Source: Ipomoea triloba
Taxonomy: Eukaryota > Streptophyta > Magnoliopsida > Solanales > Convolvulaceae
Direction: 5' to 3'
Assembly: GCF_003576645.1 (NCBI RefSeq)
Contig: NC_044919.1
Location: forward strand, 19,138,890-19,202,889
Length of the DNA stretch: 64,000 nucleotides
This document shows positions 1 to 64,000 of this stretch, in pieces. Made by a program: the position numbers and the translations under genes. Every line of letters begins with the position of its first letter. The stretch's first letter is position 1. The notes under the pieces were generated by a model. That model was not told the origin of the DNA, searched no databases, and worked only from the letters and a program-made list of their open reading frames with translations.

Positions 1-2063
1 ACGTCCTTCAAGAAACCCGGAGGTTGTTCAACGTACACCTCTTCTTCGAGAAGTCCGTTCAGAAAAGCGCTCTTGACATCCATTTGATATACCTTAAAGT
101 CTTTGAAGGCGGCATATGCGAGAAAGATGCGTATGGCTTCGAGACGTGCCACTGGAGCGAAGGTTTCATCAAAATCTATCCCTTCCTCCTAGCAATAACC
201 TTTGACAACAAGTCTGGCCTTGTTCCTAACGATAACTCCATCCTCATTCATCTTGTTTCTGAAAACCCACTTTGTACCAATGACATTTTGATGATGAGGT
301 CTCGGAACTAGTTCCCAAACGTCGTTCCGCTCAAACTGATGAAGTTCCTCTTGCATGGCTTGCACCCAATCTGGATCACATAGAGCCTCATCGATCACCT
401 TAGGCTCTATTTGAGATAGAAAGCAAGCAAACATGCTTTCTCTGTATGCTGATCTGGTTCGAACTCTGTCACGTACATCTCCAATTACTTGATCAGCAGG
501 GTGACTTCTCAGCCATCTTAGGTCGGGTTGTGGCTCCTCAGTTGATACTTCCGTTGAAGGTTGAGATGTGGGTTGAACATCTATGATCTGGATTTGATCA
601 ACTGAGTCAGGAGCTTTCTTCTTGGTAGACTCTTCATCATCTGATTCTGACTGGAGTTCCGCTACGTCTCGAACTATCGACTGCTTGTCTTCGAGAGGTA
701 AGTTTGATCTCTCGATAGACTCTGGCTGATCTTCCTCAGCAGCTTCCGTTGTCTTTGATGGTTGATCTGTTGATGCCCTTTCATCAAAGGTAACATGTAT
801 GGACTCTTCAACCACCAAACTCCGCTTGTTGAAGACTTTGAGTGCTTTGCTTGTCGATGAGTATCCCAGAAATACTCCATCATCTGCCTTTTCTTCAAAA
901 GTTCTTCGTTGAGTCTTCCCATTGTTGTGAATATAGCATTTGCACCCGAATGAGTGGAAGTGGCTTACATTCGGTTTTCTTCCATTCCACAACTCATATG
1001 GAGTCTTTCCAACTCCTTTTACTATCAAGGACCGATTTTGGGTGTAGCACGCTGTGTTGATTGCTTCTGCCCAAAATCCTTGTGATATGTTGGCTTGCGA
1101 GAGCATGGTCCTTGCGGCTTCTTTGAGAGTTCTGTTCCTTCTTTCAGCAACCCCGTTTTGTTGAGGTGTTCGAGCAGCTGATAGTTGATGATGAATTCCG
1201 TTCTCGTTGCAGTAGCTCTCGATTACTTGATTAACGAACTCTCCACCTTGATCTGACCGGATCTTTAGTATCGAGACTTCCTTTTCAACTTGAACTTGTT
1301 TCAAGAGATTTGGTAGGGCAATTTTTGTCTCGCTTTTCTTGGTTAAGAACACGGTCCAAGTGAATCTTGTGTAGTCATCCACTACCACAAGAGTGTACTT
1401 CTTTCCCTTTATGCTGGGTGGATCCACTGGGCCAAATAAGTCCATGTGAAGAAGACTTAATGGTCTAGTGGATGATGTCTCGGCTTTGCTCTTGAAAGAG
1501 GATTTGATCTGTTTGCAACGTTGACATGCCTCACAGATTTTATCCTTTCGAAACGTCACTTTGGGCAGTCCTTCCACTAAGTTCCTCTTAGTAAGCTTGT
1601 TGATAGTCTTGAAGTTCAGATGACTAAGCTTACTATGCCAATCCCAGCATAAATCTTCCTTGCTCCTTGCTAGCATACATAGGGATGGTTTTGCAGACCT
1701 CCAATCCACTATGTACATGTTTCCTTTCCTTGCTGCTTCCAAGACGACTTCGAGAGATTCCTCGTTCATAATCTGACATTTGCTTTTGGTGAAGACAACT
1801 TTGTGGCCCTTGTCACAGAACTGGCTTGTACTAAGGAGGTTGAACTTGAGCCCCTCAACGTAGGACACTCCTTTAATAACCAGCTCATTCTTTTGGATTT
1901 CACCAACAGCTCTTGTGCGCCCCTTCTTCTCGTTGTCGCCAAATGTCACCAAGGGACCTTCGATAGGTTGGATGTTCTCAAGCAGTGTTAGATTTCCAGT
2001 CATATGTCTCGAACATCCACTGTCAATGAACCACACGTCCCTGGTGTCCTGCAAGGAAATCAA
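1..2063 (-). pseudogene. Copia pol: protease, integrase, start of reverse transcriptase
   Basis: The reading frame from 2063 starts in the aspartic protease (FIDSGCSRHMTG; DSG in place of the usual DTG). It continues into the GAG-pre-integrase zinc-binding region (WHSKLSHLNFKTINKL, then CEACQRCK) and the integrase core: HMDLFGPV with the first Asp, RSDQGGEF with the second, and Glu in NGVAERRNR. The reverse transcriptase begins with DVWELVPRP and IGTKWVFRNK. A TAG stop at 189-191 interrupts it just after KARLVVKG; the same frame resumes and reaches position 1 with typical Copia RT motifs ([24 protein letters not shown]). The stop is best explained by CAG to TAG. The gag-to-pol junction near 2060-2340 is also out of frame, with an intermediate segment in a third frame. 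Confidence 0.88.
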
Positions 2064-2255
2064 GCAAGTTTAGGTACCCAAACTTTGGGTCCTGGTGGGT
2101 TAGTGAGTTTAGGCATCCATTTATACCTTGTGCCCATTATTCCAGGCCTAGGCGCAATGTAGCCATTGTACGTTTGATAATTATAAGGAATGCTAGCAAA
2201 GGTTTTAGGCCTCTTTGGTGCATAAATCAACTTAGGTAGAGACTTTTCGACCGGC

Positions 2256-4289
2256 TTATGCACCATGCCTTTCATACGCTGTTTGGTCATGCTGAAAGTG
2301 AGGTTTCTTCCAGAACTTGTGATTTGATGACCAATTCTCACTAGATGGATAGAGTCTTCCTTTCTCCATCCGTGAGTTCCTAACTATGTGGATCTCAGAC
2401 CTTCCATATTTGCCTTGAGGTGCATTATATGGAGTGTAGCTCTTTTTGTACTTGGAATGGCCTTGCGAGAGATAGCAAGGTGATCTCTCGATATTGTTTA
2501 CCCGGCCATTCTTCGTAGCTTTCCTATACTTTCCATTGCTGGTGTATAGGGACGGTTTATGAATAGCTACTCTGGTCTTTTCTGTTGGTCCTTTATGACC
2601 TTTATTTGGTTTGGGTTGAGATCCTCCATTTCTTGAAGTTCCCAAACCATTGGTCTGTTTATCTCTCGAGAGATGGTCTTGATGGAACCCTAGACCGGTT
2701 CTATCACTTGTAGGTCTGTGATCAACCACCATTTTCTCCATAGCTTTGGAGGAATTAGTGTATGATGCTATGACCTTTCGAAGATTAAGCTCTCTCGTCT
2801 CTCGAGCTTTGCACTCTTCAGATAGTAGGATTACTTTGGCTTCTAACTCACTTACTTTGAGAGTCAGCTCCAAATTCTCTTTCGAGACGTTCTTAAGCAT
2901 ATCTCTTTCAGCAGTTAGCTTGCTGTTTTCATCCATCACTCTAGCATGAGTGCTATTGGCGATGTTAAGGTTCCTTCTGAGCGATTCCAACATCTCGAAG
3001 GGGTCCTCATCGCTTTTAAATGAAGAACAACGAGAGGTAGAAGTAGAGCAGCGAGATGTAGGAGTAGAGGTTACCTCGTTGTCAATGGCCATTAGGCATT
3101 GATTCTCCTCTTCCTCGGTGTATAAGCAGATGAGCCCCCTCTCATCCTCTGAGCTGCTGCTGCTTTCGCTGGAGCTCGACGTCTCGGACTCCTCGATTGT
3201 CCTCTCGAATTCTTCAGCAACAAGCGCCTTCCTGCGCTGATACGTCTTTGATGATCCTTTGAAGCCACCTTGTGTTGGCTTCTCCCTGGATTCCTCTATT
3301 CTCTTGGAATCCTTGCCTTCTTGGCCCTGATGCTTGCTTACTAGTGGGTAAGGGCATTCGGCCTTGAAATGTCCCGGTCTTCTACAGTTGTAGCATAGAC
3401 CCTGATTTTCCTCTTCCGTCCTTCTGGATGGATATCTCTCATTTTTCCTTCTTGAGGAGGAAGGTGAACTTTTGTTGCTCTCCTGGTTCATCTTCATGTA
3501 TTTCCTGAACTTTCTCACAAAGAGAGCAAACTGTTCGTCAGACATAACATTCATAGGATTAGAGTCTGACCTTGAAGATGTGGATGGTTGCTCAGCAACA
3601 AGTGCTACGTTTCGTCGATCCACAATGTCCTCATCTCTTGGGAACATCTCGAACTCGAAGGCTTTGAGATCCCGGAAGAGTTTGTCTGTTGTGGTTTCCT
3701 TCAGATCTCGGTGATCTCTCATCGTGATCACCTTTACTTCCCACTCCTTAGTGAGGCCACGTAAGACCTTCAGGTTCAGCTCCTTTTGTGGGATCTCCTT
3801 TTCAAGGTCACTGATCTCGGTTGTGAGCTTCATGAACCGAGACTCCATGCTGTCGATGCTCTCTCCTGGCTTCATCTTGAAGTCTTCGAACTTCTTCATG
3901 GCCACGGTGAGCTTGTTTTCCTTTTCCTGTTCGTCACCTTCACCAATTAACATCAAAGTATCCCATACCTCTTTTGCCGTTTTGCACTTCCTCACTTTTG
4001 GGAAGATGGTTTCGTCTATAGCTCTGAAGAGAATATCCTTGGCAATATTGTCCAGGTTGTTTCTCTTCCTATCATCACTGGTCCATTCTTCCCTAGGTTT
4101 TGGGATATACTTTGGTGTTTCTTGGGTTTGAACTGCAGCAGTATTAACCATTAGGATCTTGACTGGTCCAGAAGTTATAACCTCGGCCATCTCATCATGG
4201 AGGGCTGATAAGTACGCAAGCATGCGTGTTTTCCAGTCGTCAAACCTGCTAAGATCAAAGAGAAGATGTCTCGACAACATGCTGTCCAT
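2256..4289 (-). CDS. Copia gag polyprotein
   Basis: An open frame of 677 residues begins about 100 nt after the primer-binding site, the usual leader length. The N-terminal 240 residues are the plant Copia gag fold (EVWDTL, MKPGESIDSMESRF, LRGLTKEWE). A CCHC zinc knuckle, CYNCRRPGHFKAEC, lies near residues 300-315, followed by a Ser/Glu-rich acidic stretch and a heptad-rich coiled coil near residues 430-510. The protein would form the virus-like particle and bind the element RNA. The last 25 or so residues overlap a differently framed segment leading to pol, so the true C-terminus is uncertain. The length is typical of SIRE-type gags. Confidence 0.85.
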   Translation of the reverse strand: MDSMLSRHLLFDLSRFDDWKTRMLAYLSALHDEMAEVITSGPVKILMVNTAAVQTQETPKYIPKPREEWTSDDRKRNNLDNIAKDILFRAIDETIFPKVRKCKTAKEVWDTLMLIGEGDEQEKENKLTVAMKKFEDFKMKPGESIDSMESRFMKLTTEISDLEKEIPQKELNLKVLRGLTKEWEVKVITMRDHRDLKETTTDKLFRDLKAFEFEMFPRDEDIVDRRNVALVAEQPSTSSRSDSNPMNVMSDEQFALFVRKFRKYMKMNQESNKSSPSSSRRKNERYPSRRTEEENQGLCYNCRRPGHFKAECPYPLVSKHQGQEGKDSKRIEESREKPTQGGFKGSSKTYQRRKALVAEEFERTIEESETSSSSESSSSSEDERGLICLYTEEEENQCLMAIDNEVTSTPTSRCSTSTSRCSSFKSDEDPFEMLESLRRNLNIANSTHARVMDENSKLTAERDMLKNVSKENLELTLKVSELEAKVILLSEECKARETRELNLRKVIASYTNSSKAMEKMVVDHRPTSDRTGLGFHQDHLSRDKQTNGLGTSRNGGSQPKPNKGHKGPTEKTRVAIHKPSLYTSNGKYRKATKNGRVNNIERSPCYLSQGHSKYKKSYTPYNAPQGKYGRSEIHIVRNSRMEKGRLYPSSENWSSNHKFWKKPHFQHDQTAYERHGA

Positions 4290-4388
4290 ATTAAAAAATT
4301 ATCTCGTGCTTTGAAAATATTTAAGAAGATTTTTCAAAGAAGGATCTCTAGGCAATATAAACAAAGGTTTATATCGATCAGAGAACTC

Positions 4389-4400
4389 GCTCTGATACCA
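4389..4400 (-). promoter_or_regulatory. Copia primer-binding site (tRNA-iMet)
   Basis: On the minus strand this reads TGGTATCAGAGC, complementary to the 3' end of initiator tRNA-Met. It sits two bases inside the LTR boundary at 4403, as expected for first-strand priming. Confidence 0.9.
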
Positions 4401-4402
4401 AT

Positions 4403-6290
4403 TGTTGGTCCCAAGGGGATGGGGTACAAGTCTAGAGGGGGGGGGNNNNNNNNNNNNNNNNNNNNNNNNNNNNNNNNNNNNNNNNNNNNNNNNNNNNNNN
4501 NNNNNNNNNNNNNNNNNNNNNNNNNNNNNNNNNNNNNNNNNNNNNNNNNNNNNNNNNNNNNNNNNNNNNNNNNNNNNNNNNNNNNNNNNNNNNNNNNNNN
4601 NNNNNNNNNNNNNNNNNNNNNNNNNNNNNNNNNNNNNNNNNNNNNNNNNNNNNNNNNNNNNNNNNNNNNNNNNNNNNNNNNNNNNNNNNNNNNNNNNNNN
4701 NNNNNNNNNNNNNNNNNNNNNNNNNNNNNNNNNNNNNNNNNNNNNNNNNNNNNNNNNNNNNNNNNNNNNNNNNNNNNNNNNNNNNNNNNNNNNNNNNNNN
4801 NNNNNNNNNNNNNNNNNNNNNNNNNNNNNNNNNNNNNNNNNNNNNNNNNNNNNNNNNNNNNNNNNNNNNNNNNNNNNNNNNNNNNNNNNNNNNNNNNNNN
4901 NNNNNNNNNNNNNNNNNNNNNNNNNNNNNNNNNNNNNNNNNNNNNNNNNNNNNNNNNNNNNNNNNNNNNNNNNNNNNNNNNNNNNNNNNNNNNNNNNNNN
5001 NNNNNNNNNNNNNNNNNNNNNNNNNNNNNNNNNNNNNNNNNNNNNNNNNNNNNNNNNNNNNNNNNNNNNNNNNNNNNNNNNNNNNNNNNNNNNNNNNNNN
5101 NNNNNNNNNNNNNNNNNNNNNNNNNNNNNNNNNNNNNNNNNNNNNNNNNNNNNNNNNNNNNNNNNNNNNNNNNNNNNNNNNNNNNNNNNNNNNNNNNNNN
5201 NNNNNNNNNNNNNNNNNNNNNNNNNNNNNNNNNNNNNNNNNNNNNNNNNNNNNNNNNNNNNNNNNNNNNNNNNNNNNNNNNNNNNNNNNNNNNNNNNNNN
5301 NNNNNNNNNNNNNNNNNNNNNNNNNNNNNNNNNNNNNNNNNNNNNNNNNNNNNNNNNNNNNNNNNNNNNNNNNNNNNNNNNNNNNNNNNNNNNNNNNNNN
5401 NNNNNNNNNTTTCTTCTGTGTCTTTACGTCCTTATATATGAGAGTAGAAGAATAGTTCCGTTGGAGGGAAAACTATTCCGTTTGAAATTGGTCTCCCACG
5501 CCGAACATGGGTCTTTGCACAATTTCAGCATTTTTCATGGAGTAGTGGTCTTGTAACTTGAGCCTTTTGTTTTGTAGTGAATATTCCATATTCCACTTTC
5601 TTGAGTTCATGCTTCACTTGCTTCTTTTGGATAAAGTTACTCTTTTTATGTTCCCATCATTCCTTGTTTGGGGAATCTGACCACTTCAGGATTGGTGCAC
5701 TTCTTGACCGTTTGTGGTGGAGGTCTGACGTGTCATCCACTTCCGTCCATTTTGAAACCTCCCGCTCAGCACCTCTTCAATATTTTATCTCCATGATATT
5801 CTTCTTCTCCAAACTTAGAGTATTTTATCTGCACATGTTGACTAACATTCAGCCTCTTGGAGAAGTGCCGGTTTATCGAGACCATAAAAGATGTCTCGAC
5901 CACTTGATGTTTCAATCCCATGTATCGAGAGGTCTATCTCTCGAATATTCTTTACGTCTCGAACTCGATAGGTATATCGAGAGGTCCTTACCTCTCGAAC
6001 TTGGCTTGTGTCTCGAGACTTAGTTGATGTCTCGTAGACCCTTATTCCTCCAGAGTTGTCTCGTGCCTGCTTCTGATCTATCTGTTTGCTTACAACACGA
6101 AAACTTCTAAGTTGTTCAAACAAGTTTACCTTAAGCTTAAATATTTCCCGAGTTGAGCTCAAATTACCCGGTTGTATTTTCGCTCTTAGTTTACTTATCG
6201 AACTTACATTGTTTTGCCTATGTATCGAGACTTGGGGATTCTTACTTAACAGTTGGTATCATCAAAACCTATTACATGATGTTCCTAACA
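4403..6290 (-). repeat. Long terminal repeat of the Copia element (upstream LTR), with gap
   Basis: The inner edge is clear: TGTTGG at 4403 (plus strand) is the inverse of the LTR terminal CA and abuts the primer-binding site. The outer edge is ambiguous between CTTAACA ending at 6251 and CCTAACA ending at 6290; both would give a TGTTA start on the minus strand. Bases 4446-5409 are N. The segment 5870-6030 is dense in TCTCGA/TCGAGA words. Confidence 0.65.
4446..5409. other. Assembly gap (964 N) inside Copia LTR
   Basis: A run of N preceded by a G tract. No sequence information; apparent open frames through it are meaningless. Confidence 0.99.
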
Positions 6291-6299
6291 TGCACATCA

Positions 6300-6965
6300 T
6301 GTTATAACTAGGTGCACATAGGTGCACCCAGGTGCATAAATGCTAACAAGGTAAATTACTTGGACCTGCAAGTGAAAATAGGTGCACACGTGCAAGTAAA
6401 ATGTATTACAAGTGCAAGTAAATTGTACAATGAACATCAATACTAAGTGTACCTAATGTTATAACTAGGTGCACCTAATGCTATAATTAGGTGCACCTAG
6501 GTTGCAACCAGGTGCATGAATGTTAACAAAATAAATTACTTGCATAAGTGCAAGTAAAATGTATTGCAGATGCAAGTAAAATGTATTACAGGTGCAAGTG
6601 AATTGTACAATGAACATCAATACTAAGTGCACCTAATGTTATAACTAGGTGCACCTAATGTTATAACTATGTGCAACCTATGTTATAACTAGGTGCACCT
6701 GGGTTGCACCCAGGTGCATGAATATTAAAACTAGGTGCACCTGGGTTGCACCCAGGTGCATGAATATTAACAAGGTAAATTACTTGCATTTGTAAGTTAA
6801 AGTATTTGCAAAAATAGTAAATTACTTGCATTTGTAAGTTAAAGTATTTGCAAAAATAGGTGCATGAATATTAACAAGGTAAATTACTCGCACTTGTAAG
6901 TGAAAATAGGTGCACTTGTAAGTGAAACTAGGTGCACTTTTAAGTGAAACTAGGTGCACCAAAGT
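6300..6965. repeat. GGTGCAC minisatellite-like array
   Basis: The words CTAGGTGCACC, AGGTGCATGAATATTAAC and GGTAAATTACTTGCA recur in shuffled order about twenty times. A perfect local duplication of roughly 45 bp lies at about 6777-6860. The core GGTGCACC is palindromic. It begins directly after the Copia LTR boundary. No coding potential is seen. Confidence 0.8.
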
Positions 6966-7876
6966 TCCAGTTATTTACGAAAATGTCACCGCGTTATTTT
7001 TTTAAAATTGCATCTGATTCGTTGATCTGGACACGTGGACGGTTGTGGAGCGTTCTCATTTCTTACCTGGGCGCTAGTTCGCACGAGAGTGCAACCCTGT
7101 TTGGATATACCAAAAGATGCAGTTTTAATTTTTATTTAAAAGGCCTACCTTTGACCAATCACATTAGGGAATATATATATATATATATATATACCCATCA
7201 CGCGACCTCAATGATCGTATAAACAAATGCATCGAAACTCCAAATTTCATTTACACCTATAAGTAGCTTTGTAAATTCCTATTTTATTCATTCTTATGCC
7301 ATTCTTATTGGAATTTTATTATATTTTAAGAATGATCTTTGGACATAATAAGGAATTAAAGTTAAGACAAGTAGATGTTGTGAATAATTTTCGTTTGTGG
7401 TAAAAGTTTTTCTTAATTTATTTTTTGGAAACTTGTTTAAATATACCTCACAATGAATTTGATGCATACAAATCATAAGTAGTTAATGACTTTTATCTTA
7501 TTTAATGTTAAGTCTTAATTGTTATTTATTTGTTGGACGGTAAAAGGTGCAGTAACTTGTGACTCCACAAATAGAATCTAGTCATTTACATAGAGTATTA
7601 TGTGTGTCTATATATATGTGTGTGTGTGAGAGAGAGAATTTCTATTTACGCTAAATTTACTATTGTCAACAATTGTTTACCATCACATTTCTAAGTCAAA
7701 GCATAAAACGTCATGAGTCTACTACATTTTTCCTATTTAAATTTGCCATGTTAACTTTTTTTTGTATAATATTTAAATTTGTGTGTTTTGAATTTAATAA
7801 AACTAGTTTTCATTTTGAACTAAACTTCACCTCAAAATTTATTTACTTTACAAAAAAAAAAAAAAAAAAAAAAAAA
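6966..7876. other. AT-rich noncoding stretch with microsatellites
   Basis: I see no gene. A (TA)n run lies at 7170-7193 and a TA/TG/GA compound microsatellite at about 7605-7638. The stretch ends in a poly-A run at 7852-7876 that abuts the next gap. Confidence 0.7.
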
Positions 7877-8303
7877 NNNNNNNNNNNNNNNNNNNNNNNN
7901 NNNNNNNNNNNNNNNNNNNNNNNNNNNNNNNNNNNNNNNNNNNNNNNNNNNNNNNNNNNNNNNNNNNNNNNNNNNNNNNNNNNNNNNNNNNNNNNNNNNN
8001 NNNNNNNNNNNNNNNNNNNNNNNNNNNNNNNNNNNNNNNNNNNNNNNNNNNNNNNNNNNNNNNNNNNNNNNNNNNNNNNNNNNNNNNNNNNNNNNNNNNN
8101 NNNNNNNNNNNNNNNNNNNNNNNNNNNNNNNNNNNNNNNNNNNNNNNNNNNNNNNNNNNNNNNNNNNNNNNNNNNNNNNNNNNNNNNNNNNNNNNNNNNN
8201 NNNNNNNNNNNNNNNNNNNNNNNNNNNNNNNNNNNNNNNNNNNNNNNNNNNNNNNNNNNNNNNNNNNNNNNNNNNNNNNNNNNNNNNNNNNNNNNNNNNN
8301 NNN
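7877..8303. other. Assembly gap (427 N) flanked by poly-A
   Basis: The N run is bordered on both sides by poly-A tracts (7852-7876 and 8321-8346), which probably caused the assembly break. Confidence 0.99.
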
Positions 8304-8314
8304 TGAATTTTTTT

Positions 8315-8350
<36 letters not shown>

Positions 8351-8534
8351 TGTTGAGTAGTATATTTAATGAAAAACTGAAAAAGTATATCAGGGATCAT
8401 GGTCTATGTTGCCTCATGGCCTCATTTTCATTGTAATGATATTATAAATTAATTGAAATGACATTAGTTTATCACTCACTACTCAAACATTATATTTTCT
8501 ACCCTTTTTTTATAAATAAAATCAATATACAAAA

Positions 8535-9060
8535 AATATATTGTTAAAATATCAATATTAGTAAAAAAAAATGAGAAGGTTCTTGGACCACTTTCTTTTG
8601 TGATATTTGTTGACAAAAATCATCACTATTTTGTGTCTAGTATTTCATTTTCAATTACTGACATTTACTTTTAACCATGAGCTTGACACTAAAATCATGT
8701 TTTTAGTCTTTAAATAAGTAATATCTAACAAAATTAGTAAGAAAATGTATGACATCAATATTAGTAGAAGACTAGAAGATGGGAAGGTTCTTGGACCGCA
8801 TTGACAGTTAATGATCAAAATCATCATTACTTTATGTCGATTGTCGAACAGTTATTTTCTGTTATTGGCATTCACTTTTGGTCTTGAGTTTCATACTAAA
8901 ATCTTGTCACAAAATGAGTAATCTATAACATAATTGGTAAGAAAATGTGTGATATGAATAATTAGTAGAAAATGAGAATATTTATGAATCACTTCTATGA
9001 TATCTAATCACCAAAAACATTTGTACTCCATGCCAAATTTGAAGACGAAAAGTGAAGACA
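8535..9060. repeat. Degenerate tandem repeat, about 200 bp unit, three copies
   Basis: The phrase GGTTCTTGGACC followed by CAAAAATCATCA and, about 60 bases later, TGACATTTACTTTTA recurs near 8578 and 8782; a more decayed third copy starts near 8975. Copies share the order of words but have diverged. The rest of 8304-9254 is AT-rich and I see no gene in it. Confidence 0.6.
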
Positions 9061-9254
9061 TAATCGTGTTTAAAGTAAGTTTATAATTAAGAAATTACAA
9101 GTGTCATTTTCAGAAATTTGTTTCATTTTCCCCGAAAATTGTTTATGATGAATCAAAATTAGCACGAGTAGATAGATACACAAAGTCGTAGTAACTTATC
9201 CATTCACACCACTATAAATAAATAACATGCTCCCTAAATAAACATATTAATGAT

Positions 9255-11070
9255 TGTAGTTTAGAAGATGAAAAAGTGTAAACGGAGATAAAATCCCTGA
9301 GTGTCGATCTCACGGGGATGACAAATTGGAGCTAAGTTGAGTGTATGACATTCATAGGTGTGTGTCACCAAGAGTTACTAAGAGCAAAGCAATGGACAAG
9401 GAGCATTTGAAAAGCATTGATTGAAAAGGTAGAAAGCATTAAAGTAAAAGCACAAGAAAGTAATTAAAATGGGGAGTTGAATTCAATCACCAAAGCTTAT
9501 ATGCATGCATTAGGCTATGATGGACTTGATATGATGCAAATCATGACTAACTTAAAGGAGACAAAGGCACACCATCACCAAGTTGCATAGAACTTGGACT
9601 CTTAGGTCATCAATCGGCTGAGGCATTTTATCAAACACTTGGTCTACCACTCCTTCTGGATCTAGTCTTCTCGGATCGTAGGGCGGGAATGTGAATAAGT
9701 AAGACTATATGAAGTCACGACCTATCGCTAACTCCACCCTCTTATACTCCTCACTCATCCCGCCCAGCAATAAGCAAGAATCAATACTCAACATCATTCA
9801 CACAAAAGCATTTAGACACAATTGCAAGAATCTTATCTCTTTAACATTGAAAGATCAAGCATGCATAATGTCTAGATCATCAAATCCAACTCCTAGGGAT
9901 TCTTGCCACAAATCATTGTGTAATTAAAGCTCAATTGTAAGAAATCAAGTCTAGCAAGTATGGAAGATGAAATGAAGATGAAGTAAGAAATGAATACCAA
10001 ACTTTAATCCACAATTGCAATCTTCAAATACACAAATTGGAAGGAAGATCTTCACAATCAAGGAGAGTTGTCAATTTTCCTCCACTCTAGATCTCTTCAC
10101 ACTTAGAATTGGAGTACAAGAGTGTAGCTAGGTGAATATAATCTAGAGAGAAAAACCTAATCTAAAGCTCTTGAATGAATGATGAATGCTAAAATCTAAG
10201 CTCTCTTTTCTAAAACATCTAAATCTAACTTATATAGTTTTCCCTCCATGCACTTTCCTTAAATTCCATGTTGAGCTTCTATCCACGAACCGACCGACGA
10301 GTGTGGAGTGCTCGTGGATCGTGCCACTTAGTCCAGTCACGTCTAGTCCACAACTCGTAGGCCTTTCCTTGGAAGCTTATATTTTCTATCCACGTTAGGT
10401 CCACAAGCATGGATAACTTCCAACATATGCTTCTTCCTTGGATGCTCCTAATTGAGTCCATATGCCTTCTTTTAGGCTCAATATCTTCAAGACCACTTAA
10501 AGTGCAATATATGATAGAACTTTGCAACACATTATCACATCTAAGCAATTGTGACCATAACTCAACCACAAAGGATCACAATTAACACAACACAACCCTT
10601 CAATGATCCATAAAAGGATGTATCTTTAGCACTTATCACAAGTTTCTACACTTTATTCTTACTTGTCCCCAAGCAAGCTATCAATCAATACAAGGCAGAT
10701 AGGTGCTAAAGATAGCTCAAGATAATCTCAACAAGCAAATGACTAATAAAGAGAGTTGTGTAAGAAAACGGAGAGGGGAAAATCCTTCGTACCATCAAGC
10801 AAATGTGACAACAATGTGCCCAATCTTGCAATTCAAGGAATATTCAAAGGAAACAAAACCTTTTTCAAATGGTAATTAAGTTAAGTTCAATGGACACTAT
10901 CTCAACACCCAATTCAAGCATGCAATTCCAAAATGTGGTTCACCTTATATTTTTCAAGGGCTTTCAAGTCAAACCCATTAGTGGAAACAATGTACACACA
11001 ATAACCAATTTCTATCCAAAACGCCAAAGCCCAACATGTAAAAATAAAGTGAGGGTAATGACATGGGCCG
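9255..11070 (-). mobile_element. Ty3/Gypsy fragment: LTR plus 3' untranslated region (Tat/Athila-like)
   Basis: Read on the minus strand, 11070-10639 is noncoding and contains GCTTGGGGACAAG near its end, a phrase found just before the 3' LTR of plant Tat/Athila Gypsy elements. An LTR-like segment follows, beginning TGATAAGTGCTAAAG (edge at 10638) and running about 1.4 kb to near 9255, where CCCGTGAGATCGACACTC occurs. I see no coding domain. The left boundary is not fixed because neither a target duplication nor a partner LTR is present. Clade assignment rests on general resemblance only. Confidence 0.5.
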
Positions 11071-12660
11071 CTCCCCACAAGGGCTTGGTGGGCTTCAATG
11101 ACCACATCAAGGACTTCTTTCAAACGGTTGATCATTTTGGCTATTATTTTGTAGATCACGTTACATAATGCTATTGGCCTTAAATCACTTACTGGGTTGG
11201 GGTAGACACCTTGGGACCCAATACAATTGTTGCATCATTCAAGTCAGTAGGGAATCTCCGGGTGTGGATGCACTGTAATACAAAATCAGATATATCATTG
11301 CCTATCACAGGCCAGAAGTGTTGGTAGAATGCTAGATTAAAATCGTCTAGTCCTGGAGATTTTTTGGGTGCCATGGAGAATATGGCTTGCTTGACTTCTT
11401 CTTGAGTATATGGTTCAGTTAGGATGTTGTTGTGTTCTCTGGTGATTGTCGAGTTCCAGCCTTCAAGAATATCTGTGCCCTGTATGCCTTTGCTAGTAAA
11501 AATGTCCTGAAAATATTTGGAGATTAGATTGCTCATGTCATTGCCCTCGACCCATTGTCCATTATTGTTCTTTAGTTTTAGGATAGTGTTTCTACATCTT
11601 CTATTTGAGGCACTGAGATTTTGTGTTGCGATCCATTTGTTTGAGCCAGTGTTGTTTGGCCCCTGTTTCCAAAATAAATTCAGTTTATCAAGATTGCTTT
11701 TGAGTTCCCCATCTAACCTACGGATTTTAGCATAGGAGGTTGGTATTGGGTTTTTACATAATCTGTTGATTCGCTCCTGGAGCTCTCTTATGTCCCTGTT
11801 TAATATGCTACCATAGTCACCACCCCAGTTATGAAGATCTTTCCGCAAGTTTCGAGTCTAGCTAATAGGTATAAGATTAGCTTTGGATGTAGCCCAAGAG
11901 TGGGTTACGACATCCAAGCAGCCTGTGTCTTCCAGCCATGCATTTTTTAGCATGAATCGTCTTCGTCGTCTGCGGTACGGTCTCGTGGCTTTTCCGTATC
12001 AATGAATATAGCAGAGTGATCACTTGTGATTGTGAGCGAGTGCCATGGGATAAAGGGAGCACCCGTCTGCGTTTGCTACTACTCTATCTAGGCGTTCGTT
12101 CCTCCACCCATGATTGCGTTCCTTTGCCCCTTTCCTAGGTGAATTTCCTTGCCTCCATTCCTATATCTAAAAGGTAGCAGTCGTTGAGGACAACAGTGAA
12201 AGCTTTCATTAAACTTTCTGGATGACAGTGGTGACCTATTTTCTCATTGAGTGATGAGATATCGTTGAAGTCACTAGCCACTAACCAGGGTAACTCAGAA
12301 TTATTCCGGAGACATCGTAGTAGCTCCCAGGAGAGGTGTCTGCGGTTCCTTTCCGGATAGCCGTAGAAGCAAGTTACGTGGTTTTTTGAGTAGCTGAGTA
12401 AACTGATGGAATTTTTCTCTTTCCAGAATATTGCTAAGCCACCTCCGAGTCCCCCACCGTCCACGTAAAAGACACCTTAGAATCCTAGTTTGCTCTTTAG
12501 CCTATCTGCATGGTCATGCCTGACTTTAGTTTCAGTTAGAAAGATCAGCTTGGGTTTCTTCAATTCTTGGCTTCCATGGCCATCACTTCGTGAATTGTCC
12601 GTGGGTCACCTAAGTCATGGCAGTTCTAACACAAGGTGCTCATTGCGAAGAAAATGGCAT
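11040..12660 (-). mobile_element. L1-type LINE fragment (endonuclease and reverse transcriptase), decayed
   Basis: On the minus strand, 12655-12490 is in broken frames and matches the start of a plant LINE endonuclease (TLCQNCHDLGDPRTIHE). The frame 12464-12135 has GGLAIFWK and WLVASDFNDI, the endonuclease motif around the catalytic Asp. Region 12110-11880 continues it with frameshifts (ERLDRVVAN, WLEDTGCLDVV). The frame 11848-11189 is the linker and N-terminal reverse transcriptase (KKSPGLDDFNLAFYQHFW), and 11159-11070 carries IYKIIAKMINRLKEVLD in another frame. The palm motif and 3' tail are missing: the element stops where the Gypsy fragment begins. ORF1 is absent. Dead copy. Confidence 0.85.
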
Positions 12661-12927
12661 ATGTTGAGAAAACTAATTTATGGATGATATGGAGCTAGTT
12701 TTAAGGAGCGAGAACTAATCTTGATGTGCTGATGGGAGATGCTAAAATGATGAAAGTTGCTAAAATCTCTCAACAAAGAGATTAATTGGTTTTTAAATTT
12801 TTGTAGCCCCGTTTTTATAAATAAATGAGGCCCTACCAAAAGTATAAGTGCAACCTTTAAAATTAATACGTAAAACATATGAATTTTACTTTAAATTATC
12901 TTGCAGATTCAGGGCTTGAGACATCAT

Positions 12928-13165
12928 CAATTATTATTGTGTGGACCATACTATCAAATAATGTACATTCAGTATAAAAATAATGTACTTTTAGTATATT
13001 AAAAATGTGCATTGTATTCAGGGAATATACATTATTAGTGTACTGAATATACATAATGTACATTCAGTATACAAATAATGTACACATTTAGTATATTAAA
13101 AATGTAATTTTTGTTATGATTCACACAACACTATGTGGACCATGGTACTCACAATAATTTGCCAA
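12928..13165. mobile_element. MITE with ATTATTGTG termini
   Basis: ATTATTGTGTGGACCAT on the left is mirrored on the right by ATGGTACTCACAATAAT. The interior repeats TGTACATTCAGTATA and TTTAGTATATTAAAAATGT. The termini resemble those of the element at 53417-53640. No target duplication was confidently found. Confidence 0.55.
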
Positions 13166-15339
13166 CATCATCTGTGTCGTTGGGGAAACAGAATGATTTT
13201 GTCATATTCAATTAATTATGTCTTAGGTTCTAATTATTAGGAGAGAGAAGTGATTTAACTTGGGATAAAACTAGTGTGTTTTATGATTAATTATTGTAGA
13301 TTTTTTTTTATTTCTTAAGTAAAGCTAGGTCCAAAATAAATATTTGACCTCTAAAAATTGAGTTCCTGTATTATTGCACATCTTGCACGCCCTAAAATTC
13401 GGCTATGCCTCAACTCCACTATGTGAAAAGTGGGTTAGAAATATGGGATTAACTCCCTATTCTTTGTGGTGTAACATGTATTAAGTTCCTATTTGTGTGG
13501 TGTCCAAAAGCACTATAAAAAGGAATATTTATAAATTGTGAACATTTAGTATATAAAATTGTGAACATTTAGTATATAGAAATTGTTAACATTTAGTATG
13601 TAAATTGTGAATATTCAGTATATAAATTGTGTATTTTTTGATTCGAGTCTATCTGATCTTGCAAGGTGGACTCATGTCCACAGAGTAATTTGCCTTGTAA
13701 TCGAAGAAGACAAGATGAAGTTTCCAACAAATTAAAAATAGAAATATTATTTGAAAGGTGCTGTAAGGAAACTTCAAAACAAGAAAAGACCGGTGTATTA
13801 TCTAGAGAAGGCGACCTCACTTCATATTTGTACAAGCTGTGTTGAAATTCAAGTTGGTTACAGTTTGTTTAATTGGTAGAATTAGTTCAAACTGTACACA
13901 TAAATTTTTTCATAGATTTATTTATGAGGTTAATGTTTAAATATATGGTAGAATTAGTTTTGTAATGCATTGAACCTTGTTATTATAAAAATCGTGAGTT
14001 GATTTTGAGTGAAAAAGTTTTTGGGCGTGGTCCCGCAGATTAGGAGGTGTTCTTGAACTGTGTTATCAAATTCAACGACTTTGTACTTATTTAGGTGCTT
14101 CATTTATTACTTTATATTGTGTATACATATCTGCATTACATAATTTCATATATAACTTAGTCTCTACAAGATATGTAAATTGTCATTTTGACAGAGATTA
14201 TGTTCTCTATACTTGGAATATTTAAGGCATCAGATCAGTTTGAGTAAATTTTTTGAGATGAAGATAACCTTAAAAAATAACTCACGTACACCACTTTGTT
14301 AGCAAGAAGTGCAAATTGAAGTATTATCCACTCATAGGCCATATATAGCTAATAACTTGCATGATGCATTTAACAATGCGAGCAAAGTGATAACTAGGTC
14401 AGATGTCCTTGCGACGAATACACTCGCAAAGGTTAGTCTTCCAAGTTCCAAATGAACAAATGTAGATAACGTCCCTAAACATAAAGAATAATCTTTAACT
14501 ATAATATAGCAAAATCTTTTTGGTGAAAATTTCCCGCTCAATACATACGACTTGAGTTAATAAATGGATTACACAGTGTTTTGGTCAGAGTTTTTAATTA
14601 CCATCGTTTCATAATATGCCTTTTGGCGTTACGAGATACAACCTTTCGTTATTCAATAGTTAGACATTTATTGTCAAATTTCTTATTCACACTGATGAAT
14701 GATCTGTCGTTTTGGTTTCCAAAACAATAGCATTAAGTAGCATATTGGTTGAAGACTTCTAGAGACAAGTATATAAACACTTCCTGGAATCTAAATTGAC
14801 GTTCAACGCAAACACTACATATTACAGAGTTGTTTACACCACAAATATAACCAGCAAACTTCATGGCACATCTATTCATTATGGCTAACGAGCTGTCGCG
14901 CCTGTGAGAACAAGCAGTGCTATCAAGTTGAGATGTGTGCAAACGTATGATATGTGGCGAAAGTATAAAATGCAAATAATGTGTGTTCTATGAAAAGAGG
15001 TATACTATTTTTATTTGTTTATAATATATCCAGTATTTTAAACTTTATTATAATTTTTATCTCTGTTTGCACGAGAAGTTTTTTTGCATCCAGTATTATA
15101 ATCTGTTTTTATTTTCTGTATTCTAATCGTCTGCCTAATTTTTTGTGTATAATACTAACAATCACAGTGTATTTTATTCCGAATTTGTAAGTGAATCTAT
15201 TCTAATTGTCTGCATTATATTTGCATGGAAGTTTTTTGAATACAGTAATACAATCTATTTTTTTTAATTTACGTTATTCTTATTCTTATTGTCTACATTA
15301 AATTTGCAGGAAATTTTTTGCTCGCACATATTCCCAGTA
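13166..15339. other. AT-rich stretch without recognisable gene
   Basis: Four short copies of GAACATTTAGTATATA-like words lie at 13535-13640, related to the interior of the preceding MITE. The remaining sequence has only short open frames without recognisable domains. I see nothing that can be named. Confidence 0.6.
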
Positions 15340-16125
15340 GTTAAGGAGTACAAACAAATAAACTTTACCAGAGTATTGTATCATCTTAAATCTTTTTTAT
15401 CAATGAAATGTTCTCAAGGTTTTGGTGATAAGGAACTAATTGGTAAGTTTTAGTCATCTATATAATATATATACGTTTATCATCGGTACTATAAGATTCC
15501 TATCTATATACATTTTTTCATTCGTATTTTCTGTATTTTATATTCTGTAGAAGTCAATTCTTACACTATATTGCTTGGTTGCTTAATATAGATGTTATGC
15601 GAAGGGTCGTTGGGATCTATTCTCCCATGAAAAAAATGGTTGCGTGAAAACCTACTAGACTAATTGATTTTATATTTTAATTTCCATGATATTTTTAATA
15701 TCCTAAGATATTTATACCTGTATTTGTATTTTTATGCCTTTACCATCATATATCTTATTGTTTAGTATTGTATAACCCTCATGCTTCTTAGCCACATCAG
15801 CTTATGACTAACAATATGTCAACAGGCACAATGCATTTCCTGTTGTCAGAATTAATACTGACCAGAATCTGGTGTCTCAACATTGCTCAGAACTATTATG
15901 TTCACAAGCCAAGGATTTGACCTCACAATTGCATTTAATAGTTGGAGAAGATGAGTTTGATGAGGTAAACAATTATCCTTCAGTTATAGTCTTTTGGTTG
16001 TTAAAGAGAACTGTCAACTAATTTGAAAATATATTTTAAATTTCAGGGTTTTCTAAGTGATGAGGCAGACAGTCCAGTGGTAATTCTTGGATACCAAGGC
16101 ACATGATGACACTGATATGGTTGTG
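15340..16125 (+). pseudogene. Unidentified exon-like fragments
   Basis: Three segments read open and are bounded by plausible splice signals on the plus strand. About 15345-15443 is followed by GGTAAG. About 15826-15964 starts after CAG, contains the words RINTDQNLVSQHCSELL and ends GATGAG before GTAAAC. About 16047-16105 follows TTTCAG. The second and third could join across an 82-nt intron. I do not recognise the product. They might be the end of a gene captured by a Helitron, since a Helitron 3' end lies at 21243-21270, but that is conjecture. Confidence 0.3.
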
Positions 16126-16523
16126 AAGAGTCAATAGTACTAAAATAAATTTAATTATGGATTTTGTATTGATGTTTATAGTCTAAATAGGTCTTATAAC
16201 TTGCGTTCACTAATGTTGTAATCATCGTTAATTACATACGATTAATTTTATTTTATTGAATTATAAATTTCATTTTTTGTGGGGAATAAAAGTATTAAAC
16301 ATAAATTGTTAACACACTATGCCGATGTAAATATTGTTTTCTTAGTAGAGAATGATAACTTAAGATCTTTAGAAGTAGAGCTGTCAATGCGGGCTGGCGG
16401 GCCCCGCCCCGCCAAAGCCCGCCTTTGTGGCGGGGCGGGCTAAAAAGCCCGCCTAAAAACGGGCCTAAGTTTGGGCAGCCCGCCCCGCCCCCCCCTAGGC
16501 CCGTGGGGGCCCGCCAAAGCCCG

Positions 16524-16585
<62 letters not shown>

Positions 16586-17057
16586 NNNNNNNNNNNNNNN
16601 NNNNNNNNNNNNNNNNNNNNNNNNNNNNNNNNNNNNNNNNNNNNNNNNNNNNNNNNNNNNNNNNNNNNNNNNNNNNNNNNNNNNNNNNNNNNNNNNNNNN
16701 NNNNNNNNNNNNNNNNNNNNNNNNNNNNNNNNNNNNNNNNNNNNNNNNNNNNNNNNNNNNNNNNNNNNNNNNNNNNNNNNNNNNNNNNNNNNNNNNNNNN
16801 NNNNNNNNNNNNNNNNNNNNNNNNNNNNNNNNNNNNNNNNNNNNNNNNNNNNNNNNNNNNNNNNNNNNNNNNNNNNNNNNNNNNNNNNNNNNNNNNNNNN
16901 NNNNNNNNNNNNNNNNNNNNNNNNNNNNNNNNNNNNNNNNNNNNNNNNNNNNNNNNNNNNNNNNNNNNNNNNNNNNNNNNNNNNNNNNNNNNNNNNNNNN
17001 NNNNNNNNNNNNNNNNNNNNNNNNNNNNNNNNNNNNNNNNNNNNNNNNNNNNNNNNN
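16586..17057. other. Assembly gap (472 N)
   Basis: It starts in a poly-T run of about 60 bases inside the left end of the hAT element. Confidence 0.99.
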
Positions 17058-17145
17058 CTATATAAGTTCATAAACCATTAAACCAAACATTCAAAGTTCA
17101 AACTCCAAAGACAACTAATTAACTACATAAATTCAAACCATTACA

Positions 17146-19629
17146 TCATTCAAACATCCCAACATTCTCATCTTCTTCTACCTCTTCATATTCATCAACA
17201 AGATTTACAACATTTGAATCTTCACAAGACAAATTTGATGTTGAATAACTTGAATTTGAACTTTCTTCAGTATCTACATAAATATTCAACACAAAAGATA
17301 AATAAGAATTAAATTACAAATTTACAGTACACCAAAATATCAACTAACTAAAATATAATCCAATATTTTATTATTTTGTAAACAAACATAATAACTTAGT
17401 AACTTACCAATAACATAACCATGCAACCAATTTCTTGTGCAAATAAGAGCTTGCACTTTTTCAGGCAAAGTACAACTCCTGTACTTGGTGAGCACACGAG
17501 CACCAATAGAGAATGCCGACTCCGATGCAACAGTAGTAATTGGGATAGCCAAAACATCTCGTGCCATCAATGCAAGTGCAGGATATCTATGCATACGTTC
17601 TTTCCAATAATCCAAGATGTTCAAATCCTCATAGTATGCATATTCAAGTTTTGGCTCCTCCAAATAAATTTCCAATTCTGACTTTCCAATAGTCTTAACA
17701 GTTCGACTATCATACTTTTTAATTGCCTACATTAGTTAGAAATTAAAATTTATAACATTAAACATGTTATCACAATCACAAATTCAAATATAGAAAATAA
17801 ACAAAATATATATAAATTGAAGAGTTAGAACTTAGAATACTTACTTCAAATGCTCTTTTACCCTTAGTTTTACCTAAACTTTCACTTTGCATACTTGAAG
17901 ATGTGACTTGAGGTTGGGAAGGACGTGGAGTAATAATATTCGCATAAGCACTAAAAAGCTTGTTCAACTTTGTCTTCAAAAGTGAAACCATATCTTGAAC
18001 TTTAATTGGATCACTCTCAACCTCCTCATATAAATGCTCCAATGATACAAGCTTTATCCTTGGGTCAAAAATAGCTCCAAATGCAAGCACTAGATTATAT
18101 TCACTCCAATACTTATCAAATTTGTCAAACATCTTTCTATATTCACTCCAATACTTATCAAATTTGTCAAACATCTTTCTACACATTCCACTTATCAAGA
18201 CATCTTCATTATGCAAATTTTCTTTCAACACACTTATCAAGACATCTTCATTATGCAAATTTTCTTTCAACATACTTATCAAGACATCTTCATTATGCAA
18301 ATTTTCTTTCAACATACTTTCAATCTTCCAAACTTGCATAAAATATAGATTTGAGGTAGGATAGGAAGAATCGGAAATCAAATTTGTCACCTCATAAAAT
18401 GGCTCAAGAAACTCACATATTTTCTCACCTCTTTTCTATTCTTCATTTGAAGGGTAAAATTTATAATGTCTATCGTTCAATTGAAGAGAAGCAAATGCCC
18501 TTTTATACTTAATAGCACTTTCCAACATTAAATACGTAGAGTTCCACCTAGTAACCACGTCCAATCTCAAACCAATACTAGTATCAATGTTACCAACTGC
18601 ATTTATACATTCTTCAAACTTCTTCATCCTACCCTCAGAACCTTTCACATATTTGACAGAGTCTCTAATTTTATGCAAAGCTGAAGTAACCACTTTCAAC
18701 CCCTCTTGAACAATGAGATTTAATATATGGGCTGAACAACGAATGTGGAAAAACTCTCCATCACATAACAAACTATCATGCAAAGCTAATTGCTCCTTTA
18801 AAATGTCTTGCATAGTATCATTACAAGATGCATTATCTAATGTCAAAGAGAACACCTTTCTTTCAATTCCTCATTCTTTCAAAAATCCATATATTTTTGC
18901 AGCTAATTCAACTCCTGTGTGTGGTGGGGGCATCTTAGCAAAGCAAAGTATCTTACTATTCAATTTCCAATTCTCATCAACAAAGTGCCCAGTTAAGCAA
19001 ATATATCCTTCACTAGTGCATGCAGTCCATACATCAGAAGTTAAACAAATTCTATTTTTGATATTTGCTAACACTTGTTTAAGGTTCTCTTTTTCTTGAT
19101 AGTAGAGTTTGGTAATGTCAGACACAAGTGTGTTTCTAGAGATACATGGCACATCAGGATTCAAATACTTCTGCCATTTTCTAATACCATCATACTCAAC
19201 AAATGAAAATGGTAAATCATGTTTGATGACTGCAGAAGCTAACAACTCCCTAGCAACATTTAGATCTACTTTCCTAGATGCAAGTTTGCCTTCATTATTA
19301 ACAAACATTTGCCTAAGGTCATGATACTTCAACATTCTACATATCTCTCTATGTCTCCTTAATGTAGAAGTTCCATTTTCTTTTCCCCCAGATTTAAATT
19401 CTTTTAAACAGCCATTACATTTTGCCCTTTGAATACCATCTTCACCAAGTCCAATCTTTGTAAAAAAATTCCACACATCAGAGGTAAGTTCTTTAGATCT
19501 ACCTTTCTTTGTAGTAGTACTATCCAATCCTGGCATTCCATCAACAGCATCATTGTCAATGGTATTAGTAGTTTGGTTCACAGCAGTTTGGTTCACAGGA
19601 GTTTGGTTCAAAGAGACAGAATCCATCAC
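17146..19629 (-). pseudogene. hAT transposase (BED finger, RNase H-like, C-terminal dimerisation domain)
   Basis: Three exons can be placed: 19629-17845, 17726-17408 and 17273-17146, with donors GTAAGT and acceptors TGTAG/ATGTAG; all join in frame. The N-terminus carries a BED zinc finger (CNGCLKEFKSGGKENGTSTL ending HREIC). The RNase H-like core follows (LTSDVWTA, TLDNASCNDTM, WNSTYLMLESA). The C-terminal hATC dimerisation domain is unmistakable ([20 protein letters not shown], then [10 protein letters not shown]). It would cut and paste hAT elements in the nucleus. Two stops interrupt exon 1 in the same frame: TGA near 18872 and TAG near 18437. Both sit where a Trp codon would fit, as from TGG decay. 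Exon 1 also contains two adjacent in-frame 42-bp tandem expansions. Not functional as read. Confidence 0.88.
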
Positions 19630-20421
19630 GATTCACGAATAATACACGGATAATCTAACAGTAGAGTTTAACTCGCTGTCAAACATACTATATAATCTAA
19701 TAATCAAAATATATAAACACAAATACACAATGTCTAGTCAAACATACTGTAATATTTATAGATTTCTAGTCACAATCACAATATATATAAACAAATTGTA
19801 AAATGTAAATCTTAAAATCTTACACACACTGTAAATCTTAAAATTCGTAATACATTATATATATTAGTAATGTATTAAATTAGTAATATATAATAAACAC
19901 ACTGAAGCACTGTCATTCTCATAATGTAATATATAATTTTATAAACATTAAACTAACACAGTGTCATAAATTATAATGTAATATATAAACAGAAAAAGAG
20001 AAAATAAATAACCTGTTAATCAATGATCCTAGATGTAGCCACGTAAGAGTGTAGGACGCCTGAATTGCGAGTTACCGGACGGAGCTCACGGAGGTGGTCA
20101 CTTGAATTGCGAGTTGCGATTGCAATAGCCGATAGCGGGAGAATGGGAGATGCGAGATTGGCAGATTGGGTTTTCCATTTGCGTGAATGAGTGAATTGAA
20201 GATTCGACAATTCGATGAATGAGATTGAGAAAGAGAATGCGGATTTCGACTACAGAGAAACGGCAAGGGGCCTAGGGCTGTGCTACGCTGCTGTCTTGGA
20301 CTCTCTGCGAATTAAAACTAAAAAAAATAACAATAATCCTAATTCAATTCAAACTAAAAATAACGAAATATAATTCTAATTGAATTAAAAAAAAAACTGG
20401 CGGGCTGGCGGGCCCCCCCCC

Positions 20422-20514
20422 NNNNNNNNNNNNNNNNNNNNNNNNNNNNNNNNNNNNNNNNNNNNNNNNNNNNNNNNNNNNNNNNNNNNNNNNNNNNNNN
20501 NNNNNNNNNNNNNN
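20422..20514. other. Assembly gap (93 N)
   Basis: It starts in a C tract in the right GC-rich end of the hAT element. Confidence 0.99.
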
Positions 20515-20639
20515 GGGCTCCTAAAATGTGAGCCCGCCCCGCCCTTTTGGCGGGGCGGGGCGGGCTAGCCCGGCGGGTTAAGCCCGTATTGACAACTCTA
20601 CTTAGAAGCAAATTAGAAAGGTTGTTATCTGGTCATAAA

Positions 20640-20735
20640 CTAAAGGAACACCTCCACAAAGGTTCAAACCCACCCCCTTACACATGGAGGATGCAACCGG
20701 ATGCCACTAGACCACAATATCATTGGCAAAAGTAA
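20640..20735 (-). mobile_element. tRNA-derived SINE fragment
   Basis: On the minus strand an A box, TGGTCTAGTGGC (20714-20703), is followed 31 nt later by a B box, GGGTTTGAACC (20671-20661): the spacing of an internal RNA polymerase III promoter. The body resembles the SINE at 38901-50686 (both have GTGGTCT.GTGGCA.CCGG). No A-rich 3' tail is visible before the hAT element, so the 3' end is uncertain. Confidence 0.6.
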
Positions 20736-21500
20736 TAAAAAAAAGTACATTTTTAATATAATAAAAGTACATATGCAATGACTCTCAACAAAAGTTAGAC
20801 AAACATTGTCGAATGTTGAATTGATTTTAAAGAAACCAATTTTTGTCCATGGTAAATTATATGTGGTTGCATCAAGACTAAACGGCCTCAAAATTGTATT
20901 TTGGGATGAAACAAAAAATATTTGTACTTCTACTACTAATGTAGTTTACAAATAGGTTTTTAATTAATAATATTATCTTTTTTCGTATTCTTATTTTACA
21001 ACAATACTTCATTTTAATTTATGTATCTAGCAGCCTCAACGGTAAGTAATCCTAGTGGATGAAAAATTTTTATATGTGAGGATAATTTACCATCTGTAAG
21101 TACGACTAAAAATGTCGTTTACAAAGAAGTTTCCAATAATGTGTAATACAATTGAAATTGTAATTATTTTTTCATTAATTATTTCCTATACTATATTGTT
21201 TTTTTTTACACTACTTTTAATCTTTAGCCTACATTATATGTCCGTGCATCGCACGGGTGCAACTACTAGTTGATTCAAAAGACACAATCCATCGAAAACA
21301 AAGAGAGAGAGAAAGAGTATTAGAAAAAGAGATGTGAAAACTATTAATGTTGAGCGAAACAATAATGTTCATGGGAATAATGAGAATACTAAATTCCTAA
21401 TACTCAACTATAATAATGAAATCTAGCTAATAATAGATTTGAGATAATCATAGATAATACTCCTTATTTTCACATATTCTGTATGTTGCGAGTGAGATCA
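20736..21500. other. Intergenic stretch downstream of the nucleoside hydrolase gene
   Basis: AT-rich, with a Helitron 3' terminus at 21243-21270. No other gene is seen. The last 230 bases are the region into which the minus-strand gene would be terminated and polyadenylated. Confidence 0.6.
21243..21270 (+). mobile_element. Helitron 3' terminus
   Basis: A hairpin CCGTGC-ATC-GCACGG is followed by a short spacer and CTAG-T, the Helitron 3' end signature (hairpin, then CTRR at an A/T target). The element lies to the left on the plus strand. I could not find its 5' TC end, so its extent is unknown; it may contain the hAT element at 16376-20600. Confidence 0.6.
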
Positions 21501-23543
21501 TTAAATAATTAATGACCTGCGTTTATTTATGTGAAGTAGTACTAGTAATAACAACAACCAAAAGAACAATAAAATTTGCCCTAAAAAGCTTCCAACCACA
21601 GTAGACTGTTTCTTGTGACCTAGCGTATTCGCGAAGAGATGATAGTAAGCCAATGCATCCACATTTTCCAACACCTTCACCGCTTTGCCTTGCTTTTCAT
21701 CAATAACCACTTGCCCTGTTGCAGATACTTTGATTTTCTTGATGGCAAATTTTGGTTTCAAGGCAGAAACATCGCCTGCTACAAGTACTGATCCTAGGAT
21801 TTCCCCAACAAATATTCCCTGAAACCAAGATTAGATTGAAATGATGGATCGATAAACATGCAATGTGTGAATTCAATCAATTAATTATATATGTTACTAG
21901 CTAGCTAGGAATATAATCGTCCAAGTTTAATTTTAATTTACCGTGTGTTGATATCTGGGATGCTTCATTTGCAAGTGATGTAGTGTTGACAGCAGACGTT
22001 TAGCAAAGGCTGCTTCAGGAGTTTTGTGTTGAATGAGTGTGTGTATGATTTGAGGGAATGAAGTAAGTTTGCGCTGTGTGGCAAGGGGAATGAGAGTGAT
22101 ATTGAGTTTTGAAGAGAAAAGTGTTTTTGCAGCCAAAGGATCCAAAAACAAATTGAGTTCTGCCTCTGGAGGTAGAAAGTTGATGTGCCCCCCACCCCCA
22201 ATAACTACTACTTCCTGCACCCAATCAAATCTCATCTCGATGATATGAATTTCCAAGAAATGAAATGAAAGCTAGATTTTTAGTAGAACCAGAAAAGAAA
22301 TGCATTATATTGGCAGCTGACAGAAATATATATATATATATATATGTACTTGCCTGGATAACAGATGACATATTCTCACCAGCACCAACAATCTTTGCTA
22401 TGTTGGTCAGTGGACCATTTGTCAAAATGGTAATCTTGGATTTGGGATGAAGAGATTTCACCACTGACTCCCACACTTGTAATGCAAGAGGTTGTCGTAG
22501 TTCAGGGTGATCAGTATCTCTTGGAGCTCCATATTTCACACAATTCTCTGCTGTATATCTGCAAATAAGATAGATAGAGGAAAGAATGATATGATCGAAG
22601 AAAACAGTCTATGAGGAAGAAACTAATTAAGGATGGCTTTTTAAGTTTACCCCCGAGGGCTACGAGGCAAATCACGAGCTAAACCGTATAGAGTATCTGA
22701 GTCAATAAATCCACCACTACCATGTGGGATAACCTTTTGATACTTGCAGTCTCCAACTTTAGGGATGATTGGATCTGCAATGTTCATTGGAAATACATCT
22801 CCCAGGCCTACGGGAATGTCATCACGACCCATCATGTGTAACACATCATAGATTACATCAATTGTTGCTGCATTTGCCCAACCAGTTGGGCTCACCAGAA
22901 TTGCCTGCAGGGTATGTATGTACAAAAGAATATATAGTTAAGCTGCTAGGCAAATCAAAGTATGAAAGGGATCGGAGGATTTGACCTTGAGATTCATATC
23001 TTCCACAGGAAGTTTAAGAAGATAAAAGAGAGCTAGGAAGTCTCCAGCACTCATGTCCATGTCAAACACAACATCTTTTCCCCAAACATCTGGTTTGTAA
23101 ACTACTTGTTCATAGCTATAAGGATGATATTCTGTTGCAAAACTGAACCTGCTACTTTGTTCATTGCGGTTTATTACCTGCACATGCAGTGGATATCACA
23201 GTATTGTTATTTCTTAACCCACTCTATCTCAACAGAAAGATAGTCCCTCGTCTATAAAAAAGTTATGGTTCTATATATAAAAATATAATCATAGTAATAC
23301 AAAAGTAGACAGAAGATTTACATCCAAAAAGTTGATATAGAAGGCTCTGTTTAATGGGCTGTTAACATCAGGGTTGGGTTTTGCTTTTACTGCAACGAGA
23401 ACAGGCACACCTTCTTCACCCTCTGTCATCACCGTATACCCATCCTGATTAATATAAACAATAATGTATGTGTTAAAAAATTATTGGCGCAAGATTTACA
23501 ATATTATAATAATAATGAGATGATGAGTTGATTGAGCATTTGA

Positions 23544-23583
<40 letters not shown>

Positions 23584-23771
23584 TCATGATCAGGTGCGGC
23601 CGTGCTCTCCCGACCGTGCGGTTCACACCACTCAATGTTACGAAATACACCACTCAATGTTAAGAAACACACCACACAAATATGCACTATGGTGTGTTTC
23701 TTAACATTGAGTGGTGTATTTCGTAACATTGAGTGGTGTGTGTCCGCACGGGAGAGCACGCGCACCTGAAA

Positions 23772-23802
<31 letters not shown>

Positions 23803-26800
23803 CACGTACTGTGCATTTTCCAGTGCCATTTTTGACAAGGCAAAATGGATCACGTAGACCAGTCTGAACATGTCCACTATGACAACCATTTCTGCTTAGC
23901 CTCAACTTTGGAGTCTTGCGACCATCAAACAATGGATTAGAGCCATCAGACACACCATAGGGCTTGTTCGAGGTGATTACAGTAATGTTCATGTACTTCA
24001 TTTCTGCAAACTCATTTTGGCCTTCACCATTTTGTGCCTGCTTACTCATAATTGAAGTAGCTACACCACACATAAATACGTCCCACATGAAGTAGTTCTG
24101 CATTGCATGCTAACATCATCAGTAACTACATACAAAGCTATGATAAGGAATATGAATTTGTCTCATATAAGGAAATATTAATACATTGACCATCATAGGC
24201 ACATTATATTGCCGAACCATGCACAATTGCTTGTTCATATTAATCTCAACAATCTTAATTAACTTACATATTTAATTTGGATAGGAGCATGCATCTTACC
24301 GCGTAGAATTGATCATCATTGGCAAAGGCAGTATCGCGGGCCATTTTCAAGGACTTGAAAATGTACTGTGACTCATATGTGTGTTGATTGCGCTCAAAGT
24401 TATCAAAGAATTCTGCAGTAATGGGAATGGTGTTTGTGGCATCCAATGGAACAAGAGTAACTGGAATTCCAGAATGAATAACCTACAACGTAACACACAC
24501 AATAATGATCACAATCTATATATCTAGTGTTTAATTACGGGGAAAATTATATTATTTCTCGAATATCAAAAAAATCCACATTATACGTACCACCAAACCA
24601 CTATCACCACCATTTATATTATTATTGGAAATGTTGTTATATATATTCCAACAAAACACACGAAGACGTTTTTCTGGTATGCAACGTAACCAAACACTGA
24701 AAATGAAACCGTTTTCCTAGTTTCAAACACATCCTAAGTCAAACAAATTAAGCGAGATAGATGCATGTATGTATGTATCACCTGGTATGCAGCAAACGGA
24801 TCCATAAAAATGTTGTACTCTGCATAAGGATTACTAGCTAAATCAGTGAAGATATTTCCAATAATGTCACCTCCTTGCCCAGCTGCTCGCACACTGCCAC
24901 CCATCACATATATGTGCTCTACATTTTGTTTCAAATGAGGATTGCTCATGAGAAACATAGCCAAGTTTGTAGAGACTCCGATGATAAAAACAGTGGTCGG
25001 CCCAGCAGAAATTGTGTCCATCAATACTTGCTGAGCTGTGGGCTGCTCAAGTGGCCAATATCTTCTCTTTCCCTATTTTTAATTAAATTCCAATTTACAT
25101 GCACATCACTCTATAGACCAAAATACCCAAGTATGTGCCAATGAAATTATATATACCTGAGGGAGGAACCTCTTTCTTAAGCCAAAATTTGTGTCCACGT
25201 CTAAACGTCCCCCACGCCCAACAGGAATACTTTGTCTGTATCTACAATATCCAACTGTACCAACTCCCTGATCAATCAATTCTGGTATATATTAGCTAGG
25301 TACATGTTTTAATCAGATCAGGAAATTTTAAAACGGTGTAAAAAAAAAACCATACATGATACATCCATGAGAAATGACTTTTTTGCTGGTTTATTATAGC
25401 TTATTTCACCATTATTAGTTGTTTTACTTGGTTAAACAATCAATATGAATATTTGATTAATTAACTTTTTGTAATAACTTATTGCTCCAAAATGTTAAAA
25501 TTCAAAAATATGCTCAAAGCAACTTTTTTTATCAACTTTTTGAGAAAGTCATTTTGCATGTAATCAACTATTAGCCAATTTACCAAACACTTTTCTACAC
25601 TCAGCTAATGCTATTAATTAGTTAAACCTACTAACTCAATCAACTAACAGCTATTTAATAAACACCCTCTTGTTTTGATACATCAATTTCTAAATGTATC
25701 TTCTTCCCCAATTGGAAAAGAAAAAAAGGTGGGTTTTGCAATGTGGTGGAAGGTAGTTCTTCATGGTTTTGCAATAGAGATTTTATTATATTAGTTAGTA
25801 GAGATGGTCTTAATTAATAGACTGAAATACTTTTTACAAACTATGGAGTATTAATTTAAGAAATAAGCATTTAATTTCTAAAAATATCTACTTATTCCAT
25901 ACACAACAACAACAACAATATTATTACATAATTTCTAATACATGATAAAAACATGTAATGCATTTATATAAGCAAACTATTCTAGATACATGTTTTAATC
26001 AGATCAGGAAATTTTAAAACAGGATAAAATTTATAAAAAAAAAAAAATCCATCCATGAGAAAAGAATATTTTGCTCTATTTGTTTAGCCTTATTTGACCA
26101 TTATTAGTTGTTTGACTTGGTTGGTCAAACAATCAATATGATTATTTAATTAATTAACTTTTTGTAACAACTTATTATTTCAAAATGTTAAAATTCAAAA
26201 AGCTGCTCAAAGGAGTCAAAGCAACATCTTTTATCAGCTTTTTGAGAAAGTCATTTTGCATGTAATTAGCTACCAATCAGCTAATTTACCAAACATTTGT
26301 CTATGATCAGCTAATACTATCAACTAGTCAAACCTACTAACTCAATCAACTAACAGTTATTTACCAAAAACCCCTTATTTTGATACTTCAATTTCTAAAT
26401 GTATCTTCTTCCCCAGTTGGAAAAGAAAAAAAAAAGGTGGGTTTTGCAATGTGGTGGCCGGAAGGTAGTTCTTCATGGTTTTGCAATAGAGATTTTATTC
26501 TATTAGTTAGTACATGTTCTATGAGATGGTCTTACTTAATAGACTGAAATACTTTTTAAAAACTACGGAGTATTAATTTAAGAAATAAGCATTTAATTTC
26601 TAAAAACATCTACTTATTCCATACACCAATCGTTATACCCTGCACCACGGTGCACATAGCAATGTGCACCACGTACGTAAACGATGTCGTTTCAATGTTA
26701 GTGGACGCGGACGCGAATGACTACAGGGAATTCATTATCTACAATACACATAATTATTATTTAGAATACACGGAACGTTTGTCTAGAATACACATAATAT

Positions 26801-29800
26801 TGACACAAAATACACAGATGTTAGTAGACACGGACGCGAATGACTCCAGTGAATCATAATCATTATCTAGAATACACAGAACGTTTGCCTAGAATACATA
26901 GAATGTTTGCTCAGAATACACAGAATATTGACAAAAAATACACAGAACTCATTCTCCTAACATTCGAATGCACAACAAACACATCACAACCTATGTTAAT
27001 AACATGAATACACAGAATATTGACACAAAATACACAGAACTCGTCCTCCTAAACATTCGAATACACAAACACATCACAACATGTGTTACTAACATGAATA
27101 CACAAAACGGTTGCATCGAATACACAGAACGGTTGCCTAGAATATACAGAATGATTGCTTGGAATATACAGAATATTAACATATATAAATACAGAGATCG
27201 GCCGAAACGGGAAACGTGATTTCCAAAAAAACGGGCGGTTAATTTACAATGCTCAAAACGACGTCGTTTACGTACGTGCACGGTATAATTTGCCTCCATA
27301 CGCAACAACAACAACAATAATATTATTACATACATTTCTAATACATGATAAAAACATGTAATGCATTTATATAAGAAAACTATTCTAAAAAAAATCATAA
27401 ATAACCTAATACTAAACCCGTGAAAAATCAGTTATTTCTCATGAAATGATAATAACTTATTCTCAACAATAAGAATGCTCCATCCAAATTACTATCGGCC
27501 ACTAAATTTGCTAAAGTCACAATAGGGCAATAGTTGAAGTACCAAACTAGCAATGTAGTCATATTGAAAATTGAGAAACAAATGTGAGAATGCCATTGTA
27601 TTTGGAAAATAAAAGTAAATTCAATCAATTTAAAAGTGTTTTTGATTTACGGTAAAATCTACTGTCGTTATCCAAAGGCGCATTATATTACCGGTGAAAC
27701 CGGTCTTGTAATTCTAACTAACAAATGACCACAAAATAATAAATTACCTATGTTTTTGGAGGATACATGCATAAAGAAGAAAAGATGAAAAGGGCACCAA
27801 ATTAAATTCAATTCATTGTGGATATTAGTTCCCTTCATCCTTGTATATAAGTTCACAGATACACACAGCATATCGTATTATTCATTCTTCTTCTTCATTT
27901 TAGTCTGTAACAAATATCTTTGCATTCAATAATATTCAGTTCTGTTTTCCTCTTCACCTCACTGTGCACAATCCGACATGGTATCAGAGCTCGCTGGTGA
28001 GGGAGCTATGTCACCGCAGCTTCCGGCACTGGCGATTCACGCTGAGCTGCGCATTTGTCTACGGCGATCTATCCACATAGGATCCTTGGCTGGCCAACAG
28101 TACTTCAAGGGCTGTAGTTTGAGCATTCCTGAGAAGAATCAGTGGATGATGCTTTGCTCCGTAGCCTTCACCAAGTCAACAACAATGTTGCTCAAATTCT
28201 CCCCCTCCATTGCGAGTAGTAGTTCACGGAGCAGATCCGTGAAGATTGTGAGCACAGAGCTCGTTAATCCTATGCTTACAACCTTCAACCGTAGTCCATG
28301 GAGCAAATCCATGGAAAGTGTTGGAGAAAGCATGAGCACAGTGCTCATTAGTTCTACATCAGTGGCCATTGTCGTTCACGGAGTAGATCCGTGGAAAGCA
28401 CGAGCACAGAGCTCGTTAATCCTTCTTCAGTGGCCTCACAACAGTATATGTAACAGATCCGTGAAGAAGAGTTGGAGTATGTGGAGCAGATCCATAGATC
28501 TCCGATGTTATCTGTTGTTTATCGACGTCGTGATTGAGGATGAGTGCAAGAGGACTTGGATGCGAGGCCAAGCGGAGGTTGATGGAGTCCGTGTTTGGTT
28601 CTCTAGGTGGACGCCGGAGTGGTACGCAAAGGAGGATTTGCCATTAGCCTTGGTATGGATTCAGTTGCTTTTTCTGTCTATTCAATTGTTTCAATTTGAT
28701 ACGATTGTTGCAATTTGTGAACCGATTGGGAGGGAGATTTCCCTACGTTCTGCAACTATTCATAGAACAGAGCCGAATTTGGCCAAAGTAAGAGTTGAGA
28801 TTGATGTAACGAAGCATGTGAGTGAGAAAATATGGATTGAAATTGACAATGACTGGAGAGGTTTTTGTCAATTTATTGTAATGGAAAAGGTTTCTGAAGT
28901 CACTGAAGAGTTCTATGATTCTTATTGGAGTGATCTCATAGAATCTCATCAGCCAGAGGAGCTCATACTGAGTAATAATCTTTATGTTGTGGAAGGCATG
29001 CAGTTTGATCGTAGCCACATCTCCCCTCACTTTGTTACTGACAATGAGAAGGTGGTTGTTGAATATGAAAATTGCAAGCTAATTCTGGTTGACAAGAAAA
29101 TAGCAAATGCAAGGGATCTAGTTAATGTCTTGAAAGAAGCAATTAGAGGAGGATGCCCCATTATAGTAATTGTAGAAGACATAGAGCAGGAATCTTTTGC
29201 AACTCTAGGTCACTAAAACTTGCTGTAGTAAAGGCCCCTAGCTATGAGTGCTTTAAAGCTGTGGAAGCTGAATCCCTTAGGAAGATTCTTAGGCAGATTA
29301 CTTCCGTTGACTTTGGATTTATAGCAGCAGCAGGAAACTCTGAGGCTGCTGGGAATTCAGAAATTGTATTTGAAATGAAGAAATGCGAAGCTTCTGTTTT
29401 TTGCTATGTGAATGATATAGTGCTTGCCATATTAGAGCTTCTCAAAGTGCATGAGCAGGTTCTCTATGTAAACATTAACATACATCATGGTGATGGTGTT
29501 GAAGAGGTGTTGACTCATGAGACAGTTAGCTGCTTTGATTCTTATTGTAACGTGCACGGCTGGTATGTGAGTGAAAGGAGATTTACTTATATGTGCAAGC
29601 TAATCATAACTGTGAGTGATCTGTATGCAAAGAATAGGGTGTTTATCTACAGGTTGATAAGGCTGTCTGCACTTGAGCTTATGAAGAAAGCTAATAAGAT
29701 GGCTGTTGGAATTGGTTTGATTAAGTTGATGAATCCTATTGTCGTGAATAGGTACAATAGATTTTCTTCAAAATGGACTTACTCTTCATGCCAGGTCTGT

Positions 29801-32800
29801 CGACTTTGTCAGCAGCAGGATGAAAGACCAACCTGTTCTGTATGTGAAACACCAAAGAATCTTTGGATATGCTTGATTTGTAGCTTTGTTGAATGTGGAA
29901 GGTGTGAAGAAAAACATGCCATTAGACATTGGAGTGATACACAGCATCATTATTCTCTTGATTTAGAGACACAGCAAATTCGGGATTATGTAGGGGACAA
30001 ATATGCTAAATTTGTACATGCTGAGACAATTGCTGACAAAAGTGAAAGTTGTTATTCAAAGAGCAAACATGATCAGGGTGCTCTGGCAAAGTGTGTAAAT
30101 GAATATGCAGATGATCACATGATCAGTGTGGAACCAGAGGTGTTCGGAGGCATGCTAACATGGCACTCTCATTCAGTCTTCTCAAGGCCAGAGTCCTCCC
30201 TTACACCCTTTCTCTCTCTTTCATTCTAAGCTGGACATACAAAGTCTTGCATGTTCCAGCTTACGAGGGGGTGTTGGAGGATACATGCATAAAGAAGAAA
30301 AGATGAAAAGGGCACCAAAGTAAATTCAATTCATTGTGGATATTAGTTCCCTTCATCCTTGTATATAAGTTCACACAAGGCATAGCGTATTATTCATTCT
30401 TCTTCTTCATTTTAGTCTGTAACAAATATCTTTGCATTCAATAATATTCAGTTCTGTTTTCCTCTTCACCTCACTGTGCACAATCCGACAATGTTGCCCA
30501 TGACTTACCAACTCAAGTCAAGAAGACTAAGAGACATCAATTTAAAAGAGTTAATTCTATTAGTCTTAGATTTATAGTTGACATTCCATTTTTAGTCATT
30601 TTTTCCAAACCATCCTTCTTTGGTCCTAGTATTATTGTGGAATGACCAATTTTGGTCCCCCATCAACAAAACTGTTTAAATTTCGTAAAATATAAGGGCA
30701 TTTAGGTCTTCAATTATGATTTAAAAAAATAAAAATAAAAATATAATGAGTTAACACACTTTATATAAAAATGATCAAAATGTTATTGTATTTAACGATA
30801 TTTCTACGATTTTGTTGACAAAGGACAAAAAATGGTCATCCCATAATAATACTAAGACAAAAATAGATGTTCTGAAAAAATGACTAAAAGTGAATTGTCA
30901 ACTATAAAAATAGATGTTCTGAAAAAACAATCATATTTATTCTTCGAGTCACGCAAATGGGCAAAGAATGCTTGTCAGCAGCTTTAATTAAGGCAGGTCA
31001 GTAGCTTGTCTTAATTAATTATTGAATTAATTTATGGGAAAATGGAACTGTATCCGAGTTTAGTCCTTCAGTTATTTGCGAAGTGTCAAATTTAGTCCCT
31101 GGTTGTTAAATTTGATGGAAAAATTTTAAAAATATTTAAAATTTAAGGGGTAAAATAGGAAATTCACATTTTATTCTTCGTTCTTATATCAAAACCACTA
31201 CTACAACATTGTTTTTCACCTCCTAGCCTCTTATTTTCAAGATTCTTCAATTTTAAAAGCAATTTATATGACTTGTAAGAAAACTGACTCTTGTATAACA
31301 AACTTAAGACTAAGACAAACAAAGAAACACATGGTATAAGAATTGGTTTGGGACACCCTCACGTCTTTCATGAGAATTCTTAGAGAACAAGAGGTTGGTA
31401 TGGCATGAGTTGGAGTCTTCAATTAAGCCTGCAGCAAAGTCTTTGGGTTCACCCACTCAAATTTTTCTAAAATTAAAGAAATATATTTCCATTTTCCATA
31501 TACTTACTTTTCTTCTCCCAAACTTACTTGTTCTAAAAATAAAGAAGTATATTTCCATTTTCCAAATAAAGAAGTATATTTCCATTTTCCATATACTACT
31601 TTTTTTTAAACCATATACTTACTCTTTTTTTTTTAAGGTAAACGTAGCTATTCCATTAATTCATAACATAAAACGTTTACAACAATTATCAATGAAATGG
31701 TAAACCATTCCTTACAGTCAGACATAGAAATAACTTTTCTAACTATGCTATAGAAAACTTGAATCGCAGACTGTTTCATAACTATGAAGCTATGTTCCTT
31801 CAGGGAACTTAAAGCTTCATCAAAGATCTGGGTCTTCGTCATCATTCTTTTTTGCTCGCCCAGGATAAGATTAACACTTGTCGAAACCAAACTAAACGAT
31901 TTATGCTAATGAAAATGAAAAGCTCGTGAAAGTAACGAGAGGAAAAATGCTCGCCGTGAAACTAACGAGAGGAAAACACACTAATAGAGAAAATAAAAAG
32001 TGGTAAAGCCAAAGTAGGGTTGGGAGTTCAAGACTACCAACACAAACCCCAATACCTACCTACTATTATTTTAAGAAAACTGAAGAAGAAGATCTGTGGC
32101 GGTAGTCGGAGGCGGACGAAGCTGCAACGGTGGTCGGGGCGGAAGAAGAGCGAGAGCAAACATAGAAGGTGACCAAAACCGCCGGCTCAAAGCTCCATTA
32201 GAGCTCCGGCCGGAGGCCGGCGGTGGAAGCCGAAGTTGAGCAGCAAAGAAAGACGTTTGGTTTTAGAGAGAAAAGGGAGGCATCATTAGGGTTTTTCTTT
32301 AATTTTAGAACTTGTCATTTAATAAACCATATACTTACTTGTTCTCACTTACGGAGTATTATTTTTCTTGGAGAACGAAGCACACGCTTGAAATACGTAA
32401 TATTATGAATTTGTACATATATTCAAAATGTGCTTATCGATACAATTTGTATAAGAACCATATCACATGCATTTTTATATATAGTGTGTACAACTTTGAT
32501 TTATATTTTCTATTTTACACTTTTAATGATAATCGACTTTTAAAATATTTCACTTTTCGTATAAAACATTTAAAATGCACTTAAAAGTAATAGGGTGATG
32601 TATGATGAAATTCTCAATCATTAAAATAGAAAAGAATCAAAGTCAAGTATGTATTAATTACCTGCTCAATTATAGGTAGATATCCACCTACATTTGGTAA
32701 AATGGTACCATCGTCAAGTATTCCGTCCTCTCCTCCCACACCAACAGAAATATCATCGCGCCCCATCATATAAAGCAAATCATATATGTGATTCACAGAA

Positions 32801-34445
32801 TGTCCTGCATCACTCCATCCATTTGAGCTAATGCTTATTCCCTGCTACAATACATTATCTCAATCATAACTCGACTTTTTATAATTAAAAATAATAATCA
32901 CATTCAACTTCCATTTTTAAAAACGAAAGTTTGAAACTACACTATTGAATATTTGTCTATGTTAAATTATTCTTACAAATTTTTTATCATAATTATTACA
33001 ATCTTGTAATATTAGTGTTATTAACATTTATCTTTACGGTACATGGTGCAATGAATGATGCCATACATGACTATATTTAATATTAAAGCAATCGTGGTTG
33101 ATTGACATCTTAAAAAGTCCTTACTTTTATTAATTAATTAAATTTTGAACTAATTATTTAGTGATTTGTATTTATACATGCTTTTTTTTTAGACATACAG
33201 AATATATTAATAAATTAACAAAATCCCTAATCGCTCCCGAATTCTTCCTCACAAAGAGAGCTCATTTGCCATTTGAGTTACCTCATTGGGTTCGACATGT
33301 GAATACGTGCATATACATGTATAATTTGGTTCTTGGAAAGGTTTAATTGACGAAATTTTGAGAATCAAATTGGTTGAAATTGAAAATTAAGAACTACATT
33401 AACAGTTAAGAAATAATTGAGGGATCAAAATGTTGATTTTCCCATTACCATATAAAAATTATTTGTAATGCAATAAATGCCACGTCATATATTATATACG
33501 TATATACCTTAGAAAAGAAAAGGCTAAAGTGTCATCTAGCACCATGAACTATATCAAATTATTCATGCCGCACCCTGAACTTTCATATCGTATATATCGA
33601 GCCACAAACCAAAAAAAAAATGCGCCTAGAACTTTTAGCAGGTTTCCCTATCTTCCTGCTAACATGGCGTCTGATGTGGCATTTTTCTTAACCTTATGTT
33701 GTCAATGTAAGCGTTTACATATTTAGAATTAAAAAAAAAAACAAAATTATTATATTAAAACAACCAGAATTTTATTCTTTTTATTTTCATAATGTATACC
33801 TTTCAATTTTGCAATTCCAATGTTTCAAATTTTTTTTTTTCAGAATTTATATTTTTTTGGCTAATTTTTTGTTTAGTATTTTTTCAATTTTCCAAATTCT
33901 TACTGTTAGAATAATTTGCATATAACAATAATTTACTCATTACATCATTTATAATTAGTGGATATATTTATGTGGAAAAGATACTAAACAAAAAAAAAAA
34001 AATAGCATTTCTATAAATTTGAAAAATTGAAAAAATACTAAACAAAAAATTAGCCAAAAAATATAAATTCTGAAAAAAAAAATTAAAACATTGGAATTGC
34101 AAAATTAAAAAGTATACATTATAAAAATAAAGAGAAGAAAATTATGATTATTTTAATATAATAATTGTTTTTTAATTTTAAATATATAAACGCTCACATG
34201 TAGAGCTGTCAATACAGAATCGTGGGGCGGGCGGGCCAAAAAAGCCCGCCCTTTGGCGGGCCTGGAACTTCTAGGCCCGGTCCGCCCCGCCTAAGGCCCG
34301 CGGGCTAGGCGGGCCCCCGCCAGACAATTTTTTTTATTTTTTTTTAAATCGTTAGTTTATTTCTGTCTAAACTTTATCATTTTTACATACAAAAATAATT
34401 AAAATAATCAATACATATTTAAAAATTATAATATACATTGCTATG

Positions 34446-34504
<59 letters not shown>

Positions 34505-35869
34505 GTACTGTACGTGCGAATGGTTTGTAGCAAACCATTCGCACAGTACATTATTTATATTAAATATTAATATATATAATGTACTGTGCGAATGGTTTGC
34601 TACAAACCATTCGCACAGTACATAATTTGGTTATGTATATAATATATAATATATATTATATACATTATAAATTAAAATAAAAAAAAAAAAGGCGGGTAGC
34701 CCGCGGCCCGCCAAGCCCGCCCCGCCAAGCCCGCGGGCCTAAGCGGGGCGGGCCAAAAAAGCCCGCTCTTTAGCGGGCTTTAATTTTAAAAACCCACCCC
34801 CTACCTAGGTAGGAGGCGGGGCGGGCCGGCCCGGCGGGCTTAGCCCGTTTTGATGGCTCTACTCACATAGACAACAAAAGGTTAAGAGAAAAGCCACATC
34901 AGATGCCATGTCAGCAGGAAGATAGGGAAACCTGCTAAAACTTATAGGCGAATTTTTTTTTTTTTTTGGTTTGTGGCTCCATATATACGATATGAAAGTT
35001 TATGGTGAGGCATGAATAATTGAATATAGTTTATGGTGCTAGATGACACTTTAACCAAAAGAAAATTATTTGTATTTATCCATTATTTGTGAATGTGTTG
35101 ATCCTATCGGCTATCACGAGTAGATATGGTGAGAGAAAAGGGTCACACTTGTGTGAAACCGTCTCACGGATCCTTATTCGTGAGATGGGTCGGGTCGAGT
35201 CAAAGCACCATGCAAATGTCATACTTATATGTGCAAATCTCATATTTATATGCTCAAATATAACACTAATCAAAAATACAATTTTTGTTACTTATAAGAG
35301 AAAAAGTAATATATTTTTCATAATAAGTAATGTTGACAAGTGTCTCTCACTTATAAGGGCAAATATAATACTTTTGAGGGAAAATGTAATACTTTTAAAT
35401 CGAAATATAAAAATATTGTATTTTCCTTTAAAAGTATTACATTTACCCTAATAAGTAACAAAAATTGTATTCCTGATTAGTATTACATTTGAGCATATAA
35501 GTATGACATTTGTGCATATAAGTGTTACAGACCCGATCCGACCCGACTCATGGTGAGATGGTCTCACACAAGTTTTTGCCGAGAGAAAAGAGTGGTTAAC
35601 AGAAATTATTTTATCCCACAAGAAAATAGAATTCTGATTAAAAGAGAGTATGGTTTATATACCTTCAAATCAAATTCTGATTTGTTAAGCTTCAAAAGAT
35701 ACAAGAGCGCAAATAAATCATCGGTGTCGGCATCGGTATCCAACAAAATCCGGTGAGGCAGACACTCCACACAGCTCAGGTTGCCTACTATTATCCACGC
35801 CGCCGCCACAACCATCAACACAAATCTCTTCCACCCCATCTTCTCTCTATCCAGGAATCTCATATTCAC
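21501..35869 (-). CDS. NSH3: Two-domain nucleoside hydrolase (NSH3-like), 12 exons
   Basis: Exons: 35869-35663, 32841-32662, 25267-25157, 25072-24782, 24482-24300, 24097-23810, 23444-23322, 23177-22986, 22904-22651, 22558-22354, 22214-21942 and 21818-21501. All splice in phase to about 874 residues. The N-terminus has a signal peptide ([13 protein letters not shown]); MGWKR at 35839 is an alternative start. Domain 1 has the ribose/calcium-binding DTDADTDD near residue 45, [20 protein letters not shown] and [17 protein letters not shown]. Domain 2 starts near residue 493 with FDMDMSAGD and has MMGRDD, TNGPLTN and [13 protein letters not shown] hydrophobic C-terminal segment ([18 protein letters not shown]) could anchor it. 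The two-domain layout matches Arabidopsis NSH3, an apoplastic purine nucleosidase that splits inosine and adenosine into base and ribose for salvage. All introns are GT-AG except intron 10 (GC-AG). No disabling mutation is seen, despite several kb of transposons in introns 1 and 2. Confidence 0.92.
23545..23800. mobile_element. Palindromic MITE in intron 6
   Basis: TCAGGTGCG..CGTGCTCTCCCG at 23590 is mirrored by CGGGAGAGCACGCGCACCTGA ending at 23769. Inside, ACCACTCAATGTTA is repeated and mirrored, so the whole element can fold into one long hairpin. It is bracketed by (TA)n runs at 23547-23575 and 23780-23802. It lies within intron 6 of the nucleoside hydrolase gene and touches no splice site, though its right (TA)n flank ends a few bases from the exon 6 donor. 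Confidence 0.7.
25301..27391. repeat. 686-bp direct duplication in intron 2
   Basis: The segment starting TACATGTTTTAATCAGATCA at 25301 repeats at 25987. Copy 2 is interrupted at 26627-27294 by a MITE and resumes with CAACAACAACAATA at 27303. Copies differ by scattered substitutions and small indels, so this is an old duplication and not an assembly echo. No coding content. Confidence 0.8.
26627..27294. mobile_element. Mutator-like MITE with 9-bp target duplication
   Basis: TTATACC and then GTACGTAAACGATGTCGTTT on the left are mirrored by AAACGACGTCGTTTACGTAC and GGTATAA on the right. Flanks TCCATACAC (26618-26626) and TCCATACGC (27295-27303) agree at 8 of 9. The empty site is preserved in the sister duplication copy near 25890. 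The interior repeats AATACACAGAA and GGACGCGAATGACT. Confidence 0.72.
27755..27978 (+). repeat. Left LTR of the gene-capturing element
   Basis: It starts TTTGGAGG where the right copy has TGTTGGAGG, a one-base loss at the terminus, and ends CCGACA. TATATAAG at about 27843 is a plausible TATA box. Confidence 0.88.
27978..29216 (+). CDS. Chimeric ORF 1: hairpin region, DUF4283-like segment, Cpn60 fragment
   Basis: This is an open frame of 412 residues starting at the LTR/primer-site junction. Residues 1-175 are low-similarity and come from a region of tandem hairpins. Residues about 195-310 resemble DUF4283, a plant retroelement and zinc-knuckle-protein domain ([20 protein letters not shown], ending in [20 protein letters not shown]). 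From residue 334 the sequence is a chaperonin-60 fragment like the plastid subunit ([46 protein letters not shown]). A stop at 29214 and a frame change cut the chaperonin, which continues in the next frame as KLAVVKAP. No complete fold of Cpn60 is present. Whether a protein is made is unknown. Confidence 0.75.
27979..27990 (+). promoter_or_regulatory. Primer-binding site (tRNA-iMet)
   Basis: TGGTATCAGAGC directly abuts the left LTR and pairs with initiator tRNA-Met. Confidence 0.9.
29153..30229 (+). CDS. Chimeric ORF 2: Cpn60 tail, histone deacetylase fragment, UBP zinc finger
   Basis: This is an open frame of 358 residues overlapping ORF 1 in another frame. Residues near 20-35 continue the chaperonin. 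Residues about 75-122 are a class I histone deacetylase piece ([20 protein letters not shown], then [15 protein letters not shown]). The family normally has Asp where this reads Asn in NINIHHGDG, so the metal site is lost. Residues about 213-285 are a UBP-type zinc finger as in BRAP2/BRIZ ubiquitin ligases ([53 protein letters not shown]), with its Cys and His ligands intact. Linkers between them are unrecognised. It ends at 30229, about 40 nt before the right LTR. Expression is unproven. Confidence 0.78.
30272..30490 (+). repeat. Right LTR of the gene-capturing element
   Basis: It runs from TGTTGGAGG to CCGACA and is preceded by the purine tract GAGGGGG. It differs from the left LTR by a few substitutions and a short deletion near 30374. 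Confidence 0.88.
30541..30920. mobile_element. Inverted-repeat MITE in intron 2
   Basis: ATAGTTGACATTCCATTTTT and CCTAGTATTATTGTGGAATG on the left are mirrored by AATTGTCAACTAT and CATCCCATAATAATACTAAG on the right, so the segment can fold back. The exact ends and target duplication were not fixed. The following stretch, 30921-31606, is AT-rich with short direct repeats of TATTTCCATTTTCCA at 31487-31594 and no gene. Confidence 0.6.
31624..32322 (-). mobile_element. Retroposon (LINE-like, internally deleted) with 17-bp target duplication
   Basis: TAAACCATATACTTACT occurs at 31607-31623 and again at 32323-32339. Between them lies a segment with a T-run at its left edge (an A-tail when read on the minus strand). 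Its right part resembles a plant LINE 5' untranslated region on the minus strand (AACCCTAATGATGCCTCCC, then GC-rich CCGGCC words). A long target duplication plus A-tail is diagnostic of target-primed reverse transcription. I see no reverse transcriptase or endonuclease, so it was mobilised in trans. An 80-residue open frame at 31890-31648 (minus) is not recognisable. Confidence 0.75.
34201..34861. mobile_element. Non-autonomous hAT MITE, relative of the 16376-20600 element
   Basis: Termini TAGAGCTGTCAATAC and, inverted, TAGAGCCATCAAAAC are flanked by CTCACATG (34193-34200) and CTCACATA (34862-34869): 7 of 8 match. GC-rich subterminal repeats of GGCGGGC, as in the larger hAT element, surround an AT-rich core with a (TA)n run at 34446-34502 and two hairpins. 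It has no coding capacity. Confidence 0.85.
34501..34623. repeat. Two palindromes in the core of the hAT MITE
   Basis: GCGAATGGTTTG and CAAACCATTCGC face each other around a short loop at about 34515-34543 and again at about 34587-34616, each extended by TAATGTACTGT/ACAGTACATTA arms. The second copy appears to be a duplicate of the first. Confidence 0.75.
35140..35580. mobile_element. Mutator-like MITE in intron 1
   Basis: CTTGTGTGAAACCGTCTCAC near the left end is mirrored by GTGAGATGGTCTCACACAAG near the right end. The flanking 9-bp duplication GAGAGAAAA (35131-35139, 35581-35589) is perfect. Internal arms (CATACTTATATGTGCA / TGTGCATATAAGT) also pair, so most of the 441 bp can fold back. 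It ends about 80 nt from the exon 1 donor of the nucleoside hydrolase gene. Confidence 0.82.
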
Positions 35870-35891
35870 AAAAACACTAACAAATGATACC

Positions 35892-36727
35892 TAGGGGTAG
35901 GAATAGGTCAGGCCTCTTCATAGAGGCCTAGGGTCTGGCCTACTTAGGGCCTAGCCTGACTTAGCCAGGCCTAGAGTTAGCCTATTTAGTTAAATAGGCC
36001 TAGGCCTATATTTAAAAGCCTAACCTACAAGTCCGCAGGCTTAACCTATTTATATATATAACCTACAACCCTAATTCTCGATACCTAAATCCCAAATACG
36101 ACTTACTAATTAGTAAACAGTGTTAGATATTACTAGTTACTATTGCTATTATGCTAAATTGCTAATAATTAGTATTACTAATTACTAGAAATAATTCTGC
36201 TAGTCGTTTAGTGTTTACAGTTTACTAGCAATGAGTAAAGTAGTAATACTAATGTAATATGAGCCTACTAGTAATTGATTGCGGAATTTATAGATTTGTA
36301 GTAATACTAGTAATTAGTAAACAATGCATTGTTGAATTTTGTATTACGAACTTTTACTTATTAAACTTGTGATGTTGGATATTGTATTATAAAATATGAA
36401 CTTATGATTTTGTCATTCATTATGAAATATGAACTTAGATATTTTTTGTAAATTTTTTACATGTATACTTTAAAAAATTTTAAAATGTAAGCCTTAAATA
36501 GGTTCAAGACCTATTTAAATAGGCTCAAAGCCTATTTAGGATCTATTTTGAAGTCTTTTTAAAGACCTATATGTTAAATAAGCTTTTAAAAAGACTTCAG
36601 GCCATGCCAGGTCAGACCAACTGTAGGCTCAGGCTTGAGCCTAAAAAAAAGCCTACATATAGGCTCAAGCCCAAGCCCAGGCTTAATTTTCTAAAGTCCG
36701 GCTCGGCCTAGCCTATTTCCACCTCTA
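35892..36727. mobile_element. hAT MITE inserted just upstream of the NSH3-like start codon
   Basis: Termini TAGGGGTAGGAATAGG and, inverted, TAGAGGTGGAAATAGG are flanked by a perfect 8-bp duplication, ATGATACC (35884-35891 and 36728-36735). Subterminal repeats of TAGGCCTA-type words form inverted arms around an AT-rich core. It has no coding capacity. Its edge is 22 bp from the first ATG of the nucleoside hydrolase gene, so it lies in the 5' leader or core promoter. Confidence 0.87.
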
Positions 36728-36735
36728 ATGATACC

Positions 36736-37227
36736 AATTCTTTGAAGGTTACCAACTTTCTTTGATTTGGAGAAAGCCTACTATCGCTGTTCCAACTGTG
36801 GTGAACTTAGAAATGTTACATATACATCTATGATATATAGGAATTGTTTTGGAATTCCTTTTACTCTCATATCTCAAAAAGAAAAGAAAAAAAAATAGGG
36901 AATTATGGTTAGTTTGGGAGAAAAAAGAAATATAAAGGAATATTTGGGACAAAAACAAATCGCCGGTTTTGGCTGTAGAAACAAAGAGTTAATTACTATT
37001 TTAGTCCACAATTGTTTTCTAACTGTTAATGTAGTCTTTAATTTTCAATTTCAACAAATTTAATCATCGAATTGTTTAAATTTTCATTAATTAAACCCTT
37101 CCAGGTATCAAAGTGGTGATTTCTACATTTAAAATTTCATCAATTTAGTCTTTGAAGGGGTTTAATTGACAATATTGTAAATAATTCGATGATCAAATAG
37201 GTTGGGATTAAAAATTATGAATTACAT
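36736..37227. other. Upstream flank of NSH3-like gene with a small inverted repeat
   Basis: Displaced promoter sequence of the minus-strand gene. From about 37010 to 37220 a MITE-like inverted pair is visible (GTTAATGTAGTCTTTAATTT against AAATTATGAATTACATTGA). No gene. Confidence 0.5.
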
Positions 37228-38900
37228 TGATAACTTAGATATTTAATTAATTACAAGATAGTGTAAAAAGAAAACAATGAACAATGTAGTGAATATAATT
37301 AGTTAATAAATTTGAAGGTATAGAATCGTTACATTGTAGAAAATATAGACAATATGACTAATGAAATTATATCTCTTTTTTAAATTTTTTGATATTGAAT
37401 ATTTGTTTTTGAATAAAGACATTGTAGACATCGAATTATAAATTAAAGATATGCATATGTATTTTTTTTTTGTTGTAAGTACTAATTTATTTAATTTAAT
37501 AAGATTAATAGAGTGATACTTACTATTGAATAATATACTCTAACATATTAGTAGTATATGTTTAATAATTATGTCAACTTTGACAAAATTGTAAATAATT
37601 CGAGGATCAAATTGGTTGGGATTGAAAATTATGAATTACATGGATAGTTAATAGGGACCAAATTGATGATCTCTCTTAAAAATACAAATTAAGTAAATTT
37701 AATGCATTAATGACATGATAGACGTAATCTTACTTTTGCCTATAAGTAATAAATGGTTTAGTATTTTAAATTGTTATTTGAAGAGAATTTAAGTAATAAA
37801 ATTATGAATATTGTTTTTTCTTTTAATACAACGAAAATGTCGACTTAAGTTATAAAATTTGTTTAATTAATGTGTATGATTATACAATTTTATTAAATAT
37901 TCTAATATGGTAAGAAAAATAAATTTTAATGAGAAAAGGCATATAAACCAAGGAAATTGGTAAGAGACCTCATCAACTTAGAAGTAAAAAGAGTAACATT
38001 TTTTATGTATGTTTTAGGTCAATTTGGAAATCTAAAAAATTACTTTCGAAATTCATTTTTTTAGATTTTTTTTTTGTGTTTGGGTATTTAAGGAAAATAA
38101 AATAAGATAAATATTTATTCTCGTCAATGAAAAAAAAGACTTAATTTAGTAAAAATAAAAATTTTATTATATTTTTAGTCGAAAGATATTTTATGAATTC
38201 TTTATTTTATTGTATTTATCTTCTCTCTTATCTCTTTTCAAGATAGTTTTTGTATTATTATTACCACTATCACCACCACCACCACCACACTACCACCACT
38301 TATTATTATTATTACTAGTTTTTCACACGCATTGCGCGAATGAAATAATGTCCAATGTTTATTATTAAATTTTCCCTAGGTAGTTAATATGATTGGATTC
38401 AAACTAGTTTTTTCCATGCTATTAACATAATACTTGGTAAATAAATACATAACAATATTTTTAGTATAACTTTGATATTTAATTACAAGATAGTGTAAAA
38501 AGAAAACAATGAACAATGTAGTGAATATAATTAGTTAATAAATTTGAAGGTAAAGAATCGTTGCATTGCAGAAAATATAGACAATATGACTAATGAAATT
38601 ATATCTCTTTTTAAAATTTTTTTGACAATGAATATTTATTTTTGAAAAAAGGCATTGTTGACATCGAATTATAAATTAAAGAAATGCATATGTATTATTT
38701 TTTTTTGTTGTAACTACTAATTTATTTAATCTAATAAGATTAATAGAGTGGTACTTACTTTTGAATAATATACTCTAACATATTCATAGTATACCTTCAA
38801 TATTTATGCCAACTTTGACAAAATTGTAAATAATTCAAGGATCAAATTAGTTGGGATTGAAAATTATGGATTACATTGATAGTTAATAGGGACCAAATTG
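37228..38900. repeat. Tandem AT-rich repeat units (about 1.2 kb) with Helitron-like 3' termini
   Basis: The words AATTACAAGATAGTGTAAAA and AGGGACCAAATTG recur at a spacing of about 1,235 bases (for example 37653 and 38888). Each unit contains a CACCACCAC stretch and, read on the minus strand, a hairpin CGCGC-AAT-GCGCG (imperfect at 38322) followed by AAAACTAG, which resembles a Helitron 3' end. No coding potential is seen. The array resumes at 50687 after the nested SINE and Gypsy element. Confidence 0.7.
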
Positions 38901-39043
38901 TTTTTTTTTTTTTGTTTTTTTGTTTTTTTGAGTACTACTGACTCTGTTACAATATAGTATATGTCCATAGCTACTTTCTCAACCTAATGAATCACAAAGA
39001 GTTATTGCTTGCCTCCATTGAGGTCCGAACCCACTTCCATCTA

Positions 39044-40106
39044 TGTAACCCCTCACCTATTCCAGTAAGATTAAGGTTCGAAAAACATTTCTTTAAGCTA
39101 TAACATTCATGAGATGATCTCCCGATGCCTCAAAAGAATTATTATAAGTAAGGACAGTTAGTAATAAGCTGCGATCGTACGTCCCGGTCATGAACCGTAA
39201 AAATTTTAGGAACTAATACTCAGACCCGTTTGTCTTAGGAAATGGATTTTTAGACACCATACTATTATTCTTGAATTTCTTATTTAATTAAATTAGCCCG
39301 TAGCAGCAAAAATTTATTCTTGATCGTACATCGCGAAATTTCGCGGTGTACCGAACCTAGCCCAATTTTGAGTTTCAGTCTGGAGTAAATTTTTGTTTTC
39401 GAAAATTATTGGAATTAAATTAGTTTCTACCGAGAGTTCATCTGATTTAATCCCAATCAGTCTAAGCTAAGATATTTTAGATTATTTTATTCTATTTTAT
39501 GTTAGATCTTATCCATAAGGGTGGACTAGTCAACCAAGTGGGTAAATATTTAAGCAATTTTTTTTTCCCTTTTCCCTTCATTTGGCCGAAATAGAGAGAG
39601 GGAGAGTAAGGTGAGGTTTTCATCTTCTTCTTCAAAGCTTCAACACTCCATAGCCAAGAATTTCTACACAAGTCTCAAAATATTCGGTAAAACTCCAATT
39701 TTATTCGGTAGATAGCTTTATTTTTCATCCTAGAACAAGAATCTAAGTTAAGATTTCTTAAAATCATGTGTTATGTTGTTGATGGAATTCTAGGGTTTTA
39801 AGGTGAAATTGGGGAAAACCAACTCCAAGAATCTTCTACGAAACTAGAAACCCGGTTGAGGTAAGGAATCCCTTTAATTGGTTGAGGTTGTTTGAAACTA
39901 GATAATTGATAGCTTGGTTGAAATATGATGAGCTCTAGGTAGAATTTTTGTGTACATGATGAATGTATATATATGTAATTGTATTTTTCATAAGGCATAT
40001 GTACAAAATGTTGTGTTGGTATGAGGTGGTTGTTAATATGCCTAAATAATTAAGTTAAGCATACTATGTATATTATACTAAGTATGTAATGTATGTACGT
40101 GTAGTG

Positions 40107-40147
<41 letters not shown>

Positions 40148-41781
40148 TGTATTGTGTACATACTTGTGTGTATGTACGTGTGGTGTAATATATATATAAT
40201 TAATATGTATTATGTACATATTTATGTGTATGTACGTGTAGTATAGTATATATATATATGTGCGTGTATTATATATATATATACGTGTGAGGTGTGTGTA
40301 GTTAAAACATATGTATATGTACATATATGGGTATGTATGTATTAATAAAATGTATTATGTATATATATACATGGTAAAATGTCACATTTTGTGTATAGTA
40401 TGTGGTATGTATAAACCATAATTATATATGTTGTTAGTAAGAAGAGTAATACTATGTAGTTAGGCATATGTGTTATGTAGGTTGTGTTACATATGAGTGA
40501 ACTTATAAATAGTATAAAGAAGTGGCATTATGTGCTTGTAAAGAATAAATATATGTTATGTGTTATGCCTATGTTGAAGTTGGGAAATGTATATGTTATA
40601 TGCATTGAGATGTATGTGTCAAATATGAGAATTATGTGAAAAGTGTGGGGTTGAAAGTGTAGAATTGTTACACTTGAATTACTATGGTGAAAAGTTGTTA
40701 GTGGATTATCCAAACGTTTTGTAAAAGAAAAGGAGAATTTTTGAATTGGGTTAAAAGGAGAATTAATTTCCGAGTATTGGAATTGACCCAAGTATGTCCA
40801 AAATATTTTCAATGCAAGAAAAGGGAAAGAGTAGAAAAATGTTTTCAAACCTTAGTTCTAGTAAAAGTGGTAAAGGATCTTGTTAACCACGGAATAAATA
40901 TGAGCTTAAAGTGCCTATTCCGCATGGTAATTATGTGTATGATCAATCATACTATGGGCGAAGTCTATTCGCCGAGTACTATATCACCCGGAAGGAAAAG
41001 GTACTCCTACGGGGGTGTGCACACTTAAGTATAGTCACTTTATGTTCGGGTAGGTGTCGTTCTTATGAACCTAGTGAGGCTAGCTATGANATGGAGGGTG
41101 AAGACCCATACGCACCTGGTTATGCTCCCGAGGCTCCCACCAATCCAGATACTCATGTGGCTCCGTCGGCCCCTTTTGTCTCTTGCCCTGTTATGGACGA
41201 GGTCCAGGCTACTTATGGCTTTTACCCCATAGAGCCGTTAGATGGTAGCGATCCCCTGGAGTTCATTGTGCACTACCCCTACCCTTGGGACCCGAGTCCT
41301 CGGGATGTTTGGGAGGAGTGTTCGATGGTCATAACCACTTCTCGGTTTTTGGACCATATTACCTGGTACGAGGGGAAGTGACACCCGGTCTGGGGAGAGT
41401 TCACCGGCCCCGTGTACCGCATGATTGACTAGACGTCGGGTTCTTGGGAGTCGTTGGAAATTTTTGGTGTACATACTTTTTGTAGCCTTAGTGATGGCTA
41501 GGCATGACCAGTTGCGTCTAGGTTGAACCTGGTTTAGTATTTTAGCCCGAGGGGCAATCCTATGTATGTATAACTGCAAAAATGTATATTTTGCGTAATG
41601 GAACTTTTTCAGTTGATATATATAAAAGTGCTTAAGTATCTGTTGGGTGATTGTTGTGATTAGAAGAGTTTCCTTTTGCCTGTGCACCTAGAGTGAGGTT
41701 CATCGCTAAATGATAGAACACTCTCTCTAGGTGTGGCGGTAATGCCTCGGATGTACGGAAAGGTAGGTCCGTGGTGTTACA
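39044..41781 (+). repeat. Left LTR of the Gypsy element (incomplete at 41090)
   Basis: It runs from TGTAACCCC to GGTGTTACA. A single N at 41090 replaces about 700 bases present in the right LTR (about 49027-49731). It contains the (TA)n runs near 40110-40280. Confidence 0.93.
41090..41090. other. Single-N join hiding about 0.7 kb
   Basis: Compared with the right LTR, sequence from GCTATGAATCATTCC to ACAGATGATGGAGGG is missing at this N. Confidence 0.85.
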
Positions 41782-41784
41782 AAG

Positions 41785-41797
41785 TGGTATCAGAGCC
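41785..41797 (+). promoter_or_regulatory. Gypsy primer-binding site (tRNA-iMet)
   Basis: TGGTATCAGAGCC begins three bases after the end of the left LTR. Confidence 0.93.
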
Positions 41798-42264
41798 TAG
41801 GTTGAACCTTCGGGAATTAGGTCGAAGCCTAGGTTGTATGGTCTCGTTGTAGGTCTAGGATTGAAATTCGGAGAATTCGATTTTCAAGGTCAGAGTTGAG
41901 TCAGCCTAAGTTTGCCAAGACTGAGCCTAAGTGTGAGTTTCTGGAACGGAGTTGGAGACCAGGCAGCATAAAAAAGGGGCACCTCATCATTTGTATTTCG
42001 CGAAATCTCCCGATTCTAGAATGCTTTGATCAATATTTGTGTATCTTCATGTGCGTTAATCATTGCTTATAAGTGTTGTGAGTAAGCATGATAGTATAGT
42101 GCGTTCCTAACTGTTATGCCATAGTTGAGATACCTTGTTGATGAGCAAGACGAAGTGGATGTTAGGAATTGCTGGATAGGACTTGAGTAGCTACTATACT
42201 AACTGCGTAGCTAGCTAACTCCTTAAGAGCTTTTATGCTTCAAGAACTAACTTGAAACTGTCGT

Positions 42265-45200
42265 TTGGTGAAGATGCCGCCTAGACGAAATATACCTGTC
42301 GGTCAGGGCGACGAGATATCGGTAATGGACCGCATGGCTCTCGCGATGGAACAAATGGCTGGGTTTATGATGACTCAACAAGTCCAGAATCAAAATAACA
42401 GACAGCCGCGAGTTCATTTTGCAAAAGCCATAGCAAGTAGGCAGTCACCATACTATGCGGGTGAAGAAGACCCGGTAATCTTGGAAGAATGGATTAGGAC
42501 GTTTGACAAGCTGCTCGATGCAGTCAACTGTCCTACAGATCAGCGAGTATCTTCCGCCGTGTATTATCTGACAAAAGCGGCAGACAACTAGTGGTCAACA
42601 GCTGGGCCCGACTTGCTGCAAGACCCAGACTTTGGCTGGGAGGAATTCAAGGAAGAATTGAGAGGACAATTCTACACAGAAAGGATTAAGGGAATTAAGT
42701 GTGAGGAATTCCTGCGATTGAAACAAAAGGGAGCAACTGTGCAGGCCTATTATGATCAGTACGTGGAGCTGGTGAGGTTTGCCAGAACATTGTGCCTGAC
42801 GAAGCCAGCAAGGCGAGGAGGTTCGTATGTGGACTGGATTGGGCCGTGAGAGGGGCGATTGCACCGTTTATGTGCACTACTCTCAAGGAGGCATATGACA
42901 GAGCATCCGATCACTACCAAGTGTACCTGGATCAACAGGAGGTTTACAGCAAGAATAAGAGGAAGGTGGATGATAGACAAGGGAAGTTCAAGCCGGACAA
43001 CAAGAAAACCAATCAGGGAAGATTCAATCCGATGCAAGGGGAAAGGAAGGGAGGAATGAATCAGAGGAGAAGTTCAACTTGCCGGAGGTGTGGACGGGAT
43101 CACCTCGGTGAAAATTGCCAAGGGGAGAAGATAAGATGCTTCAAGTGCGGGTTCTTGGGGCACAAGTACTACGAGTGCCAAACTAGGATGGACAATTATC
43201 GGGACTCCTCTCAGAAAAACAGTCAAAGAGGAGGATTCGGTGGGAACACCAGCCAGAGGCCCGCGGAGACAAGCAATGGAGGAAGCAACTCTCAACAGGG
43301 AAACCGGGGGAGGCCGGCTAACGTAGCTCCAAATCCCACCAACAAAGGGAAAGCACCCGTGGGAGAAAGCAGCACAGCAAACCAAGGCAAGATCTACGTC
43401 GTTAACAGCAAGCAAGCTCAGGCTAGCGACGTTGTGACCGGTACATTTCTTGTTAACTCAGTACCTGGCTTAGTATTGTTCGATACAGGAGCTACCAATT
43501 CGTTTATATCATCTACATTTGCGGATAGATTAAAGTTAAGGCCTACTATTGAGTTAGATTTGAATGTAAGAACTGCCTCGGGAATAGTAGTGGCCTGTAA
43601 GGAGGGATATGACAATATCACAATAGAAATAGCGGGATCCAACTGTCCCGGAAACCTCATTCGTTTCGACCTAGAGGGTATTGATGTGATACTAGGAATG
43701 GACTGGTTGGATAAACATAAAGCCCAGATAGTATGCAGTGAGCGAAAGGTTGTCTTGCGAGGACCGAAGGGGAGGAGGATATCCTATCGAGGAATGGAAA
43801 AGCAACCTGAACCAAGGTTGATGACGATGCAGAGGCTGATGAAGTACGCTTGCAAGGGGTGTGAAGTGTACCTCTGTTTGATGCAAGAAGCTGGAATGGA
43901 AGAACTTGAACTAAATCAAATCCCGGTGGTGCGTGAATTTCCCGATGTGTTCCCAGATGACCTCACGGAAATGCCGCCGGAAAGGGAAGTGGAGTTTACT
44001 ATCGACCTCGTACAGGGAACCGCACCACTCTCGAAGGCGCCTTATCGAATGGCACCAAAGGAGATGGAGGAGTTGAAGGCTCAACTGGCAGAGTTATTCG
44101 AGAAGGGATTCATCAGACCAAGTGTGTCACCTTGGGGCGCACCGGTACTATTTGTAAGGAAAAATGATGGAAGCCTAAGACTGTGCATTGACTATAGAGA
44201 GCTCAATCGAGTCACAGTGAAGAACAGATACCCATTACCCAGGATCGACGATCTGTTTGATCAACTGAGGGGAGCAGGCGTGTTTTCAAAAATTGATTTA
44301 CGGTCAGGGTATCACCAAGTGCGAGTCGCGGAACAGGATATTTCTAAAACCACATTCCGGACTAGGTATGGGCACTACGAATTCACAGTTATGCCGTTCG
44401 GAGTGACCAACGCACCGGGGACTTTCATGGACTTGATGAACAGGATTTTCCTTCCATACCTGGATAAGTTCATTGTTGTCTTCATAGATGACATTTTGGT
44501 TTATTCTAAGACACCGGAAGAGCACGAAGAGTATCTCAGGACGACGTTACAAATGTTGAGGGAAAAGAAACTTTACGCAAAACTTTCAAAATGCGAATTT
44601 TGGAAAGAGGAAGTAGCATTCCTGGGTCACATAATCACCAGGGAAGGAATAGCAGTGGATCCAACTAAGATAAGAGCCGTAATAGAATGGGAACCACCCA
44701 AATCGGTTACAGAAGTCCGAACTTTCTTGGGATTGGCAGGGTATTACAGGAGATTTGTCAAGGATTTCTCAAAGATAGCAATACCTTTGACCAATCTGCT
44801 TAAGAAGACTACCAAATACAGTTGGAGTGGAGAATGCGAGCATGCGTTCTAGGAACTCAAGAAGAGGTTAACAACTGCCTCAGTGTTAACCTTACCTGTG
44901 GGAACGGAAGGCTATGAACTATACACAGATGCGTCTCACAAAGGACTGGGATGTGTCTTGATGCAACATAGAAGGGTAATATCTTATGCATCTCGTCAAC
45001 TAAAACCACACGAGGCTAACTACCCAACCCACGATCTGGAACTAGCAGCCGTGGTGTTTGCCCTCAAAATCTGGCGACATTATCTTTATGGAGTCACTTG
45101 CAAGATCTTTACGAATCATCAGAGCTTGAAGTACATCTTCACTCAAAGGGATCTTAACTTAAGGCAAAGGAGATGGTTGGAGTTAATCAAGGACTACGAT

Positions 45201-46856
45201 CTGGAAATCCAATACCAAGAGGGTAAGGCAAACAAAGTGGCAGATGCTTTGAGCCGAAAGCCAAATCATGCTCTCTGGGTATTACCTGAACAATTATGCA
45301 AGGATTTTTAGAAATTCAATCTGGAAATAACAATGTGTGGTCAGGCAGAACAAGAGATGAAGCTATATTACCTATCGGCCACTCCAGCCCTATTTGAAGA
45401 GATCAAACAAGCCCAAGGAGAGGACGACTGGGTAAAGAATATCAAAGAGAAGATGGTGGATGTAAAACAGGGTCCATTTGAATTGCATCCGGATGGGAGC
45501 ATGAGATTCAAAGGCAGATGGATCATACCTGCAAGTTGTAAGGAATTAATGAACCAATTAATGAGAGAAGGTCACAACACACCTTATTCTGTTCATCTAG
45601 GAGGGGACAAGCTGTACAAAGATCTGAGGCAAAATTTCTGGTGGATGGGCATGAAGAAAGATATTGCGGAATTTGTTGCTAAATGCTTGAATTGCCAAAA
45701 GGTTAAGGCAGAGAGAAGTAAGTCGAAAGGGTTGCTACAACCATTGAAGGTTCCTCAATGGAAGTGGGATTCAATCTCCATGGACTTTGTGGGAGGATTG
45801 TCAAGGACAAGAGCCGGAAATGACCAAGTATGGGTTGTTGTTGATCGGTTAACCAAGACAGCAAGATTTATTCCGATAAACAAAACCTGGTCAATGGAGA
45901 AAATGGCAAGAGCCTACATCAAGTATGTGGTTAAATATCACGGGATAGCACGCGATATTATTTCAGACCGAGATTCACGGTTCCTATCAACATTTTGGGA
46001 AACATTACAGGTAGCCATGGGTACGCAACTCAAGATGAGCACAACATTTCATCCTGCCACCGATGGTCAAACAGAGCGAACAATCCAAACCTTGAAAGAT
46101 ATGCTCAGAGGTTGTGCACTCGATTTCCAGGGTTCGTGGGATGAGCAGTTGGATCTAATTGAATTTTCATACAATAACAGCTATCATGCCACTATAAGAA
46201 TGGCTCCTTACGAAGCATTATATGGGCAGAAGTGTCGGAGTCCACTATGTTGGAGTGCCAAAAGTGATGCTGTTATTCTTGAACCCCAGTACTTACAAGA
46301 AACCATTGAGGCAATCAAAGTGATTCAGGGGAGAATGAAAATCGCACAAGATCGCCAAAAGTCCTATGCTGATTTAAAGCGACAATTCATAGAGTACCAG
46401 GTGGGAGAGAAGGTGTTATTGAAAGTCTCACCCACCAAAGGGGTCAAAAGATTTGGAAAGAAGGGGAAATTGAGCCCTCGTTTTATAGGACCCTATGAAA
46501 TTTTAGAAAGAGTGGGAAATTTGGCATACCGGTTGGCTTTACCAATCGAACTGGACCGAGTACATAACGTGTTTCATGTCTCACAATTGAAACGATATGT
46601 ACCTGATGTATCTCATGTACTGGAGCCAGAGGGACTGACAATGGATGACTCATTGACGTATGAAGAAAGGCCAATTCAAATCTTGGATTCTAAAACCCGA
46701 GACACAAGGAGGAAGTCGATCAGGATGGTCAAAGTTCAATGGTCAAACCATAGCCCAGAAGAAGCTACCTGGGAATTGGAAGACGCGATGATGGAACGAT
46801 ATCCAGAGTTGTTCGACTCAAGTAAGTACGAGTCAATCTACTTGTTATGTGTCTAA
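42265..46856 (+). pseudogene. Gypsy gag-pol polyprotein with chromodomain
   Basis: Gag occupies about 42265-43060 ([36 protein letters not shown]). Two zinc knuckles follow at 43079-43175 ([27 protein letters not shown]). The protease has [10 protein letters not shown] at 43476. Reverse transcriptase spans about 44030-44560 with [27 protein letters not shown] and the catalytic FIDDILVYS at 44481. RNase H follows ([13 protein letters not shown]). Integrase has the HHCC region near 45590-45700 and the core with MDFVGGL, SDRDSRF and DGQTER. The chromodomain is near 46660-46820 (VQWSNHSPEEATWELED) and would guide integration to marked chromatin. Breaks: TAG at 42589-42591, a one-base deletion near 42788, TAG at 44850-44852 and TAG at 45309-45311. 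Otherwise the frame is well kept. Confidence 0.93.
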
Positions 46857-46987
46857 GATACTTGATGTGCAATGTTCTATGTGCTAATTGCCATATGTGT
46901 ACATGTAAGTAGGTAGCGGTCTCCTGAGAGACCCTAGATGCGAGAAAGTAAGTTTCGGGGACGAAACTTTTCTTAAGGAGGGTAGAA

Positions 46988-49900
46988 TATAACCCCTCAC
47001 CTATTCCAGTAAGATTAAGGTTCGAAAAACATTTCTTTAAGCTATAACATTCATGAGATGATCTCCCGATGCCTCAAAAGAATTATTATAAGTAAGGACA
47101 GTTAGTAATAAGCTGCGATCGTACGTCCCAGTCACGAACCGTAAAAATTTTAGGAACTAATACTCGGACCCGTTTGTCCTAGGAAATGGATTTTTAGACA
47201 CCATACTATTATTCCTGAATTTCCTATTTAATTAAATTAGCCCGTAGCAGCAAAAATTTATTCTTGATCGTACATCGCGAAATTTCGCGGTGTATCGAAC
47301 CTAGCCCAATTTTGAGTTTCAGTCTGGAGTAAATTTTTGGTTTCGAAAATTATTGGAATTAAATTAGTTTCTACCGAGAGTTCATCTGATTTAATCCCAA
47401 TCAGTCTAAGCTAAGATATTTTAGATTATTTTATTCTATTTTATGTTAGATCTTATCCATAAGGGTGGACTAGTCAACCAAGTGGGTAAATATTTAAACA
47501 TTTTTTTTTCCCTTTTCCCTTCATTTGGCCGAAATAAAGAGAGGGAGAGTAAGGTGAGGTTTTCATCTTCTTCTTCAAAGCTTCAACACTCCATAGCCAA
47601 GAATTTCTACACAAGTCTCAAAATATTCGGTTAAACTCCAATTTTATTCGGTAGATAGCTTTATTTTTCATCCTAGAACAAGAATCTAAGTTAAGATTTC
47701 TTAAAATCATGTGTTATGTTGTTGATGGAATTCTAGGGTTTTAAGGTGAAATTGGGGAAAACCAACTCCAAGAATCTTCTACGAAACTAGAAACCCGGTT
47801 GAGGTAAGGAATCACTTTAATTGGTTGAGGTTGTTTGAAACTAGATAATTGATAGCTTGGTTGAAATATGATGAGTTATAGGTAGAATTTTTGTGTACAT
47901 GATGAATGTATATATATGTAATTGTATTTTTCATAAGGCATATGTACAAAATGTTGTGTTGGTATGATGTGGTTGTTAATATGCCTAAATAATTAAGTTA
48001 AGCATACTATGTATATTATACTAAGTATGTAATGTATGTACGTGTAGTGTAATATATATATATATATATATATATTAATATGTATTGTGTACATACTTGT
48101 GTGTATGTACGTGTGGTGTAATATATATATATATATTAATATGTATTGTGTACATATTTATGTGTATGTACGTGTAGTATAGTATATATATATATGTGTG
48201 TGTATTATATATATATATACGTGTGAGGTGTGTGTAGTTAAAACATATGTATATGTACATATATGGGTATGTATGTATTAATAAAATGTATTATGTATAT
48301 ATATACATGGTAAAATGTCACATTTTGTGTATAGTATGTGGTATGTATAAACCATAATTATATATGTTGTTAGTAAGAAGAGTAATACTATGTAGTTAGG
48401 CATATGTGTTATGTAGGTTGTGTTACATATGAGTGAACTTATAAATAGTATAAAGAAGTGGCATTATGTGCTTGTAAAGAATAAATATATGTTATGTGTT
48501 ATGCCTATGTTGAAGTTGGGAAATGTATATGTTATATGCATTGAGATGTATGTGTCAAATATGAGAATTATGTGAAAAGTGTGGGGTTGAAAGTGTAGAA
48601 TTGTTACACTTGAATTACTATGGTGAAAGGTTGTTAGTGGATTATCCAAACGTTTTGTAAAAGAAAAGGAGAATTTTTGAATTGGGTTAAAAGGAGAATT
48701 AATTTCCGAGTATTGGAATTGACCCAAGTATGTCCAAAATATTTTCAATGCAAGAAAAGGGAAAGAGTAGAAAAATGTTTTCAAACCTTAGTTCTAGTAA
48801 AAGTGGTGAAGGATCTTGTTAACCACGGAATAAAGATGAGCTTAAAGTGCCTATTCCGCATGGTAATTATGTGTATGATCAATCATACTATGGGCGAAGT
48901 CTATTCGCCGAGTACTATATCACCCGGAAGGAAAAGGTACTCCTACGGGGGTGTGCACACTTAAGTATAGTCACTTTATGTTCGGGTAGGTGTCGTTCTT
49001 ATGAACCTAGTGAGGCTAGCTATGAATCATTCCAACGCTCCTATAAGTCCAGGGGATCAGTATTAGACCGGGCGATGACCACTGAACCCGAGTTCAACGA
49101 TCCAAGTGGTCAAAAGTGGAGAAAGAACTCCAAAGGCCTCACACTTTCTATCTAGGACCAAGTGGAATTTCGAAATATGAATGTAGCTACGCCGTAGCTA
49201 CGGGAAAAAAAGATGTGACAAGTATTTAAGTACCCAAAGGTTGTGGGTGATCTCTCTCTTTGAAAAGTGAAAAGTGATGAGAATTTCATTATGAGGGAAA
49301 GGTTTTTCTACTAAAGTGATTACAAGCAAGATGTGTGATTTGTGTTTTCTACTACTTACAAGTATGTTTAATTGTTTAATAATATATTATTGGGTATGTA
49401 AATGATTACCAAATGACCTTGTCAAGAGGGAAAATGATATGAGACGTTATTGAATTTTGCTCATAATGTATGCAAGTTGCTATTAATAACTGTTGCAGGT
49501 AGAATCTCTGCCGATGAGTAAGGTATAGGGTTTTCTATGTAACAATTTTTACAAAACCTTTATTTAGTTTTGAATGACCCATGGATATCCTTACTTAGCT
49601 GTCGTGCTAACTACACTTCACTGTGTTCCTAACAGATGCAGTCTAGTGTCAGTTCCTGTAGCCCGGTGAACTCCGAAAGTTCACCGGAGTATGTTTGTGG
49701 AGGCATGGACTACGACGTGTACATACAGATGATGGAGGGTGAAGACCCATACGCACCTGGTTATGCTCCCGAGGCTCCCACCAATCCAGATACTCCTGTG
49801 GCTCCGTCGGCCCCTTTTGTCTCTTGCCCTGTTATGGACGAGGTCCAGGCTACTTATGGCTTTTACCCCATAGAGCCGTTAGATGGTAGCGATCCCCTGG

Positions 49901-50632
49901 AGTTCATTGTGCAGTACCCCTATCCTTGGGACCCGAGTCCTCGGGATGTTTGGGAGGAGTGGTCGATGGTCATAACCACTTCTCGGATTTTGGATCATAT
50001 TACCTGGTACGAGGGGGAGTGACACCTGGTCTGGGGACATATTACCTGGTACGAGGGGGAGTGACACCTGGTCTGGGGAGAGTTCACCGGCCCCGTGTAC
50101 CGCATGCACCTGGTCTGGGGAGAGTTCACCGGCCCCGTGTACCGCATGATTGAGGTCTGGGGAGAGTTCACCGGCCCCGTGTACCGCATGATTGACTAGA
50201 CGTCGGGTTCTTGGGGCCCCGTGTACCGCATGATTGACTAGACGTCGGGTTCTTGGGAGTCGGTGTACCGCATGATTGACTAGACGTCGGGTTCTTGGGA
50301 GTCGTTGGAAATTTTTGGTGTACATACTTTTTGTAGCCTTAGTGATGGCTAGGCATGACTAGTTGCGTCTAGGTTGAACCTGGTTTAGTATTTTGGCCCG
50401 AGGGGCAATCCTATGTATGTATAACTGGAAAAATGTATATTTTGCGTAATGGAACTTTTTCAGTTGATATATATAAAAGTGCTTAAGTATCTGTTGGGTG
50501 ATTGTTGTGATTAGAAGAGTTTCCTTTTGCCTATGCACCTAGAGTGAGGTTCATCGCTAAATGATAGAACACTCTCTCTAGGTGTGGCGGTAATGTCTCG
50601 GATGTACGGGAAGGTAGGTCCGGGGTGTTACA
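46988..50632 (+). repeat. Right LTR of the Gypsy element
   Basis: It starts TATAACCCC (TG to TA change) and ends GGTGTTACA. It is closely similar to the left LTR except for the missing block there and a stutter of short duplications at about 50000-50310 here. Confidence 0.93.
49636..50022 (+). CDS. LTR-internal open frame, acidic proline-rich, 128 residues
   Basis: An open frame within the LTR reads MQSSVSSCSPVNSESSPEY and continues with repeated Pro/Asp/Tyr-rich sequence (GEDPYAPGYAPEAPTNPD, YPYPWDPSPRDVWEEWSM). The left LTR keeps the same frame at 41092-41382 with only a few replacements. The ATG follows CTAACAG, which could be a splice acceptor. No known domain is recognised. An overlapping upstream frame at 48847-49155 (YDQSYYGRSLFAEYYITRKE) also looks protein-like. 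Function and expression are unknown; it could be a captured gene piece or chance conservation by LTR copying. Confidence 0.4.
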   Translation: MQSSVSSCSPVNSESSPEYVCGGMDYDVYIQMMEGEDPYAPGYAPEAPTNPDTPVAPSAPFVSCPVMDEVQATYGFYPIEPLDGSDPLEFIVQYPYPWDPSPRDVWEEWSMVITTSRILDHITWYEGE

Positions 50633-50699
50633 ATCTATCCATGTGAGAGTGTAAACCGGGTGCCACAAGACCACAAAGTCTTTGACAGGGACCAAATTG

Positions 50700-51843
50700 A
50701 TGGTCTCTCCTAAAAAAAAATTAATTAAATGTAATGCATTAATGATGTGATAGACATAATCTTTCTTTTGCCTATAAGTAATAAATGTTTTAGTATTTTA
50801 AATTCTTATTTGAAGAGAATTTAAGTAATAAAATTATGAATATTGTTTTTTCTTTTAATACAAGGAAAACGTCAACTTAAGTTATAAAATTTGTTTAATT
50901 AATGTGTATGATTATACAATTTTATTAAATATTCTAATATTGTAAGAAAAATAAATTTTAATGAGAAAAGGCATATAAACCAAGGAAATTGGTAAGAGAA
51001 GTCATCAACTTAGAAGTGAAACGAATAACATTTTTTTATGCATCTTCTATGTCAATTTGGAAATTCAAACAATTACTGTACTTTTGAAATTCATTTTTTG
51101 ATTTTTTTTTTTTGTGTTTGGGTATTCAAGGAAAATAAAATAAGATAAATATTTATTCTCGTCAATGAAAAAAGACTTAATTTAGTAAAAATGAAAATCT
51201 TATTAGATTTTTAGTCGAAAGGTACTTTATGAATTCTTTATTTTATTATATTTATTTTCTCTCTTGTCTCTTTTCATGATAGTTTTCATATTATTATTAC
51301 CACTATCACCATCACCACCACCGCACTACCACCACTTATTATTATTACTAGTTTTTCACGCGCATTGCGCGAATGAGATAATGTCCAATGTTTATTATTA
51401 AATCCTCCCTAAGTAGGTAATATGATTGAATTCAAACTATTTTTTTTTCCATGTTATTAACATAATACTTGGTAAATAAATATATAACAATATTTTTTTA
51501 GTATAACTTTGATATTTAATTACAAGATAGTGTAAAAAGAAAACAATGAACAATGTAGTGAATATAATTAATTAATAAATTTGAAGGTAAAGAATCGTTG
51601 CATTTTAGAAAATATAGACAATATGACTAATGAAACTATATCTCTTTTTTAAATTTTTTGATAATGAATAATTGTTTTTGAATAAAGGCATTGTAGACAT
51701 CGAATTATAAATTAAAGAAATGCATATGCATTATTTTTTTTTGTTGTAACAACTATTTTATTTAATAAGATTAATAGAGTGATACTTACTTAACCCACTC
51801 CCATCCATGTGGGAGTGTAAACCGGCAGTCATTATACTGTGGA
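50700..51843. repeat. Continuation of the 1.2 kb tandem units
   Basis: The unit resumes after the SINE target duplication. It has the CACCACC stretch at about 51300-51335, a perfect Helitron-like terminus (CGCGC-AAT-GCGCG then CTAG on the minus strand) at about 51350-51375, and the start of the next unit, which runs into a SINE remnant at about 51787. Confidence 0.7.
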
Positions 51844-51844
51844 N

Positions 51845-53431
51845 CCCCGTGTACCGCATGATTGACTAGACGTCGGGTTCTTGGGAGTCGTTGGAAATTT
51901 TTGGTGTACATACTTTTTGTAGCCTTAGTGATGGCTAGGCATGACTAGTTGCGTCTAGGTTGAACCTGGTTTAGTATTTTGGCCCGAGGGGCAATCCTAT
52001 GTATGTATAACTGGAAAAATGTATATTTTGCGTAATGGAACTTTTTCAGTTGATATATATAAAAGTGCTTAAGTATCTGTTGGGTGATTGTTGTGATTAG
52101 AAGAGTTTCCTTTTGCCTATGCACCTAGAGTGAGGTTCATCGCTAAATGATAGAACACTCTCTCTAGGTGTGGCGGTAATGTCTCGGATGTACGGGAAGG
52201 TAGGTCCGGGGTGTTACAATCTATCCATGTGAGAGTGTAAACCGGGTGCCACAAGACCACAAAGTCTTTGACAGGGACCAAATTGATGGTCTCTCCTAAA
52301 AAAAAATTAATTAAATGTAATGCATTAATGATGTGATAGACATAATCTTTCTTTTGCCTATAAGTAATAAATGTTTTAGTATTTTAAATTCTTATTTGAA
52401 GAGAATTTAAGTAATAAAATTATGAATATTGTTTTTTCTTTTAATACAAGGAAAACGTCAACTTAAGTTATAAAATTTGTTTAATTAATGTGTATGATTA
52501 TACAATTTTATTAAATATTCTAATATTGTAAGAAAAATAAATTTTAATGAGAAAAGGCATATAAACCAAGGAAATTGGTAAGAGAAGTCATCAACTTAGA
52601 AGTGAAACGAATAACATTTTTTTATGCATCTTCTATGTCAATTTGGAAATTCAAACAATTACTGTACTTTTGAAATTCATTTTTTGATTTTTTTTTTTTG
52701 TGTTTGGGTATTCAAGGAAAATAAAATAAGATAAATATTTATTCTCGTCAATGAAAAAAGACTTAATTTAGTAAAAATGAAAATCTTATTAGATTTTTAG
52801 TCGAAAGGTACTTTATGAATTCTTTATTTTATTATATTTATTTTCTCTCTTGTCTCTTTTCATGATAGTTTTCATATTATTATTACCACTATCACCATCA
52901 CCACCACCGCACTACCACCACTTATTATTATTACTAGTTTTTCACGCGCATTGCGCGAATGAGATAATGTCCAATGTTTATTATTAAATCCTCCCTAAGT
53001 AGGTAATATGATTGAATTCAAACTATTTTTTTTTCCATGTTATTAACATAATACTTGGTAAATAAATATATAACAATATTTTTTTAGTATAACTTTGATA
53101 TTTAATTACAAGATAGTGTAAAAAGAAAACAATGAACAATGTAGTGAATATAATTAATTAATAAATTTGAAGGTAAAGAATCGTTGCATTTTAGAAAATA
53201 TAGACAATATGACTAATGAAACTATATCTCTTTTTTAAATTTTTTGATAATGAATAATTGTTTTTGAATAAAGGCATTGTAGACATCGAATTATAAATTA
53301 AAGAAATGCATATGCATTATTTTTTTTTGTTGTAACAACTATTTTATTTAATAAGATTAATAGAGTGATACTTACTTAACCCACTCCCATCCATGTGGGA
53401 GTGTAAACCGGCAGTCATTATACTGTGGACC
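51845..53431. repeat. Exact repeat of the preceding block, probable assembly duplication
   Basis: After the single N at 51844 the sequence restarts within the right LTR tail (TGTACCGCATGATTGACTAG) and repeats everything up to 51843, including the LTR end, its target site, the SINE remnant and the tandem unit, without visible differences. A biological duplication with such a boundary is unlikely. Confidence 0.8.
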
Positions 53432-53640
53432 ATGGTCCACAATGCATTGTAGACCTTGAGTCATGACTGATACTGTAGTTGTGTTGAATTGATACTGCAG
53501 TTGTGTATTATGTTGAACGGATACTATCATGTAACTGCAGTTTCCTTTCAACACAACTACAGTATCTTTTCAACACAACTGTAGTGTATCTGTTCAACAC
53601 AATTGCAGTATCAGTCATGAGCATGGTCCACAATATAATT
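53417..53640. mobile_element. MITE with ATTATACTGTGGACCATG termini
   Basis: ATTATACTGTGGACCATG at the left is mirrored by CATGGTCCACAATATAAT at the right. The interior carries inverted copies of GATACTGTAGTTGTGTTGAA-like words. It is inserted into a truncated copy of the same SINE that is split by the Gypsy element. Confidence 0.7.
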
Positions 53641-54351
53641 TGCGGTAAATCGGGTGTTACTAGAACATAAAGTCGGTAGGGAACATATTGATAATCTCTC
53701 CTAAAAACAAATTAAGTAAATTTAATGCATTAATGATGTGAAAGACGTAATCTTACTTTTGCCTATAAGTAATAAATGTTTTAGTATTTTAAATTGTTAT
53801 TTGAAGAGAATTTAAGTAATAAAATTATGAATATTGTTTTTTCTTTTAATACAACGAAAAGTCAACTTAAGTTATAAAATTTGTTTAATAAATGTGTATG
53901 ATTATACAATTTTATTAAATATTCTAATATGCCCTTTCCAAAAAAAATATATTCTAATATCGTAAAAAAAAAATTTAATGATAAAAGGCATATAAGCCAA
54001 AGAAATTGGTAAGAGAACTCATCAACTTAGAAGTGAAAAGAGTAACATTTTTTATGCATGTTTTAGGTCAATTTGGAAATTAAAAAAATTAATTTCGAAA
54101 TTCATTTTTTGAATATTTTTGTGTTTGGGTATTCAAGGAAAATAAAATAAGATAAATATTTATTCTCGTCAATGAAAAAAAGACTTAATTTAGTAAACAT
54201 AAAATCTTATTAGATTTTTAGTCGAAAGGTATTTTATGAATTCTTAATTTTATTGTATTTATCTTCTATCTTATCTCTTTTCAAGATAGTTTTCGTATTA
54301 TTATTACCACTATCACCACCACCACCACACTACCACCACTTATTATTATTA
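53641..54351. repeat. 1.2 kb-unit copy, partial
   Basis: Diverged copy with AGGGAACATATTG at the SINE boundary, the CACCACCACC stretch at about 54310-54340 and ACTAG at its end. No gene. Confidence 0.65.
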
Positions 54352-54898
54352 CTAGTTATCATACGCGCGTTGCACGATTAAACCAATGCCCAATGCGTAA
54401 TTTTAAATTAGTGTTCTTTAATTGGTTAAAGTAGGAAAAAAAATGCTAAATTAATAAAAATCAAAGAAATAGTCTCGATGCTTATATATTTTAATAAAAC
54501 ATAACGAAATTGTTAATAGCTAAATTACAACTAAAGTAGGTAAAAACAAATAAACTACTTACATGGGAGCAAATAGCGTGTCATCATTATCACTTGTTTG
54601 GACACCAGTCCAACCATTTAAAATCCATGTATAATTGTATTTGTGATCAAGTATTTTTATAGTTCGTCCGGACAGGTTTGACAATGACATTTGGGATGAT
54701 GTACCATTTGTTGATTTGTAAGGTGATATCATACATTCAAATGTCATTATCAAACACTATTGATTGGACCCGGGTTCCTTGCATTTACATATAGCATTTA
54801 CAATGATGTTGGTGGTAATGAGAGCATCTCCGTAATAATAATAATAATAATACTAATAATGATAAAATAATAATAATAATAATAACAGTAATATCACT

Positions 54899-54973
<75 letters not shown>

Positions 54974-55847
54974 GGGAGAAATTTTTTACTATTTACTTAC
55001 AGCTTCATCGTCAAGGACGATGAGCATATACTTTTTCTCAAGTGTTCCAATAGCGTTTTTTGATTCGTTTTTCTTAATGACATGAACTATACAACTCCAT
55101 CTCACAGTTTGTGTGTCAATATCAATTAACTTTACTGCATTTGTCATGAATAATATCCTTGTGCCATGGAAAATATGTTCATAAAGGATGTTATGAAATA
55201 ATATAATTTTAACCACAACAAAAATTCAAAAATCATAGATTAGGGAGTTAGGAGTAACTAAAATGTGTAGATTATAGAGGAATATAATGAGAACCACAAC
55301 ATTACATACAAGGATACAAATATAGATGAACAGATTATACAATAGATATATTTACATAACGATATTGAAGTTATACTAATTAATGAGTATACCATCATTG
55401 ATTTTTTTTTTAAAAAAAAACTGTAATCATTATGAGTACAAATACAAATAATAGAATTAGCATGATAATATTTTGACAATTATACCTATAGATGACAAGT
55501 AGATGGTGTGTTGCAGAATATGTTAGGTTTAGTTTTGGGTGAATACCAGTGAGAAGAGGAGGGGTATATATACTGTTGTTTTGGTTTGAATAATGGTTTA
55601 GTTAGGAATTTATACAAAATTGTATTATTGAATCATATTAAGACTTTAATATTCTAATTTTTAAGTTAGGAATCTATATAGAATTGTATTATAGAATATT
55701 GCCAATTTGTTTGAAAACTGCAATAAAGAAACAAATTGCCTAAAGAATTTAATGTTAAACTTCCGTTATATTTAACGGAAAAAATTTGGTAAAATTATAA
55801 ATGATTAGGATATATTAGGAATTTTATTGGAAGATTAGGATAAATGA
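54352..55847. repeat. Repeat family C, copy 1, with a long (AAT)n microsatellite
   Basis: It begins with a Helitron-like inverted terminus (ACGCGCGTTGCACG) and is related to 59045-60175 throughout (TAGTCTCGATGCTTATATAT; CTTCCGTTATATTTAACGGA). A (TAA)n run occupies most of 54830-54970. No domain is recognised in its short open frames. Confidence 0.6.
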
Positions 55848-56858
55848 TTATGAATATTGTTTTTTCTTTTAATACAACGAAAAGTCAACTTAAGTTATAA
55901 AATTTGTTTAATTAATGTGTATGATTATACAATTTTATTAAATATTTTAATATGCCCTTTCCAAAAAAAATATATTCTAATATGGTAAGAAAAATAAATT
56001 TTAATGAGAAAAGGCATATAAGCCAAGGAAATTGGTAAGAGAACTCATCAACTTAGAAGTGAAAAGAGTAACATTTTTTATGCATGTTTTAGGTAAATTT
56101 GGAAATTCAAAAAATTACTTTAGAAGTTTATTTTTTGAATATTTTTGTGATTGGGTATTCAAGGAAAATAAAATAAGATAAATATTTATTCTCGTAAATG
56201 AAAAAAAGACTTAATTTAGTAAAAATAAAAATCTTCTTAGATTTTTAGTCGAAAGGTACTTTATGAATTCTTTATGTTATTGTATTTATCTTCTCTCTTA
56301 TCTTTTTCAAGATAGTTTTCGTATTATTATTACCACTAGCACCACCACCACCACCACACTACCACCACTTATTATTATTACTACTTTTTCACGCGCATTG
56401 TGCGAATGAGATAATGCCAATGTTTATTATTAAATCCTCCCAAAGTAGTTAATATGATTGGATTCAAACTATTTTTTCCATGTTATTAACATAATACTTG
56501 GTAAATAAATATGATTGTATTCAAACTATTTTTTTCCATGTTATTAACATAATACTTGGTAAATAAATATATAACATTATTTTTTAGTATAACTTTGATA
56601 TTTAATTACAAGATAGTGTAAAAAGAAAATAATGAACAATGTAGTGAATATAATAAATTAATAAATTTGAAGATAAAGAATCTTTGTATTGTAGAAAATA
56701 TAGACAATATGACTAATGAAATTATATATATTTTTAAAATTTTTTGATAATGAATAATTGTTTTTGAATAAAGGCATTGTAGACATCGAATTATAAATTA
56801 AAGAAATGCATATGTATTATTTTTTGTTGTAACTACTAATTTATTTAATTTAATAAGA
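55848..56858. repeat. 1.2 kb-unit copy, left-truncated
   Basis: It matches the array from ATTATGAATATTGTTTTTTC onward, through the CACCACC stretch, the hairpin terminus and a small duplication of GGTAAATAAATATGATTG-type sequence near 56500. It ends at the Helitron insertion point. Confidence 0.65.
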
Positions 56859-58725
56859 CTAGTATTTTCACCCGTGCGTTGCACGGAATGAATTTGTTAT
56901 AATATTTTAAGAAATATTTGAATCGATATACAATTAAATAAATTATAACATTGAATATGAGTATGAATAAATGTATAAATGCAATTATAGTATGAGCCTT
57001 TCTTGCATGCAATAAATATCACAAAAATTCAGTGTTCTAAAATAAGTGTATAAACGCAATAGGTAGATAATTTACATTATTGCATCATATTCATTAATTT
57101 AATTACTTGTTGGTTAGTTATTGCAAGATCTTGAAGTACACTTATATTTTGATATTCAGTAAGTATAACTATATTAGAGAAAAATTTACATGGGAGTAAT
57201 GGGATAATCAGTTGAGTAATTGTTGGTTGACCGTAGAGCGTTGTGTTGGAGGAAGAAGATGATATATAGTGAAAATGATATTGCCCTTCACTATATATCA
57301 TCTTCTTCCTTCAACACGTTGATATTCTCTGGACAAATAACTGTTGGAAAAAAATTAGCATAAAATGGTATTTTACTGGCAATATTGTGGTACAAATATA
57401 TGTGGGGTCCACTTTCGATTTGGGTCAGGTCAAAGTGGATTCGTGTTCTTCGTAGTTAGACGAAAAGATTGATATATTGTACGCTCAAAACTGATAATGG
57501 GTGAATGAGACATTGGTTCTCAAAGTTGACCCATTTGAGTTAAAAAAATATAGAGAAAAACCTTTCAAGTAACTTTTGTCCCACATTGGTTTGAGAAGTG
57601 GTTTGCACCACTACTTATACAAGAGTTTTTCTAAGGCTTATTGAATTATATAGCATAGAGGCTCTTTCTCGCGCGCAGGGGGTGCAAATGAAATCCCAAA
57701 ATGAACTTAAAAAGGCTTGACTAAGGCTTGACTCTCGTGCGTCGAGTCGTCGACACCTGCATGCACGAGTGTCATTTAGAAAATTGGTTGGCCTTGCTGG
57801 TTGAATTATGCCAAATTTTCATATTTTTTACAATATTACGCAAACCATACCATAATACTATCGGTCTGTTTAGGGCGAGAAGTTAAAACTGATGATATTG
57901 TTTTTATTAATATTACGCAAACCATAATACTATCGGTCTGTTTTGGGCGGGAAGTTACAACTGACGATATTGTTTTTATTAATAGTATAGATTGCATTGC
58001 AGAGAAATATATATACTGACTTACTACCATTAATTAGTAATTCTAGTCTAGAATTGTATTACGAATATGAACGTAGAGAATAATATATTTTATTAGAAAT
58101 TCTATTTTAATTTACAATTGTATTAGGGATAGGAATTGTATTACCATATTTTACAATATTACGCAAACCATAATACTATCGGTCTGTTTTGGGCGGGAAG
58201 TTACAATTGACGATATTGTTTTTATTAATAGTATAGATTGCATTGCAGAGAAATATATATACTGAATTATTACAATTAGTAATTCAAGTCTAGAATTGTA
58301 TTACGAATAGGAACGTAGGGAAGAATATATTTTATTAGGAATTCTATTTTAATTTACAATTGTATTAGGGATAGGAATTGTATTACCATATTTTACAATA
58401 TTACGCAAACCATAATACTATCGGTCTGTTTTGGGCGGGAAGTTACAACTGACGATATTGTTTTTATTAATAGTATAGATTGCATTGCAGAGAAATATAT
58501 ATACTGACTTACTACCATTAATTAGTAATTCAAGTCTATAATTGTATTACGAATAGGAACGTAGGGAAGAATATATTTTATTAGGAATTCTATTTTAATT
58601 TACAATTGTATTAGGGATAGGAATTGTATTACCATATTTTACAATATTATGCAAACCATAATATTATAGGTCTGTTTTGGACGGGAAGTTAAAACTGAGG
58701 ATATTGTTTTTATTAATAGTATAGA
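56859..58725 (-). mobile_element. Non-autonomous Helitron with exact empty sites
   Basis: On the minus strand it starts with TCTATACTATTAATAAAA (58725) and ends with the hairpin CCGTGC-AAC-GCACGG, a spacer and CTAG (56859), the canonical Helitron ends. The insertion is between A and T with no target duplication. The sister units at about 37505 and 38743 carry the uninterrupted sequence AATAAGATTAATAGAGTG, proving both boundaries. No Rep/helicase is encoded, so it was moved in trans. Its 5' end lies in a tandem array (57826-58725). Confidence 0.9.
57826..58725 (-). repeat. Tandem array (about 244 bp) of the Helitron 5' terminus
   Basis: The phrase AATACTATCGGTCTGTTTTG followed by GATATTGTTTTTATTAATAG recurs near 57850, 57925, 58169, 58413 and 58660. 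The last four are spaced about 244 bases apart; the first is a short unit. Each contains a copy of the Helitron 5' end read on the minus strand. Confidence 0.85.
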
Positions 58726-59044
58726 TTAATAGAGTGGTACTTACTTTTGAATAATATAGTCTAACATATTCGTAGTATATGTTCAATAATTATGCCAACT
58801 TTGATTGGGATGAGGTTCGAACTTAAGACCTTACTTATAGAAATTAATGGGTAAGTTAAAAGTTAACTGAAGGAGAATATTTAACGAAAAATTTAACAGA
58901 TAATCATAGAATTAAGGATAAATTAGGAAATCTCAAGAGAAAATATAAATCTAAACAATCTGAACCATCCATTTGATTTAATAATTTGACCGTCATTTTT
59001 TTTACCCATTATAGGCCTAACTTTCTTTGGCTCTTATTAGTATA
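58726..59044. other. End of the tandem array and unclassified AT-rich sequence
   Basis: The 1.2 kb unit resumes for about 80 bases and then gives way to sequence without recognisable content. Confidence 0.5.
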
Positions 59045-60175
59045 TATATAGTTATCAAACGCGCCTTGCGCGATTAAACCAATGTCCAATGCCTATTTTT
59101 AAATTAGTATTCCTTAACCATATAATAATGAGAGAGAAAAAAAATGCTAAATTAATAAAAATCAAAGAATGCGCGTTGCGCTATTAAACCAATGTCCAAT
59201 GCCTATTTTTAAATTAGTATTCCTTAACCATATAATAATGAGAGAGAAAAAAATGCTAAATTAATAAAAATCAAAGAAATAGTCTCGATGCTTATATATT
59301 AAAACATAACGAAATTGTAAATAGCTAAATTACAACTAAAGTAAGTAGAAACAAATAAACAACTTACATGGGAGCATTTGTTGGTTTGTAAAGTGATATC
59401 ATACATTCCAATGTCATTATCAAACACTATTGATTGAACCCGAGTTCCTTGCATTTAGATATAGCATTTACAATGATGTTGGTGGTGAATGAGAGCATAA
59501 TAATAATAATAACAATAACAATAACAATAACAATAACAATAACAGCAACAACAACAACAACAACAACAATAATAATAATAATAATAATAATGAGAAAATT
59601 TTTACTATTTATTTACAGTTTCATCCACAACACTACATGCAATGATACAAGTATAGATGAACAGATTATACAATAGATATATTTACATAACAATATGAGA
59701 ACTACAACATTACATACAAGGATACAAGTATAGATAAACAGATTATACAATAGATATATTTACATAACGATATTGAAGTTATACCAATTAATGAGTATAC
59801 CATCATTGATTTCAAAAAAAATTGTAATCATTATGAGTACAAATACAAATAATAGAATTAACATGATAATATTTTGACAATCATACCTATACAATGTCAA
59901 GTAGATGGTGTTTACAGAATATGTTAGGTTTAGTTTTGGGTGAATACCAGTGAGAAGGGCCGGGGAGGGGTTTATATAATGTTATTTTGGGTAGAATAAT
60001 GATTTAGTTAGGAATCTATACAAATTTGTATTATAGAATATTGTCAATTTGTTTGAAAACTGCAATAAAGAAATAAATTGCCTAAAGAATTTAATGTTAA
60101 ACTTCCGTTATATTTAACGGAAAGAATTTTGTAAAATTATAAATGATTAGGATATAGTAGGAATTTTATTGGAGG
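59045..60175. repeat. Repeat family C, copy 2, with microsatellite
   Basis: Related to 54352-55847. A direct duplication of about 110 bp (GATTAAACCAATGTCCAATG) lies at about 59075-59270, and a compound (AAT)n(AAC)n run at about 59497-59590. No gene. Confidence 0.6.
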
Positions 60176-61488
60176 TTGCACAATAAGAAGAGCACAAAGT
60201 ACAATATGTTATAACATTTTTTTATAAGTGTAGATAGTAGATTATTGTTGTTGTTGTTGTTGTTGTTATTTATAACAAATAATATGTTCATTTTTAGAAA
60301 AAATGAAACAAACAGAAAAATGCAATTTCTTTAACATTCAGTCTAACTGAAAAATATATTTTCTTAATTCTTTATTTTCTTGTGTATATCTTCTCTCTTA
60401 TCTCTTTTCAAGATAATTTTCGGATTATTATTACCATCATCAGCCAAACATTAGAAAATTAAATTATTTTTAAAAAATGAGCCATTTTCTGAAAATCATT
60501 TTTCAAAAAATAGTTTTCAAGTTTCTAAACAGATCCTTAATTTTATTTTTTAAGTAAAAAATTATAATCCACTTTTATTTTTTTTTTAAAAATTAATTGG
60601 AGAATATCACATTAATAATAAAAAAAAAAGAAGAAAAGAAGTAAATGTAGTATATCTTTTATGTGAATATTTCTTATCTACCATTAGATGTCGAAGGGTA
60701 TTAAGGCCTTGTTTTGTAAATTGTGTTTTGACCAAACTTTGACGGGTTTGACCACTATAGTGATTTGACCTTATCAAAGGTCCAAAACTTTGTTTAGTTT
60801 ATCACTAATTTGGACATCGTTTTGAGGCCAAATCGCCAACTTTACAAATGTTGCAATTTGCAGCGTTTGACTTTGGCGGTTTGCCAAAAGGCCCAAAACA
60901 TGATTTTTGTTTCCGTAATAGTAATACCATTCCCAAAGTGAGCATGAGACTCCTTACTCCAGTTTTATTTTATTTTATTTTTTTAATTATTAGATTATAT
61001 TAAAAACTTTAAATAATAATAAAAATTATTATTTAAAATACAATTCGGTAAAATATTGTATAATTCATAATTAACAATAATTTTATTTATTTATTTACAT
61101 ATTCATGCTATTTATTTAATTTAAAGTTTTTATAATTAAAAAATGGTATATAATTAATATTTAATGAATTATTTTTATAAAATGTACACATATCTATATA
61201 CGTCTTTTGACATATTAATCACTAATCATAAAAAGTTAATTTTACTAAACATCTCTATGTAAATTGCTAAAACAAGTAGTTGGTCAAAGCCACTAACACA
61301 ATCCGCTAACCACTAAGTTACTAATTGCCAATTGCTAAAAAAGCCTAAGTCATTTTGTGTTCGCTCTACTCATTGAAGAATATGTGAAAAATAATTTCCT
61401 ACTCATTAATGATGTCATTATTTTTAAATAAGACATTAATGACGTCTTTCACCCTTTTTCTCCTTCTTTCTTACTAACTCAAGTCAGT
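60176..61488. other. AT-rich intergenic stretch
   Basis: It contains a (TTG)n run at 60245-60266 and a segment at about 60700-60900 with inverted words (GGCCTTGTTTTG / CAAAAGGCCC) that may be a MITE. No gene is seen. Confidence 0.5.
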
Positions 61489-61647
61489 TGTATTAGGACT
61501 CTATGTATTTGAGTCAGATTATGACTCCCTATTCTAAGCTTCCCGTGATTCCCTATTCTAGTCTACCTGAGATTCTCTCATTATATATATATCCCTGTAA
61601 TCTGTATCTTTGAACTATGTCATTCAATACAATTCATTCAGTTCTCA
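61489..61647 (+). repeat. Candidate Copia LTR
   Basis: The end is set by the primer-binding site two bases downstream. The start is chosen as the TG giving a plausible short LTR with a TATATATAT run near 61583; it could lie further left. Confidence 0.5.
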
Positions 61648-61649
61648 TC

Positions 61650-61658
61650 TGGTATCAG
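61650..61658 (+). promoter_or_regulatory. Copia primer-binding site
   Basis: TGGTATCAG matches the initiator tRNA-Met complement for nine bases and then diverges. Confidence 0.7.
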
Positions 61659-61779
61659 TTAGCTAGGATTACGTACCTAATAATTATTCTTGTCATTTGT
61701 CCGCACCACCGTCTCGTCACTGTTCGTGCCGCTGAAATCATGCAACAAGGTGGTATCAATTGGGATCAGTTCGCGTCGA

Positions 61780-64000
61780 GGTCAGCAGCGTGATAGACAT
61801 GACTTTAATGTTAAGTGTCAACTTTGTTCTGGTTTCGGTCACGTGGCACCCAAGGTGGTCTCGATGCTTTGATGTTCAATGCCAACTTTGTAATGCTTTT
61901 GGCCACACGGCACCCAATTGTTCTCTGCTCTTGAAAAACGGTGTCTCATTTGTTTTAGTTTCGGTCACGTGGCAATCGATTGTGTTTGGTGTCGTTCAAG
62001 GACTTCGAATCCTCAAGCTAATTTGGTGTTTCAGAACAGTTTGGGTGCCTCATCAAATTCTCGTACTTGGTTACTGGACACCGGAGCTACACATCATGCA
62101 ACTCCGGACATAGCTGCCCTTTTCTACCTCGAAGAAGTACACTGGTAATGACACTTTACGTGTTAGTGATGGTATGGGCCTGTCTATTAGTCGTGTTGGC
62201 CATGCTACTTTTGATACCCCATCTAGGTCTCTTAAGTTATCTAATATTTTCCTTGTTCCTGGTTTGTCAACATCTTTACTGTCTGTTCAAAAGTTTGCAT
62301 CAGATAATAAAGTGTTTTTTGAGTTTCACCCCTCCTTTTTTGTTGTAAAGGATATCACTACCAAGGAAATTCTTCTGCAGAGCAGTAGCTCTGGGGGGCT
62401 CTATACTCTTCTTACTCCAGTTTCCACTCCTTCTGCCTTTTTGTCAGCTCGTGCTTCTGCGTCAGTTTGGCATAACCGACTAGGTCATCCAAATTATCGT
62501 GTCCTTATTTGCGTTCTTCAGTCATGTTCGGTTAGTGGCTCTAGGAATAATATTCATGATAGTAGTTTGTGTAATCCGTGTCAATTGGGAAAATTTGCGT
62601 GTTTTCTTTTACCACGTGTTGAGTCGTCTAGTTTGAATATTCTTGATTTAGTATACACTGATATTTGGGGTCCAGCTCCTTTCTTATCTACAAATGGCTA
62701 TCATTATTTTGTCATTTTTGTTGACGATTTCTCTCACTACACTTGGTTTTTTCCGATGAAACTGAAATCTGATCTCTATGCTATTTTTGATATGTTTCGT
62801 ACCCTTGTTGAGAGATCCTTTAATAGAAAAATAAAATCCATTCAGTCTGATTTGGGAGCTGAATACAAAAAGCTACATCAATCTTTCGTTCAGTTAGGGA
62901 TCCATCATACACAATTGTGTGCGTATACTCATGAACAGAATGATCGTGTTGAGAGGAAACACAGACATATAGTTGAAACTGGTCTAGCACTCATGGCCCA
63001 TGCCTCCATTCTATCTAAGTTTTGGGATTATGCGTTTGAAACTGCAGTATATTTAATCAATAAAATGCCATCCTCTATGTTAAATAACTCCAGTTCTCAT
63101 CTTATGTTGCATAAATCCCCTCCTTCCTATTCCTTTCTTCTTGTCTTTAGTTGTCTATGTTATCCTCACTTAAGGCCCTATAATCGTCACAAAATGGATT
63201 ATAGGTCCTTTCCTTGTGTCTTTCTAGGTTACACAGAGTCATTTAGGGGGTATAGGTGCATGGACTTACAAACTAATAAGATATATGTGTGTCGACATGT
63301 CCGATTTGATGAGATGGTTTCCCCTTTGCTGCTAAGACTGTTTTGTAGGCTTCTCCAGACACTATGCCACGTCCTTGGGCCGAATCAGTGTTGAATCCAT
63401 GTCCTCCTTCCATAGATCCTACTCAGGTGGCTCCTACACTCCCTACGGTGACAGAAAACGGCCTCGTGGCCGTCCGCGTGGTCGATCCACACGCTCAAAT
63501 GAGCGAACTCATGCCATGGACACTAGAAGCAAATCTCGTGCTCCTCCTGCAGGCTTGACTGTACAGGTTTGTCCTACTGATCCCACATGTTACTCACAAG
63601 TAGTCAAGCATCCTGTATGGCGGGAAACAATGAATCAAGAGTTTAATGCTCTCTTACATAACCAAACATGGTGTCTTGTTCCCTCCAAGCCTGATATGAA
63701 TGTTATTGGTTGCAAATGGGTTTTTCGCACCAAGAGGAAAACAGATGGTTCCATTGAGAGACACAAGGCCAGGTTAGTAGCAAAAGGTTTTAATCAGGTT
63801 CCAGGTCAAGACTTCTTTGATACCTTCAGCCTTGTGGTAAAACCTACTATTGTCAGATTACTTCTCTCATTAGCTATATCCTCTGGTTGGGTGATTAGAC
63901 AACTTGATATTCATAATGCTTTTCTAAATGGTAATCTGTCTAAAACTGTCTACATGAAGCAACCCCCTGGTTACATTGATGCTCAGTATTCAAATCATGT
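61780..64000 (+). pseudogene. Copia gag-pol remnant: zinc knuckles, protease, integrase, reverse transcriptase
   Basis: Three knuckle-like motifs in succession (CQLCSGFGHVAPK, CQLCNAFGHTAPNC, CLICFSFGHVAIDC) lie in shifting frames at 61805-61975. The protease motif WLLDTGATHHATPD is at about 62070. A one-base insertion near 62135 shifts into the long frame 62174-63394, with the integrase zinc region (WHNRLGHPN, CNPCQLGKF), YTDIWGP, QSDLGAEYK and ERKHRHIVE. Another frameshift near 63380 leads to the reverse transcriptase (IGCKWVFRTKRKTDGSIERH, RQLDIHNAFLNGNL), still open at 64000. It is on the opposite strand to the Copia at 1-6290 and differs in sequence, so it belongs to another lineage. Confidence 0.87.

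Follow-up and report, generated by a model that had tools for sequence, protein, structure and literature searches.

The window (the whole stretch of 64,000 nt of Ipomoea triloba DNA that we analysed) contains an LTR element of 2.7 kb whose interior, the 2,293 nt between the LTRs, is assembled from fragments of several genes (DUF4283, PIR2-like E3 ligase, chaperonin-60 beta, histone deacetylase, BRAP2/BRIZ and ankyrin) together with further modules. Its features, in window coordinates, are:

27750..27754, no strand: target-site duplication, left copy ATGTT
27755..27978, + strand: 5' LTR, 224 nt
27844-27851, + strand: TATA-like TATATAAG in the 5' LTR, found by eye
27978..29216, + strand: ORF1, 412 codons from the PBS-ATG (leader, repeat block, DUF4283, PIR2-like, Cpn60)
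27979..27990, + strand: primer-binding site (PBS) TGGTATCAGAGC, which we take to be of the initiator-Met type
28219..28495, + strand: tandem hairpin array (fold, covariation), four units, 5-nt loops near 28231, 28303, 28383 and 28486
28479..28796, + strand: DUF4283 fragment (Pfam E 2.4e-8), a related stretch occurring in several other family members
28894..28976, + strand: PIR2-like E3 ligase fragment, 75/83 to C13
28973..29239, + strand: chloroplast chaperonin-60 beta fragment, 98/106 and 122/132 to a C11 gene
29147..30229, + strand: ORF2, stop to stop, 360 codons (g, HDAC, i, j, BRAP and ankyrin in one frame)
29240..29377, + strand: module g, common to other members
29378..29507, + strand: class I histone deacetylase (HDA19-like) fragment, 75/78 and 50/54 to a C4 gene
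29508..29767, + strand: modules i and j
29767..30005, + strand: BRAP2/BRIZ zf-UBP fragment, 29/30, 105/115 and 102/106 to a C3 gene (Pfam zf-UBP E 9.9e-17)
30009..30113, + strand: ankyrin-gene fragment, 63/70 and 31/36 to C3:13545113 (Ank present in the source)
30211..30271, + strand: conserved 3' tail, ending in the purine tract
30265-30271, + strand: purine tract GAGGGGG
30272..30490, + strand: 3' LTR, 219 nt
30491..30495, no strand: target-site duplication, right copy ATGTT, pairing with the left copy

Paired direct LTRs, a PBS, a purine tract and a short target duplication mark an LTR retrotransposon, as the first-pass annotation of this DNA had proposed; all were located, ATGTT serving as the duplication only if one base was lost at the 5' LTR edge. 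Over 219 aligned sites the two LTRs (27755-27978 and 30272-30490) show 5 substitutions; they also have a 6-nt gap, and at that 5' edge they are offset by one base. As the annotation had also held, gag and pol are lacking: Pfam found no such families in the two long sense ORFs, so the element does not qualify as autonomous (a zf-CXXC match there was insignificant). TRIMs have LTRs of ~100-250 nt and a very short interior; the LTR lengths here and the lack of gag/pol suit that class and the 2,293-nt interior does not. LARDs have LTRs several kb long, and those here are ~0.2 kb. Intron-free fragments of several host genes between LTRs place the element beside Bs1 of maize. For assignment to Ty1-copia we found no pol in the window's element and no pol-bearing autonomous partner among the family members fetched. 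We are highly confident that the full explanation of the element is a non-autonomous LTR retrotransposon that belongs to an Ipomoea family and carries pieces of spliced host mRNAs.

The recognisable source genes number at least five or six. Compared with sequences of solved structures, the interior matched histone deacetylases at a best E of 1.1e-16 (Pfam Hist_deacetyl E 1.9e-10) and chaperonin 60 at a best E of 1e-24. These matches, with Pfam and source-gene matches that include BRIZ, bear out the resemblances on which the annotation had staked its reading; it had named four sources (DUF4283-like, Cpn60, HDAC and UBP zinc finger), each of which we matched, and had missed the PIR2-like and ankyrin pieces. 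In member L043 a PIR2 domain comes after a module matching the window's PIR2-like piece. A search with modules i and j matched family members and C1:27039917 only.

Five introns in four source genes of the same genome are absent from the element, each exactly at its GT-AG borders: one from chaperonin-60 beta (29078/29079), one from the histone deacetylase (29455/29456), two from BRAP2/BRIZ (29794/29795 and 29901/29902) and one from the ankyrin gene (30078/30079). The captured template was therefore spliced mRNA, in keeping with the annotation's view of intron-free fragments from host mRNAs. A possible objection is that the fragments were taken up as DNA, in the manner of Pack-MULEs or Helitrons, by recombination or during repair; multi-gene mosaics are typical of those DNA transposons, as a review also describes. 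The five exact splices contradict this at the intron borders, 27500-30800 contains no inverted repeats, and a 5-bp target duplication together with a PBS and a purine tract suits an LTR element; we consider DNA uptake scarcely credible.

The spliced, sense-oriented cargo would also suit LINE-type retrocopies of host mRNAs that entered an LTR element successively, and the DUF4283 piece may itself derive from a LINE ORF1. Against such retrocopies, the sequence read here has neither an evident poly-A tract nor an inner duplication where fragments meet, and the pieces correspond to internal exon segments, not to 3' ends. Both joints checked for shared letters also have a four-letter overlap: TAAT at PIR2/Cpn60, and TATG at BRAP/ankyrin, where three extra bases follow and the overlap is imperfect. 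These overlaps also count in favour of our main explanation. We regard a LINE origin as very unlikely.

The chimera is mobile, because it has a target duplication and a second copy has a different one (CCCTT). The annotation's claim that the element had transposed is thus upheld, and related LTRs and interiors with their own target duplications occur elsewhere in the genome, which answers its concern that the LTR-like repeats might lack matching insertions. The second copy's interior is 94% identical to the window's over 2,281 nt, whereas its LTRs are just 71-72% identical, with identity climbing where LTR meets interior. Of the LTRs of other members that were compared, that of L018 middle is the closest to the window's (84/82%), and it encloses other cargo; LTR and cargo are incongruent. 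The 1.1 kb of additional cargo that the C3 copy seemed to carry was discounted, as that stretch reads N.

The PBS, the 3' tail and a leader whose hairpins covary are common to about 30 sampled members, the window's element among them, which differ in cargo; where cargo is shared it is always in the same orientation (22 member interiors). Of 10 distinct insertions inspected, 8 have exact 5-bp target duplications (L015 and L016, having flanks in common, were counted as one); the flank letters of L011 match at 4/5 only, and L012 shows no clear flank duplication. L012, 8.6 kb long, was weighed as a possible autonomous partner and rejected, no pol ORF being seen among its ORFs of at least 90 codons; it contains a fragment of PSMD12/CSN4 and a gag-like match below threshold. 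Several Ipomoea gene models, annotated as RuBisCO-binding protein, histone deacetylase 19-like, GFAT or ABC transporter, appear to belong to the family.

Because members carry different, partly shared patchworks, we conclude that captured gene pieces are moved, fused and exchanged within this morning-glory family. Other members hold subsets of the window's modules alongside different cargo, so the chimera was probably assembled stepwise, with reshuffling, and not joined in one reverse transcription. The annotation's proposal that several mRNAs were joined during reverse transcription stands as to spliced mRNA sources, with the qualification that the joining probably took more than one round. 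It could be countered that a single event did join all the host pieces and that partial copies elsewhere reflect later losses: both full copies keep one order (DUF4283-PIR2-Cpn60-HDAC-BRAP-ankyrin), and partial copies retain the order of whichever modules they have. Yet g, HDAC, i, j and DUF4283 are also found singly in members whose LTRs are different, next to unrelated cargo such as HSP70, QWRF, HVA22 and PPR, and we judge a single event unlikely.

Most cargo joints in the family keep the frame: a count that is biased upward gives 23 of the 29 junctions scored, and one independent of ORF length gives 14 of 17. Pfam matches fell in 25 of 30 sense member ORFs versus 0 of 20 antisense. ORF1 begins at an ATG (27978-27980) spanning the LTR/PBS border. 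The fused frame might be read as a new gene, its chimeric protein maintained by selection on its sequence. The long frames favour this, as does a Ka/Ks for ORF1 of about 0.51-0.53 between the two chimera copies, and the HDAC, BRAP and ankyrin pieces give 0.22-0.34 against their source genes, from few sites. However, false frames give similar ratios between copies (0.75 and 0.59 for ORF1; 0.64 and 0.74 for ORF2, versus 0.73 in its true frame), the differences are distributed evenly across codon positions, two further copy pairs have true-frame ratios of 1.55 and 1.01, and comparison with the source genes yields 0.98 for the Cpn60 piece and 0.90 for the PIR2 piece. The window copy is itself frameshifted, an internal deletion near 29208 changing the frame of the chaperonin-60 beta fragment. 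With these false-frame controls and additional pairs, amino-acid selection between copies was not detected, and the selection hinted at by the ORF1 value of 0.51 was dropped; a maintained new gene is improbable, in our estimate.

The repeats at 28219-28495, whose hairpin-forming nature the annotation had overlooked, have a fold z of -5.7, with covariation across 69 unique units; Rfam gave no match for 27700-30550 at E up to 0.1. The array is a candidate packaging signal of plant non-autonomous LTR elements. The common parts (LTR ends, PBS, hairpin leader, 3' tail and purine tract) look like cis signals, and the element RNA would presumably be packaged and copied by another element, probably of copia type. 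Reverse transcriptase may then switch onto co-packaged spliced cellular mRNAs and sister-element RNAs, so that exon fragments would build up in sense orientation while cargo and LTRs reassort among members, and the finished chimera then transposes as one unit. Hairpins might have a part in this. More tentatively, and at well below even chances, the family could be a packaging-signal chassis: the hairpins would carry the RNA into a foreign particle, and the in-frame bias would be a filter on frame openness rather than protein content, acting before packaging, either through translation or by letting RNAs escape nonsense-mediated decay.

Gene capture by LTR elements has precedents. Bs1, which the annotation aptly cited, holds segments of three host genes forming a hybrid frame, according to a review; the Ipomoea element resembles it in carrying several host-gene segments in a predicted hybrid frame, and differs in drawing on at least five or six source genes and in belonging to a family whose many members bear different cargo and exchange modules. 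Nearer in design is the soybean TRIM GmaRetroS15, described with other gene-carrying TRIMs of soybean and Medicago (30 elements of 1.2-1.4 kb in seven subfamilies; PMC4717578). These too are small LTR elements that are not autonomous, with 5-bp target duplications and exon-only fragments from up to three genes, whereas the Ipomoea element is 2.7 kb and belongs to one family with a common hairpin leader and reassorting cargo that tends to be in frame. Veju and BARE-2 are likewise chimeric LTR elements, ascribed in the review's account to abnormal template switching, such as we infer here; their added sequence came from other elements or unknown DNA, unlike that of the Ipomoea element, from many spliced host mRNAs. 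PMC3726574 surveys many LTR elements with captured host genes across families and, within the compass of its account, describes no single modular family of multi-gene chimeras like this one.

Apparently new, then, are the family scale, the module exchange, the hairpin array and the frame bias. Lone chimeric retroelements such as Bs1 have been regarded as curiosities; a family with different multi-gene patchworks, swapped and mostly in frame, would allow RNA-based exon shuffling to be measured in its rate, its mechanism and its selective filter, and its hairpin array provides a testable candidate packaging signal. Were the family indeed a packaging-signal chassis, it would be a natural machine selecting for in-frame exon shuffling.

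The element under study has these borders:

27755-30490, whole element (window C4:19138890-19202889)
27755-27978 and 30272-30490, LTR pair

All the structures described in the first-pass annotation (LTRs, primer-binding site, purine tract and an ATGTT target duplication) were found here, the duplication on the presumption of one lost base at the 5' LTR edge. Between the LTRs there are 5 substitutions over 219 aligned sites and a gap of 6 nt (K2P 0.023), which at a substitution rate of 1.3e-8 per site and year gives an insertion age of about 0.9 My. In the element's two long sense ORFs, Pfam gave no match to gag or pol. By eye, other ORFs of the window were:

189-4298 (-), copia-like
11189-12476 (-), LINE-like
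17340-19632 (-), hAT-like
21933-25072 (-), resembling nucleoside hydrolase exons
42256-46856 (+), gypsy-like
61736-63394 (+), copia-like

The cargo, the captured host gene pieces, had been said to run without introns, and it does: five introns of four source genes are absent, every border being exact GT-AG, and the intron-bearing source genes are present elsewhere in the same genome. One intron is missing from each of the Cpn60-beta (98/106 and 122/132 identical to its source gene), HDA19-like deacetylase (75/78 and 50/54) and ankyrin (63/70 and 31/36) pieces, and two from the BRAP2/BRIZ piece (29/30, 105/115 and 102/106). Directly before Cpn60 lies a PIR2-like piece (75/83 identical, one 3-nt gap); in the member L043 this module is followed by a PIR2 domain. 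The DUF4283 assignment is based on a Pfam match and on sharing with other members. Modules g, i and j, like the stretch preceding the tail, lie outside the matched host genes. At the two joints inspected for shared letters, TAAT is common to both sides of PIR2/Cpn60, and TATG to both sides of BRAP/ankyrin, followed by three more bases.

The chimera had been proposed to have transposed, and we found a second copy of the whole at C3:27175803-27179687 with its own duplication, CCCTT. Its interior is 94% identical to that of the window over 2,281 nt and its LTRs 71-72% (global alignment), identity climbing at the LTR/interior border; a run of N separates its interior from its 3' LTR. Of the LTRs of other members set against the window's, the middle one of L018, where the cargo differs, comes closest (84 and 82%). 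L018 1786-6291 (C2:14658285-14662790) is one insertion with duplication CATTT; because it has three LTRs, the middle one of a different type from the outer ones, and two interiors with different cargo inside that single duplication, it looks like a recombinant dimer. Exact 5-bp duplications flank 8 of 10 distinct insertions (window, L009, L010, L013, L015 = L016, L017, L018, L020); L011 matches at 4/5 letters, and the tenth, L012, lacks a clear call. L015 (C16) and L016 (C15), with identical flanks, opposite orientation and 100% identical cargo, are a segmental or assembly duplication of one insertion. L012 732-9523 (C14:12801931-12810722) is a long member with a PSMD12/CSN4 fragment, large internal repeats and a gag-like match below threshold.

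Across the 462-Mb assembly (17 contigs), with the best candidates scored, the LTR, interior and leader queries gave at least 41, 107 and 40 matches. Members have in common the LTR ends, the repeat block and the two extremities of the interior (its first 60-75 nt and its last 60 nt), and their cargo varies.

Pfam matches in member cargo, sorted by the Pfam library's own cut-offs
Above cut-off:
NTP_transferase with LbH_GLGC (read as AGPase)
Aminotran_1_2
GATase_6 (read as GFAT)
LCAT, HSP70, REX1B
QWRF (L036, L041)
HVA22 (L041)
PIR2, Aux/IAA
GTP_EFTU (read as EF1a)
PPR (L049); ankyrin (L046)
PSMD12/CSN4
Arm (L062, fetched part without leader)
Below cut-off:
MAP65, CREG
QWRF (L052), ankyrin (L020)
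PPR and Alfin (L009)
DUF4283 and BRAP2 (L032)
chaperonin (L036, L041)

Pfam matches at E<=0.01 occurred in 25/30 sense ORFs, then 7/10 in a further set, and in 0/20 antisense ORFs, which are shorter than the sense ones. When 22 member interiors were compared all against all, the listed shared pieces had identical orientation throughout. The 11 proteins matched by the leader peptide of a sister copy are without exception from Ipomoea, either batatas or trifida; their names include GFAT, ABC transporter, histone deacetylase 19-like and K+ efflux antiporter. The I. batatas gene model P0002 is 91% identical across 90% of ORF1. The batatas/trifida gene models P0002, P0010, P0121, P0123, P0124, P0240 and P0244-P0247 contain the family leader or repeat peptide and are annotated after captured host fragments.

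Neighbouring fragments are in one frame at 23 of 29 joints, 16 of them inside one unbroken ORF (ORFs of at least 60 codons; chance expectation 1/3; binomial P 5e-7), a count biased upward because short ORFs were unscanned and modules are shared among members. Removing five joints marked weak, a marking that keeps some sub-threshold domains (L032 BRAP2, L052 QWRF), leaves 19/24 (P 5e-6). For the Cpn60-HDAC joint the score comes from the C3 copy, because the window's Cpn60 piece has a frameshift; the C3 interior has one stop across a 2.28-kb frame. In L041 a single 668-codon ORF from the leader spans DUF4283, the weak chaperonin match, QWRF and HVA22. By a stop count independent of ORF length, the leader frame has the fewest stops in 14 of 17 interiors (P 5e-5); these remain from 22 after dropping one duplicate and four with unclear leader frame (C12_13353500, C5_18544032, C8_12399891 and C8_3002217, the last with zero stops in its best frame). 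By successive thirds the leader frame is best in 15/17, 10/17 and 8/17 (P 4e-6, 0.03 and 0.17), so that the signal weakens with distance from the leader and is non-significant in the last third; members are non-independent. Codon comparison between copies showed no amino-acid selection, and three pieces gave low codon ratios against their source genes, at few sites.

The leader also contains a hairpin array. The window block 28205-28500 folds with z -5.7 (vs 200 shuffles), and 29 of 32 leaders have one or more units whose 5-nt loop is mostly GCAGA. Only pairs 4-10 test structure, because units were picked by loop and inner three pairs. Pairs 4 to 8 are paired in 64, 46, 56, 56 and 51 of 69 unique units, which are partly related and hence not independent; 0, 0, 7, 85 and 25 of 5000 shuffles attain this. 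Pair 9 (17/69) matches the shuffled level; pair 10 (15/69) is barely higher (attained by 221/5000). At pair 4, T-A, C-G and T-G interchange among units, and sliding one arm drops paired cells from 273/345 to 123-200/345. The same letters also code an SRSRSV-like peptide. The fold of 28205-28500 also shows hairpins of another type, with GAGC..GCTC stems and ACAGA-like loops, in alternation with these units. No Rfam family matched 27700-30550 at E up to 0.1. The hairpins may serve in packaging or dimerisation.

LTR elements with captured exons are a kind already known, as PMC13317346, PMC4717578 and PMC3726574 describe. The literature searched, which takes in few subscription papers, gave no account of such an Ipomoea family; what appears to be new is its scale, the reassortment, the hairpin array and the frame bias.
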